Source: Lampris incognitus
Taxonomy: Eukaryota; Chordata; Actinopteri; Lampriformes; Lampridae
Assembly (NCBI RefSeq): GCF_029633865.1
Contig: NC_079213.1
Location: 84,478,803-84,542,802 of the forward strand
Reading direction: 5' to 3'
Length of the DNA stretch: 64,000 nt
Made by a program: the position numbers and the translations under genes. Below are positions 1 to 64,000 of this stretch, piece by piece. The notes under the pieces were generated by a model. It had not been told where the DNA came from and did no database searches. It worked only from the letters and a program-made list of their open reading frames with translations. Numbering within the stretch: the stretch's first letter is position 1; each line of letters begins with the position of its first letter.

Positions 1-56
1 ATGGGCCTTGTTTGGTGTCAGCCCAAGACCTAATGGCTGAATGAGACATACAGCTA

Positions 57-1686
57 CAGTGACTTGCAAAAGTATTCATACCCCTTGAACTTTTCCACAT
101 TTTGTCACGTTACGACCACAAACATAAATATATTTTATTGGAATTTTATGTGAAAGACCAACACAAAGTGGCACACAACTGTGAAGTACAAAGAAAATTA
201 CACATGATTTAAAAAAGTTTTTACAAATAAAAAAATGAAAAGTGCAGTGTGCAAAAGTATTCAGCCCCCTTTTCTCTGAGTGCAACCAATTGCCTTCAGA
301 AGTTGCCTGATGATTGCTGAATGATCGAATGTTGACCTAATGACTAAATAGAGTCAACCTGTGTGTAATCTAATCTCAGTACAAATACAGCTGTTCTGTG
401 ACGGCCTCAGAGGTTTGTTAAGAGAATATTGGGGAGCAAACAGCATCATGAAGTCCAAGGAACACACCAGACAGGTCAGGGATAAAGTTGTGGATACGTT
501 TAAAGCAGGGTTAGGCTATAAAAAGATTTCCCAAGCTTTGAACATCTCACGGAGCACTGTTCAATCCATCATCCGGAAATGGAAAGAGTATGGCACAACT
601 GCAAATCTACCAAGACACAGCCGTCCACCTAAACTTACAGGCCGAATAAGGAGAGCACTGATCAGAGATGCAGCCAAGAGGCTCACGGTGACTCTGGAGG
701 AACTGCAGAGATCCACAGCTCAGCTGGGGGAATCTGTCCACAGGACAACTATTGGTCATGCACTGTACAAATCTGGCCTTTATGGAAGAGTGGCAAGAGG
801 AAAGCCATTGTTAAAAAAAAACCCATAAGAAGTCCCGTTTACAGTTTGCCAGAAACCATGTGGGGACACAGCAAACATGTGGAAGAAGGTGCTCTGGTCA
901 GATGAGACCAAAATTGAACTTTTTGGCCTAAATGCAAAACGCTATGTGTGGCGGAAAACTAACACTGCACATCACTCTGAACACACTATCCCCACTGTCA
1001 AACATGGTGGTGGCAGCATCATGCTCTGGGGGTGCTTCTCTTCAGCAGGGACAGGGAAGATGGTCAGAGTTGATGGGAAGATGGATGGAGCCAAATACAG
1101 GGCAATCTTGGAAGAAAACCTGTTGGGAGTCTGCAAAAGACTTGAGACTGGGGCGGAGGTTCACCTTCCAGCAGGACAACGACCCTAAACATAAAGCCAG
1201 GGCTACAATGGAATGGTTTAAAACAAAACATATTCATGTATTAATTTGGCCCAGTCAAAGTCCAGACCTAAATCCAACCGAGAATCTGTGGCAACATCAG
1301 AAAACTACCGTTCACAAACGCTCTCCATCTAATCTGACTGAGCTTGAGCTGTTTTGCAAAGAAGAATGGGCAAAAATGTCAGTCTCTAGATGTGCAAAGC
1401 TGGTAGAGACATACCCCAAAAGACTTGCAGCTGTAGTTGCAGCAAAAGGCGGTTCCACAAAGTATTGACTCAGGAGGGCTGAATACTTTTGCACACCGCA
1501 CTTTTCAGTTTTTTATTTGTAAAAATTTTTTAAAATCATGTATAATTTTCTTTGTACTTCACAATTGTGTGCCACTTTGTGTTGGTCTTTCACATAAAAT
1601 TCCAATAAAATATATTTATGTTTGTGGTCGAAACGTGACAAAATGTGGAAAAGTTCAAGGGGTATGAATACTTTTGCAAGCCACTG
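57..1686 (+). mobile_element. Tc1/mariner-type DNA transposon, full length, broken transposase
   Basis: Seen: both ends carry the same inverted sequence (CAGTGACTTGCAAAAG at the left; its near-complement ends the right side), with inverted repeats of about 200 bp. The element is flanked by TA on both sides (55-56 and 1687-1688), the Tc1/mariner target duplication. It holds a transposase frame on the plus strand (448-1468). A second copy of the same family lies at 13348-14964 in reverse. Known: Tc1 elements of fish are about 1.6 kb with one transposase gene, so this copy is full length (1630 bp). Inferred: non-autonomous now, because the reading frame is interrupted. Confidence 0.93.
448..1468 (+). 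pseudogene. Tc1-like transposase, frameshifted
   Basis: The start codon at 448 opens a paired-like helix-turn-helix DNA-binding region (GYKKISQALNISRSTVQ, about residues 19-35). The DDE catalytic residues can be followed further on: [14 protein letters not shown] and NPTENLW. Compared with the copy at 13566-14573, this one has an extra base near 825-830 giving a TAA stop, a one-base loss near 850 that restores frame, and an extra G near 1126 that shifts frame again to the end at 1468. An intact member would be about 340 residues and would cut and paste the element at TA sites. This copy cannot make the full protein. Confidence 0.92.
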
Positions 1687-1688
1687 TA

Positions 1689-2428
1689 CATACATACATA
1701 CAGCAATACAGCTATTCCTCAGGATGGAAGTGTGAAGGGAAAGCAGGCCTGCTTGTCTCTCCTTTCATGAATACAAACTAGTGCAGTTGTTTGGAACAGG
1801 CTGATTGCTTGGCCTCCGGTATTGCTGGCTGCAGCTGTATTGAGAACCGCTCACCCAAACAACTTCACACTCGACACTGCACCTCCATGGGTCCTCAGCA
1901 ATACACCTGACAAGTGGGAAGTTGGTCGGACAAAAAGTTGTCGAGAAACTCACAGGACAGACAGACAGAGTCTCCTTCAGTCACACTTTCCCTTTTACAA
2001 GGTTGGTAAAGACATGGACTTTGCCTGAAGAAGAAAAGTTGATCCAAGTGTCCCTGTGAGGATAGGTACATGGTTAGCCCCTTGCTCTCCTTAGCCAGGC
2101 TCAAACATCACGCCATGACTGTATGTTGAGATGCAAAAAAGGTCCCAATGTACATTGAGGAGATGGAAAATTGTGTCATAATGTATAGCAAGGAGCAGGA
2201 GAGTGGCCTGGAGGTCACAGGTTCAATTCCCACAGCGGCCCAAAAGTGTAGTGTCTTTGTGGAAGTGTCATGGAGCAAGACATTGAAACAAGCCCTATAC
2301 ATCTCAATGGGAAGAGCATGGTGCCCTCATTTACCTGGGTTTGGGACTCTGCAGTCCCAATATATTTTAAAGCTCAATGGACCTCATTCATCAATCGTTC
2401 ATACGTATAAATTTGTTCTTACCCACTG
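1689..2428. other. no gene recognised; weak SINE-like B-box remnant
   Basis: No coding or well-defined repeat was recognised. A match to the pol III B box (GGTTCAATTCC, 2220-2230) lies in text that reads like the middle of a tRNA-derived SINE (about 2195-2260), without a convincing A box. The segment about 2380-2428 reappears reverse-complemented near 11640-11690 (shared core CATCAATCGTTC-like), so it belongs to a dispersed repeat of unknown type. Confidence 0.4.
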
Positions 2429-2852
2429 TGACAAAGTGGGTGAGAACACACCATTTGTCCCATCAATCTTAAGTCACTTCCAGGTGTTGGCTTTCCCTGC
2501 CACAGTGGTGCAGCCTAAACTCAGGTGCAGCTTTGGAGTTGTTAGGGGGCTGTAGGACGTCAGGGTGTAGATGTGTGTACATGATGTTAATTTCAGCTCA
2601 ATTGTTGTGAGTTTGGTTTTGTTCATTTAAAGCTAAATTTTTTACGAGTTGAGTTTTGTTCATTTGATGTTAAGTTAAGCTCAATTATTGGGAGTTGAGT
2701 TTTGTTCAGCTGAATTAACTATTCATTTGTTTCTTTGCTTTGTACATATTCTTGTTTCACATGTAGCTACACCCTGTAAGTACATTATTTTTATAGAAAC
2801 TGTTTTGAGTCTGCCTCCTACATTTCAGCCACTCAGGCCAGACTTCCCAACA
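2429..2852 (+). repeat. LTR-like sequence ending at a tRNA-Leu primer site
   Basis: The segment begins TGTGACAAAG and ends CCCAACA, directly followed by a primer-binding-site match to tRNA-Leu (TTGGTGTCAGAAGTGGGA). It contains repeated GAGTTGAGTTTTGTTCA-type phrases at about 2600-2710. The TG...CA termini and position before a primer site suggest the LTR of a larger retroelement. No second copy is present in the window, so the left boundary is a guess. Confidence 0.4.
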
Positions 2853-3108
2853 TTGGTGTCAGAAGTGGGATAGGCCATCGGAAGCACGTGCGCCCAGAGG
2901 CGTGAGGGAGCTGGTATGCTGAAGCGCGGGGACGCGCTTCCCGAAGGAGGAGCATAATGTAATGACCACGGATGAGTAGACTCGCTAGCCCGTGGCTAAC
3001 GGGGTCGGACGCTTTAGTCGACTGGTTTACGTAGCCGCCCGTGGTGCAGGAGACCCTGATTCGTGTCCCGGCTGTAGCTGTTCCCGGCTGCCCCCTGAAT
3101 TCGCTCCA
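2853..3108 (+). mobile_element. miniature LTR retrotransposon (TRIM-like), internal region plus 3' LTR
   Basis: The internal part (2853-2957) starts with an 18-nt match to the 3' end of tRNA-Leu(CAA) and ends in a purine-rich tract (CCGAAGGAGGAG). The LTR (2958-3108, 151 bp) begins TGTAATGACC and ends GCTCCA. Inside the LTR are an A-box-like stretch (TAGTCGACTGG, about 3014-3024) and a B-box-like stretch (GATTCGTGTCC). No coding capacity. The same units recur at 38639, 45289, 45980-46483 and 50637-52560. The 5' LTR here is replaced by the unrelated LTR-like sequence on the left. Confidence 0.7.
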
Positions 3109-3232
3109 CCCACCCATGGAGTTTTGTAGCTCTGCAGATCGTCTGACAGGGTGCAGTAAAATCTGATGATTATTTGTAGCTCCTTCCCCCTAGCATCTAT
3201 TGTCTACCCCTTGCAGCGAGCAATCACCCAGG

Positions 3233-3956
3233 TGTAACGGGGGCAGTCCTATGCTGTTCTATGCTGGTCAGCCTGCTGCACGCCCGTCACTCTCATCATT
3301 AGCTCTGCGTTGTGTTCTATTTTCGGTGGGGCCCCAGGTGTTGTGGGGGGCCCTCAGTCTCTCATCATCATCATCATCATCAGCATGATCAAGGAAGGAG
3401 GGGGGACACACAGGACTCTATTTGGCCCACCTTGCCATTTATTTTGGTTTCAAACCCTTCGACAAACGTCCAGTCCTCCAGCGGGAGCGGTGTTTCTTAC
3501 GGACGTGGGGGTCGAAGTTCAACCACTGCCCGGACTTCACTCGTGTGCGTTAGAAGGAGAAACCGTCCACGGGACTCCGATGTAAGGAAGGATAAACAAG
3601 TATTTTATCCCACAGCTTGCAGTATCTTCTTACAGGGATACTCAAGGTTACGTTCTCCTCAACCAGCAAAACTGTCCTACGGTAAGAAACACGTGTGGCT
3701 CGGCTCGATTGCTGCTTGAGACTCCTCCCACAAAACAAAAATGGCCTCTCCCGCGTTCCCTCTTCCGTGTACCCACAAGACCTCTCTCTTAAAGCGACAG
3801 TACACGTATATGACGGTCGTTGTAAAACATACATAAAAGTAAATAATGACATAAAATAAAATGTAGTAACCACAAATAACAGCACACAGACAGGATTTGG
3901 TGATATTTCATACTCAAACAAAATAAAATAAAAACATTAATTTTAACCTGGTTACA
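3233..3956 (-). repeat. Gypsy-1 3' LTR
   Basis: 724 bp, TG...CA termini, matching the LTR at 10800-11523 except for four substitutions (two adjacent sites near 3590, one near 3776, one near 3859). A short (ATC)n stretch lies at about 3362-3381; in one frame it spells a run of histidines, which is not a real protein. Confidence 0.95.
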
Positions 3957-3968
3957 TTCACCCCTCCT
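3957..3968 (-). promoter_or_regulatory. polypurine tract of Gypsy-1
   Basis: On the minus strand the bases just before the 3' LTR read AGGAGGGGTGAA, a purine run abutting TGTAACC. This is the expected primer for plus-strand DNA synthesis. Confidence 0.8.
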
Positions 3969-4258
3969 GAAATTCACCAACATCCTGACAGCAGGATAAA
4001 ACGAGAAAGAGGAAAGGAAAAGCCCATCACTGACTACTGGCACAAGTGAAAAGAAGGACCTAGTCCTCCAGTCAACTTAGGAGCTACCTCGGTTACGAGG
4101 CTCAGAAAATAATGAGGTTGATCAAGTCTCAGTATTCCCCTAGATCAATGTGACGCCTGATACGCCACACCATGCACTTGGCCCAAAACAACCCTGTCTG
4201 ATAGACACCTAATAACTCACATTAAACTAGTTTGAATGACTCCAACCTCCATCAAAGT

Positions 4259-7200
4259 TCAAACCCTCACACTCCGTAGAAATGGCATCTGAGCCATAGA
4301 TTCTATTAACCTGTTCACTGACCTCACCACCCTCCCTGTGCGTGTCCTAACCCGACCATCGCTCTCTACTTGTGTGCGTGAGACAGTGTGAGCTGCAACA
4401 TCTGTATCGAGTGAGTGTGGTGCTTCTGTGTGCGAATCAGTGTGAGACATAACACCAACATCGAGTGAGTGTGATGCCTCTGTGTGTGGTGCATGTGTGT
4501 TGTGTGGTGCATGTGTGTTGGGTGGAGTCTGAGCAGTGGCCCCCACAGGACTGACTACCAGACTAGACGGAATGAACTCTTCCGCTTCTGCCCACTCAGG
4601 TCTAGGCGAGGCTCCAAGTGATGAGACTGCTAGCCCAACTGCATCCCCTGAAACCGTCAGGCCATCTGCACTGTCCTCCTCATCGGACTCTGCGCAGTCA
4701 AGCAACTGACTGGTTGTACTGGACTCCTCACCCTGATCTAACTCAGGAAGGGGCAAGAAGTTGACCTCCAACAAACGGTTCCTGTGCACCACTCTGGTGT
4801 GCCCCTCTGCATCCTGAATCTTGTAGACGTGGATATTGGGGTTGACACCGACAACCGTGTACACTCCGTTCTCCCATTTGTCAGCCAACTTTCTCTTCCC
4901 TCGCTCACTCTGGTTCGCAACCAAAACACGATCCCTGACAGACAGGACAGTGCCCTTGGCGTGTCTGTTGTACTGTCGCGCCTGATGCTGCTGCTCAGCC
5001 GTGGAGTGCTTCTGAGCGATCTCCATTGCACTCCTTAGACAGGAAAGCAGAGACTGAGCATAAGAGTCATAGTCAACAACGTGAGGATCATGCAAAACCT
5101 GCCTGAACATAACATCCACCAGCAGTCTTGGGACACGCCCATACATCAGGAAGAAAGGTGCATAACCCGTGGTCTCGTGAACAGTGGCATTGTACTCGAG
5201 CGTGAGAGAATGGATCTGCTGAGGCCACTGTTGCTTCTGCTGAAGCGGAAGGGAACGGAGCATATTCCCCATCGTGCGATTAAAACGCTCTGTCCCGCCA
5301 TTACCCATAAGATGGTAGGCCATCGTGTGGGACTTCGCTACACCCGCCAACTTGAGAAGCTCTGCAATCAGGTTGCTCTCAAAGTTTGTGCCCTGGTCAG
5401 AATGTATTCTCTCCGGAAACCCGGAAACACAGAATACATGATCCCAGAGTTTCTTGGCGACCTGCTTCGCTGTCTGATTGGTGCAGGGGAACGCGTGAGC
5501 AAGCTTAGTGAAGTGGTCAGTAACCACTAAGACATCGACTGACCGCTGCTTACTGTCCTCAGCGGACCAGAAATCCATACACACAAGCTGCATCGGTGCG
5601 GAAGTTTTAATGCTCTCCAGGGGCGCGCAAGCAGCTGGCTCTGGGGTCTTCCCAAACACACATCTCCGACAGCATCTGACATATGCTCTGATATCCCTCT
5701 CCATGTCAGGCCAATAAAAACGCTGCCTTGCAAGAGAGAGAGTACGGTCCTGGCCCTGATGACCAGCGTGATCGTGGATGCCAGACAGTGCCTTGTCTTT
5801 CAGACTCAGAGGTAAAACATACTGAGACCTCCTCTGCTTGGACACTGGGTCCTTTGTCACCCTGTACAAGACACCATCATTGACTTCCAACTTCTCCCAC
5901 TGTTTCAACAGGCTGAGGACCTTCTGGTCAGCACCATGCCTCTCACGTCTCGATGGCCGCTTCCGAACAGCGACAAAGGGCAACACCTTGGAGATGCAGG
6001 GGTCCTGCTCCTGACTCAACCTGAGCTCCTCGGTGGATAACATTGGCAGTGTATCCTGACCACCCGACAGATGCTGAACGTGCTGGACCAAACTGAGTGC
6101 TGTGAATACTGATGCATCAGGCCAGTCACATTTGGCTTGACAAAAAGCCCTGACCTCAGCTGCATCACAAGCAAACCCAGATCGCGCACTACTCAGTGTT
6201 TGGGACTGGCAACTGAGTCTGAAAACATCCTGCACAGAGTCCCCCTCAACCCCGTCGGCTTCCTGAACAAGGGCCGGGTAGGGCTCCCTAAGTAGCCTCT
6301 GACTGACGGACTTGGAAAAAGGGTCGCGACTCAACGCATCCGCCACCACGTTTTTCTTCCCTGGCAGGTGTTTGAGATCGAAAGTGTAAGACGCCAACTT
6401 AGACACCCAGCGGATCTCACACGCGTCAAGCTTCGGCTTTGTTAGGAGATAAGTCAGCGGATTATTATCTGTCCAAACGGTGAAGCTTTGACCCTTCAGC
6501 CAGTGGCTGAACTTTTCACAAACACTCCACTTCAGCGCCATGAACTCCAGTCTATGAGCTGGATACTTCCGCTGTGAGGCACTGAGGGACTTGCTTGCAA
6601 AACCAACAGGTCTGGCCTTGGACTCTCCTCGGGGCACTTGAGACAGCACCGCGCCGAGTCCGTCCAAAGACGCATCGACCGACAAAATGAAAGGCACCTC
6701 AAAGTCTGGATGGGCAAGCACCACACACTCCAGTAACATCGTCTTCAACAGATCAAATGCTTCCCCACATTCCACCGTCCAGTCTGCGGAGGTAAGCTTA
6801 CGGAAGCTGCCATGGGGCTTCTTATCCTTAGCCGACCTCCCCCTCCTCTTTTGTCCAGCTGTAAGGGCGAACAGGGGCTTAGCCACGGAGGAGCAGTTCG
6901 GGAGGAAATGCTGGTAGTAAAATACCATACCAAGGAAAGATTTGATCCTACGAACAGAAGGCGTGCACCCATCACCTTCCATGAGATCCTGCACTGTCAT
7001 GTTGGAGATGACCTCTACTTTGGAGGGATCGACAGACACACCTCCGCCATCAACCACGTGGCCCAAAAACCGCACCCGCTTCTGCAGCAGATGACACTTT
7101 TTCGGAGCCAGTTTCAAGTTGTTCTCCCTCAACCTCTGAAACACAGTGCGGAGCCTCGACAGAGCCTCAACCTCTGACGGCGCGAAGACAAGAAGATCAT

Positions 7201-8083
7201 CAAGATAGCACAAAAGCTTCGTGAAGTTCAGATCCCCAAAGATCCCAATCATCATTCTCATGAAGGCTGCAGGGCTATTACAAAGGCCCTGTGGCATGCG
7301 ATTGTATTCATGCAACCCAAGGGGAGTCGTGAAAGCAGTGTACTTCTTGTCATCTTCATGCATTGGGATGTTGAAGAAGCCAGAGGTGAGGTCCATCGTA
7401 CTAAAGAGGCAGTTACCACCCAGCGCGGCAAGACAGTCCGACTGGTGTGGCAAGGGATGAGCGTCTTTCAAGGTCCGAGCATTCAGCCATCTGAAATCAG
7501 TGCAGATCCAAAGCCCGCCATCCTTCTTCCATACCATAACCAGCGGTGAAGCATATGCGCTCGAGGACTTCCGGATAATCCCTTTCTCCTCCATATCAGT
7601 GAGAACCTGTCTCAACTTCTGATAGTGGGCTGGGGGAACCCTCCTGTAGGGCAAGCGAAAGGGGCGCTCACCCACCAGATGGATGCGATGTGTGTATCCT
7701 GTGACCTCGCCACAGTCCAGAGAGTCCCTGGAGAAGATGTCATGGTACTCGGTGAGCAGCTGAGTGAGCTGGGACTTGCATGCCTCACTAACCTGACAGG
7801 AGCTGAGGTCAATGTCACTGAGTCCGAGCTCTGACAAACTCCTAGCCGGCTGGACAGGGGGACAGGCACTACCTGTGGCGTTGGACTCATGCCTCCCCGC
7901 AACTGACTGCAGTCCCTGGAAAACATTAAAGTCCTCAATCGCCAAGCATGGAAACACATCAGCCAACTTGCAGTTCCTTTTCAGCGTGATGGCTTTGTCA
8001 GATGGATTGACAACAGTCATGGGTACCCACCTATCACCCCAGAGCGGTGTGACAAATCGACCTACGAGGACACCGCGTGGCAT
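4259..8083 (-). CDS. Gypsy-1 pol: reverse transcriptase, RNase H, integrase
   Basis: An open frame of 1274 codons from the ATG at 8083. Reverse transcriptase covers about residues 130-330, with the catalytic YLDD at about 293. RNase H follows at about 460-590 (SVDASLDGLGAVLS, WTDNNPLTYL and VVADALSR). The integrase zinc motif (HDHAGH...C...C) is near 766; the DDE core includes CMDFWSAED near 836 and HSDQGTNFES near 896. The C-terminal tail is rich in His, Thr and Pro repeats (TPPNTHAPHNTHAPH). The frame is -1 relative to the protease frame and overlaps it at 8062-8083. No internal stop, so enzyme domains look intact, but how the frame is entered is unclear. Confidence 0.93.
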   Translation of the reverse strand: MPRGVLVGRFVTPLWGDRWVPMTVVNPSDKAITLKRNCKLADVFPCLAIEDFNVFQGLQSVAGRHESNATGSACPPVQPARSLSELGLSDIDLSSCQVSEACKSQLTQLLTEYHDIFSRDSLDCGEVTGYTHRIHLVGERPFRLPYRRVPPAHYQKLRQVLTDMEEKGIIRKSSSAYASPLVMVWKKDGGLWICTDFRWLNARTLKDAHPLPHQSDCLAALGGNCLFSTMDLTSGFFNIPMHEDDKKYTAFTTPLGLHEYNRMPQGLCNSPAAFMRMMIGIFGDLNFTKLLCYLDDLLVFAPSEVEALSRLRTVFQRLRENNLKLAPKKCHLLQKRVRFLGHVVDGGGVSVDPSKVEVISNMTVQDLMEGDGCTPSVRRIKSFLGMVFYYQHFLPNCSSVAKPLFALTAGQKRRGRSAKDKKPHGSFRKLTSADWTVECGEAFDLLKTMLLECVVLAHPDFEVPFILSVDASLDGLGAVLSQVPRGESKARPVGFASKSLSASQRKYPAHRLEFMALKWSVCEKFSHWLKGQSFTVWTDNNPLTYLLTKPKLDACEIRWVSKLASYTFDLKHLPGKKNVVADALSRDPFSKSVSQRLLREPYPALVQEADGVEGDSVQDVFRLSCQSQTLSSARSGFACDAAEVRAFCQAKCDWPDASVFTALSLVQHVQHLSGGQDTLPMLSTEELRLSQEQDPCISKVLPFVAVRKRPSRRERHGADQKVLSLLKQWEKLEVNDGVLYRVTKDPVSKQRRSQYVLPLSLKDKALSGIHDHAGHQGQDRTLSLARQRFYWPDMERDIRAYVRCCRRCVFGKTPEPAACAPLESIKTSAPMQLVCMDFWSAEDSKQRSVDVLVVTDHFTKLAHAFPCTNQTAKQVAKKLWDHVFCVSGFPERIHSDQGTNFESNLIAELLKLAGVAKSHTMAYHLMGNGGTERFNRTMGNMLRSLPLQQKQQWPQQIHSLTLEYNATVHETTGYAPFFLMYGRVPRLLVDVMFRQVLHDPHVVDYDSYAQSLLSCLRSAMEIAQKHSTAEQQHQARQYNRHAKGTVLSVRDRVLVANQSERGKRKLADKWENGVYTVVGVNPNIHVYKIQDAEGHTRVVHRNRLLEVNFLPLPELDQGEESSTTSQLLDCAESDEEDSADGLTVSGDAVGLAVSSLGASPRPEWAEAEEFIPSSLVVSPVGATAQTPPNTHAPHNTHAPHTEASHSLDVGVMSHTDSHTEAPHSLDTDVAAHTVSRTQVESDGRVRTRTGRVVRSVNRLIESMAQMPFLRSVRV

Positions 8084-8937
8084 GGCTTGGAGTCTGTCGG
8101 CTCCACAACAACAGTGCTTCCAGCTGACATAGGCACCTTAGCAGGAAGTCTGCCCCAGACTAAGTGCTCGTGCCTCGGTAAGAGTGTCACGGCCTGGGTG
8201 AGCTTAACAGTACCTATCTTCTCAGGAACTGCACCACCCCTCCAGCGCTCTACATTCGTGAACATGGACAAGAACTGTTCAACGTCAGGACTAGACGGAT
8301 GTTCCTGTCTGGACGCGATGTCCCAGTACTCAGTACCACTCTTGAGTACATGGGCCACATGTTTAATGACGTTTGTGCCGACTATCAGATCATCATGCTG
8401 ACTGGGCACGACCAGAGTGGGTATGACAAAGGAAACACCATAAAGCTGCATGTTGAGGTCATAAAAACCATCAGGCCTTGTCTCCAGACCACCGCAGCCA
8501 ATCAAGACAATTTTCTCTTCAGGCTGCTTCTCAGGTAAAACACCCCCAGAGCGGAGCTTCTCTACTGCATTTTCACTGATACTGCATGACATAGAGCCAG
8601 TATCCAACATGCCATTAAGCTGCACACTCTGGTTGACAAGAAGAGGAGCATAGAACAAGTCACTGAAAGCCTGAATCCTCTGTGTCGCCTGAATGACCAT
8701 ACGCGAACCCTGAGGTGCTTTGGCACACTTGTCATCATACCATTTAGCCAAGTCGGAGACATCAGTGAGGGATACATCTACATTACCCACGCCATCCCTC
8801 TCTAGGTGTGGGTTTAGTAGTTTAACGGACGAGACTGACAACGAACTCTTCCACCAGGCTGAGAACGGAGCTGGTTGGGCGGCTGAGGGTGAGGACAGTC
8901 CCTCTTCCAATGACCAGGAGACAAACAGTTTATACAT
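8062..8937 (-). CDS. Gypsy-1 protease region (separate -1 frame)
   Basis: Frame open from at least 8937 to the TAG at 8062; by a -1 shift at the gag end it would be read from about 8820. It holds a retroviral-type aspartic protease active site (LDTGSMS, about residue 109-115 of the open frame) and a later IVGTNV motif typical of Gypsy proteases. The frame stops 21 bases into the start of the reverse-transcriptase frame. It would mature the Gag and Pol polyproteins. The methionine at 8937 sits inside the gag overlap and is probably not a start. Confidence 0.85.
   Translation of the reverse strand: MYKLFVSWSLEEGLSSPSAAQPAPFSAWWKSSLSVSSVKLLNPHLERDGVGNVDVSLTDVSDLAKWYDDKCAKAPQGSRMVIQATQRIQAFSDLFYAPLLVNQSVQLNGMLDTGSMSCSISENAVEKLRSGGVLPEKQPEEKIVLIGCGGLETRPDGFYDLNMQLYGVSFVIPTLVVPSQHDDLIVGTNVIKHVAHVLKSGTEYWDIASRQEHPSSPDVEQFLSMFTNVERWRGGAVPEKIGTVKLTQAVTLLPRHEHLVWGRLPAKVPMSAGSTVVVEPTDSKPCHAVSS
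8786..8826 (-). promoter_or_regulatory. predicted -1 ribosomal frameshift signal at the Gypsy-1 gag stop
   Basis: Sense strand: slippery heptamer G TTA AAC (8826-8820) in the gag frame, followed by TAC and the gag stop TAA. A 7-nt spacer (TACTAAA) precedes a hairpin: CCCACACC (8812-8805), an 11-nt loop, GGCGTGGG (8793-8786), with one A-C mismatch in an 8-bp stem. A slip of -1 here enters the protease frame exactly. GUUAAAC is a known slippery heptamer in arteriviruses. Gypsy-2 has the same layout at 59571-59612. Confidence 0.75.
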
Positions 8938-10346
8938 CGGTTCTCCCGGCTGCAGTGGGAAAATGTGGAGTGATCCGGAGACTTACAAACCCTGCACAAC
9001 CGCTGCGGTGCGTCTGGCACCCGCCCTGCGGCGCTAGCTGGCGGTTGAGTCCGCGTCGGTGTCTGGACCGCAGCGCTAACTGGAACCTGAGTCTGCATTG
9101 TGACCAAACGGTCTAGCAAGCTCACCAAACTCCTCATATAGTCATCACCGCCAAAGACAGGTGCGGGAGACGGTGTAGGACACCTTGCACAAAATGGTGT
9201 AGATGACGCATGAGCCGGGACGGGAGATGGCACCACCGGCACGGTCATGTTCAAGTCGGGAGCCACGTCGACTACAGGGACATGAACCTGTGAATGGAAC
9301 CTACGCTCTACCGCGCCTGCTTCACGTTGTCCACCTGCAGCAACACGGGACTTCCTCTCCAGCATGTGCTCATCAAGCCTCTCTTGGATCTCGCTAGCAG
9401 ACCATTTCCCTGCGGACTTGAACTTAAAAACATTGGCAAGAGACTGATCTGGACAGTGTTTGATAAACATCATGCTTACCTCGTGGCTTGGCTCTTCAAT
9501 ACTACGGCCTTGCCGCTTCAAGCATTCGTCAGCCACCTCCACTGTCTTATTAAGCCTAATCCAATACTCCATAGCATCCTCACCTGGCTTGGGCAGCGTA
9601 CTGTAAAAGTCCGCCAGTGGCATGCTCGAGTATGTGAAGTCACTAAAGTGTTGCTTCAGTACATCAAAAATAATGTGGGGGTTCGCTATGTGGTCGACAG
9701 ATGTGTTGCGCAGCTTTATCCTCACCACGTCCCTTGCTTTCCCCATAAGCTTAGCTAGAATCTCATGTGACTGCTCACTAACTGGAATGGCTCGCTTCCT
9801 CAAATACAAAGTCATAAGGCTCTCCCACTCATGAACTGTAAACTTATCAGAGCTATCACCCCTGAAAATAGGAGGCTCCCTAGCGTCTGTCTGCATTACT
9901 ACTCTAACACTAGGCACTGTCTCCGAACACTGTTCAGCAGACCTAGCACTGTCTGTGTGTGTGTTTCTAAGCATTTGTTTTTCCTGTAGCTTAGCAGTGA
10001 TTGACTCTCCTATCTTCTCTGCTAACTGAGTAATGAGCATTGCTAACTCACCCACTGGCTGCTCGCTGTTACCTAGCACAGCCCCTTCGCTGATACCTGG
10101 CCTGGCCCGTTCTATGTAGCGTGTGGAGGTGAACTGAGGAGTGCCAAATGTGGTCAGGTCTCTAGGTCCTGGTGCTCTGGTGTCTGGTTCCCCGCCCTCT
10201 AAGAGCTGCCCGAAACTCCTACCTACACCTAGCCGTAAACCCCCACCCACATCTAACTGGTACCCCCTCTCCATAGCACACTGGCGATCCAAAAGATCCT
10301 GATCAGCAATGTTACCCCCACCTACGTACGAACCACCCTCTGCCAT
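8814..10346 (-). CDS. Gypsy-1 Gag
   Basis: The open frame reaches back to an ATG at 10403, but the ATG at 10346 (MAEGGSYVGG...) is a more likely start because the upstream 19 residues are hydrophobic and AT-rich. Length about 510 residues. The C-terminal part has two zinc-knuckle-like motifs: CRVC...H...C and CINCLSPGHWKRDC (CCHC), which bind the element RNA. The middle contains a capsid-like helical region. Stop TAA at 8814-8816, immediately after the slippery site. Confidence 0.9.
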   Translation of the reverse strand: MAEGGSYVGGGNIADQDLLDRQCAMERGYQLDVGGGLRLGVGRSFGQLLEGGEPDTRAPGPRDLTTFGTPQFTSTRYIERARPGISEGAVLGNSEQPVGELAMLITQLAEKIGESITAKLQEKQMLRNTHTDSARSAEQCSETVPSVRVVMQTDAREPPIFRGDSSDKFTVHEWESLMTLYLRKRAIPVSEQSHEILAKLMGKARDVVRIKLRNTSVDHIANPHIIFDVLKQHFSDFTYSSMPLADFYSTLPKPGEDAMEYWIRLNKTVEVADECLKRQGRSIEEPSHEVSMMFIKHCPDQSLANVFKFKSAGKWSASEIQERLDEHMLERKSRVAAGGQREAGAVERRFHSQVHVPVVDVAPDLNMTVPVVPSPVPAHASSTPFCARCPTPSPAPVFGGDDYMRSLVSLLDRLVTMQTQVPVSAAVQTPTRTQPPASAAGRVPDAPQRLCRVCKSPDHSTFSHCSRENRCINCLSPGHWKRDCPHPQPPNQLRSQPGGRVRCQSRPLNY

Positions 10347-10786
10347 GTTCCTACCTCTAACACTCAGATAAAATAAAAAAGAAAATAAAAAAGCTCGATT
10401 CATTTAAATAATTGAATCTAGAAATCACTAAGAGACTGAAACAATCACACACAATCAACAAATTCACCAATAGATTAATCACATATGCACATATCCAGTA
10501 GTTTACATCAATAGATTATTCACACGAGTCCTTCAATCACATCAACATTAACCTTTTTCCTTTTTTTTTTCGTGTGTTTTTCTTCCTTCAGTATATACAA
10601 ATGTCCTGTTCACAAGCCCAGTCCATGGTAACCACAGCTATGACTGTCCAGTGTCCACACAGCTCAACTCCAGTCCACTGTAACATGAGCGTACAGTCTA
10701 TAGAAATACCTGAGGACGTCTGGGGCTTGATGACGACAGCAGCCTCCCGCGGCAAGCAACTGATGTCACTCTCAGAATCCAGGAGG

Positions 10787-10798
10787 GTCACGGCACCA
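10787..10798 (-). promoter_or_regulatory. primer binding site of Gypsy-1 (tRNA-His)
   Basis: One base inside the 5' LTR the sense strand reads TGGTGCCGTGAC, complementary to the 3' end of vertebrate tRNA-His (...GTCACGGCACCA). Twelve bases match, then the match decays. Gypsy-2 has a longer match to the same tRNA. Confidence 0.8.
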
Positions 10799-10799
10799 A

Positions 10800-11523
10800 T
10801 GTAACGGGGGCAGTCCTATGCTGTTCTATGCTGGTCAGCCTGCTGCACGCCCGTCACTCTCATCATTAGCTCTGCGTTGTGTTCTATTTTCGGTGGGGCC
10901 CCAGGTGTTGTGGGGGGCCCTCAGTCTCTCATCATCATCATCATCATCAGCATGATCAAGGAAGGAGGGGGGACACACAGGACTCTATTTGGCCCACCTT
11001 GCCATTTATTTTGGTTTCAAACCCTTCGACAAACGTCCAGTCCTCCAGCGGGAGCGGTGTTTCTTACGGACGTGGGGGTCGAAGTTCAACCACTGCCCGG
11101 ACTTCACTCGTGTGCGTTAGAAGGAGAAACCGTCCACGGGACTCCGATGTAAGAGAGGATAAACAAGTATTTTATCCCACAGCTTGCAGTATCTTCTTAC
11201 AGGGATACTCAAGGTTACGTTCTCCTCAACCAGCAAAACTGTCCTACGGTAAGAAACACGTGTGGCTCGGCTCGATTGCTGCTTGAGACTCCTCCCACAA
11301 AACAAAAATGGCCTCTCCCGCGTTCCCTCTTCCGTGTACCCACGAGACCTCTCTCTTAAAGCGACAGTACACGTATATGACGGTCGTTGTAAAACATACA
11401 TAAAAGTAAATAATGACATAAAACAAAATGTAGTAACCACAAATAACAGCACACAGACAGGATTTGGTGATATTTCATACTCAAACAAAATAAAATAAAA
11501 ACATTAATTTTAACCTGGTTACA
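10800..11523 (-). repeat. Gypsy-1 5' LTR
   Basis: 724 bp, same termini and length as 3233-3956. Acts as promoter of the element in the minus direction. Flanked on the right by CAGG, the target duplication. Confidence 0.95.
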
Positions 11524-11527
11524 CAGG

Positions 11528-12138
11528 CTTGCAAAGACATCAGTGTTAGCCAACTGGTATCTATATTCAGGGGTTACCCAGGTTCTACACTGGTCTGTGA
11601 GACAAACGTCAGGGCTAAAAAATTCCATAGGTGTATAAGAACAGGTTGTACATACGAACGTACGATTGATGAATGAGGCTCAATATGTCTTCTAAATGGC
11701 CAGTGAACGATGACTAAACTACGTACCTTTGCAATCACTATATCTACCTCAAGCATAATCCAACACAGCACTTCAAGAGTAAACCTTAAAATCCTTAGTC
11801 TGCAGATTGAGAAATCATCAAACAATGCAAGTCAAGGCACAGAGTGATGAGGGTTCAGGAATGCTTGGCATTGCTGGCAGTGGAATACCTTCCATGTGTC
11901 AGGGCCCAGGTAATGAATAGATGTGTGTTTGTATTGAGTAACATGCTGGTGGAACGGCTTGTACCCGAAGCATCCTCGGTGATTTATGGGGCTGACAGAT
12001 GAGGCCCTGTTCAAGGAACAGTATCTATTGTCATCAAACCAGTCGGAGTTTTTCACACATCACTGTTAACACACAAAACCAATATATTTGCAAAAAGAAC
12101 AATTTCTTCCGGGGGCAAAAAAAAAAAAAAAAAATATA
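11528..12138. other. no gene recognised
   Basis: Unannotated DNA to the right of Gypsy-1. A short segment (about 11640-11690) is the reverse complement of part of 2380-2428. An A-rich run at 12117-12134 abuts the next transposon. Confidence 0.4.
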
Positions 12139-12140
12139 TA

Positions 12141-13337
12141 CACTACCGTTCAAAAGTTTGGGATCACCCAAACAATTTTGTGTTTTCCATGAAAAGTCAC
12201 ACTTATTCACCACCATATGTTGTGAAATGAATAGAAAATAGAGTCAAGACATTGACAAGGTTAGAAATAATGATTTGTATTTGAAATAAGATTTTTTTTA
12301 CATCAAACTTTGCTTTCGTCAAAGAATCCTCCATTTGCAGCAATTACAGCATTGCAGACCTTTGGCATTCTAGCTGTTAATTTGTTGAGGTAATCTGGAG
12401 AAATTGCACCCCACGCTTCCAGAAGCAGCTCCCACAAGTTGGATTGGTTGGATGGGCACTTCTTTGAGCAGATTGGGTTTCTGGAGCATCACATTTGTGG
12501 GGTCAATTAAACGCTCAAAATGGCCAGAAAAAGAGAACTTTCATCTGAAACTCGACAGTCTATTCTTGTTCTTAGAAATGAAGGCTATTCCATGCGAGAA
12601 ATTGCTAAGAAATTGAAGATTTCCTACACCGGTGTGTACTACTCCCTTCAGAGGACAGCACAAACAGGCTCTAACCAGAGTAGAAAAAGAAGTGGGAGGC
12701 CGCGTTGCACAACTGAGCAAGAAGATAAGTACATTAGAGTCTCTAGTTTGAGAAACAGACGCCTCACAGGTCCCCAACTGGCATCTTCATTAAATAGTAC
12801 CTGTTAGAGCCTGTTTGTGCTGTCCTCTGAAGGGAGTAGTACACACCGGTGTAGGAAATCTTCAATTTCTTAGCAATTTCTCGCATGGAATAGCCTTCAT
12901 TTCTAAGAACAAGAATAGACTGTCGAGTTTCAGATGAAAGTTCTCTTTTTCTGGCCATTTTGAGCGTTTAATTGACCCCACAAATGTGATGCTCCAGAAA
13001 CTCAATCTGCTCAAAGAAGTGCCCATCCAACCAATCCAACTTGTGGGAGCTGCTTCTGGAAGCGTGGGGTGCAATTTCTCCAGATTACCTCAACAAATTA
13101 ACAGCTAGAATGCCAAAGGTCTGCAATGCTGTAATTGCTGCAAATGGAGGATTCTTTGACGAAAGCAAAGTTTGATGTAAAAAAAATCTTATTTCAAATA
13201 CAAATCATTATTTCTAACCTTGTCAATGTCTTGACTCTATTTTCTATTCATTTCACAACATATGGTGGTGAATAAGTGTGACTTTTCATGGAAAACACAA
13301 AATTGTTTGGGTGATCCCAAACTTTTGAACGGTAGTG
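12141..13337. mobile_element. palindromic Tc1-like derivative (fold-back element)
   Basis: The left arm (12141-12675, 535 bp) is repeated as its reverse complement at 12803-13337 (535 bp); the only mismatch I noticed is near 12475. A 127-bp spacer lies between. Each outer end is CACTACCGTTCAAAAG and its complement, a known fish Tc1 end, flanked by TA (12139-12140 and 13338-13339). Each arm contains the inverted repeat, leader and the N-terminal coding part of the transposase. The DDE half is gone. The structure is a mobile-looking unit with two 5' halves head to head. Confidence 0.93.
12520..12807 (+). pseudogene. truncated Tc1-like transposase: DNA-binding half only
   Basis: ATG at 12520 opens 95 codons (MARKRELSSETRQS...). 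The N-terminal paired-like helix-turn-helix is intact (GYSMREIAKKLKISYTGVYY), followed by part of the second DNA-binding region (RRLTGPQLASSLNST); a stop comes soon after the palindrome spacer. No DDE catalytic domain. A mirror copy of the first ~55 codons lies on the minus strand (12958 down to 12764). If transcribed it could make a binding domain without catalysis; that is inference. Confidence 0.85.
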
Positions 13338-13347
13338 TATATACATA

Positions 13348-14964
13348 CAGTGGCTTGCAAAAGTATTCATACCCCTTGAACTTTTCCACATTTTGTCACG
13401 TTTCGACCACAAACATAAATATATTTTATTGGAATTTTATGTGAAAGACCAACACGAAGTGGCACACAATTGTGAAGTACAAATAAAATTATATATGATT
13501 TTTAAAAAAATTTACAAATAAAAAACTGAAAAGTGCGGTGTGCAAAAGTATTCAGCCCCCCTGAGTCAATACTTTGTGGAACCGCCTTTTGCTGCAATTA
13601 CAGCTGCAAGTCTTTTGGGGTATGTCTCTACCAGCTTTGCACATCCAGAGACTGACATTTTTGCCCATTCTTCTTTGCAAAACAGCTCAAGCTCAGTCAG
13701 ATTAGATGGAGAGCGTTTGTGAATGGCAGTTATCAGATCTTGCCACAGATTCTCGGTTGGATTTAGGTCTGGGCTTTGACTGGGCCATTCTAACACATGA
13801 ATATGTTTTGTTTTAAACTATTCCTTTGTAACCTTGGCTTTATGTTTAGGGTCATTGTCCTGCTGGAAGGTGAACCTCCGCCCCAGTCTCAAGTCTTTTG
13901 CAGACTCCAACAGGTTTTCTTCCAAGATTGCCCTGTATTTGGCTCCATCCATCTTCCCATCAACTCTGACCATCTTCCCTGTCCCTGCTGAAGAGAAGCA
14001 CCCTCAGAGCACGATGCTGCCACCACCATGTTTGACAGTGGGGATAGTGTGTTCAGAGTGATGTGCAGTGTTAGTTTTCCGCCACACATAGCGTTTTGCA
14101 TTTAGGCCAGAAAGTTCAATTTTGGTCTCATCTGACCAGAGCACCTTCTTCCACATGTTTGCTGTGTCCCCCACATGGCTTCTGGCAAACTGCAAACGGG
14201 ACTTCTTATGGTTTTCTTTTAACAATGGCTTTCTTCTTGCCACTCTTCCATCGTGCAGTGCATGACCAATAGTTGTCCTGTGGACAGATTCCCCCACCTG
14301 AGCTGTGGATCTCTGCAGTTCGTGCAGAGTCACCATGGGCCTCTTGGCTGCATCTCTGATCAGTGCTCTCCTTGTTCGGCCTATAAGTTTAGGTGGACGG
14401 CTGTGTCTTGGTAGATTTGCAGTTGTGCCATACTCTTTCCATTTCCGGATGATGGATTGAACAGTGCTCCGTGAGATGTTCAAAGCTTGGGAAATCTTTT
14501 TATAGCCTAACCCTGCTTTAAACCTCTCCACAACTTTATCCCTGACCTGTCTGGTGTGTTCCTTGGACTTCATGATGCTGTTTGCTCCCCAATATTCTCT
14601 TAACAAACCTCTGAGGCCGTCACAGAACAGCTGTATTTGTACTGAGATTAGATTACACCCAGGTTGACTCTATTTAGTCATTAGGTCAACATTTGATCAT
14701 TCAGCAATCATCAGGCAACTTCTGAAGGCAATTGGTTGCACTCAGAGAAAAGGGGGCTGAATACTTTTGCACACTGCACTTTTCAGTTTTTTATTTGTAA
14801 AAATTTTTTAAAATCATGTACAATTTTCTTTATACTTCACAATTGTGTGCCACTTTGTGTTGGTCTTTCACATAAAATTCCAATAAAATATATTTATGTT
14901 TGTGGCCGTAACGTGACAAAATGTGGAAAAGTTCAAGGGTTATGAATACTTTTGCAAGCCACTG
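13348..14964 (-). mobile_element. Tc1/mariner-type transposon, full length, reverse orientation
   Basis: Same family as 57-1686. Left end CAGTGGCTTGC at 13348 preceded by TA; right end at 14964. The base pair after the right end is TG rather than TA, so one side of the target duplication has mutated. Long inverted repeats of about 200 bp. Only eight bases separate its TA from that of the palindromic element. Confidence 0.92.
13566..14573 (-). pseudogene. Tc1-like transposase with two nonsense codons
   Basis: ATG at 14573; the frame holds from start to end, with helix-turn-helix, then [14 protein letters not shown] and NPTENLW of the DDE core. It is broken only by TGA at 14006-14004 and TAG at 13820-13818, both at positions where the family has Trp (TGG), so each is a single G-to-A change. 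This is the less damaged copy and serves as reference for the indels in the copy at 448-1468. Confidence 0.9.
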
Positions 14965-15130
14965 TGTAAACAAGGTGATTAAAGAGGTTTGAATGGCTTA
15001 GGGATCTGGAAAGGCATTCTGCACCTAAACGGCATTCTGCTGATTTCTGGTGTTTTATTGTCTCTTCGGCTCTGACAGAAAAGGGCTGGCAGGACACTCA
15101 AATGTTGTTAATTAGCCAGGGCCAGACACC

Positions 15131-15298
<168 letters not shown>

Positions 15299-15536
15299 AA
15301 TTGGAACAGACTTTCGTTGTCTGTCTCTCATTTCCTCCCTGCCATACGCTATCCTTTTTTTTATTCATTTAAATTTTGTATGCACATTTTGTCACCTTCT
15401 GCTCCGACCCTTGACATTCTCACTATTGGTTGTACATGAAGTTTGTGATCCAATAATTTTAAAATATTCTACCTTTGCTCTTATTGTAAACTATCACTGA
15501 GCATTGTAAGAGTCAGCTACCTGTGTACTTAAAATG

Positions 15537-15539
<3 letters not shown>

Positions 15540-15614
<75 letters not shown>
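15540..15614. repeat. microsatellite (GT)n
   Basis: About 37 uninterrupted GT units. Confidence 0.99.
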
Positions 15615-15617
<3 letters not shown>

Positions 15618-15715
15618 CAAGTGTGCTAATATGGCTGGTGACAGTTTCAAGCATAGGGGAAGCTCCAAATGCATGGCTGAGGTAGAAATCCCTGTGTGTA
15701 TTGTCCTTGTTTATC

Positions 15716-17030
15716 TCATCTCATCATCAGCTGCTTCTCCGGGGTCGGGTCGCGGTGGCAGCAAGCTAAGTAGGGCACTCCAGACGTCCCTCTCCGCAGC
15801 AAGGCCCTCCAGCTCCTCCTGGGGGATCCTAAGGTGTTCTCATGCCAGATTGGACATGTAGTCCCTCCAGTGAGTTCTGGGTCTACCTCGGGGTCTCCTC
15901 CCAGTTGGATGTTTACCGGAAAACCTCCAAAGGAAGGCACCCAGGAGGCATCCTAATCAGATGCCCGAACCACCTCAACTGGCTCCTTTCAATGCGAAGG
16001 AGCAGCGGCTCTACTCCCAGCTCCCTCCGGATGTCTAAGCTCCTCACCCTATCTCTGAGGCTGAGCCCAGACACCCTACGGAGGAAACTCATTTCAGCCG
16101 CTTGTATCCGCAATCTCACCCATTCAGTCACTAACCAAAGCTCATGACCATAGGTGAGGGCTGGGACGGAGATTGACTGGTAAATTGAGAGCTTTGCCTT
16201 CCGGCTCAGCTCCCTCTTCACCACAACGGTCTGGTATAACGTCCGCATGCCTTTTGATGCTGCACCAATCCACCTGTAAATCTCCCGCTCCGTCCGACCA
16301 TCACTCGTGAACAAGACTCAGAGATACTTTAACTCCTTCACTTGAGGCAACAACTCATCCCCAACCCGGAGGTAGCAGTCCACCATTTTCCAGTAGAGAA
16401 CCATGGCCTCAATCTTGGAGGTGCTGACTCTCATCCTGGCCATTTCACACTCAGCTGCAAACCGCCCCAGTGCATGCTGGAGGTCGCGTTCTGATGAAGC
16501 CAACAAAACCGCATCATTTGCGAAGAGCAGAGACGCAATTCTGAGGCTCCCAAAATAGACACACTCCTCACCTTGGCTGCACCTTGAGATCCTGTCAATA
16601 AATATCACAAACAGAATCGACGACAAGGGACAACCTTGGTGGAATCCAACACCCACCGAAAACGTGTTTGACTTTGTGCCGAGAATGTGGACACAGCTCT
16701 CACTTTGATTATACAAGGACCGGATGGCTTGTAGCCACTGCCCCTGTACCCCCATACTCCCGCAGTACCCCCCATAGAGCCCCCGGGGTACACGGTCATT
16801 CTCCAAGTCCACAAAACACATGTAGACTGGCTGGTCAAACTCCCATGCCCCCCTCAGCACTTCCGCAAGGGTAAAGAGTTGATCTGTTGTTCCACGGCCA
16901 GGATGGACTCCGCATTGTTCCTCCTGGATCCGAGATTCGACAGTCGGTCAGAGCCTCCTTTCCAGCACCCTAGAGTAGACTTTCCCAGGGAGGCTGAGCA
17001 ATTGGAGCACACCCTCCGGTCCCTTGTTTA
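15716..17030 (-). pseudogene. non-LTR retrotransposon (LINE) reverse transcriptase, 5'-truncated and decayed
   Basis: Minus-strand fragments give a LINE reverse transcriptase from about 17020 down to a 3' end near 15716. Recognisable parts: VYMCFVDLEN, where the family reads DLEKAFDR (a short deletion across the catalytic Asp motif A); GCPLSSILF; LLFANDAVLLAS, with the usual FADD changed to FAND near 16520; then the post-RT region (RRVSGLSLRDRVRS, RSQLRWFGHLIRMP). A stop and frameshift separate the pieces near 16316. The 3' end carries a GATGATGAGATGAG-like tail. Clade not assigned. Both catalytic motifs are damaged, so it is dead. Confidence 0.88.
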
Positions 17031-17078
17031 GTTTGTGTATATTCATGCAATGACCATGTCTGTTAGTGCATATACATA

Positions 17079-17262
17079 CAGTGCATCCGGAAAGTATTCA
17101 CACCCCTTCACTTTCCCCACATTTTGTTATGTTACAGCCTTATTCCAAAATGGATTAAATTCCTTTTTTTCTCATCAATCTACAGACAATACCCCATAAT
17201 GACAAAGTGAAAAAGGTTTTGTAGAAATTTTAGCAAATTTATTAAAAATAATAAACTGAACT
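17079..17262. repeat. isolated Tc1-like terminal inverted repeat
   Basis: Starts CAGTGCATCCGGAAAGTATTCAC after a TA (17077-17078) and continues as a classic fish Tc1 end for about 184 bp (ends TTTATTAAAAATAA). No matching right end follows, so this is a single-ended remnant. Confidence 0.85.
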
Positions 17263-17784
17263 CAACCCCATTTATACACATACCAGCAACACATATTTTA
17301 TAAGCTCAGAACTACACTAGACCCGGGTAGTGACATGGGTGTCTTTTATGAAGTTAAGCACATCTCTCTGGAATATGTCTCGTAACACCACTGGCTGCAA
17401 AGATGAGTACAGGAATGCAAAATGGAGGTTTCAATCCTCTTTCCATCTCTAATGGGAAACAAATGTCAATTGGTGGTCGTGGAAAAATACTGAAAATCTT
17501 AATCTAATTCTGAGCAGAAGGTTTGGGTCTGTGGTTTTGGTGTCTGGTGTGTGCTGTATGTCTCAGCAGATGTCTGGGTTTTGACAACTACAAACTACAG
17601 TTATACATATGATAATGAAAATTGGCAATGCTATTGCTCCCATACCATGCACTAACCGTATTACAACATTGAATATTGGTCCTTACTGTGCTCCTCGCCC
17701 TCGCTCTCATTAATTGTCCTTTTTACTGCACCAAATATAATGCATACAATGTATCAAGGGCCTTAGCAAAGACTATCGACTGAC
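17263..17784. other. no gene recognised
   Basis: No coding frame of note and no clear repeat boundaries. Confidence 0.4.
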
Positions 17785-17870
17785 TAGTAGAATCAGGTGT
17801 GTAACTGCTTGGTTGAAACAAAGACCTGCATCCACACCGGCCCTTTCTAGATCATGTTGCCCATTCCTGG
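17785..17870 (-). repeat. half of a hAT-like MITE
   Basis: Matches the right half of the inverted-repeat element at 42225-42426 (shared: GTGTGTAACTGCTTGGTTG and CACACCGGCCC), ending GTTGCCCATTCCTGG. The left half is missing. Confidence 0.7.
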
Positions 17871-18320
17871 TAGGTGTCATGGCCACTCGGCAGGGCAACA
17901 CGCAAACTGTGAACTTGTGACACCACAGGCTTACATTAAACTCATGATCTCCAACAAACATTATTCCCCCCTCTCTTTCTCTTTCTGCTTCATTTTTTAG
18001 CATCAACCAAGTATCTGGTACAAAAGAAATCCCCCCCACCCCCGCCCATGTGACAGCAGGGTGCTGTAAGGAATCAGCAGATGATGTGGGTGCAAACACC
18101 CACCTCATTAATGTGTCTTTGAGCAAAACAACTACATCTCTGCCACCTCTGTGGGCTTTTGTTTTGTTGCAGGCTCTGACCAAAACACCGACACAAAAAC
18201 TGAGCAGCGCAGAGACCAAATCCAGTCGTCTGCAAAGACAAGACTAATCAAAACCTTCCCATGCGCTGTCATCTCAATACCGTGGATTAAAATCGGTGCA
18301 TGGGGGAGGAGGGGATGAGG

Positions 18321-18322
<2 letters not shown>
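17871..18322. other. no gene recognised
   Basis: No supported gene or repeat. Confidence 0.4.
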
Positions 18323-18383
<61 letters not shown>

Positions 18384-18398
18384 TGTGTGTGTGTGTGT
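18323..18398. repeat. compound microsatellite (GA)n(GT)n
   Basis: About 57 bases of GA followed by 18 of GT. Short G runs follow at 18619-18630 and 18751-18760. Confidence 0.98.
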
Positions 18399-18910
18399 CT
18401 CAGTGATACAAATGAAGGGAGAGCGGCAGAGCGTGGGGAGAGAATGCGGCTCCTTGGCACTCGGCATTAGTTGCGGTTCCATAAATATGCCATGTAGCTT
18501 ATTTGTGCCCAGTGGTAAAAATAGGCCCATTTCCCGAGGGGGAGCAATGACGTCGACAGCCTGCCTGCATCAGCAGCAACAAACCCAGCCTCATTTTATC
18601 TACTGGCAATAAGAGGAAAAGGGGGGGGGGGTACCAATGATCACTATGGCAACAGATGCAGAGTGACGCAGGTGAGAGGAGAAGAGAGGAGGAAGCGATG
18701 TGATGATTGGCTGAGGGGCTGAAGTGTGTGGGTGAGTGTGTGGGAGGAGGGGGAGGGGGGGTGCTACTTTCACTTACCACACTCCTCCAAGCCAGTTGTC
18801 ATGGTCAACAACTCGGCAAATAGATCAATTCCTTCCACACACTGCTTTTGGCGATACTGTCAGATGCAGAAAATATATTTCCTTCTTCAGCAGAAATACT
18901 ATTTTTGATC
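18399..18910. other. no gene recognised
   Basis: Purine-rich, no supported coding sequence. Confidence 0.4.
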
Positions 18911-18980
18911 TTGTAGTTTTTCAGGTCAAATTTTTTCACCGTGCTATGCGGAGATGAACTCAAACTGGAGTACCATTTCC
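18911..18980 (-). repeat. 70-bp direct repeat, copy 1
   Basis: Nearly identical (one mismatch in 70) to 19125-19194. On the minus strand both copies keep an open frame with the shared peptide KWYSSLSSSPHSTV followed by FDLKNY. Whether it is a decayed exon duplication or a repeat element is unknown. Confidence 0.8.
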
Positions 18981-19124
18981 TCCTTATTCGCAGTAATATT
19001 TTGTAGCAATTCGTCAGCTTGACCTTCACTTTGATAGTAAATGTAATGACATTGCATGGATCATCCTTTCCCTTCTGAGGAAGAAAATGTGACCCCCGTC
19101 ACATGTCTCCCAGTCTTTTTGATA

Positions 19125-19194
19125 TTGTAGTTTTTCAGGTCAAATTTGTTCACCGTGCTATGCGGAGATGAACTCAAACTGGAGTACCATTTCC
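19125..19194 (-). repeat. 70-bp direct repeat, copy 2
   Basis: Second copy of 18911-18980, spaced 214 bp. It sits in a 144-codon minus-strand open frame (19061-19495) that has no domain I recognise. Confidence 0.8.
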
Positions 19195-20044
<850 letters not shown>

Positions 20045-20508
20045 TTTCCGTGCATAAGGACAACAGGATGGTTAAATGGTGGGTAAGGTTACCTCCCCAG
20101 CCGAGGGTTCAGTCACAACACCAAAGTACCCATGAGCAAAATATGTAACCCTCGCCCAAGGAGGTGGGGGGATCTTAATAATGGTTCCTATCTACATAAA
20201 GAGAAAAACAAAGTGACATAGAGACATTAGCGCGGGACCGGGGGGGGGGGCTGCAGCTCCTCCTAGTGGTGGGTGCAGCCCCCCAGTAGTGGCAGGTGGC
20301 TGTGTAACATCTTAGACCCAACAGTATATGCAGTATGCCTAACTTTTCCTAACGTACAAATGCAAAAAAAAGAAGAAAAAAACATACCTTTATTTTAAAC
20401 AGTGGCTTGGGGCTGCGTGGAATATACATTTTGAATAATAAAGTGAGTAAACACTCCATTCCAAATCTGCTACACACGCACCTTACAAACAAAACAATGA
20501 CGTCATAC
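20045..20508. other. no gene recognised
   Basis: Contains G runs near 20240 and an A-rich patch near 20365-20385; no gene seen. Confidence 0.4.
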
Positions 20509-20910
20509 TGTAGCGACGGGGGGAGGCGGTCGCCCTGACTGTCGGCGGTTCTGCGCTGGGAGAGCGCAATGGCTGATGGGACTTAATGTTAGCTTCAAAA
20601 TTGTGTTTGAATGATGTGGCGTTCTTGTGGTTATTCTTGTGTTGTTGTTCTGAGGATTCGACTCAGATTAAGTAGGGGACCGTTTACTGACTGGCTGACG
20701 GTAGGACCTTGACTGGAACTGATGTCACCAACTCATAAATGGGGGGGGGGGTTCATTACGCTGTTGTCAGTTTTGGTTCGTTCTGGCCCGTGTGAATGAA
20801 AGAGCACTTCCAGTGTCGTGCGGCGTATGGGGTCACGGGAATTGTGATTATAATAAAGAGATCTCTGCCTCTCGGCTAATTCTTCCACGCCGGCTCGCCT
20901 CAATACTTTT
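20509..20910 (+). repeat. solo LTR (same family as 63078-63515)
   Basis: Begins TGTAGCGACGG and shares with 63078-63515: a G run, AAAGAGCACTTCC-type text, GTCGTGCGG(C/T)GTATGGGG, an AATAAA-like signal and CTCTGCCTCTCG...TTCTTCCACGCCGGC. Right end is approximate. No internal coding sequence on either side, so it looks like a solo LTR. Confidence 0.7.
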
Positions 20911-22990
20911 CGTTTTGGTAGGCAGCCCCCCTACTTAAAGCATCTTCCCGCGCGCCTCCATAGAGACCAAGACGGAGAAAGGAATACAGAAGAAAAACAT
21001 ACTTGACTTCCTCCACAGCCCTGCTTGTACAAAAACATCTATCGTGACTTTTTAACAAGCCCTCGCACTGGCATCTTACAAAAAGAAGCAATCCACCAAA
21101 CCCTGACATGAAAATACCCAGAGGGACGAAGAACGAAGCTAATTAGACCGAGTTATCGGAAGCGCTCTACGCCTCCCTAAAGTGCTGTTTTAAACAAAAC
21201 ACATTCATTGCATGCAGGGGGGAAAAGAGCATGTATTTCCAAAAGCAGGTTGTCAAGCATCAAACACAAAATCACCCCAAAAGACAAAATCAGTGGCCTG
21301 GTTGACCTGAGGGTGACTTATTTAACCAAATCCATTGCAACGTTTGACACAGGACCATGTACGGCTGGTTTTATTATGCTTATGCAATTTTTTTGGTGAT
21401 GAATTACATGGTCCCATCCTGTAGACCTACTACACCCATCCAAGTTGCAGAAAACTTCAAATGTACAGAAATCCCATCCATATCTGGAGAAAGAGGGGCC
21501 TGTTTGTATTTTGCTTTGGGAAAGTAAATGAGCCAACTGGCGGGCGTTCATGTAACTGTGATTCATTATGCTGTTTTAGAAGGCGGCCTCACTTCTAGGC
21601 CAAAGGGAGTGTCCTCAGTGTAAAGAAGCACAAAATGACTGTGATGAAATTCCAGGTCGTCGACGCCATAATACTTGTGGCTACCTCTTCTGCATGAATC
21701 ATCCCTTTCTGATTATCAGGGTTGCACCCATAGCATGTACATTATCAATACTGTGGTATGTAACTGACTGTGACTATGATTTTAACTGCCAGGTCAAAAA
21801 TGACCCGAAGACAATCTTAGTACCATAGTTGTGTACAGCGTTCATGGAAATATGAACAAAAACAATGTTTCACTTTTTCTAATGTTGGGGTCACTCTAGG
21901 AAAAGTCATCAAATTTCAGATTGGGAAAAAAAGATGATTTAGGGGTTTTTTTTACAGGCCATTTTTGACACTAAGACAATGCAAGGCTAAGCCCAAACAC
22001 ATAAGGTGTTGAGCAAGTTCTTCCACTGCAGCCTGCCAGGAGAAAAGACACTGACATTTATTTGCTGTCCGTCTCTGTGTTGCTAATGGATTTTGTTTTG
22101 TCTCTGTGAGCGGTGTCCTCTCCATACTACTTTATCGTGTGGATCCTTTTAGTAATGGATGAGCGGTCGAGTCAACTGGCAGAGATAATTGTAATAAATG
22201 CTTGGTGAAATCAATCGTCCATTTGCTCACACTAGAGACGGAACTTAACCTTGAGTTTATAATAATTCCCCACTGGGGGAAACAAAAAGTGAAACTGCTG
22301 CTACTATTTGTATGATTAATTAGTGTTGTTTCTACACGTGTAAGTGCTGCTGCTGCTGCCACTGCCACCATTTCATTATTACTTTTACATAAAGTTCAAG
22401 TTCAAGTTGCATTTTTTATAGCGCTTTTCTAGCTGCAACAGCCACTCAAAGCACAAGCGTTTCAAGTCATGAAGAACTAAATGTGTGGATTCGTGCTGCT
22501 GACCATCTCGTTTACACCTTTAGACATCAAATTCAGAAAAAAACACGATGTTCTCAGGAAAGCTACCTCTGACAACCAAGTCCCACGAAATCCCCTAAAC
22601 TTGACAACTAAGTCATTCCCATTTTTACATAGATTTAAAAAATATCGTTTGATATTTCCACACTGTTGCGTCATGCAAAAACTGAAATGTGTAGGTAGCC
22701 TGACACGAGTGGCCTCCATGAACTACGACCTATCCCTATCAAGACGGGATCCAGGTAGGGCACCGAACCGCTAGCACCAACACTGCTGTGTGTGTGTGTG
22801 GGGGGGGGGTGATCATAAAGTGATAACAGTATTTTCGTTTAAGCGCGTAACCTACATCTGTCATGAAAAAAAGAAGATAAAAACAAATTCCATTCTTTCG
22901 CCCAAATACGCCTTGTAAGTAAAGAAGACTTGGAAATAACGAATCTGCGTAAAATGCAATTACTCCACAGAACGGCACAAGTGTGTTATA
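20911..22990. other. about 2 kb with no supported gene
   Basis: No domain recognised in any frame. A patch near 22390-22460 (TTCAAGTTCAAGTTGCA..TTTTTATAGCGC) resembles a dispersed fish repeat end. Runs of C/G at 22800-22810. Confidence 0.4.
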
Positions 22991-23004
22991 CTGCCACCTG
23001 GTGG
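22991..23004. promoter_or_regulatory. candidate CTCF-type motif
   Basis: CTGCCACCTGGTGG; its complement CCACCAGGTGGCAG fits the core CTCF consensus. Single motif, no occupancy evidence. Confidence 0.35.
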
Positions 23005-23249
23005 ATGCCGAGGTGACGTGCAATTCTTGCGTTGGGCACATCCGCATCGAACCCGCGGCTGGAAAGCTGTGGGGAGCTTTCTGAAACAGATTCAGACTCA
23101 TGTTCCTCCCCAGAATTAAACAGTCCCACATGTACAATCCAATACAATTAAAAACAGTCAAACTGACAACGAACAAACCGAACAAACAAACTTAAAACCT
23201 GTTGGAAATTAATTGTCATACGCTAAGGTTTTGCTGCACGGTCGTTTAT

Positions 23250-23453
23250 CTAGTTTAATCAGTGAAACTGGTCAGACCATCCTCACTGGGAGTGGCTCTG
23301 CTGAAAATTAAAGTAAATTCAGAGCCTATATTATAGCCTCTGAATTTACTTCCGTTTTACTAGAAATAACCACCACTGGATGAAGGGTGCGGTCGTTGGT
23401 AATTTGCAGCCGAGCCACTCCCAATGAGGATGCTCTGACCAGCATTAAACTGA
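23250..23453. repeat. inverted-repeat element (MITE-like), about 200 bp
   Basis: Left arm around 23268-23299 (CTGGTCAGACCATCCTCACT..) is complementary to the right arm around 23412-23442, with an inner palindrome (GTAAATTCAGAGGC-type, about 23309-23351). No coding capacity. Superfamily not assigned. Confidence 0.65.
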
Positions 23454-23494
23454 AAACAAAATGAAGACAATCACGTCATTCAAGTCATCATGTC

Positions 23495-23560
23495 CAGTGG
23501 CGAAACTAGAGTTTTTTACATGGGGTGGCCAAGGCTATTCGGGGGGGTCCGTGATATCAT
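23495..23560. repeat. possible hAT terminal sequence
   Basis: CAGTGGCGAAACTAG followed by GGGGTGGCCAAGG resembles the ends of fish hAT elements whose transposase matches the fossil at 25463-27287. No partner end was found, so this is tentative. Confidence 0.35.
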
Positions 23561-23829
23561 GACAGAAAATTAATGTGTAGGCTAACCCTAACCTGGCGTC
23601 TTAGAAGCATTAATGCCATTATTGCTGATTAGAGGTGTATGAATGAAGAAACATGCTATCATTTACCTTTATTTAACCAGGTTGGTCCCATTCAGATTAA
23701 AATCTCTTTTTCAAGAGAGACCTGGCCAAGAATGGCAGCAGTACATCAGTTTCAGCACATACTCACGTGAAGACAACTATCAATAGCCAGTGTCTCCACC
23801 TTAGAACTGCAGCTCAATTTCTTCCTCTC

Positions 23830-24053
<224 letters not shown>

Positions 24054-24339
24054 ACTGTACTCGCATACTGTACTGGAGAAACTAGAGTCACAGTTTTCAT
24101 GGATACACAATCTGGGTCTATGTCTTGAACATCCAAAATATTTGCAGAAAATAAAGCTTAGGCATTAATGAGATAAAATAACAATTGAGTTGTGTGTGAC
24201 ACTTTACAGTTTATTTATGAAAGTGCTTTGACATACCAGGTATGACCAACTTGTTAAGTCAACAATGTTTTTGTCTTGTCTGACTGAAAACACAAGATAT
24301 GCATGGACAAAATATTTAAACAGAGGTGGACTGGAAATA

Positions 24340-24545
24340 AACTTTTCTTTGCCCTTAGTTATACAAAGGTAAAAGTTATAAAGCTTCTGTAGGAGGCAAA
24401 AAAGATTTTACAGCCTTGACAAGGAAGAAAATCAAACAATGTCTATAACAGTGCACATAAAACACAAATCTTGCCTTATATCAGTGCACACATCATAGCC
24501 TTAAGATTATTTCTGAGTCAAGGCCATGTTTTACAAGGCAATTGA
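24340..24545 (-). repeat. degenerate copy of part of the hAT fossil
   Basis: Text such as TTATAAAGCTTCTG, ACAGTGCACATAAAA and CATGTTTTACAAGGCAAT reappears, in the same order, at about 26600-26835 inside the hAT transposase fossil. So a rearranged, decayed second copy lies here. Confidence 0.6.
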
Positions 24546-24561
24546 TGATCAGTTTTGAGAG

Positions 24562-25256
24562 AGCTGTTTATTAACCTTTACAATGATGTCCAACTTGTAA
24601 GGATCATGCATATGTGGAATGAGCCATGTATCTGCATGCCCACCTAACATCAGTTCATCTTTGAGCTGCTGCTGAGGATAGAGCTCTTGTCCCACATGAT
24701 TATTTCTGTAGTCTAGATCATGTTTTTCAAGGCAATCAATTATAATTTTTGAGTGGAAGAACCATACACAGCCACAACAGCCTGGCACCTCCTCCTCATG
24801 CTGGTCACCAACCTGGTCACAAGAGTCTAGACCTTAACCCAATTAAACACACTGGGATCAGCTTGGGCATGCTTTCCATGTTAAAGTGACCAACACAATC
24901 ACATTTGCTGACCTGTAAAGAATCCTGGTTGAGGAATGGAATACCATCCCAGAGCAATGTGTGACCAGGTTGGTGACCAGCATGAGGAGGAGGAGGTGCC
25001 AGGCTGTTGTGGCAGTGTATGGATCTTCCACCCGCTGTTGAGGCTCCTGATGGTGTATTAAATTAATAAAGTCTAAGATTGGAAATATGCCTTGTTTGAC
25101 CCTTGTTACTGATTAAAACCAATCCAAAAAAAAGGATACCAACAGTAGAATAGACTGCTAAGCACTAGCAGAGTGCTACCCACATTAACAGCTGTGCTGC
25201 TCATTCCACATATGGATGATCCTTACAAGCTAGACATCATTGTAAAGGTTGACAAA
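24562..25256. repeat. nested inverted repeats with Tc1-like transposase tail
   Basis: Outer arms about 24562-24625 and 25197-25256 are complementary (CTTGTAAGGATCATGCATATGTGGAATGAG-type, with mismatches). Inner arms about 24755-24824 and 24960-25037 are also complementary (CACCTCCTCCTCATGCTGG..). The right part, read on plus, gives LDLNPIKHTGISL and later LPPAVEAPDG, the C-terminal pattern of Tc1-like transposases. It looks like a Tc1 remnant that became palindromic. Confidence 0.6.
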
Positions 25257-25462
25257 CAGGCTTTCCAATAATATGAAATACAAAGTCAATTAACACTGTA
25301 ACATAGGCATAATGGACCAAACACAATTTTTGTATTATTTTGAGATTATGTTATCAACTTTTCTTTGCTGGTATCATGTTTATGCTCGTACATTTGAAAT
25401 ATTGACTTTTCTAGGTCATAATTTTAGAGTTTACTAGCTAGTAGGACTACACAGTGTAGGTT

Positions 25463-27287
25463 TTATGACCAAAGGGGACCGCCAAAGTGCCAAATTTTCA
25501 TAGGTATTTGAAACAGCATAATTCTGCGGTTCTTGTGAGAACGGACAAAATGTTTCACAAACTCATCCATGTTAAGGGAGTGTGCCCTCCTTGACTCAAC
25601 ACTGAGAATTCTGAGGTGACTTAGCCTGACATCAGCCATTGTTGTCCTAAGGTGGGTTTTAATTCGTTTTAAAGCTGAGAAGCTTCTCTCGCAGGAAGCA
25701 CTGCTGACTGGTGTAACAACAGAAATCTTACAAAGTCGAAATAGCTCTTTACAGACCTCTTTGTATGGTTCTAGAAACACAACAAAGTCAAGGAGTGTAG
25801 ACAGTCTGTCCATTCCACTTTTCTCTCTCCTTTCAAGAAGCCGCTTGGTTTGATGAACCTCATGTTTGAGGTCCTCTAAATCTGACTCAAAGTCTGAACA
25901 AAGGCAAACAGAGGCTCCTCACTCAAGAATGTTGTACTCTTTGGGTTAAGATACTGGACTCCTTGCATTATCTCACAATTCTTCTTTGAAAAATGCCTCT
26001 GCACCTCAGCTGTGACACAGTCAAGCACCTGATAAAAGATGGTCCTTTGGAAGCTCTCATCATCCCTTTGGTCACTATTTTTCTGTCCTACAGTGCTCAT
26101 CATAAATTAATTGTGGAATCTTGAGCTTGTAGTAGGCTGTCTCTTACACCCTGTTTGAACCCTTATTTTGCAGTGATCTGCAATCTCTTTGACCTCTTTC
26201 CACAAGTCCCCAAAGTAACCCTCACTTCTGCAGTCCTGTAATGTGTCTTTCAGGGCATCTACTAGATCCACAGCCCTTGCTAGGTCAAGAGAGCTGGATT
26301 GGAGCATGTCAGAAAGACATTTGGAATCACCTAGTACTTTACAAAAGGTAACTAAAAGCCCTATGAAGTGTAAATCTATCTGACAAAGAAGGCCCTTTCG
26401 CCTCCGCTGATCTATCACCACTATTTCCAAATGCAATATCCTGTAGCAGTCTCAGAACTGCTGGAAGCCTGTCCCTCAGATTGCAGCATCTGCATGCCCA
26501 CCTAGTATCAGTCTTTGTAGTTCCCTGGGCTGCTGCTGAGGATAGAGCTCTTACTGAACAGCAAGCCACTTGAGATGCACATATGAGCCAGATACAAAAT
26601 TATAAAGCTTCTGCAGAAGAGAAAAAAGTTAACCGCCTTGGGCACAGATTTTACAGTGTCAACAAGAACTAAGTTCAAACAATGGGCATTACAGTGCACA
26701 TAAAAAGCAAATCTTGCACTACTTGTGATCTGTACAGCCACACCAGAATGCTTACCACTCATGACCGAAGCACCATCATACCTTTGCCCCACAAGATTAT
26801 TTCTGCAGTCTAGTCCATGTTTTCAAGGCAATCATTAATCATTTTTGAGAGACTTGCAGCATCTAAGCTTTCAGCGGACTTAAATTGTAAAAGGCTCTCG
26901 TGGATGGTCCCGTTGTAATAGCATCTCACAACTAAAGACATTTGTTTAATTTTCTTCAAATCTTTTGTTTCATCTGCAATTACACTGAACACTTCACTTG
27001 ATTTCACTTCTCTCATTATTTCACTTTGTACCATCTCAGCTAATGTCTCAAGAACTTTTTTCTGTATTAGGTGGCTTGTGTACTTGGCATTGCCAGTTTC
27101 GTTCATCCTCTTCTCTATGAGAGGGTCATGCTTTGCTATTTCTTCTAAGATTGTTAAAAATTGCCATTGTTGTGAGAGTCATCATCAGACTCTCGATGAC
27201 CTCTCTGTGCTATATTTTGAGTGGCAATTAATAGGAGCACATCTGCAATAGTTGTCATGTAAATAATGTTTTCCTCAACTGTCAGTA
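25463..27287 (-). pseudogene. hAT-superfamily transposase fossil (DUF4371 plus hAT C-terminal region)
   Basis: In sense order from the right: TTIADVLLLIATQNIAQRGH; AKYTSHLIQKKVLE and FSVIADETKD (first catalytic Asp); QRYDGASVMSG (second Asp region); HCNAHCLNLVLVD; and at the C-terminus SSASCERSFSALKRIKTHLRT, the hAT dimerisation region with its conserved Glu, ending near 25520. Several frameshifts and stops break it into at least six pieces. The 5' end is cut by the non-LTR sequence starting near 27288. Related domesticated genes exist in vertebrates, but the breaks argue for a dead element. Confidence 0.88.
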
Positions 27288-27970
27288 GGAACAAGATGGA
27301 ATACCTATGCATGAATGAGAGGGAGAACAGTGGCATGGTGAGGATGCAAGGAGTGGAGGTGACGAGGGCATATGAGTTTAAATACTTGGGGTCAACTGTC
27401 CAAAGTAACGGGGAGTGCAGGAGAGAGTGCAGGCAGGGTGGAGTGGGTGGAGAAGAGTGTCAGGAGTGATTTGCGACAGAAGGGTACCAGCAAGAGTTAA
27501 AGGGAAGGTTTACAAGATGGTTGTGAGACCAGCTATGTTATATGATTTGGAGACAGTGGCACTAACGAAAAGACAGGAGGTGGAGCTGGAGGTGGCAGAG
27601 TTGAAGATGCTAAGATTTTCACTGGGAGTGATGAAGAAGGACAGGATTAGATTAGATGATTATATTCGAGGGACCGCTCAAGTTGGACGGTTTGGAGACA
27701 AAGAAAGAGAGGCAAGACTGAGATAGCTTGGACATGTGTGGAGGTGAGATGCTGGGTATATTGGGAGAAGGATTCTGAATACGGAGCCGCCAGGGAAGAG
27801 GAAAAGAGGAAGGCCAAAGAGGAGGTTTTCGGATGTGGTGAGGGAAGACATGCAGGTGGTTGGTCTGACAGAGGAAGATGCAGAAGACAGGAAGAAATGG
27901 AAACGGATGATCCACTGTGGTGACCCCTAACGGGAGCAGCCAAAAGTAGTAGTAGTAGTAGTAGTAGTAG
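27288..27970 (+). pseudogene. 3' end of a non-LTR retrotransposon (RTE-like) with trinucleotide tail
   Basis: Plus-strand frames give the post-RT region: EVTRAYEFKYLGSTVQSNGE, KVYKMVVRPAMLYDLETVAL, ELKMLRFSLGVMKKDRIR and RGRPKRRFSDVVRED, in two frames with stops. The sequence ends in (AGT)n at about 27947-27970, a typical short tandem 3' tail. 5'-truncated, inserted in the hAT fossil. RTE-like is from memory of family layout. Confidence 0.8.
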
Positions 27971-28164
27971 GTTTAAGCTGTACGTGTTGTATTTTGCTTA
28001 TTTTCTCTATGTTCTATGTTAATGAGTTATGTATATATTGGTGTAAATATGTATAGATATTAAAGATATGTGGAATGATATGTAGTTTTGATAATACAAG
28101 TTTAAAAAAAGGGCGCTGGCTTTCCTGCCGGAGGTCGAGGTACAAACCCTGGTTGGGACGAATG
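27971..28164. other. no gene recognised
   Basis: AT-rich spacer between the LINE tail and the Gypsy-4 LTR. Confidence 0.4.
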
Positions 28165-28886
28165 TGTTACGGCTCTCGAATGAAGACCAGAGACCAGTGT
28201 AGCGAAACTCAAAAGCGGACGGACACAGAGTACTGAGAAACCCGAAGGCAATTTTAATGCAGGATAAAATAAACACACTGCCACAAAATAATAACAGAGG
28301 AATCTAGATAGCAGGGTCTGTTTGTGAAATGTGTGCTATACTGCGTGTGTGTAATGAAAGCTGGTGTCTAACTTGCAAATCTTACATACGTGTAATAATG
28401 GAAATATGTTTGGCGGGATGTTGTGACAATGTGCGTGCACCTGGCTACCAAAGTCCAAATCCGTTGAGCGAGGGGTTGTCCAAGGAAGTCCGAGTCCATG
28501 ATCCAGGAAGTCAAATCCGAAGGGAGGGGTCCAGGGAGAGAGACTTGGAGGGAGCTCACTGCAGGGGGGCCAGGGAGACGTGATTGTCGCTGGGGACGAG
28601 GAGCGAGGGAGACGCGGGGAGCCATGGAGGATTGGAATAGGCTTGTCAGAACTTTTACCGCAGGATTCAGTATGTCGAAGCACAGAAAGGTGTTCTGGGG
28701 GACTTCTTATAGAGGGCTGCCTGATTGCCGCAGGTGTGGCTGAAGGATGATGGCAAACACCCGGTGCAATGCAGTGCTCGTCTCCTCAGAGCGCGAACCG
28801 AGCGCTCGGATGTTCCCGGTGTGTCCGAGTTGGAGGAGTGGCTCGAACATACCGGCGAGGCAGCTCGGGGTGGTGAAACCACAACA
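28165..28886 (-). repeat. Gypsy-4 3' LTR
   Basis: Begins TGTTACGGC and ends CCACAACA in plus coordinates (TG...CA on either strand), about 722 bp. A TATAAG box lies on the minus strand near 28707-28713. The right edge is fixed by the polypurine tract at 28887-28901. Confidence 0.7.
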
Positions 28887-30316
28887 GGATCCCCCTCCTA
28901 CGGGAGACACTGGGCGACCATCCGAGGTGGGCCCGATAGAACTCCTCCAGAAGTGCAGGGCTGGCCAGGCAGGATCGGGGCACCCCGATAGAACTCCTCC
29001 AGAAGTGCAGGGCTGGCCAGGCAGGATCGGGGCACCCAGCTGTGGTCCTCAGTCCCGTAACCAACCCAGTCCACCAGGTATTGGTAACCCAGCCCTGGTG
29101 GCGAACGGCAAGCAGTCGGTTGACGTCCCAGACCAAATCACCACCATCGAGGACCCTGGGAGGTGGAGGAGCTTGGACAGGGGGAGACAAGGGGCTGGAG
29201 GCTACCAGTTTGAGGTGAGAGACATGAAACACAGGATGGATCTTGAGTGAGGCAGGGAGGAGGAGACGTACCGCGGAGGGGTTGATGATGCGGTCAGTGG
29301 TGTAGAGACCGATGTAGCGAGGGGCCAGCTTCTGGGAGAGAGTTGGGAGGGGCAGGTCCCGGGCCAGTAACCACACCCTCTGGCAAGGACGATAGGCCAG
29401 GATTGGCCCTCTCCGCCAGTTGGGGCCGCGCCAGGACCGCTCTGTGGCCCGCAACATAGCGGCCCAGGCGGTCTTCCAGATGCGATGGCACCGGCAGAGA
29501 TGGGCCCTGTTGGACGGGACTGCCACCTCCAACTCCTGACGGGGAAACCGAGGGGGTTGGTAACTGAGGGAACACTCAAAGGGGGACAAACTGGTAGCAG
29601 AACTCTCCATGATGTTCAGGGAATACTCCACCCAGGGTAGGTGCTTGCTCCAGGAGGCGGGGTTGCTGGTGGTGACGCAACGCAAGGCCACCTCCAGGGC
29701 TTGGTTGGCCCGCTCCACCTGACCATTGGTCTGGGGGTGGTATCCGGAGGAGAGATTGACCATGGCCCCAAATTCCCTTACAGAAGGCCTGCATTACCTT
29801 AGAAGTGAACTGGGGGCCACGGTCAGAGACAATGTCCTGAGGGATCCCATGGAGATAGATAACATGGGAGACGAGGAGGTCCGCCATCTCAGCCACAGAG
29901 GGGAGCTTGGGAAGGGCGGCAAAATGGACAGCCTTAGAGAACCGGTCAACAATGGTCAAGATAGTATCATTACCTTGGGACACGGGGAGGCCAGTCACGA
30001 AGCCCAAGGCAATGTGTGACCAAGGTCGACCGGGGACAGGAAGGGGGCACAGGAGACCCGCCGGCAGGCGATGGGTAGCCTTACTGCGAGCACAGGTGGC
30101 ACAGGTGGCCGTGAACTCTTTCGTGTCTGCCTCCATAGTGGGCCACCAGAAGCACCTGCGAATGAAGGTGACCATCCAGTGGACACCGGGATGACAGGCA
30201 AACTGGCTGGAGTGGCCCCACTTCAGCACCTGGGACCGGACGGTGGACGGCACAAACAGGCAATGCTGGGGTCTGTTGCCTGGGTCGGGCTGGGCACACT
30301 GAGCTCTTCTCACCAC
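28887..30316 (-). pseudogene. Gypsy-4 integrase and chromodomain
   Basis: Two frames share the domain: one from 30316 (zinc region [12 protein letters not shown]...CATCARSK; core [12 protein letters not shown] and [10 protein letters not shown]) and one from 29763 ([16 protein letters not shown], then IN C-terminal and a chromodomain entry VWDVNRLLAVRHQG). A frameshift near 29750 separates them and another breaks the chromodomain. A 52-bp tandem duplication (28932-28983 and 28984-29035) lies in the chromodomain tail. Confidence 0.85.
28932..29035. repeat. 52-bp tandem duplication
   Basis: Two copies of a 52-bp unit beginning CCCGATAGAACTCCTCC, apparently identical, within the chromodomain end of Gypsy-4. 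Its length is not a multiple of three, so it shifts frame. Confidence 0.9.
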
Positions 30317-30930
30317 TGTAGATAAATGTAATGGTGTGATGTTTAATAATGATGATTACAATGTATTAATTGGAATAAGGGATATAAGGATATATTAATC
30401 ATTGGGAAAACATATGCATGAGGAACAGGGCTTGTTACAAGGACATGAGGGGCTATAGTGGCAGTGGAAAAGTACTGAGTATGTTAGCAGACAGAGGAAT
30501 GCAGAGTAAATTATAGGAAGAGAAGTGGGGGGCAATAAAAGGATAGGATGTCCCAAGAAGGAGAGTGTGTCTATCTCCATGGAAGGAGTGAGGGTCGCTG
30601 ACCTTAGATAAGGTTAGCGGCTCTGAATAGGAAAGGGAACAATAAGGGTGTTGTGGTCAAGGGGGAGTAGAGACAAGATGTGCTGTGATTTGTGGTTTCA
30701 GAAATAGGAACAGGATTTTACGACGGCAGCAGCAACAAGGAGGTCACAGCAGATGTAGAAGAAGATTACCTGGAGTCCGGATATCAGGGAGGCGGAAATG
30801 GAGTCAGATGAACGGACCAATCACAAAGAAGACCACACATCCATATTCAGTCAACACTTTGTATAGTATAAAGACTGGGTCAGGGAAAGGAGAGACAGTC
30901 AGACTTCGTGAACTGACACAATCTGTTGTT
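30317..30930. other. block of unknown origin between Gypsy-4 integrase and RNase H
   Basis: About 610 bp that does not read as Gypsy. It starts TGTAGATAAATG and contains a TATA-like TAGTATAAAGACTGG near 30862-30876, so a solo LTR is possible, but no matching ends or target duplication were found. Gypsy sequence missing at this point (rest of RNase H) shows that the event also removed DNA. Confidence 0.4.
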
Positions 30931-32095
30931 GCCGGGAGAGGAAGGTGCATGGATGGACTCTCTGGTCCTCTTCCGGCCACTGGGAGAGGACAGCTCCGAT
31001 GCCCGTGTCCGACGCGTCCACCTCCACAATGAACTACTTGGATGGGTCTGGGTGAGTGAGCACCGGAGCCATCGTAAACAGTCCCTCCAAGGCCCAGAAG
31101 GCAGCCTCCACCTCCGGGGTCCAGGAGAAGGGGCAGAGCGTGGAGGTTAGTGCAGTGAGGGGGGGCGGCCACTCGGCAGAACCCCCTGATGAAGCACCGA
31201 TAAAAAATTGGCAGACCCTAGGAAGCGCCAGAGTTGCGTCCTGTCGGTAGGCCGCGCCCACTCCTCCACCGCTCGGATCTTCTTGGGGTCGGTGTGGGTG
31301 TGCCCCTTCTCCACAATGTGGCCGAGAAATTCCATGGAGGTGGAGTGGAACACGCACTTCTCGGCCTTCACGGACAGCCTGTTCTCCAGCAGGCGTTAGA
31401 GGACCAGGCGGACATGCTGGTGGTGTTCCTCCTGTCCTGGAGAACACGAGGATGTCGTCCAGGTACACCACCACAAATGTGTTAAGCATGTCCCACAACA
31501 TGTCGTTGACCAGCGCTTGGAAGACGGCCGCAGCGTTGGTGAGGCCAAAGGGCATGATGAGGTACTCATGCACTAGGTGCGTGTTGAAGGCTGTCTTCTA
31601 TTCGTCATCCTCCCGAATATGCACCAAATGGTACGCACTGCGTAGGTCTAACTTCGTGAACACTGTAGCATGAGTGAGTGGCTCGAAAGTGGAACTCTTA
31701 AGGGGAAGTGGATACTTATTTTTAACAGTGATGTCATTTAACTGATGATAATCTATACAGGGCCTCACTCAGGCTGCCATCATTCTTCGCCATAAAAAAG
31801 AAGCCAGCTGCAACCGGGGCAATGAGGGCCTTCCTGAGACCAGGGACTCTGCGATATAATTTCACAGACTCCTACCGATGGGAAGGGCGGCCCTGGGAAG
31901 GAGGTCTATGGTGCAATCATAGGGACAGTGAAGGGGAAGTGAAAGTGCACTGTCTTTGCTAAACACGAGAGCTAAATCGTGATAGAGAGGGTACACCAGT
32001 GAGATCCGGGGGAGAGAGCACGGGACTGGGGCCACTGGATGGAGAGAGAGCGCAGCGAAGGCAGTTGGCATGACACACAACGCTCCAACCCAATA
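30931..32095 (-). pseudogene. Gypsy-4 reverse transcriptase and start of RNase H
   Basis: Fragments in sense order: [32 protein letters not shown] with the catalytic YLDD, then in a shifted frame [18 protein letters not shown], and the RNase H entry [17 protein letters not shown] (about 30980-31030). Stops and frameshifts are frequent. Confidence 0.85.
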
Positions 32096-32099
32096 TCCG

Positions 32100-32340
32100 C
32101 CCAATTATTATGGGCGGATATTGGGTTTATTATGCTATCATACCAGCAATGTGTAATTGTAGATAGTAAAGTTGCAGAGACCAAATAGTAATCAATTCTG
32201 GAGAATGTCTGACAAGTACTGGAATAACACGAGAAGGTTAGCTGATCAGGATATTCTCTCCGCCACACATCAAGTAAATTAAAATCTTTAATATACTGTA
32301 ATAACTCCGTACACTTTACGAAATCGTACGTCATAGCTAC
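32100..32340 (-). pseudogene. fragment of an L1-type LINE endonuclease region
   Basis: Minus-strand text reads LLQYIKDFNLLDVWRREYPD and then TFSRIDYYLVSATLL, the end of an APE-type endonuclease as in fish L1 elements (DxWR...F...SRIDY). Only about 80 codons remain. Confidence 0.75.
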
Positions 32341-32489
32341 GGAAACTCAACAGGTACATCACAGACAAGTTTGTACAAATATTTATTTTATTTTATTAAG
32401 TTACAACTGTGAAAACTGTGACGTTAAGCCAACCATTCCCCCCTTTGTTTGTAGAACACAACACAAGGACGTTTTTTTTTTTTAACAAA

Positions 32490-32900
32490 TATGCAGGCCG
32501 CTCTGATGGCTGAGCGGAATAACCCACCGTTCTTGCAGTCCGCTCGTCATGTGGCTGGGAGGTTCGTATCCCAGACTCGCCGTAACCGGTCACGGCCGGA
32601 GCGTCCACGGGGTAAGGCATTCATTAGGCCACCCTTACCCGAGGGATAGTGTATGTAGATCGGTGTAGTGTTCGGGGACACGTCGTTCTCCAGCGACCCT
32701 TCTGGCCCAGCCGGGCGCCTGCAGCAGCCAAGCAACCGAAAGCATTCTCCCTACATCTCCTTCGCGGCCTGAGGGTAATGCAATCCATGCGAGGCTTCAG
32801 CGTGTAAAATGGCGAGAGCAGCCGACACGAGTTTGAAGGAAGCTGGTGTTACGACTATCTCCTTCCTGTGGAAACGTGAGCCAGGGGAGTTATTCGACAA
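32490..32900 (+). repeat. tRNA-derived SINE
   Basis: Head has a perfect A box (TGGCTGAGCGG, about 32508-32518) and a B box (GGTTCGTATCC, about 32562-32572) at tRNA spacing, followed by a non-tRNA body (CGGAGCGTCCACGGGGTAAGG...). The first part looks like a Leu/Ser-type tRNA. Right end approximate. Confidence 0.75.
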
Positions 32901-32955
32901 GAGTTCCGGCTATATGCCATTGGGTTAATCGGGTGGGATAAGGGGGAAAAGTAGA

Positions 32956-33072
32956 TGTCACGTATCAGGAAAGAACCCAAAAGCAGACGGGACAACCAGG
33001 TAAGGGAAGAATCAAGTCTTTATTGAAGTAACCGATCTCAGGGGTAGAGCAGGAGTCGGCTCAGTGGCAGGT

Positions 33073-33106
<34 letters not shown>

Positions 33107-33393
33107 AAGTCCATGAAAGGCGACGTTCCAGCGAAGACTGGACCACAGTGGAGGCTTTTTAAGGGTGATGATCGCTTTGACGTCAAGGGAGAGCAGCTGA
33201 CTGCTTTGATGGCCAGCTGGTGTCAGGGGCGAACGCTTTGATGTCAAGGGCGAGAGGCTGATTGCTTTGAAGTCAAGGGAGAGAGGCTGTGACAGGGGGG
33301 GGGTCAGCAGGTGTCAGGGTTGAACACTTTGATGTCAAGGGCGAGAGGCTGTGACAGCGAACGCTTTGATGTCAAGGGCGAGAGGCTGTGACG
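32956..33393 (-). repeat. Gypsy-3 3' LTR
   Basis: 438 bp, longer than its partner because a ~38-bp unit (CGCTTTGATGTCAAGGGCGA..) is repeated once more. Contains a (GGCA)n tract at 33069-33104 (as does the other LTR at 36533-36570). Its last base pair reads GACG where the partner has GACA. Confidence 0.85.
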
Positions 33394-33617
33394 GTACCCC
33401 CCCTCCAAGGGGTGCCACCGGGCGACCTACCAGACCCGTCAGGGTGCGTCCTGTGGAAGTCCCGGATGAGGTTCGCTTCCAGGACCAGGTGACGAGGGAC
33501 CCAACACCTCTCCTCCGGGCCATATCCCTCCCAGTCCACGAGATACTGCAGGCCGCGACTGCGGCGATGAGAGTCCAGGAGACGGCGAATGGTGTAAGCC
33601 GGGTGATCGTTGATCAT
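33372..33617 (-). pseudogene. Gypsy-3 chromodomain
   Basis: Frame of 81 codons starting [19 protein letters not shown] and continuing [17 protein letters not shown], a clear chromodomain (aromatic residues Y, W, W). It is out of frame with the integrase just upstream, by one indel. Chromodomains steer integration to marked chromatin. Confidence 0.88.
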
Positions 33618-34760
33618 ACGAGGAGGTGGGGGCGGGGGACTGGAGGAACTAGAGGGCCGGTAGAGACAGGTTTGAGGCAGGACACATGGAAGGAAGGGTG
33701 AACCCGGAGAGTGCGGGGCAGCTTCAGACGGACCACAGAGGGGTTAATGACTTTGACAATGGGAAAGGGACCAATATACCTGGGGGACAGTTTCTTAGCA
33801 TCCGATTTCAAGGGTAGATCCTTGGTAGAGAGCCATACCTGGTCACCGGGGGAGTAGTCCGGAGCAGGGGTGCGATGACGATCCGCCAAGCACTGGTAAC
33901 GGCCGGAGGTCCTGAGCAGTGCGGCACGGGCTCGCTGCCAGGTCCGACGGCACCGACGGACATGGGCCTGGACAGACGGAACCGGAATGTCTACCTCTTG
34001 AGAAGGAAAAAGAGGAGGCTGATAGCCGTAAAGGCATTGAAAAGGGGACAACCCAGTAGCAGACGATGGCAGGGTGTTATGGGCATATTTTACCCAGGGG
34101 AGTTGTGAGGACCAAGAGGATGGGTTGGCAGACACCAGACAGCGGAGGACAGTCTCCAATGCCTGGTTGGCCCTCTCGGCCTGGCCGTTGGTCTGAGGAT
34201 GGAACCCCGATGACAGGCTGACGGTGGCACCGATGGCAGAGCAGAAAGCCTTCCAGACAGCAGAAGTGAACTGGGGGCCACGGTCAGACACTATATCACG
34301 GAGAAGACCGTGGACCCGGAAAACCTCCCTGACCAGCAGATCCGCAGTCTCTCGGGCCGAAGGCAGTTTAGACAAGGGCAAAAAGTGAGCAAATTTACTG
34401 AAGCGATCAACGACAGTCAGTACAACGGTGTTACCGTCGGAGGCGGGCAGACCAGAGACGAAATCCAAGGACAGATGCGACCAGGAATGGTGTGGAACAG
34501 GCAGGGGGCGTAGCAGACCGGCACTGGCCCGGGTGGAGGGCTTATTCTGGGCACAAACAGGACAGGTGGAAACAAAAGACCCAGTATCCTCCGTCATGGA
34601 AGGCCACCAGAACCGCCTGTGGAGGAAGGCTAGGGTACGGGTTACTTCAGGATGGCAGGTAAGTTTGGAAGAGTGAGCCCACTGCAACACACTAGATTGG
34701 AACAAACAAGCACCCAGGGGGACCGTTACCTGGGTCAGGCTGAGTCTGTTGTGCTGCCAT
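33614..34760 (-). pseudogene. Gypsy-3 integrase
   Basis: Frame open from 34972, but true homology starts near 34730. Zinc region: [15 protein letters not shown]...CPVCAQNK; catalytic core: [37 protein letters not shown] and [16 protein letters not shown]; then the C-terminal module. All integrase parts are open in this frame, but the join to gag-protease upstream needs a frame change near 34700. Confidence 0.88.
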
Positions 34761-36404
34761 GACCTCCCTTTCAATGTTCCAGGTGACAGCCGCAGCCGCA
34801 GCCACAGCTGCAACCACACAGGTAGAGGGAACGATGGTGTCAGGTTGGAGCCTGGGCTCAGACTCCTTCCCATGCACACGAGACAGAGCATCGGGCTTGG
34901 CATTCCTGGAGCCAGGGCTTGACACCCGACAGGGGACAGACTGAGGCAGAGCAGACTGGAGGCATAAGGCATGACAGACGGGACTCCAACTTAAAATTCT
35001 GGCCGATGACCAATCAATATGGGGACTATGCTTAACCAACCAAGGATGACCAAGTATAATGGGAGCAAATGGAGAATTGATACCAAAAAAACTTAACTCC
35101 TCTTGATGGTTTCCCGACAACAGGAGGTGCACAGGCTCAGTCTTAGAGGTTATCCGGGCCAGGAGACGTCCATCCAGGGCATTAGCTTCAGGAGGCTGGT
35201 CCAGACTCACAGTGGCAAGACCTAACTGCTTCACAACACTTGCATCCAAAAAGCTTTCATCAGCTCCAGAGTCAATTAAAGCCAAAAGTTTAGTGGACTT
35301 ACCTTTAAAACTGATGGTAGCTTGCAACTGGGTACGTGGACGAGGAGACAGAGGGCAGACAGTTGGGCTCACGAGGATCCTCCCCCTCCCTCGTGAGCCT
35401 GCTAGTTTTGACGGACGGTGAGGGCAGGAGGCGAGAAAGTGACCAGGCTGACCACAATACAAGCAGCTGTTCTCGGTGATGCGGCGTTGACGCTCCTCCG
35501 GGTTGAGCCGGAAGCGGCCGAGTTGCGTCGGCTCCGAAGCTGGGGAAGAGTCACGCCTCGGGCTTTCTCGGAGGACGTCAGCCTCAGGCGAGCGAGCTCG
35601 GCCCCCAGAGTTCGGAGGTGTGGCCCGTGGTAAGTGGTTGTGACCAGGAAAGCGGCGCGTCCTCTCTCGCCTCCGCTCCCTGAGACGGTTGTCCACACGA
35701 ATGGCCAGGGTAACCAATTCCTCCAACCCTCCAGGCTCGGGGTAGGAAACCAATTCGTCCTTTATGGATTCGCCGAGACCGTTGGAAAAGCCGGCCAGGA
35801 GGGACTCGTTGTTCCATCCGCTCTCCGCTGATAGCGTACGGAACTCAACTGAGTAGTCAGCGACGCTGCGGGAACCCTGGCGGAGAGAGATCAGTCTTTT
35901 TGACGCGTCCTTTCCCCGCACGGGATGATCAAAAACCTGGCGAAAAGCAGTGGTGAACTCAGCGTAGGATGAGGAAATGGAGGCCCGCATCTCCCACACC
36001 GCTGTAGCCCAATCCAGGGCGCTTCCCCGGAGAAGACCCACGATGTAAGCGACTTTGGCTCCATCCGTGGAATATGACTGGGGCTGCTGGTTAAACACAA
36101 TCTCACACTGCATCAAAAAAGGGCGACAAAGTCCAAAATCTCCATCATACTTATCGGGCTGGGCAACCCATGATTCCTTAGCCGAAGTTGATGGCGCTGG
36201 GGGCGGCGGAGCTGGAGGGGCGGATCCCGGGCTAGCGGAGGCACTAAGTTGGGTCTGGATTCCGGAGATCTTTGAGCCGAGCTCACGGAGGGCGTCAGCC
36301 ATCTCCTGTAGCGCCTGGCTGTGCTGGCCGTGGACCGATTCCTGGTTGGCTACAGCCTGGCAGACCGTGGCCAGGTCTGTGGTGGAATGGTCTGCTGGGT
36401 CCAT
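34692..36404 (-). CDS. Gypsy-3 Gag-protease, open frame with RT deleted
   Basis: ATG at 36404, 570 codons with no stop. N-terminus coiled-coil-like, then a Pro-rich linker, a capsid region of the sushi/PEG10 type ([20 protein letters not shown]), a CCHC zinc knuckle ([14 protein letters not shown], about residue 312) and a retropepsin site ([13 protein letters not shown], about residue 370). After about residue 470 the frame jumps to the end of RNase H (AKPDALSR), so RT is deleted in frame. The last residues run into the integrase linker before the stop. Related Gag genes were domesticated in mammals, but LTRs here mark a transposon. Confidence 0.88.
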
Positions 36405-36408
36405 AGTG

Positions 36409-36418
36409 GCTGGAACGT
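36409..36418 (-). promoter_or_regulatory. predicted self-primer binding site of Gypsy-3
   Basis: Two bases beyond the 5' LTR the sense strand reads ACGTTCCAGC. The LTR itself contains the exact complement, GCTGGAACGT (36596-36587), starting 30 nt after the first base of a TATA-like TTAAAAAG (36626-36619). So the predicted mRNA would begin with its own primer, as in Tf1 of fission yeast. No tRNA-type TGG site is present. Confidence 0.7.
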
Positions 36419-36420
36419 AC

Positions 36421-36823
36421 TGTCACGTATCAGGAAAGAACCCAAAAGCAGACGGGACAACCAGGTAAGGGAAGAATCAAGTCTTATTGAAGTAACCGAT
36501 CTCAGGGGTAGAGCAGGAGTCGGCTCAGTGGCAGGTAGGCAGGCAGGCAGGCAGGTAGGCAGGCAGGCAGAAGTCCATGAAAGGCGACGTTCCAGCGAAG
36601 ACTGGACCACATTGGAGGCTTTTTAAGGGTGATGATCACTTTGATGTCGAGGGAGAGCGGCTGACTGCTTTGATGGCCAGCTGGTGTCAGGGGCGAACGC
36701 TTTGATGTCAAGGGCGAGAGGCTGATTGCTTTGAAGTCAAGGGAGAGAGGCTGTGATGGGGGGGGGGGGGTCAGCAGGTGTCAGGGGCGAACGCTTTGAT
36801 GTCAAGGGCGAGAGGCTGTGACA
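36421..36823 (-). repeat. Gypsy-3 5' LTR
   Basis: 403 bp; promoter side of the element in the minus direction, with the TATA-like box and self-primer segment described separately. A G run at about 36758-36769 and (GGCA)n at 36533-36570. Confidence 0.88.
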
Positions 36824-36832
36824 GTAAATTTA

Positions 36833-36835
36833 TAA

Positions 36836-36872
<37 letters not shown>
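36833..36872. repeat. microsatellite (AT)n
   Basis: Alternating AT with one AC interruption, just right of Gypsy-3. Confidence 0.98.
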
Positions 36873-36981
36873 GCTGACAAAAAGTTAAGAAAGATGCTAA
36901 ACATTTAATTGAGTAGTTAATACAGTATATGACTTTATGATTTTACCATTTAACATTACCCAAAACTCCAAAACAGCCTAC

Positions 36982-37168
36982 CTGACACAAAATGGGAACC
37001 GCAAATCCACGATTCGGTGCCTGGATTCCAGTTGTTTCTGCGAATTGCAGCGATCCGTTTGTTTCTCTTTACCTTATCTTTCGGTAGTCTGTAAAAAGAT
37101 AACTTCGGTTTCTTGTGAAATCTATTAGTGCAGTCTATCGCACAACAGCTCTTTCCCTTTAGATGCAT
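36982..37168 (-). pseudogene. THAP-domain first exon, orphan
   Basis: ATG at 37168 (or 37204) opens a THAP zinc finger: SCCAIDCTNRFHKKPKLSFYRLP with C-x4-C, a downstream Trp and WICGSHFVSG giving the C-x2-H pair. The frame runs into a GT splice donor (GTAGGC) at 36981. No following exon is visible; (AT)n and Gypsy-3 lie downstream. THAP exons head several DNA transposons and host genes. I read it as a transposon or gene remnant; only about 60 residues remain. Confidence 0.7.
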
Positions 37169-37363
37169 TTTCGCTGTATTCAAGTTGGACGTTAACACTG
37201 CCACTCATTCTTTTTGCCACTCCGTGCCGCATTACCGCTGAGTTCCGCGTCTGTGACGTCACCCGCATACCCGCACCGTAACCGCCTTTAGTTCGCCCTG
37301 TACGCTCCGTATAGCGTTAAATAGGCCATCAAACCTCGATGCGAAATCTTTCTCCATTGTATG

Positions 37364-38148
37364 TCTAACCCGCACTTTGCGTTCGGCCGTCGTCTCCCTA
37401 CACGCCCTGGGACTCTGCGTTGTGTTTGTTGTAGTATGATGTTTGCGTGGAAAAGGAAGGAGGCGGAGGCTTGGGATCGTGGCTGAGACCTGGACATTTT
37501 ATTGGCACTCGCTTACACTTCACCTCTCATCAATCAGCTGGCCGCTGGCCTCATCATACTCACAGCTTCCGGCAGAAGAAACAACAAAACATTTTTCTTT
37601 CTCAATAAAATTAAAATAAAAAGTGCAAATGTGCAAATAAACACATCTCATATCAAAATGCTACCTTACGGCAAAACCAAAGCAAATGTCATCCATTATA
37701 AATTAAATAAGCACTTATTACCCATAAAATTAAACAAAAAACCATGGATAATCTGCTCAAATAATACTGCATCCTGCGTTATATGTCATGCTAATGCTCA
37801 ACAAGCTAGCCAACACTTTTTGTCACATTTCTCTTGCCAAATACAATGTTCGACATCAAACTTTAACTAGGTTATAAGCAAACTTGTCTATTAACACCAC
37901 AGAATAAACAGTTAGACAATATGTGCGATATAAATCAATAATTTTATGATAATGCAGACCGCCAGTAACACTGCTCACCTTCCGGCAGAAGAAACAAAAA
38001 AACATTTGATCAACGTAGCCTTTCGCCCGGGACAAGAACTAGGGGTACGGTGTTACAAAAGGGACAAACATCGCCATTTGCGGCATTCCCAGGGGAACAT
38101 ACAGCGTAACAGTGCCACCCTGTGGCGGATTTACATTACTACTTTACA
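37364..38148 (-). repeat. solo LTR of the Gypsy-2 family, long form
   Basis: Both ends match Gypsy-2 LTRs (54899-55268, 62189-62551), but the left terminal base pair is TC instead of TG. Flanks repeat TATG (37360-37363 and 38149-38152). The middle has about 410 bp absent from the Gypsy-2 LTRs, and this extra block is bounded by a direct repeat, CTTCCGGCAGAAGAAACAA, near 37567 and 37979. No internal region, so it is a solo LTR. Confidence 0.85.
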
Positions 38149-38424
38149 TATGAATAGAGTTAAGGATCTGGCTTGGGCTAGCTGCCACAGCCGCATCGTC
38201 TTCAATAGCGTTGGTGCTAGTTTGCTGCACTGGGTCGCACATGGTGTCTGATTTCGTAGATTTTTTTTGGCCTTTGCTGACGGTTTCTGTGCCATTTGAA
38301 CAGCTACTTTAAACAAAAAGTTGTGACTGTTGACAGATCCTGTATAGGTTATTTAGCTGCGTTATTCCCTAAACTTTTTCCGCGTAGCTCTGACACACGT
38401 CCGCTCAGCACAGCGCCATGACCG

Positions 38425-38638
38425 AAAGTTCCCATCCAACACCTTTTGGATGAATTGGGACACCGACTGTGAGCCAAACCATCTCCCCAACATCTGTGCC
38501 CGACCTCACTAATGCTTTTATGGCTGAATGGGAGCGAATCCCTGCAGCCATGTTCAAAATCTAGTGGAAAGCCTTCCTGGAAGAGTGGAAGCTGTTATAG
38601 GAGCGAAGGGAGCACCAACTCCATATATTGTAACGTGC
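38425..38638 (+). pseudogene. C-terminal remnant of a Tc1-like transposase
   Basis: Plus-strand text gives HQCPTSL-type residues in one frame and SVPDLTNAFMAEWERIPAAM in another, then WKAFLEEWKLL, the usual tail of a fish Tc1 transposase (...NLVESLPRRVEAVI). Broken by stops. The solo miniature LTR at 38639 is inserted at its end. Confidence 0.65.
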
Positions 38639-38787
38639 ATGGAATAGCAGACACGCTGGCCGCTGGCTGGCAGGTCTGACCCTTTAGTCGAGCGGTTAGC
38701 GATGTCTCCTGCGGTGCGGGCGATATACGGGTTCGCTTCCCGGCCGCGGGAGTTCCTGAGGTTGCGTTATCCCCCGAATTCGCAACA
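38639..38787 (+). mobile_element. solo LTR of the miniature tRNA-like LTR family
   Basis: 149 bp, TGTAACGTGC...TTCGCAACA. A box TAGTCGAGCGG and B box GGTTCGCTTCC lie inside at tRNA-like spacing. Flanked by ATAT on both sides (38635-38638 and 38788-38791), a 4-bp target duplication expected of integrase, not of LINE-driven SINE insertion. Confidence 0.8.
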
Positions 38788-39029
38788 ATATTAATGCCCA
38801 TGGATTTGGAATGAGATGATGTTCTCGTACTTGCCATGTAGTGAATTTTATCCCCTGCCCTTAACTTAAATAAAGTCAGTCTTGGTGTCAAACTCCTGTG
38901 TAATCGGTCTTGAATTAATTCCTTCACTTTATACCCATGGGGACAGGGAAGCATAGAAGATGCCAATCTACCTGGCGTGAAAAAGGTCCGGACTCAAATT
39001 CATATCATAATCAAATGGGGAGACACTTT
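38788..39029. other. no gene recognised
   Basis: Short intergenic stretch next to the predicted end of lsm4. Confidence 0.4.
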
Positions 39030-39936
39030 AACAAAAGCCTTTTTATTTCAATTTTCTTGTAAATAAATTACAACCTTGTTTTGTTACAAAAAATAAAATG
39101 AAACCCACCAACATTAACCATGTTGGGCACATCCATTTTCAAATTCATGAAAAATGTCTTAATCAGTGTCATTGTACAAACCCATTAACAAAAGTGTTCA
39201 ATCCTCAGGGACTTAAAATGCGCTCCCGGCCCAGCATAATGGCCTCTTATCTGACCTGCCAACAACTTACTGTGTCCCACAGTAAACAAACAAACCACAA
39301 GCCAATATACAGTGATTCACAGACAAAGACCAAGTTTAAATAAAAAAAAAATTGGGGTGAAGCAGAAATCCTTCAAGATGAAAATGACCCACTAGTGGAA
39401 AACCAAAATGAGCAAACTGAATACAGTATCGCTTTCTTGTAACCTTATTCCAGCCTACAGAGGAGTACTGCAAACAATACCACTGTTAAACTATTTGATC
39501 AAAAGCTCCAATACACAGTTCAACTGAAAAAGGTTTAAAAACAAAACAGAGGGACAAAAAAAACAAAAACAAAAAAACAAACAAACTCTTGGACTTCTGT
39601 ACTGGACGTTACACTATACTAAGTATATGCATTTGTGGAAGAAATGCAAAGTTAAATTCATACACATTGTACTTTTCCATAGGTTTTAACACAGGTGAAT
39701 AAATTGGAATAAGGCCACTGTTAACTAAAGTGTTGGTAGAAAACACTTGGACTAGTTAAGGAAAGAAATAATCCAGTGCCTTTAAAATACACATCTTGCC
39801 CTCTCAATATGAATCTGCAATGGGATGAGGATGATTAAAAACATTACAGAGTTCGTTTGACCTCTGTTCCTCTGAAGATGTTTTTCGTCTCCAAGGATGC
39901 TGATCTGTTAACAGTGACAGAGCGGCGTGTGGGTTG
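39030..39936 (-). other. lsm4: predicted lsm4 3' untranslated region
   Basis: From the lsm4 stop codon leftward no other gene is seen. A minus-strand AATAAA lies at about 39042-39048 and gives a plausible poly(A) site near 39025. Exact end not determinable without transcript data. Confidence 0.45.
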
Positions 39937-39982
39937 TTAGTGCTGGTTCTTCATTCCTTGGGGTTTGCCAGGCTTCTTGTCC

Positions 39983-40020
<38 letters not shown>

Positions 40021-43000
40021 CCCACGGCCTGCACCAGGCATGCCTCTGCCACGACCGCCAAATAAACCTACACCGGCACGGAGAGAACAAAACATTGAAT
40101 GGACATATTTGTTGCATGCTTAACCATATATATGTTGACATGTCTTGTTTGGCATCATCATATCTTAGACTTGATATCTAGAAATGCAAACCCTAGCAAA
40201 CAGCCTTGTAAAATACAACAGTAGGATTCCTTTGTTTGGTTAGCACAACACATGAAATTGGTTGTGCACCGAGTATAAGAAGACCCGGTACTCCGCAGTG
40301 GTGTAGCAGTCTAAGCATTGGCTTTGTGTCGATGCAGTTGCCCACTGGGGACTGGGGTTCGCGCCCCGGTCTCGTCAGATCCAACTATGGCCGGACTCGA
40401 CGAAGCAGCAATAATTGGCAACGCTGTCTTCGGAAGGGGGGCAGAGTTGGCTTGTGTTTGTCACATGAATGTGTCTCTGTGTGTCGGAAAAAGCAGTGGT
40501 TCGGCCTGGATTTGCCTTGTCACGAAAGTGGGGAGGCGTCGCCTTCGAGACTGGTGGCCGGAGAGATGCAGTTGGCGAATGCATGCAGTACGAGGGTGGG
40601 TGTTTGAACTAAAATGGGATCGATTGGCCACTAAATTGGGAGAAATCAGAAATATATTTATATATATAAAAAAAGACCCGGTATGCACCACACGGACAGA
40701 ATGGTGCTCAACACAATAGCTTAATTGGTGAACTCGATCATGGAGTGGTCAGGTTCTGAGGCCAAATCAAACCCGTTTATTTTAATTGGTTATGTACAAT
40801 TAATATTGTACTGCAGCTTCTTAATGGATGTGTAATAAGGATTGATATTTCCTCTCAGGTCATGCGTTTGGTCATGTTCAGACTCAATATTCAAGTAAAT
40901 TAACAAAAGAAATCTTGTGACAGCACTTTGAGCTGTGTGATTACCCTGATTATTCTAACAAAAGCAATGGAGTGATGAAACAGATTACTTTTGAAATGAG
41001 CAATAAGTAATTTTTGTTTTGAGAAATAACACAAGTTTCAAATTAAAGTTTATTGGCCATGTAGGTTTGGTCACACATGGAATTTCACTCCGGTTTCATG
41101 GCTCACAGTGTACTTAATATAAAATAACCCAACAATCTTCAGATCTACACACAAGGATTGACTATATACAGGTGAAATAAGAGGAAAAAAAAAAAAGACT
41201 TCAGCCCATTGACAAGCAGGTAGAGGGAGAAGTCCATGACAGGGCCCTGCTGATCTCACCTCTACCGACTCCACCTCCTCGGCCCTTGCCCTGCTGTTTA
41301 TTCTGCTGCATGCCCCCACGGCCTCGTCCCTTCGACACTACCTCCTCCTTCACCATATCGATTATCTCATCAGGGATTCGCAGATACTTGATGGTGCTTC
41401 CCCTGATGTAGCATTCAGGCATCCTCCAGAATTTATCTCCATCCTGCATAGCAGCAGGGAGAGGCCAAGTCAGCACAATGTCAATCTACCAATTAATTCC
41501 TCATCACTGGGTCCCTCCTGTGGCTTTCTGCAGAAACTAATCAAGACTTTAACAGTAATATAACTAAGCGCTATACAATAGATTAATATGTCAACAACAT
41601 AGACAGAAGTACACTCTTGGTTTAAGTATTACACGAACCTGAATAGGTTTGTTTTATGCTCACCTACGAAATTTACATTTACCTGAAATTGTCAGATTGC
41701 ATTTTGCACTCTTTACAGAGGATACATTATTCTGAGGCATGATTATTCTCAAAACTCTTGGCTACTACACAGATGTTTTACTTTATCATGCAATTTGTGT
41801 GCACCCCAAGTCTCATTTCATGTAGGTTTACTTCACATTTACTTCATTAAAATAGCTTCTAAAGTCCAAATTCTATAAATATTATCTTCAGTAATTTCAC
41901 ATTTCAAAAGGATATAAGAACATTGTCCAGCACACAACAGATGTCTTCAATGCATAATAAGATGTCCTTTCTGAGCTCTAGAACAGAGTGCATCATTTCT
42001 TTTTTTAATTCAACAGTCAAGTGACTTGTATAACCTTCTGACTAACTACTGGACATTTCTGCGCACTCCATGCTACCTTTTACCAGTAGAACTGTAAGGG
42101 AAACATGGCTGGGGTTCAGCCCATTTTGAGGACAAAAGGAAGCCCGATTTCCTGGCCTGAAAGTTGCTTTCTATGAAAGTTAAATACAAAGGATTGTTTT
42201 ATGTATGCCAACTAGTTATCATCCCAGGGATGGGCAACATGAACCAGAAAGGGCCGGTGTGGGTGCAGGTCTTTGTTCCAAACAAGCAGTTGCACACCTG
42301 AGTCTACAAATCAAGGTCCTCAGTAAAGCCTATTGGTTGACTAATAGAATCACATGTGTAACTGCTTGGTTGGAACCAAGACCTTCACCCACACCGGCCC
42401 ATTCTGGATCACGTTGCCCATCCCTGCTACTTACACAGAGTGGGTTTGGTGAACCTGAGCTTCACACCCACTTTGCTTCAAATTAATACATTTCCATACA
42501 TTTATGAGTCGAACTAGAATACCGATAGTCATTGTGCCGCTCCAGTAGAAACAACCTTAGGTTACGGTCCTTTGCCAAAGAACAGGAGTGTCATCATCAT
42601 AAAAGATCAAAAGTTGACTACAACTTTCTATTGTATGATGAGCTCCCTCCTGAAAAAAATCTTAGCCACCAAGTTGTTCAATTTTCATCCCAATCTGAAG
42701 TAACCATCACAGAAGCACCACTAATAAATTCAACCTAACAACTCCTGGGAGGGATCGGGAACAGACACCAGAGGGATGCTGAGGTCAAGTGAGAGCAGTC
42801 TTACCCTTGACGTGCAAATGACCTCTCTCAGGTTGATGTTCATCCAGTTGTCGCAGCTAACCAGGTGACCATTGTATGTCTCGCCATTCTTCAACTCCAC
42901 CAGCTAAGAAAAAACAAGGATCCAGACTTGTGGCATTTTACTTTAAAAGTTATAGGAACACAATACCAGAACATATGGAATCTCAAATAAAACAATAATT

Positions 43001-44118
43001 GGACCATGTGGGTCCTACTGACTTAGTAAAGGTAGCCCTGTCACAATTTGGTTCTTGTCGGTTTTTGACAATGATTGGCACCAACACAAAGCATATAACT
43101 TCTGTCATTTTGTTGTAGAATTAGTAAATTATCAGATATCACAATTATCATCTATGAGACAAACACACTGAAGCAACCAGTTTCAAACTGAATCAGAACT
43201 GGTGGGAACGGAGTGATGGTGAGAGAACTACCAGCACTGGGATCCATGCATCTTTTTCTAACATTTTCTCAAGAATATTTTTGGCTCTAAACATGCAAGT
43301 TTTTTCTTCATTTAGTGGCAGCTGTCTGGACAATCAGAACGAAGCTGCATAATTAGATTTAAATATTGCAGCACAGAGCTAGTAAACTTGATAATTAAAC
43401 TAGGCAATCTCCTTATATCATGTCCACCGTGATTCATAAAACTGTGAATCCACGTTTTCCCTCCCAGAGCTAGAAAGTAAACAATTTGGATGCAATCACT
43501 AGTTTTTCCTGATTCAAAACCAGAAGCCACTTTAATGAAACCCAGCCGCGATTATCCTTGAATCTGTCATTCAATCTTTCACAAGATTGTCACAATCTTG
43601 ACAAAAAACCCTACTAAGGCTCACGTGAGGAGAAAGGAGGCTTTGGTTCTCCTTACCATTGGGTGGTTCTGAGCCGTCTTCAGCAAAGAGAGAGGGAGCT
43701 GCAAATTGCGGAGAAACATTTCACAAATAAAATTTAACTTCGTCGTTATCGGCGTAATTCGTGGGCAAACTTAGCTGCAAGTAACCTAGCAGCCATCACA
43801 CCGTCATCTTTGCTATCGTCTATAAAGAATAGGTCGGGTAATTCTAAAATCACGATAGTCAGTAACTGCAAAACATTTGTTGAGCATTTCTGGCGAGCGC
43901 CAGTAACATATCGCCGCAATTTTATCAAACTCGCGTTAATATAATTCATGTTTGCGATAGCTTTTTAAGCTAAAGTTAGCATCCACCTTTATCGTGAACG
44001 ATGAAGCCAAGTGTTCGATGCTACTAAGTTAAATGGAGCGCTAGCCAGCATATTAGTAATGCAAGCATTTATTTTCCCCAAAATGTATTATATCAGAACG
44101 ACGTAAAGTACTCACCAT
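39937..44118 (-). CDS. lsm4: lsm4: U6 snRNA-associated Sm-like protein LSm4
   Basis: Host gene with five coding exons: 44118-44116 (only the ATG), 43698-43657, 42903-42805, 41443-41260 and 40067-39937, all with GT donors and AG acceptors. They total 152 codons plus stop. The first exons encode [14 protein letters not shown] and [20 protein letters not shown] (Sm1 motif); the fourth carries [15 protein letters not shown] (Sm2) and the start of the Arg-Gly tail; the last encodes [12 protein letters not shown], then 13 glutamines, then [14 protein letters not shown]. LSm4 is a ring subunit of LSm2-8 (nuclear, binds the U6 snRNA 3' end in splicing) and LSm1-7 (cytoplasmic mRNA decapping). Human LSM4 has 139 residues; the glutamine run explains most of the extra length. 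Confidence 0.97.
40290..40672 (+). repeat. tRNA-derived SINE in lsm4 intron 4
   Basis: Head with A-box-like TGTAGCAGTCTAAGC and B box GGTTCGCGCCC (about 40358-40368), body rich in GGCAACGCTGTCTTCGG, tail (TATA)nAAAA. Flanked by AAGACCCGGTA at both ends (about 40279-40289 and 40673-40683), an 11-bp target duplication typical of LINE-mobilised SINEs. Antisense to lsm4. Confidence 0.88.
42225..42426. repeat. hAT-like MITE in lsm4 intron 3
   Basis: Ends CAGGGATGGGCAAC and GTTGCCCATCCCTG; the two halves are complementary for most of 200 bp (CCGGTGTGGGTGCAGGTCTT / its complement). This is a common fish non-autonomous hAT pattern. No clear 8-bp target duplication is visible. Confidence 0.8.
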
Positions 44119-44260
44119 GATGATAATTATTTTATCTTACTGCGCCTAAGTTTTTCCTTGGAGCTGTTGCACGCAAAGTTACCTCCACTACCGGCGTGGT
44201 ACGAAAATAAAGTCTTCCGCTTCTACTGAGGTTTATATACTGTCCAAACATGGTTCCGCA
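44119..44260 (-). promoter_or_regulatory. lsm4: lsm4 promoter and 5' leader region
   Basis: Minus-strand leader ends ...ATTATCATC before the ATG at 44118. Further up, AGCGGAAGA (about 44213-44222) fits an ETS-family site, common near starts of housekeeping genes. No TATA box recognised. Start site not determinable here. Confidence 0.4.
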
Positions 44261-44619
44261 TGCGACGCGAGCTTGGGCACCTAAACCACAAACTGTGTTC
44301 ACTTAGTGCGATTTTGAGCAGTTTGGGTTGTTTTTGTGCTGGTTTATTTTTTCTCTTCTTAAGAAATCTACTACTACTATTGTTCTTCTCTTCAGAAATG
44401 TTTGCGCAAATTCCCGTGAGAAATTATAGAAACGTGAGTGGAAGTAGGGTCCAAGTGCTGCCCAAGAAATACAAGACCCCAGTCGACTTGATAGGGGCGC
44501 TATAATTAAAGGTAAATTTTAAAACGTCACAACTCATACGCAGGAAGTTCGCTTTACATAAAACTTAATAAAAAAAAGTGAACGCACACTGTCCTATTAT
44601 AAGGAACTAAACTTAAAAG
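44261..44619. other. no gene recognised
   Basis: An 81-codon open frame on plus (44260-44505) has a Leu/Phe-rich stretch but no recognised domain and is probably chance. Confidence 0.4.
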
Positions 44620-44967
44620 TAAGGAAATTTGTGTTTGGTAGATTATTTCTTTGTTGTAACAATGTTTCTTGTCAATAAATCTTATATCATGCACCTGATT
44701 GTCAGCACCTGGGGTACCAGAAGCTCAAAACAAGGGTCAATAGCAACAGTAAAATAAGGTGTTTGGTATTGGCAGAGAAGATTTGGCAAATTTTTCATGG
44801 GCGCAACCCACATACTCAGCTCTGCTGCTCATCCCACAAATGCATGTTCCTTACAAATGTGGCGCCATTTAAAAGGGAAATAAACAGGCTTTTCAACGGT
44901 ACAAGATTTATTGCCAAGAAGCATTGTTACAACAAAGAAATAATCTACCAAACACAAATTTCCTTAC
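44620..44967. repeat. inverted-repeat element (MITE-like)
   Basis: Left arm about 44620-44690 (GTAAGGAAATTTGTGTTTGG..) and right arm about 44895-44967 are complementary with few mismatches over about 70 bp. The middle shares words with the outer arms at 24562-25256 (GCTGCTCATCCCACA, CCTTACAAATG), so both may belong to one family. Confidence 0.7.
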
Positions 44968-45288
44968 TTTTTTGCTAAGTATATTTTCTGTAGCCTCTGA
45001 TTAAGTTTCATTGACTTATTTAGGTTATTGTTTGTCATTTTTAGATACTTTATACTTGTTAATTGTTTACTTTGCATATTTAATTATCTGCCTTTTTCCA
45101 TTTTCACTTGAAGAAATTTGAATTATATAAGAATGTGTTACACTTAGCTGAAAAGAAAAGTTCATTGTGACCTTCAAACTTTGAAAATATACGATGTTTT
45201 GAGGATATATTTAGTTTTTTCTTCATGTCCCCTGCTGTACTGTTCTTAATTGGTTTATGTATGTGTTTGTATGTTTGTGTGTATATAT
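44968..45288. other. no gene recognised
   Basis: AT-rich spacer without supported features. Confidence 0.4.
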
Positions 45289-45427
45289 TGTAGGGAATTC
45301 GGGAGACGACGCAACCACAGGAACTGCCGCGGCCGGGAAGCGAACCCGTATCGTCCGCACCGCAGGAGACATCGCTAACCGCTCGATTAGAGTCAGACCC
45401 GCCAGCTAGCTTGTCATGCACGTTACA
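45289..45427 (-). mobile_element. solo LTR of the miniature tRNA-like LTR family
   Basis: Starts TGTAGGGAATTC and ends CACGTTACA; 139 bp, reverse orientation. Flanked by ATAT on both sides (45285-45288 and 45428-45431). Same family and same ATAT target as the copy at 38639. Confidence 0.82.
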
Positions 45428-45786
45428 ATATGATGTTCTCTTTGTGATGTTTTGAATTGGATTTAAATAAAGTTTTGTTAAAAAATTTTTTTACATAAAA
45501 CTTGATACAGTCGTCAATTTATCATCACTCCACAAATTTGCCCAAATAACCACTAAAGTCCGCCTGGCTAGATTTTCTGCTTTTTCGAATTTTTTGAAAC
45601 ATGTTTTTGACATCTCCTAAACCACAGGTTCGATTGCTACCAAATTTTCTGTCAATCACTTTTTGATTAAGCTTACCAAACGTTATATAAAGCTTGTTGA
45701 TATCTTTTCTATGTCTTTATGCATACTCAATAATCCACATAAGAATATCAAAGAAAGTTGAACCAGTTAATCTGGATACAACGTTT
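45428..45786. other. no gene recognised
   Basis: AT-rich, no coding or repeat boundary identified. Confidence 0.4.
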
Positions 45787-45979
45787 ATAGGCCCTTTTCA
45801 CAATGACGTCAGTTAACTTCCGCCTTTCCGCGAAGCAGGTTATCTTCACTTCCGTTTGCGCCGTAGACGACTCATTTCGCCGTAGACGACTCGAGCGACG
45901 ACTTCTGAAAATGCAGGAATGCTCAACCTGAAGTAATTTCGAAAGGTAACGTTAAGACTAGCTAATCATGTTTACGTAA

Positions 45980-46483
45980 TGCAGCAAATTCAGGTGGCAG
46001 TCCAGGAACCAGCGCCATAACCGGGACGCGAACCCGTATCTCCTACACCGCGGGCGACAATGTTAACCAGTCGACTAAAGGGACCGATCCGTTAGCCAAC
46101 GGCTAACGTGTCTACTTATTCGTGTACGTTACACTTATTTATCCGTGCACGTTAACCAGTCGACTAAAGGGTCCGACCCGCTAGCCAAGCGCTAACTTGT
46201 CCGTGCACATTACACTACCCCCCCCTCCTTTGCGAAGCGCTTCCCCGCGCTTCAGCATATCAATTCCCTCACGCCTCTGGGCGCACGCGCTTCCGATGAG
46301 CTCACGGTCTCACATCCCACTTCTGACACCAATGCAGTTAATTCGGGGGCAGCCGCGGACACCGCCACAGCCGGGACAGAAACCCGTATCTCCCACACCG
46401 CAAGCGACAACGTTAACCAGTCGACTAAAGGGTCTAACTCCTTAACCAAGGGCTACCGAGCCTATTCATCCGTGATCGTTACA
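45980..46483 (-). mobile_element. miniature tRNA-like LTR element, LTR-internal-LTR
   Basis: Sense is minus: LTR 46483-46333 (151 bp), tRNA-Leu primer site (46332-46315, TTGGTGTCAGAAGTGGGA), internal region of ~118 bp, polypurine tract (CAAAGGAGGGGGG), then a partial LTR (about 46148-46214) and a full LTR (45980-46133, 154 bp). Each full LTR holds A- and B-box-like sequence. Nested in ISL2EU-1. Confidence 0.8.
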
Positions 46484-46846
46484 TTATTTACAATCGTTTT
46501 GTCTTGCTAACGTTATTGGTCATTTCCAATATATAATTCTGTAACTTCCTCAGATGGTCGGGAAATTAGCTAAGCTAGCAAGCGGCAACTTGACTAGCTC
46601 ACACTTTAGCTAATAACGTTAGCTAACAAGTTAACTGAAGCGTTGTGTTAAGCGTTTACTTTTTAAGTTAATGTCTAATCACCTATTTCAACACTGGTAG
46701 AATAGCTGTTGTGTAGAATAGCTTGATAGATAGACTTGTAATCAGAGCTAAATGCTAAACCGTTTCCATATGTTGATGTGAATCATTCATTTGCTTTTTC
46801 CTGTCTCCGTGTCCATCTCTCTCAACAGTGGCCCCATCCAACAAGA

Positions 46847-46856
46847 ATGGCGCAAT
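46847..46856 (+). pseudogene. start of ISL2EU-1 THAP exon, cut by insertion
   Basis: ATG GCG CAA T, continued at 48595 after the inserted LTR element; the CAAT is duplicated on the far side. This gives the start of the THAP reading frame. Confidence 0.8.
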
Positions 46857-48590
46857 TGTAGTGGTTATGGGGCTACATAATTCCCCTTATTGAGCTAGTA
46901 GGAACGTTAGTTTACAGCTGCTGTTTCCTCGGTTCGGGTTTACAGTGACACATTTCCGCTGCGCGGGTTTTTTTGTTGTTGTAATGATGGAAGGAATAAA
47001 TGGTGCACGTTGTGTAGCCGAAAGACAAAGTTGTCACGACTCCTGCTTGAGCTCCTCTACACTGGTGACCCCGACGTTTGTCTCTTGGTAGTTATCAGAG
47101 ACAATCTTTCGAACGAACATGGTTGACGAAATCAACGCGGTTTCTCTCAAATTGCCAGAGTTCTGGGAGTCATCGGCAACGACATGGTTCGCCCAGGCGG
47201 AAGCGCAGTTTGCTATACGCAAAATAACGGATGATGCTACTAAATACTACTACGTGGTATCGGCGCTCGGGTGTTCGACTGCAACTAGAGTGGTGAGTCT
47301 CCTTACAAATCCTCCGGCGGCAGACAAATACAAGGGGCTCAAAGACCACCTCTTGAAGATTTTTGAACTTTCCGACGCTGAGAGGGCCCACCGTCTCTTT
47401 TCTCTGCAAGGCTTGGGTGACAGCAAGCCATCCGAGCTCATGGACAAAATACTGAATCTGCTGGGACCGGCGCACACACCTGATTTCCTCTTTGTACAAC
47501 TATTTCTGCGACAACTGCCTGCTCAGGTGCGGGCCGCTTTGGCTAACACCAGCATTACCGATTGCCGCAATTCACGTCAGCGCTCTGGGAGGAGATCGCC
47601 GCGGGTTTGGGGGTGAGGCTCCATCGCACCACAGCATATTACCCTCAGGCGAATGGATTGGTCGAGAGGTTCCATCGCTCGATGAAGGCCGCATTGCGGC
47701 CTACCCTCAAGGACGACCGCTGGGTCGACAAACTGCCTTGGGTCATGCTTGGGCTCAGGACGGCTCCCAAGGAGGACCTCCAGTCCTCATCCGCCTAACT
47801 GGTCTACGGACAGCCACTTCGGGTCCCGGGGGATTTCCTTCCCACCGCCACAGCTCCCTGGTCCGCCAGATGCCAACGGACTGCGCTGCAGGAGGAAGCC
47901 AGGGCTTTTGCACCGGTCCCCACTTCTCAGCATGGCGGCTCTCAGTCCTATGTCCCCACGGAGCTGCGGTCGACGGAGTATGTTTTCATCCGTCACGACG
48001 CGCACCGCGGTCCCCTGCAGCCACCCTACGACGGCCCATTTCGGGTACGGGACACTGGGGATAAGCACTTTGTGGTGGAGGTTGACAGCAGGCTGGAGCG
48101 GGTTTCTGTGGACCGCCTCAAGCCTGCTCACCTGGACTTAGACCGCCCTGTTGGTCTTGCCCTGCCCCCACGGCGGGGGCGCCCCCCGGCTCTGCCCCCT
48201 CCCCCGGCGAGCCGCCCCCTGCTTCCCCAGCCCCTCCCTTTTCCCGGTCCAGCTGTGAGGACTCTGCTGCTTTGCCTGCGGTTAACCAGTCCCCAGCTCC
48301 TGTTCAGCGGAGCCGTTGGGGCAGAGAGATCCGCCCCCCTCGCCACACTGACTTTTCGTATTAAGGCGAATTCTGGGGGGACGTGTGTAGTGGTTATGGG
48401 GCTACATAATTCCCCTTATTGAGCTAGTAGGAACGTTAGTTTACAGCTGCTGTTTCCTCGGTTCGGGTTTACAGTGACACACTTGCGCTGCGCGGGTTTT
48501 TTTGTTGTTGTTATGGTGGAAGGAATAAATGGTGCACGTTGTGTAGCCGAAAGAGAAAGTTGTCACGACTCCTGCTTGAGCTCCTCTACA
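46857..48590 (+). mobile_element. mini Gypsy-type LTR retrotransposon, deleted (gag joined to integrase end)
   Basis: 205-bp LTRs at 46857-47061 and 48386-48590 (TGTAGTGG...CTCTACA), differing at about five bases. Flanks repeat CAAT (46853-46856 and 48591-48594). A primer-site-like TGGTGACCCCGACG follows the left LTR and a polypurine tract (CTGGGGGGACG) precedes the right LTR. Total 1734 bp. It can only move with help from an intact relative. Confidence 0.92.
47119..48385 (+). pseudogene. gag fragment fused to integrase C-terminal part
   Basis: From ATG 47119, about 150 codons of Gag (LPEFWESSATTWFAQAEAQF, IFELSDAERAHRLFSLQGLG). Near 47560 it joins, in another frame, the integrase end: SALWEEIAAGLGVRLHRTTA, YYPQANGLVERFHRSMKAAL and, later, VDRLKPAHLD followed by a Pro-rich tail. 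Protease, RT, RNase H and the first part of integrase are deleted. Confidence 0.88.
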
Positions 48591-48594
48591 CAAT

Positions 48595-48902
48595 CATCAA
48601 GAAAATGTTATTGCAGTGCACCGTGTTCTTCAGATAACAAACAAAATGCCCCCTATTTGAGTTTCCATGATTTTCCTGCAGACGCAGAAATACGTGCCCA
48701 TTGGGTGAGGGCGATCAGAAGAGATGAGGGGGCGAGTTTTAAAATCCTTCGTGGGAGTACCTACGTGTGTAGTCAACACTTTGCCCCAGATGATGTATAT
48801 ACATCAGCTAGTGGATGGATTCGAGTTAAACAAGGAGCAGTGTCGTCTAGATTCCAGTGGAATAATTGGGGTGAAGGTAGGAAGGTAGGAGGACAGTGTT
48901 AA
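48595..48902 (+). pseudogene. THAP domain of ISL2EU-1 transposase
   Basis: Continues from 46847. Shows the THAP pattern: CYCSAPCSS (C-x4-C type), FHDFPADAEIRAHWVRAIRR with the conserved Trp, and YVCSQHFAPDDV (C-x2-H). The exon probably ends at a GT donor near 48880. The domain binds the transposon ends in known THAP transposases. Apart from the LTR insertion the frame is clean. Confidence 0.88.
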
Positions 48903-49179
48903 ACCTGTTAATACTGCTGCTAATAGTATGTTTAACAATACAGTACGTTTGCCATATCAAGCATTTGTGATGTTATGTTACATTTTGTGATTTTCGGGGA
49001 CTGAAAATGTATTGCCAAACATGTATCATGACAATCAAGTACATCAACAGCTCGGGAGTCAGTGTACAAGCGAGCAAGAAAGCGTCTTGGTGCTGCTGTC
49101 CTGGATGACTCTCAGGAGATGCCTGTCCCAGGGGACAACACAGAGGAGGCCTTGCGTGCAGACGCAGTGGCCTCGAGAA

Positions 49180-49430
49180 GATGTTGTCAGAGGTGGGGGC
49201 AACACTTATCATCCCTCCACTGAAGAAATCTACTCAGCTCAGCATGGAGGACGCCAAGAAGAACCAGGCTATTGCCCGTCTGAGAATTTTAGTAGAGAGG
49301 GCCATACGCAGGGTGAAGTAGTACCATATTTGGGATGGGCCTGTTCCTCTTTCTGTGGTAGGTTCAGTCAATCAGCTGTGAGTCATCTGTTGCATATTGT
49401 CAAACTACCAGGGACCTCTTGATATCAAAG
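49180..49430 (+). pseudogene. C-terminal end of ISL2EU-1 DDE transposase
   Basis: Frame reads MLSEVGATLIIPPLKKS, then AIARLRILVERAIRRVK with the catalytic Glu, a TAG stop, YHIWDGPVPLS and SVNQL. It aligns by eye with the end of the ISL2EU-2 transposase (LRIHVERSIRRIKEYHIF, GTVNQLW). A linker following the THAP exon (about 49055-49160) joins it directly, so the central DDE region has been deleted. Confidence 0.82.
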
Positions 49431-49496
49431 GGGATAAACCAGTCTGAAGCCTCCCCTACCCTTCAAGTCACATTTCTTGGATGAGCCTAATTCATT

Positions 49497-49750
49497 ACTG
49501 CAATTGGCCATATGTAGCACTGTATATGTATTGTAAATAGAAATGAATCTTTTAAATTAAAGAAACAAAATCATTTTTTAATGCAATTAGCTTTGTGGCA
49601 CTGTATGTGTATTGTAAATAGAAATCAAACTATATTTTACATTAAAGAAACAAGAACATTTTAATGCAATTAGCTGTGTGGCACCATATATGGATTGTAA
49701 ATAGAAATCAAACTATATCTTTTACATTAAAAAAAACAAGAACATTTTTA
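49497..49750. repeat. imperfect tandem repeat, three units of about 80 bp
   Basis: Recurring text: GCAATTAGCT(T/G)TGTGGCAC, GTATTGTAAATAGAAAT, ACATTAAAGAAACAAGAACATTTT. Three diverged units. Lies in the ISL2EU-1 3' region. Confidence 0.8.
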
Positions 49751-50331
49751 AAACGTGCATCTTTTTTTTACTTACACGTTAGGCCATTTTGGTTAGATAT
49801 GCAAGTTGTCTTTTGGAATTTAGCTGCAAAAATTCATTGACATCAGACTGAGAAACACACTGAACTACAGTGCACTGGAACTTCGTGGGATACTGCAAAG
49901 GCTGCAACCGCAGCAAAACACAACAAAAAGAAAACTTAACTCCCTAATCATAATGCCAGAGAAGTAGAAACCTGAAGGTAATGAGCATCCTCGTTTTTCT
50001 TCATTGACCTGTGACATCGTCCCCTCACTGTCACCTCATCATCTACTACATTAGAGACTGCAATGTTTGGGAGGAGAGGCGCCACTTTAGCCATGATCAA
50101 TACGTTAGCAACGGACTTATCTTACAATCCAGACTAACAGCAGAATTATGGAAAAGTAGTTGCAACAAGAGTTTGTGGTCTGTACTACAGTAACATAATC
50201 AAGAATAGAGCCTAAAGACTTTCTAGTTGCAAAACAGAAAGCTAACAGATTGATAATATCAACTAATGTTAGCTAGCTGCCTCGCTAACGTAGCTAACTA
50301 AGGTCTGGCTAGAAAAGACAAAAATACGTAC
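49751..50331. other. ISL2EU-1 internal non-coding sequence
   Basis: No coding sequence recognised between the tandem repeat and the minus-strand exon; possibly remains of the second gene of the transposon. Confidence 0.4.
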
Positions 50332-50509
50332 CTTCATAATCAAATAGGTACCGTTCGATGAAGAATTTGTAGCCTTTGTTGAGTTTGGACTGTTTCGTTA
50401 ATGCAAATGTTTCAGCAATCCGTGGTACATCGTCTAGCCGTATTTCAGGCAGGTTTGTGAGCGACTGTGTAAACGCCTTAGTCAGTCCGGAAGTTAGCAT
50501 ACCCTGCAA
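50332..50509 (-). pseudogene. first exon of the ISL2EU accessory gene (opposite strand)
   Basis: Minus-strand frame MQGMLTSGLTKAFTQSLTNLP then FIERYLFDYEG, ending at a GT splice donor (GTACGT) at 50331. I associate this N-terminus with the second, divergently placed protein of ISL2EU elements (YqaJ-nuclease-like in other species). No later exons are seen, so the gene is truncated. Function assignment is from memory and tentative. Confidence 0.5.
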
Positions 50510-50636
50510 GTGTCAGAACGGAAGTTCTCTGACGTCATGTGAAAAGGGCCTATTGATATACGTTTCATCATTCATTTAAGTGATTGCTTGACTCCAGGTA
50601 TCCCCAACCCTTATAAACAATACAGTTGCATAATGA

Positions 50637-52560
50637 CCAAACTCCCGCACCACGGGCGACTACGTTAACCAGCCGACTTAAGGGTCCGACCCGTTAGCTA
50701 AGGGCTAGCAAGCCTAGTCATTCGTGGTCGTTACACTATCCCTCTCCTACGGGAAGCGCTTCCCCGTGCTTCAGCATACCAGCTTCTTCACGCCTCTGGG
50801 CGCAGACGCTTCTGATGGACTCACGGTCTCACCATCCCACTTCTGACACCAATGTAGTGAATTCGGGGGCAGCCGGGAACGCTGGAAGCGAACCCTGGTC
50901 TCCCGCACCAAGGGTGACTAGGTTAACCTGTCGACTAAAGGCGCCGACCCATCAACCAAGGGCTAGCGAGTCTACACATCTATGGTCGTTACACTACCCC
51001 CCTCATTCAGGAAGCGCGCGCTTCAGCATACCAGTCCCCTCATGCCTCTGGGCGCACGTGCTTCCGACGGCCTCACGGTCTCAACATCCCACTTCTAACA
51101 CCAATGTAGCTAATTTGGAGGGCAGTCAGGAACCGCCGCAGCCGGGATCAAAACCCAGGTCTCCCGTACCACAGGTGATTGCACTAACCAGTAATCTAAA
51201 GCATCGTTGACTGGTTAGCGCAGTCGCCCGTGGTCCAGGAGACTGGGGTTCGCTTCCCGGCTGCCCCTGAATTCGCTCCATTAGTGTCAGAAGTGTGATG
51301 GTGAGACCGTGAAGCCATCAGATGCACGTGCGCCCAGAGGCGTGAGGGCGCTGATATGCTGAAGTGCGGGGACTTGCTTCCCAAAGGAGGGGATAGTGTA
51401 ACGACCATGGATGACTAGACTCGCTAGCTCTTGGCTAATGGGTCGGACCCTCTAGTCGACTGGTTAACGTAGTCGCCTGTGGTGCAGGAGAACAGGGTTC
51501 TTGTCCTGGCTGCGGTGGTTCCCAACTGCCCCCCGAATCCCACTTCTGACACCAATGTAGCGAATTCGGGGGTCAGCCGGGAACCGCCGCAGCCAGGACG
51601 CGAACCCGGGTCTCTCGCACCATTTGCGACTATGTTAACCAGTCGACTAAAGGGTTCGACCTGTTAGCCAAGGGCTAGCGAGTTTAGTTATCCGTGGTCG
51701 TTACACTACCCCTGTCACGCCCCGTCTGGATAGTTAAGTTATCTTTTTGTTTCTCCCAGTGTTCTTTGTCTTGTACTTCCTGTTTTATTTTGATACTCAC
51801 CTCTTGTCTCGTTTCAGGTCCTTTACTTCCTGCCCTCATGTGTCTCCCTCCTGTGTGATTACCTAGCCTGCCCTAATGTGTTGCACCTGTGTCTCATTGT
51901 CTCCCCTCCTCCAGAGTATATAGTCTTAGTGTTCCCTTCCTTCTGTGCCAGTTCGTCTTGTTCCTTGTTGCAGCGCTCCAGCATTTTTTTCCTTGTGTGA
52001 GTTTCTTGGGCCCTATAGTTTCCTGAACTGTTTTTTGCCTTTTTGACCTTGCCTTTCACCTGCCGATTTGGACACTGTTGCCTTGTTATCTGATCACCTG
52101 TGTACCGACCTCATTCTTATTAAAAGGACAGATTTTTGTGAACTGAGACTGAGTCTGCGTTTTGAGTCCCAGCCTGTTTTGAGTCCCAGCCTTCGGGAAG
52201 CGTGTCCCCACGCTTCAGTTCAGCATATCAGCTCCCTCACGCTTCTGGGCGTACGCGCTTCCGACGGTCTCACGGTCTCTCACCATCACACTTCTGACAC
52301 CATTGTAGTGAATTCAGCGGGCAGCCGGGAACCGCCGCAGCCAGGACGCAAACCCGGATCGGATCCTTTAGTCGACTGGTTAATGTAGTTGCCCGTGGTG
52401 CGGGAGGTCTGGGTTCGCGTCCCGGCTGCCCCCCGAATTCACTACACTGGTATCAGAAGAGAGATTCTGGGGTCAGCTGGGAACCGCCGCAGCCAGGACG
52501 CGAACCCGGTTGTCCCGCACCGTAGGCGAATACGTTAACCAGTCGACTGACTGCCCCTGA
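50637..52560. mobile_element. rearranged array of the miniature tRNA-like LTR family
   Basis: Units in order: partial LTR (-) to 50735; internal 50736-50852; LTR (-) 50853-50993; internal 50994-51104; partial LTR (-) 51105-51206; partial LTR (+) 51207-51280; internal (+) 51281-51396; LTR (+) 51397-51537; primer-site piece (-) to 51555; LTR (-) 51556-51705; an unrelated LTR-like insert (51713-52188); internal (-) about 52190-52303; a chimeric LTR, half minus and half plus (52304-52446); and a final partial LTR (-) to about 52555. Primer sites (TTCTGACACCAA on plus) mark each internal region. Confidence 0.8.
51713..52188 (+). repeat. LTR-like insert, probably solo LTR of another retroelement
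   Basis: Begins TGTCACGCCCCG; has a TATATAG box near 51919 and an ATTAAA near 52119; ends around a duplicated TTTTGAGTCCCAGCC. It interrupts a miniature-LTR internal region. Right boundary uncertain; no target duplication identified. Confidence 0.5.
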
Positions 52561-52791
52561 CTAATTCGCAACAATATTTACCATTGAACTTCAAAAGGGC
52601 ATGGGTCAGCACATAAATAGACCAAAGTGGACAACCGTTGGGCAAATAATCACAAAACTTGCATCATAAAACAACCAAGCCAGAAATACCCTCGCGCCCC
52701 GAGTGGACAGTGGTGTCAGCGCTGGGGCCCGAGGTAAAAGCGTACCGGAGGTGGCAAGCTCCCGGACGAGGGAACGACCTCTTGCAGCTAT
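52561..52791. other. flank of ISL2EU-2; no gene recognised
   Basis: GC-rich in its second half. If ISL2EU-2 inserted into an older element, this and 62820-63077 would once have been adjacent. Confidence 0.4.
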
Positions 52792-53169
52792 ACGCCCATT
52801 TCACGCCGCGGCCATCTTGGGTTTAAAAAAAACCAAGCGGTGGGAACTTAGCCACGCCCCCTTCTTACTTCATTGAAAACACTGCTGGAAGCAACATGTC
52901 GTACTGCTGTGTACCATCCTAACTTCAACTGACAAATTAAGATGCCATATGGCTAAATGTTTACTCCTCCTGCTATTATTGCAACAGACATTATGTACAT
53001 GTAGGCCTACTGTATACATTGAGCTGCAGAGGTTGCATGTACATTTAACGTTACTGTGTGCATTGAGCTGCAGAGGTTGCACCATGTACAGCCAGTTAAA
53101 TAATATTGGGGTGACCAGTTTCACTTTGACTAAAAAATTATAAGGGAGACAGAAGTTTCACGTTGAAAA

Positions 53170-53329
53170 ATGTTAGCTCCTGTTTGTAGTCGCATTGGTG
53201 ACTTAATAGCGGAGGAAGATGAAGAGGAAGATGAAGAGGAACATGAAGAGGAACATGAGGGAGATGGGTGAGTTGTTACTGTCAGTACAATACAATTTTT
53301 CAAATATGTAGATTACTGCATTGTATAAC

Positions 53330-53378
<49 letters not shown>

Positions 53379-54548
53379 CTAATATTTCAATAGTGGATAG
53401 CTCTGTTCTGACACATCATCTTGATAACAGGAAAATGTGTGGGTTTATATTGCTTCCCACATGTATGACATATCCTCATGTGTCCAGTGAGGTTTGGGCG
53501 ACTCTACCTGATCATGACTACGACGTGAAGCCCCTTTCTGTGGAAGACCAGCTTGACGCAGTAAAGAAACGCATCGCTTTCCTGGAGAACGAAAATAAAA
53601 AGCTGAAAAGTGAGCGTTTTGGTCTAGAACGCTTCCAGTGTGCGCCCAATCTGATCAGGTTTTACACTGGTTTTAAGGATTACCACACCCTCAAAGCACT
53701 CTTCCTAGCTCTACAGCTTACTGCAGAGTCCATGGTGCGATGGACTCAAATGCAAAGGAACAGCCATAACCAGGGAACACATTTCTGTGTCTGGCTTCCA
53801 TGCAGAGCATTTATTGCTGATTGATCAGTTTTTCCTGTTCTTGTGCCATGTGAGGCAGGGCTTTTTTGCTCTGGATTTATCTGTACGATTCAATGTGTCG
53901 CCGGCCACAGTCAGCAGGAACTGTATGACGTGGGCCAACTATTTGCTCTTTATGTTAGGGACCCTCCCAATATGGCCTAGTAGAGCAGCAGTAGACGAGC
54001 TAATGCCACCAGTATTCAGGGAATTCTACCCAAACACAAGAGTGATACTAGACTACGCAGAGATCCGCATCGAGACAGCTAGTTCGCAGGTTTTGAACAC
54101 CATGACATACTCCCATTATAAAAGTAACACTACACTGAAATCCCTAATTGGGATCACTCTCTCAGGGTCAGTTAGCCTGGTAAGTAATCTATACACAGGA
54201 TGTATTTCTGATAAGGAGATAACTAAGAGGTCAGGTGTTCTGGACCTCTTAGAGTCAGGTGATGAGGTCATGGCCGATAAGGGCTTCCTTCTCAAAGACC
54301 TGCTCGATGAAATAGATGTAAAACTTGTCATCCCTGCATTTTTAGGCCCAAGTGGACAGTTTAGCTGTGATGAGCTCACAGACACACAGAGTATTGCTGG
54401 CTTGAGAATACACGTCGAACGGTCAATAAGACGCATAAAGGAGTACCACATTTTTGATGGAGCCATACCCCTTTCACTAAGTGGAACAGTCAACCAACTG
54501 TGGACTATGTGTGCTCCCCTAACAAATTTTCAGGGACCACTGTTTTAA
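53170..54548 (+). pseudogene. ISL2EU-2 DDE transposase, THAP exon lost, one frameshift
   Basis: An acidic exon (IAEEDEEEDEEEHEE-like, about 53200-53268) ends at a GT donor; after a (TA)n-bearing intron an AG acceptor near 53430 starts the main exon. This has a coiled coil (QLDAVKKRIAFLENENKKLK), a helix-turn-helix (FNVSPATVSRN) and a DDE_Tnp_4 core: VILDYAEIRIE, VMADKGFLLKD and RIHVERSIRRIK. A one-base indel near 53768 shifts frame between the first (to 53824) and second part (from 53787). A THAP stub (ATG TCG TAC TGC TGT, near 52894) is followed by a stop. Not functional as it stands. Confidence 0.88.
53333..53374. repeat. microsatellite (TA)n
   Basis: About 21 TA units inside the presumed intron of the ISL2EU-2 transposase. 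Confidence 0.98.
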
Positions 54549-54898
54549 ACCTTTGTTAAATTCAGCTGACAAGAAAATAGTGCACACAAACCTTAGATAG
54601 ATTGAAACATATTTAACTTAATTTCAGTACAGTCCCATTTTTTAGCCTGCACCTTGAGTTGAGCAATCACTATCTTAGTTTAGTAAACAATTGATGATTT
54701 GAGTTGGTAGCGAGTTCCAGTTTATTGCTACAACAGAATGACAGTTGACTGAACATATTTTAGTTTAAAATGAACCAACAGTTTTGTTAAAGTTAAAGGG
54801 CAAAGAATGAAAATATTGTAGATGGGACAATCTAATGTATAAATATTGAATGTACAGTATAAAAATGAAATGTATCTTATCATTTATTTTATTGTGAT
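54549..54898. other. ISL2EU-2 3' untranslated sequence
   Basis: AT-rich sequence between the transposase stop and Gypsy-2; no further gene. Confidence 0.5.
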
Positions 54899-55268
54899 TG
54901 TAACCCGTACTTTGCGTTCGGCCGTCGTCTCCCTACACGCCCTGGGACTCAGCGTTGTGTTTTTTGTAGTATTATGTTTGCGTGGAAAAGGAAGGAGGCA
55001 GAGGTTTGGGATCGTGGCTGAGACCTGGACACTTTATTGGCACTCGCTTGCACTTCACCTCTCATCTATCAGCTGGCCGCTGGCCTCATCATAATCACAG
55101 CTTCCGGCAGAAGAAATAAAAACATTTGATCAACGTAGCATTTTGCCCGGGACAAGAACTAGGGGTACAGTGTTGCAAGAGGGACAAACATCGCCATTTG
55201 CGGCATTCCCAGGGGAACATACAGCGTAACAGTGCCACCCTGTGGCGGATTTACATTACTACCTTACA
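54899..55268 (-). repeat. Gypsy-2 3' LTR
   Basis: 370 bp. Differs from the 5' LTR by several substitutions and a net 7-bp length difference, including one small gap near GCTGGCCGCTGGCC. Confidence 0.93.
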
Positions 55269-55473
55269 TCTACCCCTTCTTTAATTGATGGCGTCCCAGC
55301 CATCAGACCAAACAAAACAAAACAAATAAAACTTATGAGCATAAACATTAAAACAGATCACACTGAAAGTGACGTATTAATACCATGAGTTGCATATGAA
55401 ATGTAGATGTGTAAATGCAATCAAAGTAAATAAACCATTAATAAAAACTAGTTTATTTTTTATTTTTTGTGGA

Positions 55474-58400
55474 TTATACGTGCCCTGCTGCTCTCTCTGC
55501 TATGGCCCTCTGCCACAATGTCCAGCCCCTCTCTATCTTCTGCTGTTCCCCTTTTGATCTCACCACCTGTGAATCGTAAGACAGTTTCTTTGGGGGACGT
55601 CGAGTTCTCTGTGGGTTCCTCCTCAGGCTGGGGCCATCAAGTGCGTTGGTGTCGCTGACATTTATGTCCTCTTTCCCCCCTTGACTCACTTTTTCGGCTT
55701 CCTCCTCCATTACCTCCATGCCATCCACCTCCCAGTCCCCCATGTCAGACTCAACTCCTGCACTTGTTGCTGCACCAGCCCGCTCCACCGGAGGAAACAT
55801 ACACTGTGTAAGAAGGTTGCGGTGAACCACTCTCTCTTTTTCACCATCCTCTGTTTGGACCACATACACAGGTATACTGGGTTGTTTCTTCACCACAATG
55901 TATGGGCGTGACTCCCATCTGTCTCCCAGTTTCTGCCGTCCCTCCACATGACATATTTTGACCAAGACTCTGTCCCCTGGGCTGAAACCTTGACTCTTTG
56001 CCTTTTGATCATAGTACCTTTTCTGCTGCTCTTTTGCATGTCGTGAGGCCTGGTTAGCCTGAGTATAAGCTTCCGACAGACAGTCATGCAGGGTCTGGAC
56101 ATATTCACTATACTCACATGGCTCTTTGGTGGTAGAAAGCCCAAAAATCAGGTCGACTGGGAGTCGTGGATGTCTACCAAACATTAGGTAATACGGTGTG
56201 TACCCAGTAGAGTCATGTTTGGTGCAGTTATACGCATGTGTCATTGCATCCACATACTCATGCCAGTGGGGTTTCAGGTGAGGCTCTAGTGTCCCCAGCA
56301 TGTCCATGAGAGTCCGGTTGAACCTTTCGGTGGTGCCGTTACCCTGGGGGTGATAGGGGGTTGTGTGTGTCTTAGTGACACCAGTACACTTACACAACTC
56401 TTTCACCACAGCACTTTCAAAATTACGCCCCTGGTCTGCATGTAGTTTTGCTGGGAATCCAAACCGACAGAAAAAGTTCTTCCACAGTACCTTCGCCACT
56501 GTACAGGCTTTTTGGTCTTTAGTGGGATAGGCCTGGGCGTACCGGGAGAAGTGGTCAGTAACAATAAGCACATTTTCTATGCCTCCCTTTGATTTCTCCA
56601 GAGTCAGAAAGTCTACACACACAAGTTCCATAGGAGCGCTGCTGTGAATACTGACCAGGGGAGCCCTGAGGCCTGCAGTTGGAGTCTTTCTGAGGCAGCA
56701 CCTTTCACACTGCTCACACCAAGCCTTGATTTCCTGGAACATCTTAGGCCAGTAAAATCTCTCCCTTATCATCTGCAGCGTTCTCTCAAACCCTAAATGC
56801 CCTGAGTCATCATGAAGTGCAGTCTTGACGGATGTGTGAAATCTCTCTGGTAGTACCAGCTGCTACTCCCCTTTGACAGTCTGGGACCTGACGATACATT
56901 ATTCCATCCCTTACTAATAACCTCCGCCACTCTTTTAAGAGAAGGCAAACCTGCCTGCCACCACCAATCCTCTCGCTGCGGCTCGGTTTTTGGTTCACAC
57001 TTTTAAAGTGCAAAACAGGACTGATTACAGGATCCTCTTTTTGCCCTGCACGAATCTCCTGTTTTGTCAATGCAGGTAGAGAGTCCATCCCTACATCTTG
57101 ATAGGATTCACCGAGCGTGTGTGACAGAGGTTCTTGATGCTCAGGTCCCTCCGAAGCGGAGCTTTCCAGGTGTTGGGGAGATTGTTCCACTACACACCTT
57201 TGTACTTTGGCTGATACAAGCTGAGGGCAGGTTTGCAGGACTTGGGTGACCTCCTGGTTAGACAGCCGGGAGAGGGCATCAGCGTTTGCATTATTCTGTC
57301 CCCTTCGATACTGCACATCAAAATCAAATGCTGACAGCCGAGACACCCACCCATTTTGCAGACGACATGACATACTTGAGGGGGTTATTGTCTGTCTGGA
57401 CTGAGAACTTGCGCCCATATAGATGGTCATAGAACTTGTCGGTCACTGCCCATTTCAGAGCGAGGAACTCTAGTTTGTGTGCAGGATACCTCGTCTCTGC
57501 TGGGCTCAAGCCTCTGCTGCCATAAGCTATGACTCTCTCGACTCCGTCCTGAACTTGGGCTAATACAGCACCAAGCCCCTCCCCCGAGGCGTCAGTCTGG
57601 AGCAGAAAGGGTAGGCTGTAGTCTGGATAGCCTAACACTGGAGCAGTTGTCAATCTTTCCCTCAGTGACTGAAAAGCCTCCTCACACTCATCAGTCCAGA
57701 CAAAGGGCGGGTCAGGCACTAACCTCTTCTTCCCCCCTCTCCGTTTCTTTCTAGGGTCACCAGCGGTAAGGCGGTACAGGGGCACGGTTACGGTGGAGTA
57801 ACTGCACACAAACCGCCTGTAATATCCGGTGAATCCCAGGAACTGAAGCACCTCTTTACGATTCGTGGGCCTCGCCCAGTCCTTGACTCTGCTGATCTTC
57901 TCTGGGTCTGTCCTGATGCCCTCCGCAGACACCAGGTGACCCAAGTAGTGCACCTCCTTTCTCACAAGCTAACATTTGGAAGGCTTCAACTTCAAGCCAT
58001 GCTCCTTCAGTCGATCGAACACCAGCTGCAGCCTCTCCAGATGCTCATCAAAGGTTTTAGAGAATATGATCAGATCATCAAGGTAGATCAGGAGATGGGT
58101 GGAGTTCAGATCGCCAAAGCAGCAGGTCATGAGTCTCTGGAAGGTGTACGGAGCGTTTTGAAGGCCGAAAGGCATTCTGTTGGCTTCAAACAGCCCCATG
58201 GGAGTGCTGAATGCTGTTTTGTGTTTTTCCTGCTCCGCCACCTCTACCTGCCAGTATCCAGATGTGAGATCAAGTGTTGAGAAATACTTTGCTTGACCCA
58301 GAGCCTCCAGGGCCTCCTCTATTCTGGGCAGTGGAAATGCATCTCTTGTGCTGCAGGCGTTAAGCCTTCGGTAATTGATGCATAATCTTAGTGATCCGTC

Positions 58401-59599
58401 TTTCTTGGTAACAATCACTACTGGCGAAGCATATGGACTCTTACTAGGCCTGATAACCCCTGCTGTTTCCATTTCTGTCAGCAACTTCCTCACATCCTGC
58501 CACTGTGAAGGGGGAATCTTGCGGTACAGGAGTCGAAAGGGCTTTGAGTCGACCAGGGGGATTTCGTGCTGCACTGTTTTTGTGTGGCCGTAGTCCATTG
58601 AGTGCTGTGAGAACACCCCCATAATCCTCTCCACAAGCTCTTTTAGGAGGGCGCGCTGGTGCTCATTCTCCACTGCTGCTTCACTTATGTCCACCCCACC
58701 ACTGCTCACAACTTGGTTCAGACACAGGTATGTCTCTTTGTTCCCCTCATTTTGATGACAACCCTGTTCCGTGGCTGAAAAATCCACAACACTGTCCACC
58801 AGGAAGGCGCTGGCCAGCTGTGCGTGTGGTTTGATTGTGACAGTTTGTTGGGACAGGTTCATCACTCTGACAGGAGCACAGCCTTTCTTCACATCTGCAA
58901 GAACTTTGGCGACCATAAGGTCCTGGGGAAGCCGAATGGAGGCGTGGCCTTCAATTAGCGCTGTGTATGTCTTTCTTTGTGGGCCAGCTTTGATTTTGCA
59001 CATTAAGTCCATCTCTTTCCCTCCCGGGATGCGTATTTTACGGCCAGTGTACACAGCAGGGCCCACCATGTCGTCTGCTCCTGTATATTCAGTGTCGCCA
59101 GTTTCCAGTAAAGCTGTGTACCACTCTGGATGGCTTTCCTTCACCCGTTGAAGATATTGCTCCCCATAGGTTGCTTGGAGGTGCCTCCTGGCGGCATGGA
59201 CGACATTAGTTCCCACAAGCAGTGGGACGGAGGAGCGATACTCGGAGTCAGGGACAACAAAAGCCGGCACACTCTGGAACTCTTTCCCCAGCACTTTCAA
59301 CTTAATGCGCAGGACACCAGAGTAAGGCACATCCTGACCTGCTGCACTTGCCAGGGGTATTTTAGAGGGCCGTAGTTTCTGTCCATGGAGGTCAGGGTGG
59401 TTGCACCAGTATCCATGAGTAATACTGGTTACCTGAGAGCCGGAATCGATAAGAGCCCTGCACTTTAATCCATTGACTTCCACCTCACCCTCATTCCTGG
59501 GACCCACAATAGGAATGTCCTCTACTCCATCATCAGTATCGCTCACCTACAGTGGGGGGTCTTGCTGCTTGCCCATGGTTGCCCCAGTTACCACAGGCT
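55474..59599 (-). pseudogene. Gypsy-2 pol: protease, RT, RNase H, integrase with several breaks
   Basis: Read from the gag overlap: TAG nonsense at 59549-59547; protease (ALIDSGSQVTS); RT with LLIYLDDLIIFS (YLDD); TAG at 57968-57966 just after PSK C; RNase H ([26 protein letters not shown]); a frameshift near 57350; the RNase H end (NADALSRL); a second frameshift near 56810-56860; integrase (CEQCERCCLRK, VCVDFLTLEKSKGG, HADQGRNFES, YHPQGNGTTERFNRT) to 55474. Domain order is normal. At least two stops and two frame changes make it inactive. Confidence 0.92.
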
Positions 59600-59612
59600 C
59601 TAGGCGTTTAAA
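59571..59612 (-). promoter_or_regulatory. predicted -1 ribosomal frameshift signal at the Gypsy-2 gag stop
   Basis: Sense strand: slippery heptamer T TTA AAC (59612-59606) in the gag frame, then GCC and the gag stop TAG. The 7-nt spacer GCCTAGA is followed by a 9-bp stem: GCCTGTGGT (59598-59590), a 10-nt loop (59589-59580), ACCATGGGC (59579-59571), all pairs satisfied with two G-U wobbles. A -1 slip enters the pol frame. UUUAAAC is the slippery site used by coronaviruses. Confidence 0.8.
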
Positions 59613-61627
59613 TGCTGCATTGAGTTGGGCGTGGTGCTCTCCGCGGAGGTCGCAGCCTGGGGTCGGTGAGTCCAGGGCGGACTGGGATCTGGGAGCACCG
59701 CTCGACATACTCGGGCTATATGCCCTTGCTTCCCACACCGGTGGCAAACAACACTGGAGCCCTGAGTAACTGTTCTGGGAGATGGTTGGGGCCTTAGTGG
59801 GGGTGCAGGGGCTGGTGCAGGGGTAGGTGCAGCAATTCTCAACTCAAGGTGAGCCAACTTGGTCATCTGTTCTTCTTGGCTAGGAGCTAATTTCTTGACC
59901 ATATCTTTAAGCTCTGTCCACTCTGAAGTGTGTTTTGACCTCTCTGACCTCATATTGGTATCACATTCTGATGTGACCTGCACCTGGGTGAGCGCTTTCT
60001 TTGTCTTGTGTTGTGACTGGAACTTCTGAGTCTCTTTTGCAAGGTTTCTAAGCTCTGCTTGCAGCTCCCGGAAACTCAAAAGCCTGGGCTTCATTGGTGC
60101 GATCCTTGCATACACCATCTCATCCATAAGCCCTCTTAGAAACTGTTGAGTGAGTTTACTATCACGATCAGGAAATTGCCTGCCCCCTCTCTGACTTTCC
60201 TCTACCGCTCTCAGTGTTGCCTCCAGAGCAATAGCATAAGAGCAGGCAGACTCTCCGGACCTCTGGCTGCGCTCATAGAAGTCGGCTAGTGGATCAAGTG
60301 AGCCTTGTGTGTCGCTGTATTCAGCCCTGAGCTCCTCAAACGCCTTCTCTGGAGTCTGGTCGTGGGGGGGTAGGTTCAGGACTAGCTTCCTGGCCTCACC
60401 GCTCAGGTGTCGCACAACAGTCGAAAAGCGGAGGTGTGTGGGGAGCTCGATTGCCTCCAGAAGGTACTGCATATCACGAACCCAGTCTTCTGCAAGTATT
60501 TTGCTGTCTGGCTTGCCAGTGAAGATTTGGACATTTTTTACCTGATGAGTTTGCATGAACCCACCATATGCAGCTGGTGGAAGGGTTGTGTTGGCTGCGG
60601 CTCTGACGGGAGCATTCATTGGGGGCTCATACGGACGTGGGTGCATGTGCGGGGTGGTGGATGGGTGTGGTGGAGGGTGTTGTGGGAGTGTGTTGTGGTA
60701 CATGACAGCTCGAGGGTCTGAGGCAGGGGCTGTGTGGTTAGGGGCTACATGTTGCACTGCTAGTGGGGTGGTCACCTCTTGGGGGTAGAGGGCAGCAGGC
60801 TGTGACATATGCACCTGGGGGATTGATCCATGCTGCAAACTTTGAAGGGTCTGGCCAGTAGAAGAGGGGTAGCTCATAATGTTTATCATTGGTGGCATTT
60901 GAAAGCTTGGCATGAGGGCCTGGGGCACAGGGAGATTATATGCAGGACCAGTGTAGACCTGGGGTTTAGGCTCGGCAGCAGGGCTTTGGTAAGGGGAGAT
61001 GTCTGGGTGAGTCATGGTAGGCTGCTGTACAGTTTGCATTTCTGTGGAGGTGGGGCATGAGAGGCTGTGAATGGGCAAAGGGTGTGTGTGCTGGTTCACA
61101 CTGGCTTGGGCCGGGGGATTAGGTTCCACTAATATCTGTACAGCTGGAAGGGATGCACTGGGCAGGCTGTAGTCTGGCCTGCTGTTTCGGTGGATTGGTT
61201 TGGCGGCTGGGCTGCTGTCAAAACATAGTGAGGGTGCTTGCATTGGAGCTCTAGGGGCTGGCAAGGTGGGTGCATGAGCTGGAGTGGAGTAGTGAATAGG
61301 GTAAGGTGACAGTATTGGGGGTGGTGGAGTGAGTGGTGCAATTAGTCCTGGGTATGGGGGCCGCTGACTGCTGTGGTGGTCTTGAGGGAGGATCAGCTGT
61401 TGGGTGGTGGTGGGGCTATTGAAGTAGTTGTTAAGCTTTGGCCTCACTGATTGCTGTTGATTTGCAGCACTGGTGGTTGTTACGCCCTTGCTTGAAAGGT
61501 GGGGTTGTGTCTGGGCTGGAGAGTCACAGTTGTGGCTGGCTGTGGGCATCGGGGGCAGTTGGGAACCCGGTCTGGCAGCAGAGGCACCTTCTTGCTTTGA
61601 CTGATAATCTGCATAGTCACTGAACAT
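59600..61627 (-). CDS. Gypsy-2 Gag
   Basis: Frame open from 61774; the ATG at 61627 (MFSDYADYQSKQEG) looks like the better start because the first 49 residues are unlike Gag. About 675 residues. The N-terminal ~340 residues are Pro/Gln/His-rich and low complexity; then a capsid-like region (VQIFTGKPDSKILAEDWVRD..., about two thirds along), a Lys-rich stretch and one CCHC knuckle (CHRCGKQGHIARVC). Stop TAG at 59602-59600, one codon after the slippery site. No internal stop. Confidence 0.9.
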   Translation of the reverse strand: MFSDYADYQSKQEGASAARPGSQLPPMPTASHNCDSPAQTQPHLSSKGVTTTSAANQQQSVRPKLNNYFNSPTTTQQLILPQDHHSSQRPPYPGLIAPLTPPPPILSPYPIHYSTPAHAPTLPAPRAPMQAPSLCFDSSPAAKPIHRNSRPDYSLPSASLPAVQILVEPNPPAQASVNQHTHPLPIHSLSCPTSTEMQTVQQPTMTHPDISPYQSPAAEPKPQVYTGPAYNLPVPQALMPSFQMPPMINIMSYPSSTGQTLQSLQHGSIPQVHMSQPAALYPQEVTTPLAVQHVAPNHTAPASDPRAVMYHNTLPQHPPPHPSTTPHMHPRPYEPPMNAPVRAAANTTLPPAAYGGFMQTHQVKNVQIFTGKPDSKILAEDWVRDMQYLLEAIELPTHLRFSTVVRHLSGEARKLVLNLPPHDQTPEKAFEELRAEYSDTQGSLDPLADFYERSQRSGESACSYAIALEATLRAVEESQRGGRQFPDRDSKLTQQFLRGLMDEMVYARIAPMKPRLLSFRELQAELRNLAKETQKFQSQHKTKKALTQVQVTSECDTNMRSERSKHTSEWTELKDMVKKLAPSQEEQMTKLAHLELRIAAPTPAPAPAPPLRPQPSPRTVTQGSSVVCHRCGKQGHIARVCRAVLPDPSPPWTHRPQAATSAESTTPNSMQHLNA

Positions 61628-62167
61628 TTTGATATATTTTTTTTCTAAATCACTATGACTGGTGTAACTGTTGGTGTCAAAACAGATGACTATTAATGAT
61701 TCACTGTGTCCACAGAATAAGTTTAGCTGTGTATGCAAAATCTCCTTTTTTCCAGTAAATATATCAAAAAACAATAATCACTATCAACTCAAAACTCACA
61801 TTAAACTTGAGTCAAAACCAGATGGTCAATACACAACCCTTAACCAAAACCAAAAAAATTATGAATGATATCAGCTTAATGTTAAACACAGTGTTCCTAT
61901 AGCAGGATCTCACATAGCACACTTTTACACAACTCAAATAACAGTTAAGTTTATCGAAATATCATAAAAAGTCCTCAAATGGATATAGCAAGCTTTCAAC
62001 AGTCTTTAAAGGATATTTGAAGAGGTGAGTATCTTGCCAATGCTGCAGCGCCGATGACAGTAGTTCAGTCCACCACACTGTCCAGTCACTGAAGGTAACG
62101 CAGTTCAATGCAGCAGCAAAGGCGAGGACGCGAGTCTCTGTATCTCCTTGGATCTCGAAGCACCACG

Positions 62168-62185
62168 ATCCGGGTCACGGCACCA
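62168..62185 (-). promoter_or_regulatory. primer binding site of Gypsy-2 (tRNA-His)
   Basis: Three bases inside the 5' LTR the sense strand reads TGGTGCCGTGACCCGGAT, matching the complement of the vertebrate tRNA-His 3' end at 17 of 18 bases as I recall that tRNA. Confidence 0.85.
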
Positions 62186-62188
62186 TGA

Positions 62189-62551
62189 TGTAACCCGTAC
62201 TTTGCGTTCGGCCGTCGTCTCCCTACACGCCCTGGGACTCTGCGTTGTGTTTGTTGTAGTATGATGTTTGCGTGGAAAAGGAAGGAGGCGGAGGCTTGGG
62301 ATCGTGGCTGAGACCTGAACACTTTATTGGGACTCGCTTGCACTTCATCTCTCATCTATCAGCTGGCCTCATCATACTCACAGCTTCCGGCAGAAGAAAC
62401 AAAAACATTTGACCAACGTGGCATTTTACCCGGGACAAGAACTAGGGGTACAGTGTTGCAAGAGGGAGAAACAAAGCCATTTGCGGCATTCCCAGGGGAA
62501 CATACAGCGTAACAGTGCCACCCTGTGGCGGATTTACATTACTACCTTACA
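62189..62551 (-). repeat. Gypsy-2 5' LTR
   Basis: 363 bp; partner of 54899-55268. Followed by TGAT, the target duplication. Confidence 0.93.
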
Positions 62552-62819
62552 TGATTAAACAGCTTCTTTGAATACAGCCCTGTGTGTGTGTCTCTCCTCA
62601 CTGGCACAGGAGAGTCAGAAAGAACTCGAAAAAGAAAAGATCCAGCTTAGTTTTCATATTGTGGTAAATGACGGTAGGTGCTCGAGGTTGGTAGTCCAAA
62701 CCATGTTTGCTGCAGGCCCCGGCTGCATTGATTTCCGATTGAGTAAGAAGGGGGCGTGGCTAAGTTCCCACCACTTGGTTTTTTAAAAACCCAAGATGGC
62801 CGCGGCGTGAAATGGGCGT
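62552..62819 (+). other. right end of ISL2EU-2
   Basis: Non-coding sequence ending in the terminal inverted repeat (about 62740-62819) that matches, reverse-complemented, 52792-52870. Confidence 0.75.
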
Positions 62820-63077
62820 ATTGGTGCCTCGTGTGCTCCGCCCTCGGGTTCTGCACGTGGTCCATGGCTCTGGCCTGCCTCCCGACGAGACGTGGGGCTG
62901 CACGTGCACTGCTACGACTCCTGCACCTGTCGGGCCCGGGCCGGCTCCAGAGTGCAGCAGAAGAGGGCCTATGACACACGTTGCTTTGGGCGGTCTGTTT
63001 GCCAGCAGCGGCATTCTGGACTTTTCGGGGACTGTGATGGGGTTGTCGAGGGTGACTGACCCCTCAGGTGGGGACTA
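62820..63077. other. GC-rich sequence ending in a polypurine tract
   Basis: Directly left of the LTR at 63078 the bases CAGGTGGGGACTA look like a polypurine tract, so this stretch may be the 3' end of the internal region of that retroelement. No protein domain recognised. Confidence 0.45.
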
Positions 63078-63515
63078 TGTAGCGACCGGAAGAGGCGGTC
63101 GCACAGTCGGTGAAGCTGGCTGGGGGAGCGCAAGGACTCATGGGACTGTTAATGTTCGAGTTGGGATTGTTATTGATTGTGTTATATTTTTGCATGTTCG
63201 GAGGGTCCAAGGACAGGATTGTGTGTAAAGCCCCCTGAGGCAAATTTGTAATTTATGATATTGGGCAATACAAATAAAATTGACTTGACTTGACTGGGTA
63301 GAGGACTGTTACTGTCTGATTGACTTTAGGACTGTGACTTAGACGGTCATCGCCAGTTGCGACATGGGGGGGGGGGGGGTGTTCATCGTTTTGTTGTCTG
63401 TTCTGGTTGGTGGGTAAATAAAAGCACTCCCGGGGTCGTGCGGTGTATGGGGCACTGGAGTTGCGATTAAAAATAAATCTCTGCCTCTCGACTCATTCTT
63501 CCACGCCGGCTTGCC
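63078..63515 (+). repeat. LTR of an unidentified Gypsy-like family, with nested repeat tail
   Basis: Starts TGTAGCGACCGG and shares several blocks with 20509-20910. Between about 63225 and 63297 it contains GCCCCCTGAGGCAAAT...AATAAAATTGACTTGACTTGAC, a dispersed fish repeat end with a (TTGAC)n tail that is absent from the other copy, so it is a nested insertion. G run at 63366-63379. Right end approximate. Confidence 0.7.
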
Positions 63516-64000
63516 AAAATATTTACTGACCGAGTCTGAATTGTAGTTGGTAGTATAATCGTAGTATAATTATAACATATATAGTATAATTTTAGTATTT
63601 TAGTATTGTAGTATAATTGCAGTATAGTAATATAATAGTATAATTATAGTATTATATTATAGCTTGACAAAAAGTTTGATGTGGCATTGGCTTGCCATGG
63701 CTGGCACTATAGATTTTCTAGGTGGGATCTCACTGATAGAAAATAAGCTTGGGAAAATGACAGTGTGGACGAACGCGGTGTTGCGCAAGTTTTCTTTTTT
63801 TTTCTTGCAACAAGATAGTTGTGGCAGGAACTTTTTATTTTTTATCTTTTACAGAGCAAAGACAACGTTCTCCTTAATCACTGAAGACAAAGCCATTCAT
63901 TTTCCCCTTCAAATTCTGTAGTTGTTAACGGACGTCGTTACTCCGCAACTGTCCTTTGTACGTCATACGTCACGTTGGGGGCGCAGATAGGAGCAGACCT
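63516..64000. other. AT-rich repeat and unannotated edge
   Basis: 63549-63662 is rich in TAGTATAAT-like words, an imperfect low-complexity repeat. The rest shows no supported gene. Confidence 0.45.

Follow-up and report, generated by a model that had tools for sequence, protein, structure and literature searches.

Palindromic and tRNA-tailed copies of a Helenus-type miniature LTR retrotransposon in the genome of Lampris incognitus

What kind of element fills positions 50637-52560 of a 64,000-nucleotide stretch of the Lampris incognitus genome (the whole stretch analysed, hereafter the window), and how did its copies come to lie in both orientations? Direct and inverted repeats of up to ~150 nt occupy this span, in which a first-pass annotation had recognized repeated units of LTR, primer-binding site (PBS), internal region and purine tract. 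That layout of the unit was found as stated, but the span proved to be a palindromic chain and not a row of simple units; the chain continues to ~52573, and ~51713-52189 is an unrelated insert. Read on the minus strand from 52573, window 50644-52573 is a series of LTR, PBS and internal segments in alternating orientation: an inverted U5 end followed by LTR 58-142, a fragment of inverted LTR, LTR 94-150, and PBS with internal region; then the insert, a complete LTR (51705-51556), a PBS, and an inverted LTR with internal region (51538-51281); and finally a fold-back at box A followed by PBS-internal-LTR twice, the last LTR being truncated. LTR positions are numbered on the complete copy at 51556-51705. 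The segments of the chain and the other copies of the family in the window are as follows.

50644-50735, minus strand: truncated LTR (positions 1-92)
50736-50852, minus strand: internal region, PBS at 50835-50852
50853-50993, minus strand: LTR
50994-51104, minus strand: internal region, PBS (1 mismatch) at 51087-51104
51105-51263, both strands: head-to-head fold-back LTR with arms 51105-51171 (minus, LTR 84-150) and 51206-51263 (plus, LTR 59-116), turning at box A
51281-51396, plus strand: internal region, PBS (2 mismatches) at 51281-51298
51397-51538, plus strand: LTR (positions 1-142), inverted partner of 51556-51705
51538-51555, minus strand: PBS at the tail-to-tail junction, then TTC, which is present in tRNA-Leu and absent from the internal region
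51556-51705, minus strand: complete LTR (150 nt), the coordinate standard
51639-51649, minus strand: box A, TAGTCGACTGG, LTR 57-67
51596-51606, minus strand: box B, GGTTCGCGTCC, LTR 100-110
51713-52189: unrelated insert within an internal region, approximate limits set by reading
52190-52303, minus strand: internal region, PBS (2 mismatches) at 52286-52303
52304-52429, both strands: head-to-head fold-back with arms 52304-52360 (minus, LTR 94-150) and 52359-52429 (plus, LTR 47-117)
52464-52573, minus strand: inverted U5 end (52549-52573), then, in the direction of this strand, LTR 58-142 (52464-52548)
45980-46483, minus strand: complete LTR-internal-LTR unit, the cleanest in the window; flanks ATAA and TTAC, no exact duplication
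38629-38783, plus strand: solo LTR, flanks ATAT and ATAT
2853-3108, plus strand: internal region and LTR, 5' LTR missing
45289-45410, minus strand: partial LTR

As part of the explanation that we favour, the cluster is very probably a chain of both palindrome kinds, head-to-head and tail-to-tail. A possible first exon on the minus strand (~50336-50500), for which no Pfam or PDB match was obtained, starts ~140 bp from the cluster, so these repeats may sit in a gene promoter.

The family is abundant. The exact PBS 18-mer occurs at 4833 sites (2452 and 2381 on the two strands) in the 1.48-Gb genome, and its reversed control at none; a 48-base U5-PBS-internal junction matched 846 and 823 sites at up to 2 mismatches, again with no control match. 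With up to 3 mismatches allowed, the 18-mer matches the window 8 times, where 0.13 would be expected; the match at 56705-56722 (3 mismatches), inside Gypsy integrase coding sequence, is probably due to chance. Twenty 10-kb stretches around exact PBS sites, together with the window, yielded a sample of 64 LTR matches; loci L001-L008, which lie inside or beside L009-L014, were excluded before counting. By reading, 22 of the 24 exact PBS sites in the fetched stretches belong to the family, and the other two (L009) to another LTR element.

The unit consists of an LTR of ~150 bp on either side of an internal segment of ~115 bp. TG...CA ends, a PBS and a purine tract (GGAGGGG) just 5' of the next TG were found in the full units L011, L014, L016, L018 and L021; these five and window 45980-46483 have two LTRs around one internal region, and L015, L019, L023, L024 and L026 also retain both LTRs, though their LTRs are cut or the internal region is gapped. 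In a variant at L030, L039, L042 and L046, no PBS is present and the LTR passes directly into the terminal part of the internal region. Target duplications were counted in the 17 units with both ends readable, the flanks being read by eye and L051, found later, being excluded. An exact 4-bp duplication was present in 7 units, compared with a mean of 2.7 after shuffling of the right flanks (P=0.004), and 13 had one with at most one mismatch (P=0.046, same shuffling); age, recombination or misread ends may explain the 10 units in which the exact duplication is missing. Target sites are mostly NTAN (ATAT, GTAT). Both features proposed earlier as a check, full LTR-internal-LTR units and 4-bp duplications, were therefore found, and the first-pass annotation was right in identifying a TRIM, or miniature LTR element, whose LTR resembles a tRNA, and in its PBS and purine tract.

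Elements of this kind are not new, and the statement of the first-pass annotation that it knew no description was mistaken: the tested structural traits fit Helenus (Kojima 2024, PMC10886601), the class being set by the structure given in the available part of that description and not by sequence. Helenus (TRIMp3) is defined there as TRIMs with tRNA-derived LTR sequence, a PBS and a polypurine tract (PPT), and 4-bp duplications in animals. In Lampris, likewise, two LTRs flank a PBS and PPT in a protein-free element below ~1000 bp (~430 bp in the five full units named above), the LTR contains tRNA-derived sequence, the duplication is of 4 bp as in animal families (exact in 7 of 17), and the PBS is complementary to a host tRNA, tRNA-Leu. 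The likeness extends to boxes A and B, to thousands of copies and to the tandem arrays seen in zebrafish; in the portions of the description consulted, the primers of vertebrate families are tRNA-His, Leu or Lys, 5575 LTRs and 2618 internals are counted in zebrafish, and fish members include zebrafish LTR-11_DR with its relatives and the coelacanth LTR1_LCh and LTR2_LCh (PMC10886601). Helenus is also mentioned in the accessible part of a 2026 meeting report (PMC12859917). The plant TRIM Cassandra similarly carries a small-RNA gene promoter in its LTR, but there it is 5S rRNA instead of tRNA, and pol III transcripts are reported for it in the same partial source (PMC10886601). No 5S rRNA, the trait of Cassandra and Ajax, was among the Rfam matches to E 1 for the window stretch or to E 10 for L011, L014, L036 and L044. 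Taken with the mechanism set out below in full, we hold it highly probable that the element belongs to the TRIMs of Helenus type, being a non-coding LTR retrotransposon ~0.4 kb long with a tRNA-derived stretch in its LTR.

The palindromes are not confined to the window. Genome-wide, an exact-arm pattern spanning box A detected 45 palindromic loci, with none for the control, and most of their turns lie immediately upstream of the box; applied to two U3 sites and to box B, the test yielded 3, 4 and 12 loci. The probes occur 20, 13, 14 and 20 times in the 64 sample LTRs, and after correction for probe frequency the excess of turns at box A is 6.3-, 5.5- and 3.8-fold (P=7e-5, 5e-5 and 7e-6), values that are rough because only 64 copies enter them. 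The farther arm ends at LTR 36 or later in the 45 loci, a limit partly built in by the reach of the pattern (~LTR 33), and the fit is poor for 8 of the 45 turn strings. Twenty of these loci were fetched (L029-L038 and L039-L048, ten each) and 25 were not; L032 is probably an ordinary LTR. In the PBS-anchored sample, 5 of the 20 PBS-bearing family clusters in the fetched stretches are of mixed orientation (L010, L012, L017, L022 and L025), and L027 has a short inverted arm. Among the five head-to-head pairs of this sample (three in the window, L025 and L027), the farther arm ends at LTR 59, 47, 58, 56 and 85, and none includes U3, whereas three of four tail-to-tail pairs reach LTR 1-3 (window 51397-51705, L010 and L022). 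These contents, in small numbers, are those of the two strong-stop intermediates of reverse transcription. Matches to miRNA families were also returned; they scored below gathering thresholds, and those over family segments reflect the palindromes.

Could such palindromes have formed in a Helenus-type TRIM only once it was inserted, through gene conversion, recombination or slippage during replication, and not by reverse transcription? We consider this improbable, though several observations are in its favour. The turn site at box A is itself an inverted repeat, CTAACGGGTCGGACCCTTTAG, which with neighbouring inverted copies is a proposed substrate for such events; its fold is not unusual (z=-1.29). 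Turns also occur in U3 and at box B, and some mixed-orientation clusters may be chance neighbours. Arm identity gave a mixed result as a test of one-molecule origin: at 7 of 20 fold-back loci the arms are 0.88-0.96 identical over at least 72 aligned bases, and at many others they are no closer than random copies, which suggests either template switching between two molecules or later change. A hairpin at the turn site and an RNA end cannot be separated here as the cause of the turn.

The target sites argue against an origin after insertion, as inverted U5 termini lie exactly at 4-bp duplications in L025, L029, L036 and L051. L029 reads GTAT, inverted U5-R, R-U5, PBS, internal region, LTR, GTAT; L036 is a palindrome with two U5 ends between CTAT and CTAT; GTAT flanks on both sides a unit with a fold-back first LTR in L025; and L051, found later, also has a GTAT/GTAT duplication. 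Three of the five readable fold-back duplications (L025, L029 and L036) are exact (P=0.025), that of L034 is off by one base, and L030 shows no match. In our reading, an inverted U5 end that abuts the duplication was joined by integrase. The LTR ends are TGTAACG...CGCTACA, the U3 end differing from the inverted U5 end (TGTAGCG) by ~1 base in 7.

The primer site speaks against the same alternative, since the tail-to-tail junctions of the window and L022 have tRNA-like bases after the PBS and a tRNA copy is joined to an inverted LTR in L051. The PBS matches tRNA-Leu plus CCA at 17 of 17 letters. At 51538-51555 and in L022, the PBS is followed by TTC. Genome-wide, there are 34 PBS-TTC sites, 13 of which read TTCGAA and one TTCAAA. 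The first six of the 13 (L049-L054) were fetched, and all six consist of family LTR, PBS and then tRNA-Leu sequence; counted from the first PBS base, a strict alignment matches 29, 35, 33, 40, 48 and 65 nt. Copied tRNA-Leu behind the PBS shows, on the testimony of these genomic copies, that tRNA-Leu is the primer. The identification of the 18-mer as complementary to the 3' end of tRNA-Leu(CAA) is upheld for tRNA-Leu, with a CAA-like acceptor end, but not fully for the isoacceptor: the four shorter captures score higher with human Leu(CAA), whereas the two longest are closer to human Leu(CAG) (39 versus 37 for L053, 50 versus 34 for L054). One exact pattern, searched through the genome, gave 0 matches to a source tRNA gene. 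L053 ends at what we take to be tRNA position 38, and L051 seems by eye to end there too, although two cases prove little; m1G37 would block copying at that point. Plus-strand synthesis in HIV-1 usually halts ahead of m1A58, although a minority of products extend further (PMC13191261, in part), and retroviruses copy the tRNA, whereas Ty1 and Ty3 do not (PMC7472051, in part). Judging from the captured copies, the enzyme used by the Lampris element, unlike those of Ty1 and Ty3, does copy it.

On our reading, both the palindromic and the tRNA-tailed copies are strong-stop cDNAs that became integrated. In the proposed mechanism, pol III, placed by boxes A and B, would start near LTR 37-45 and continue across both the internal region and the 3' LTR, and a Gypsy-type element would supply Gag, reverse transcriptase and integrase. 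Folding back or changing template would be frequent for both strong-stop cDNAs. The minus-strand product, which comprises R-U5 and stops at the 5' end of the RNA, would yield head-to-head palindromes lacking U3; the plus-strand product, U3-R-U5-PBS with copied tRNA in some cases, would yield tail-to-tail ones. Integrase would accept both products because the U3 end and the inverted U5 end are nearly alike. We lean, by a modest degree, towards the joint reading in which palindrome turns mark the RNA 5' end, a pol III start lying 12-20 nt ahead of box A, and tRNA-tailed copies ran past the modified A58 of tRNA-Leu and then stopped, jumped or self-primed; near-alike LTR ends would have let both be integrated, and the genomic copies would thus preserve a record of the promoter and primer that the family uses. 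The same two cDNA intermediates are known from HIV-1, where, in the parts of the reports at hand, minus-strand strong-stop DNA self-primes at the TAR stem-loop in R (PMC4668388), to which the modest inverted repeat at box A is comparable, and minor plus-strand products extend past tRNA position 58 (PMC13191261). Those are viral side reactions, whereas here, as we read them, they are integrated genomic copies of a non-coding element.

How firmly can the RNA start be tied to pol III? In the window copy, the tRNA-Asp match scores 17 against 7.7 ± 1.2 in 300 dinucleotide shuffles and 8 on the other strand, and LTR 56-110 aligns ungapped and colinear over 55 nt with tRNA-Asp 7-61 (z=7.7). Across four LTR copies, z was 3.2-7.7 for tRNA-Asp (7.7, 4.1 and 3.2 being listed for the three besides the window copy) and 4.9-6.8 for tRNA-Gly, which scores alike, and at most 1.0 for tRNA-Lys and tRNA-Leu. 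Boxes A and B in a tRNA-Asp-like stretch, as described earlier, were thus confirmed in copy 51556-51705, with tRNA-Gly fitting about equally. A functional tRNA gene in the LTR was rejected, as neither covariance models (Rfam) nor ARAGORN returned a tRNA from the family sequences searched, which indicates that the promoter part is kept and not the tRNA fold. In yeast, box A lies 12-20 nt downstream of the start (PMC7528018, consulted in part); applied to the box A position here, this rule predicts a pol III start at LTR 37-45. The palindromic and tRNA-tailed copies, read as strong-stop products, likewise suggest an RNA 5' end near LTR 37-45, and on these grounds we infer that the family probably uses pol III. 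For Helenus in general, pol III transcription is expected but not demonstrated in the available text of the 2024 description, where both pol III use and primer tRNAs are motif-based inferences (PMC10886601).

The element could instead be a Helenus-type TRIM transcribed by pol II from U3, its boxes A and B being relics of a founding SINE or tRNA. Loss of the tRNA fold agrees with this, as does the conservation of box A, which ranks an unremarkable 38th among 140 LTR windows; avoidance specific to T4 is also absent, because runs of T4 (4 versus 19.8 expected) and A4 (2 versus 8.5) are equally depleted and T4 avoidance is uninformative as a pol III sign. Nevertheless, we judge pol II transcription unlikely, since box B, in fifth place among the 140 windows, is one of the best conserved and the head-to-head arms avoid U3, ending where a start directed by box A would fall. 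That the family is a tRNA-derived SINE spread by a LINE is scarcely credible: a tRNA-like stretch with boxes A and B would fit, but a tRNA SINE would lack LTRs and would show 3' tail repeats and 7-20-bp duplications, the behaviour named at the outset as able to overturn the LTR-element reading. This is contradicted by LTR-internal-LTR units, TG...CA ends, a PBS and a PPT at the expected places, 4-bp duplications around solo LTRs (window 38629, L016 and L017) and the captured tRNA-Leu primer.

Whereas the element kind itself has been known since 2024, we did not find its palindromic and tRNA-tailed copies described: among the open-licence PMC papers listed there was no report of integrated copies of either sort for Helenus or TRIMs, and the available part of the Helenus description does not mention them (PMC10886601). 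The Lampris copies preserve the primer itself, and dozens of natural events allow an estimate of where the RNA starts. Were our reading correct, genome sequence alone could suffice to map primer tRNAs and start sites for silent LTR elements, pol III use by the Helenus group would be directly testable, and integrase would be able to insert cDNAs with two U5 ends.

Gypsy elements, proposed as mobilizers of animal Helenus in the accessible part of PMC10886601, are present in the window. The four LTR elements delimited there have primer sites that differ from the family PBS, two of them being of tRNA-His type. The first, a Gypsy element at 3233-11523 (minus), has 724-bp LTRs that are 99.4% identical with ends TGTAAC...GTTACA, a CCTG duplication and a long pol frame with reverse transcriptase, RNase H and integrase; its PBS matches tRNA-His. 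A second Gypsy element at 54899-62552 (minus) has the same PBS type, LTRs of ~370 bp (94% identical) and an ATCA duplication if the LTR begins at TG. The remaining two have LTRs of ~206 bp (46857-48591, plus, 97.6% identical) and ~403 bp (32956-36824, minus, 96.3%). Outside the window, L018:3273 is a Gypsy element with a Leu-like PBS, a near-match to that of the family, and an RNase H domain (~3270-6000), making it a candidate helper class. A different LTR element in L009, with LTR-end copies 3.7 kb apart (1218-1616 and 4964-5362), carries the same exact tRNA-Leu PBS. The window also contains a DDE_Tnp_4 transposase (53709-54548), probably from a Harbinger-like DNA transposon, and a THAP domain (48423-48902) that probably belongs to a THAP pseudogene or gene. 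Nested inverted transposon copies at 12135-15000 and 56-1698, with open reading frames at 352-1468 and 14004-14669, are presumably Tc1-like.
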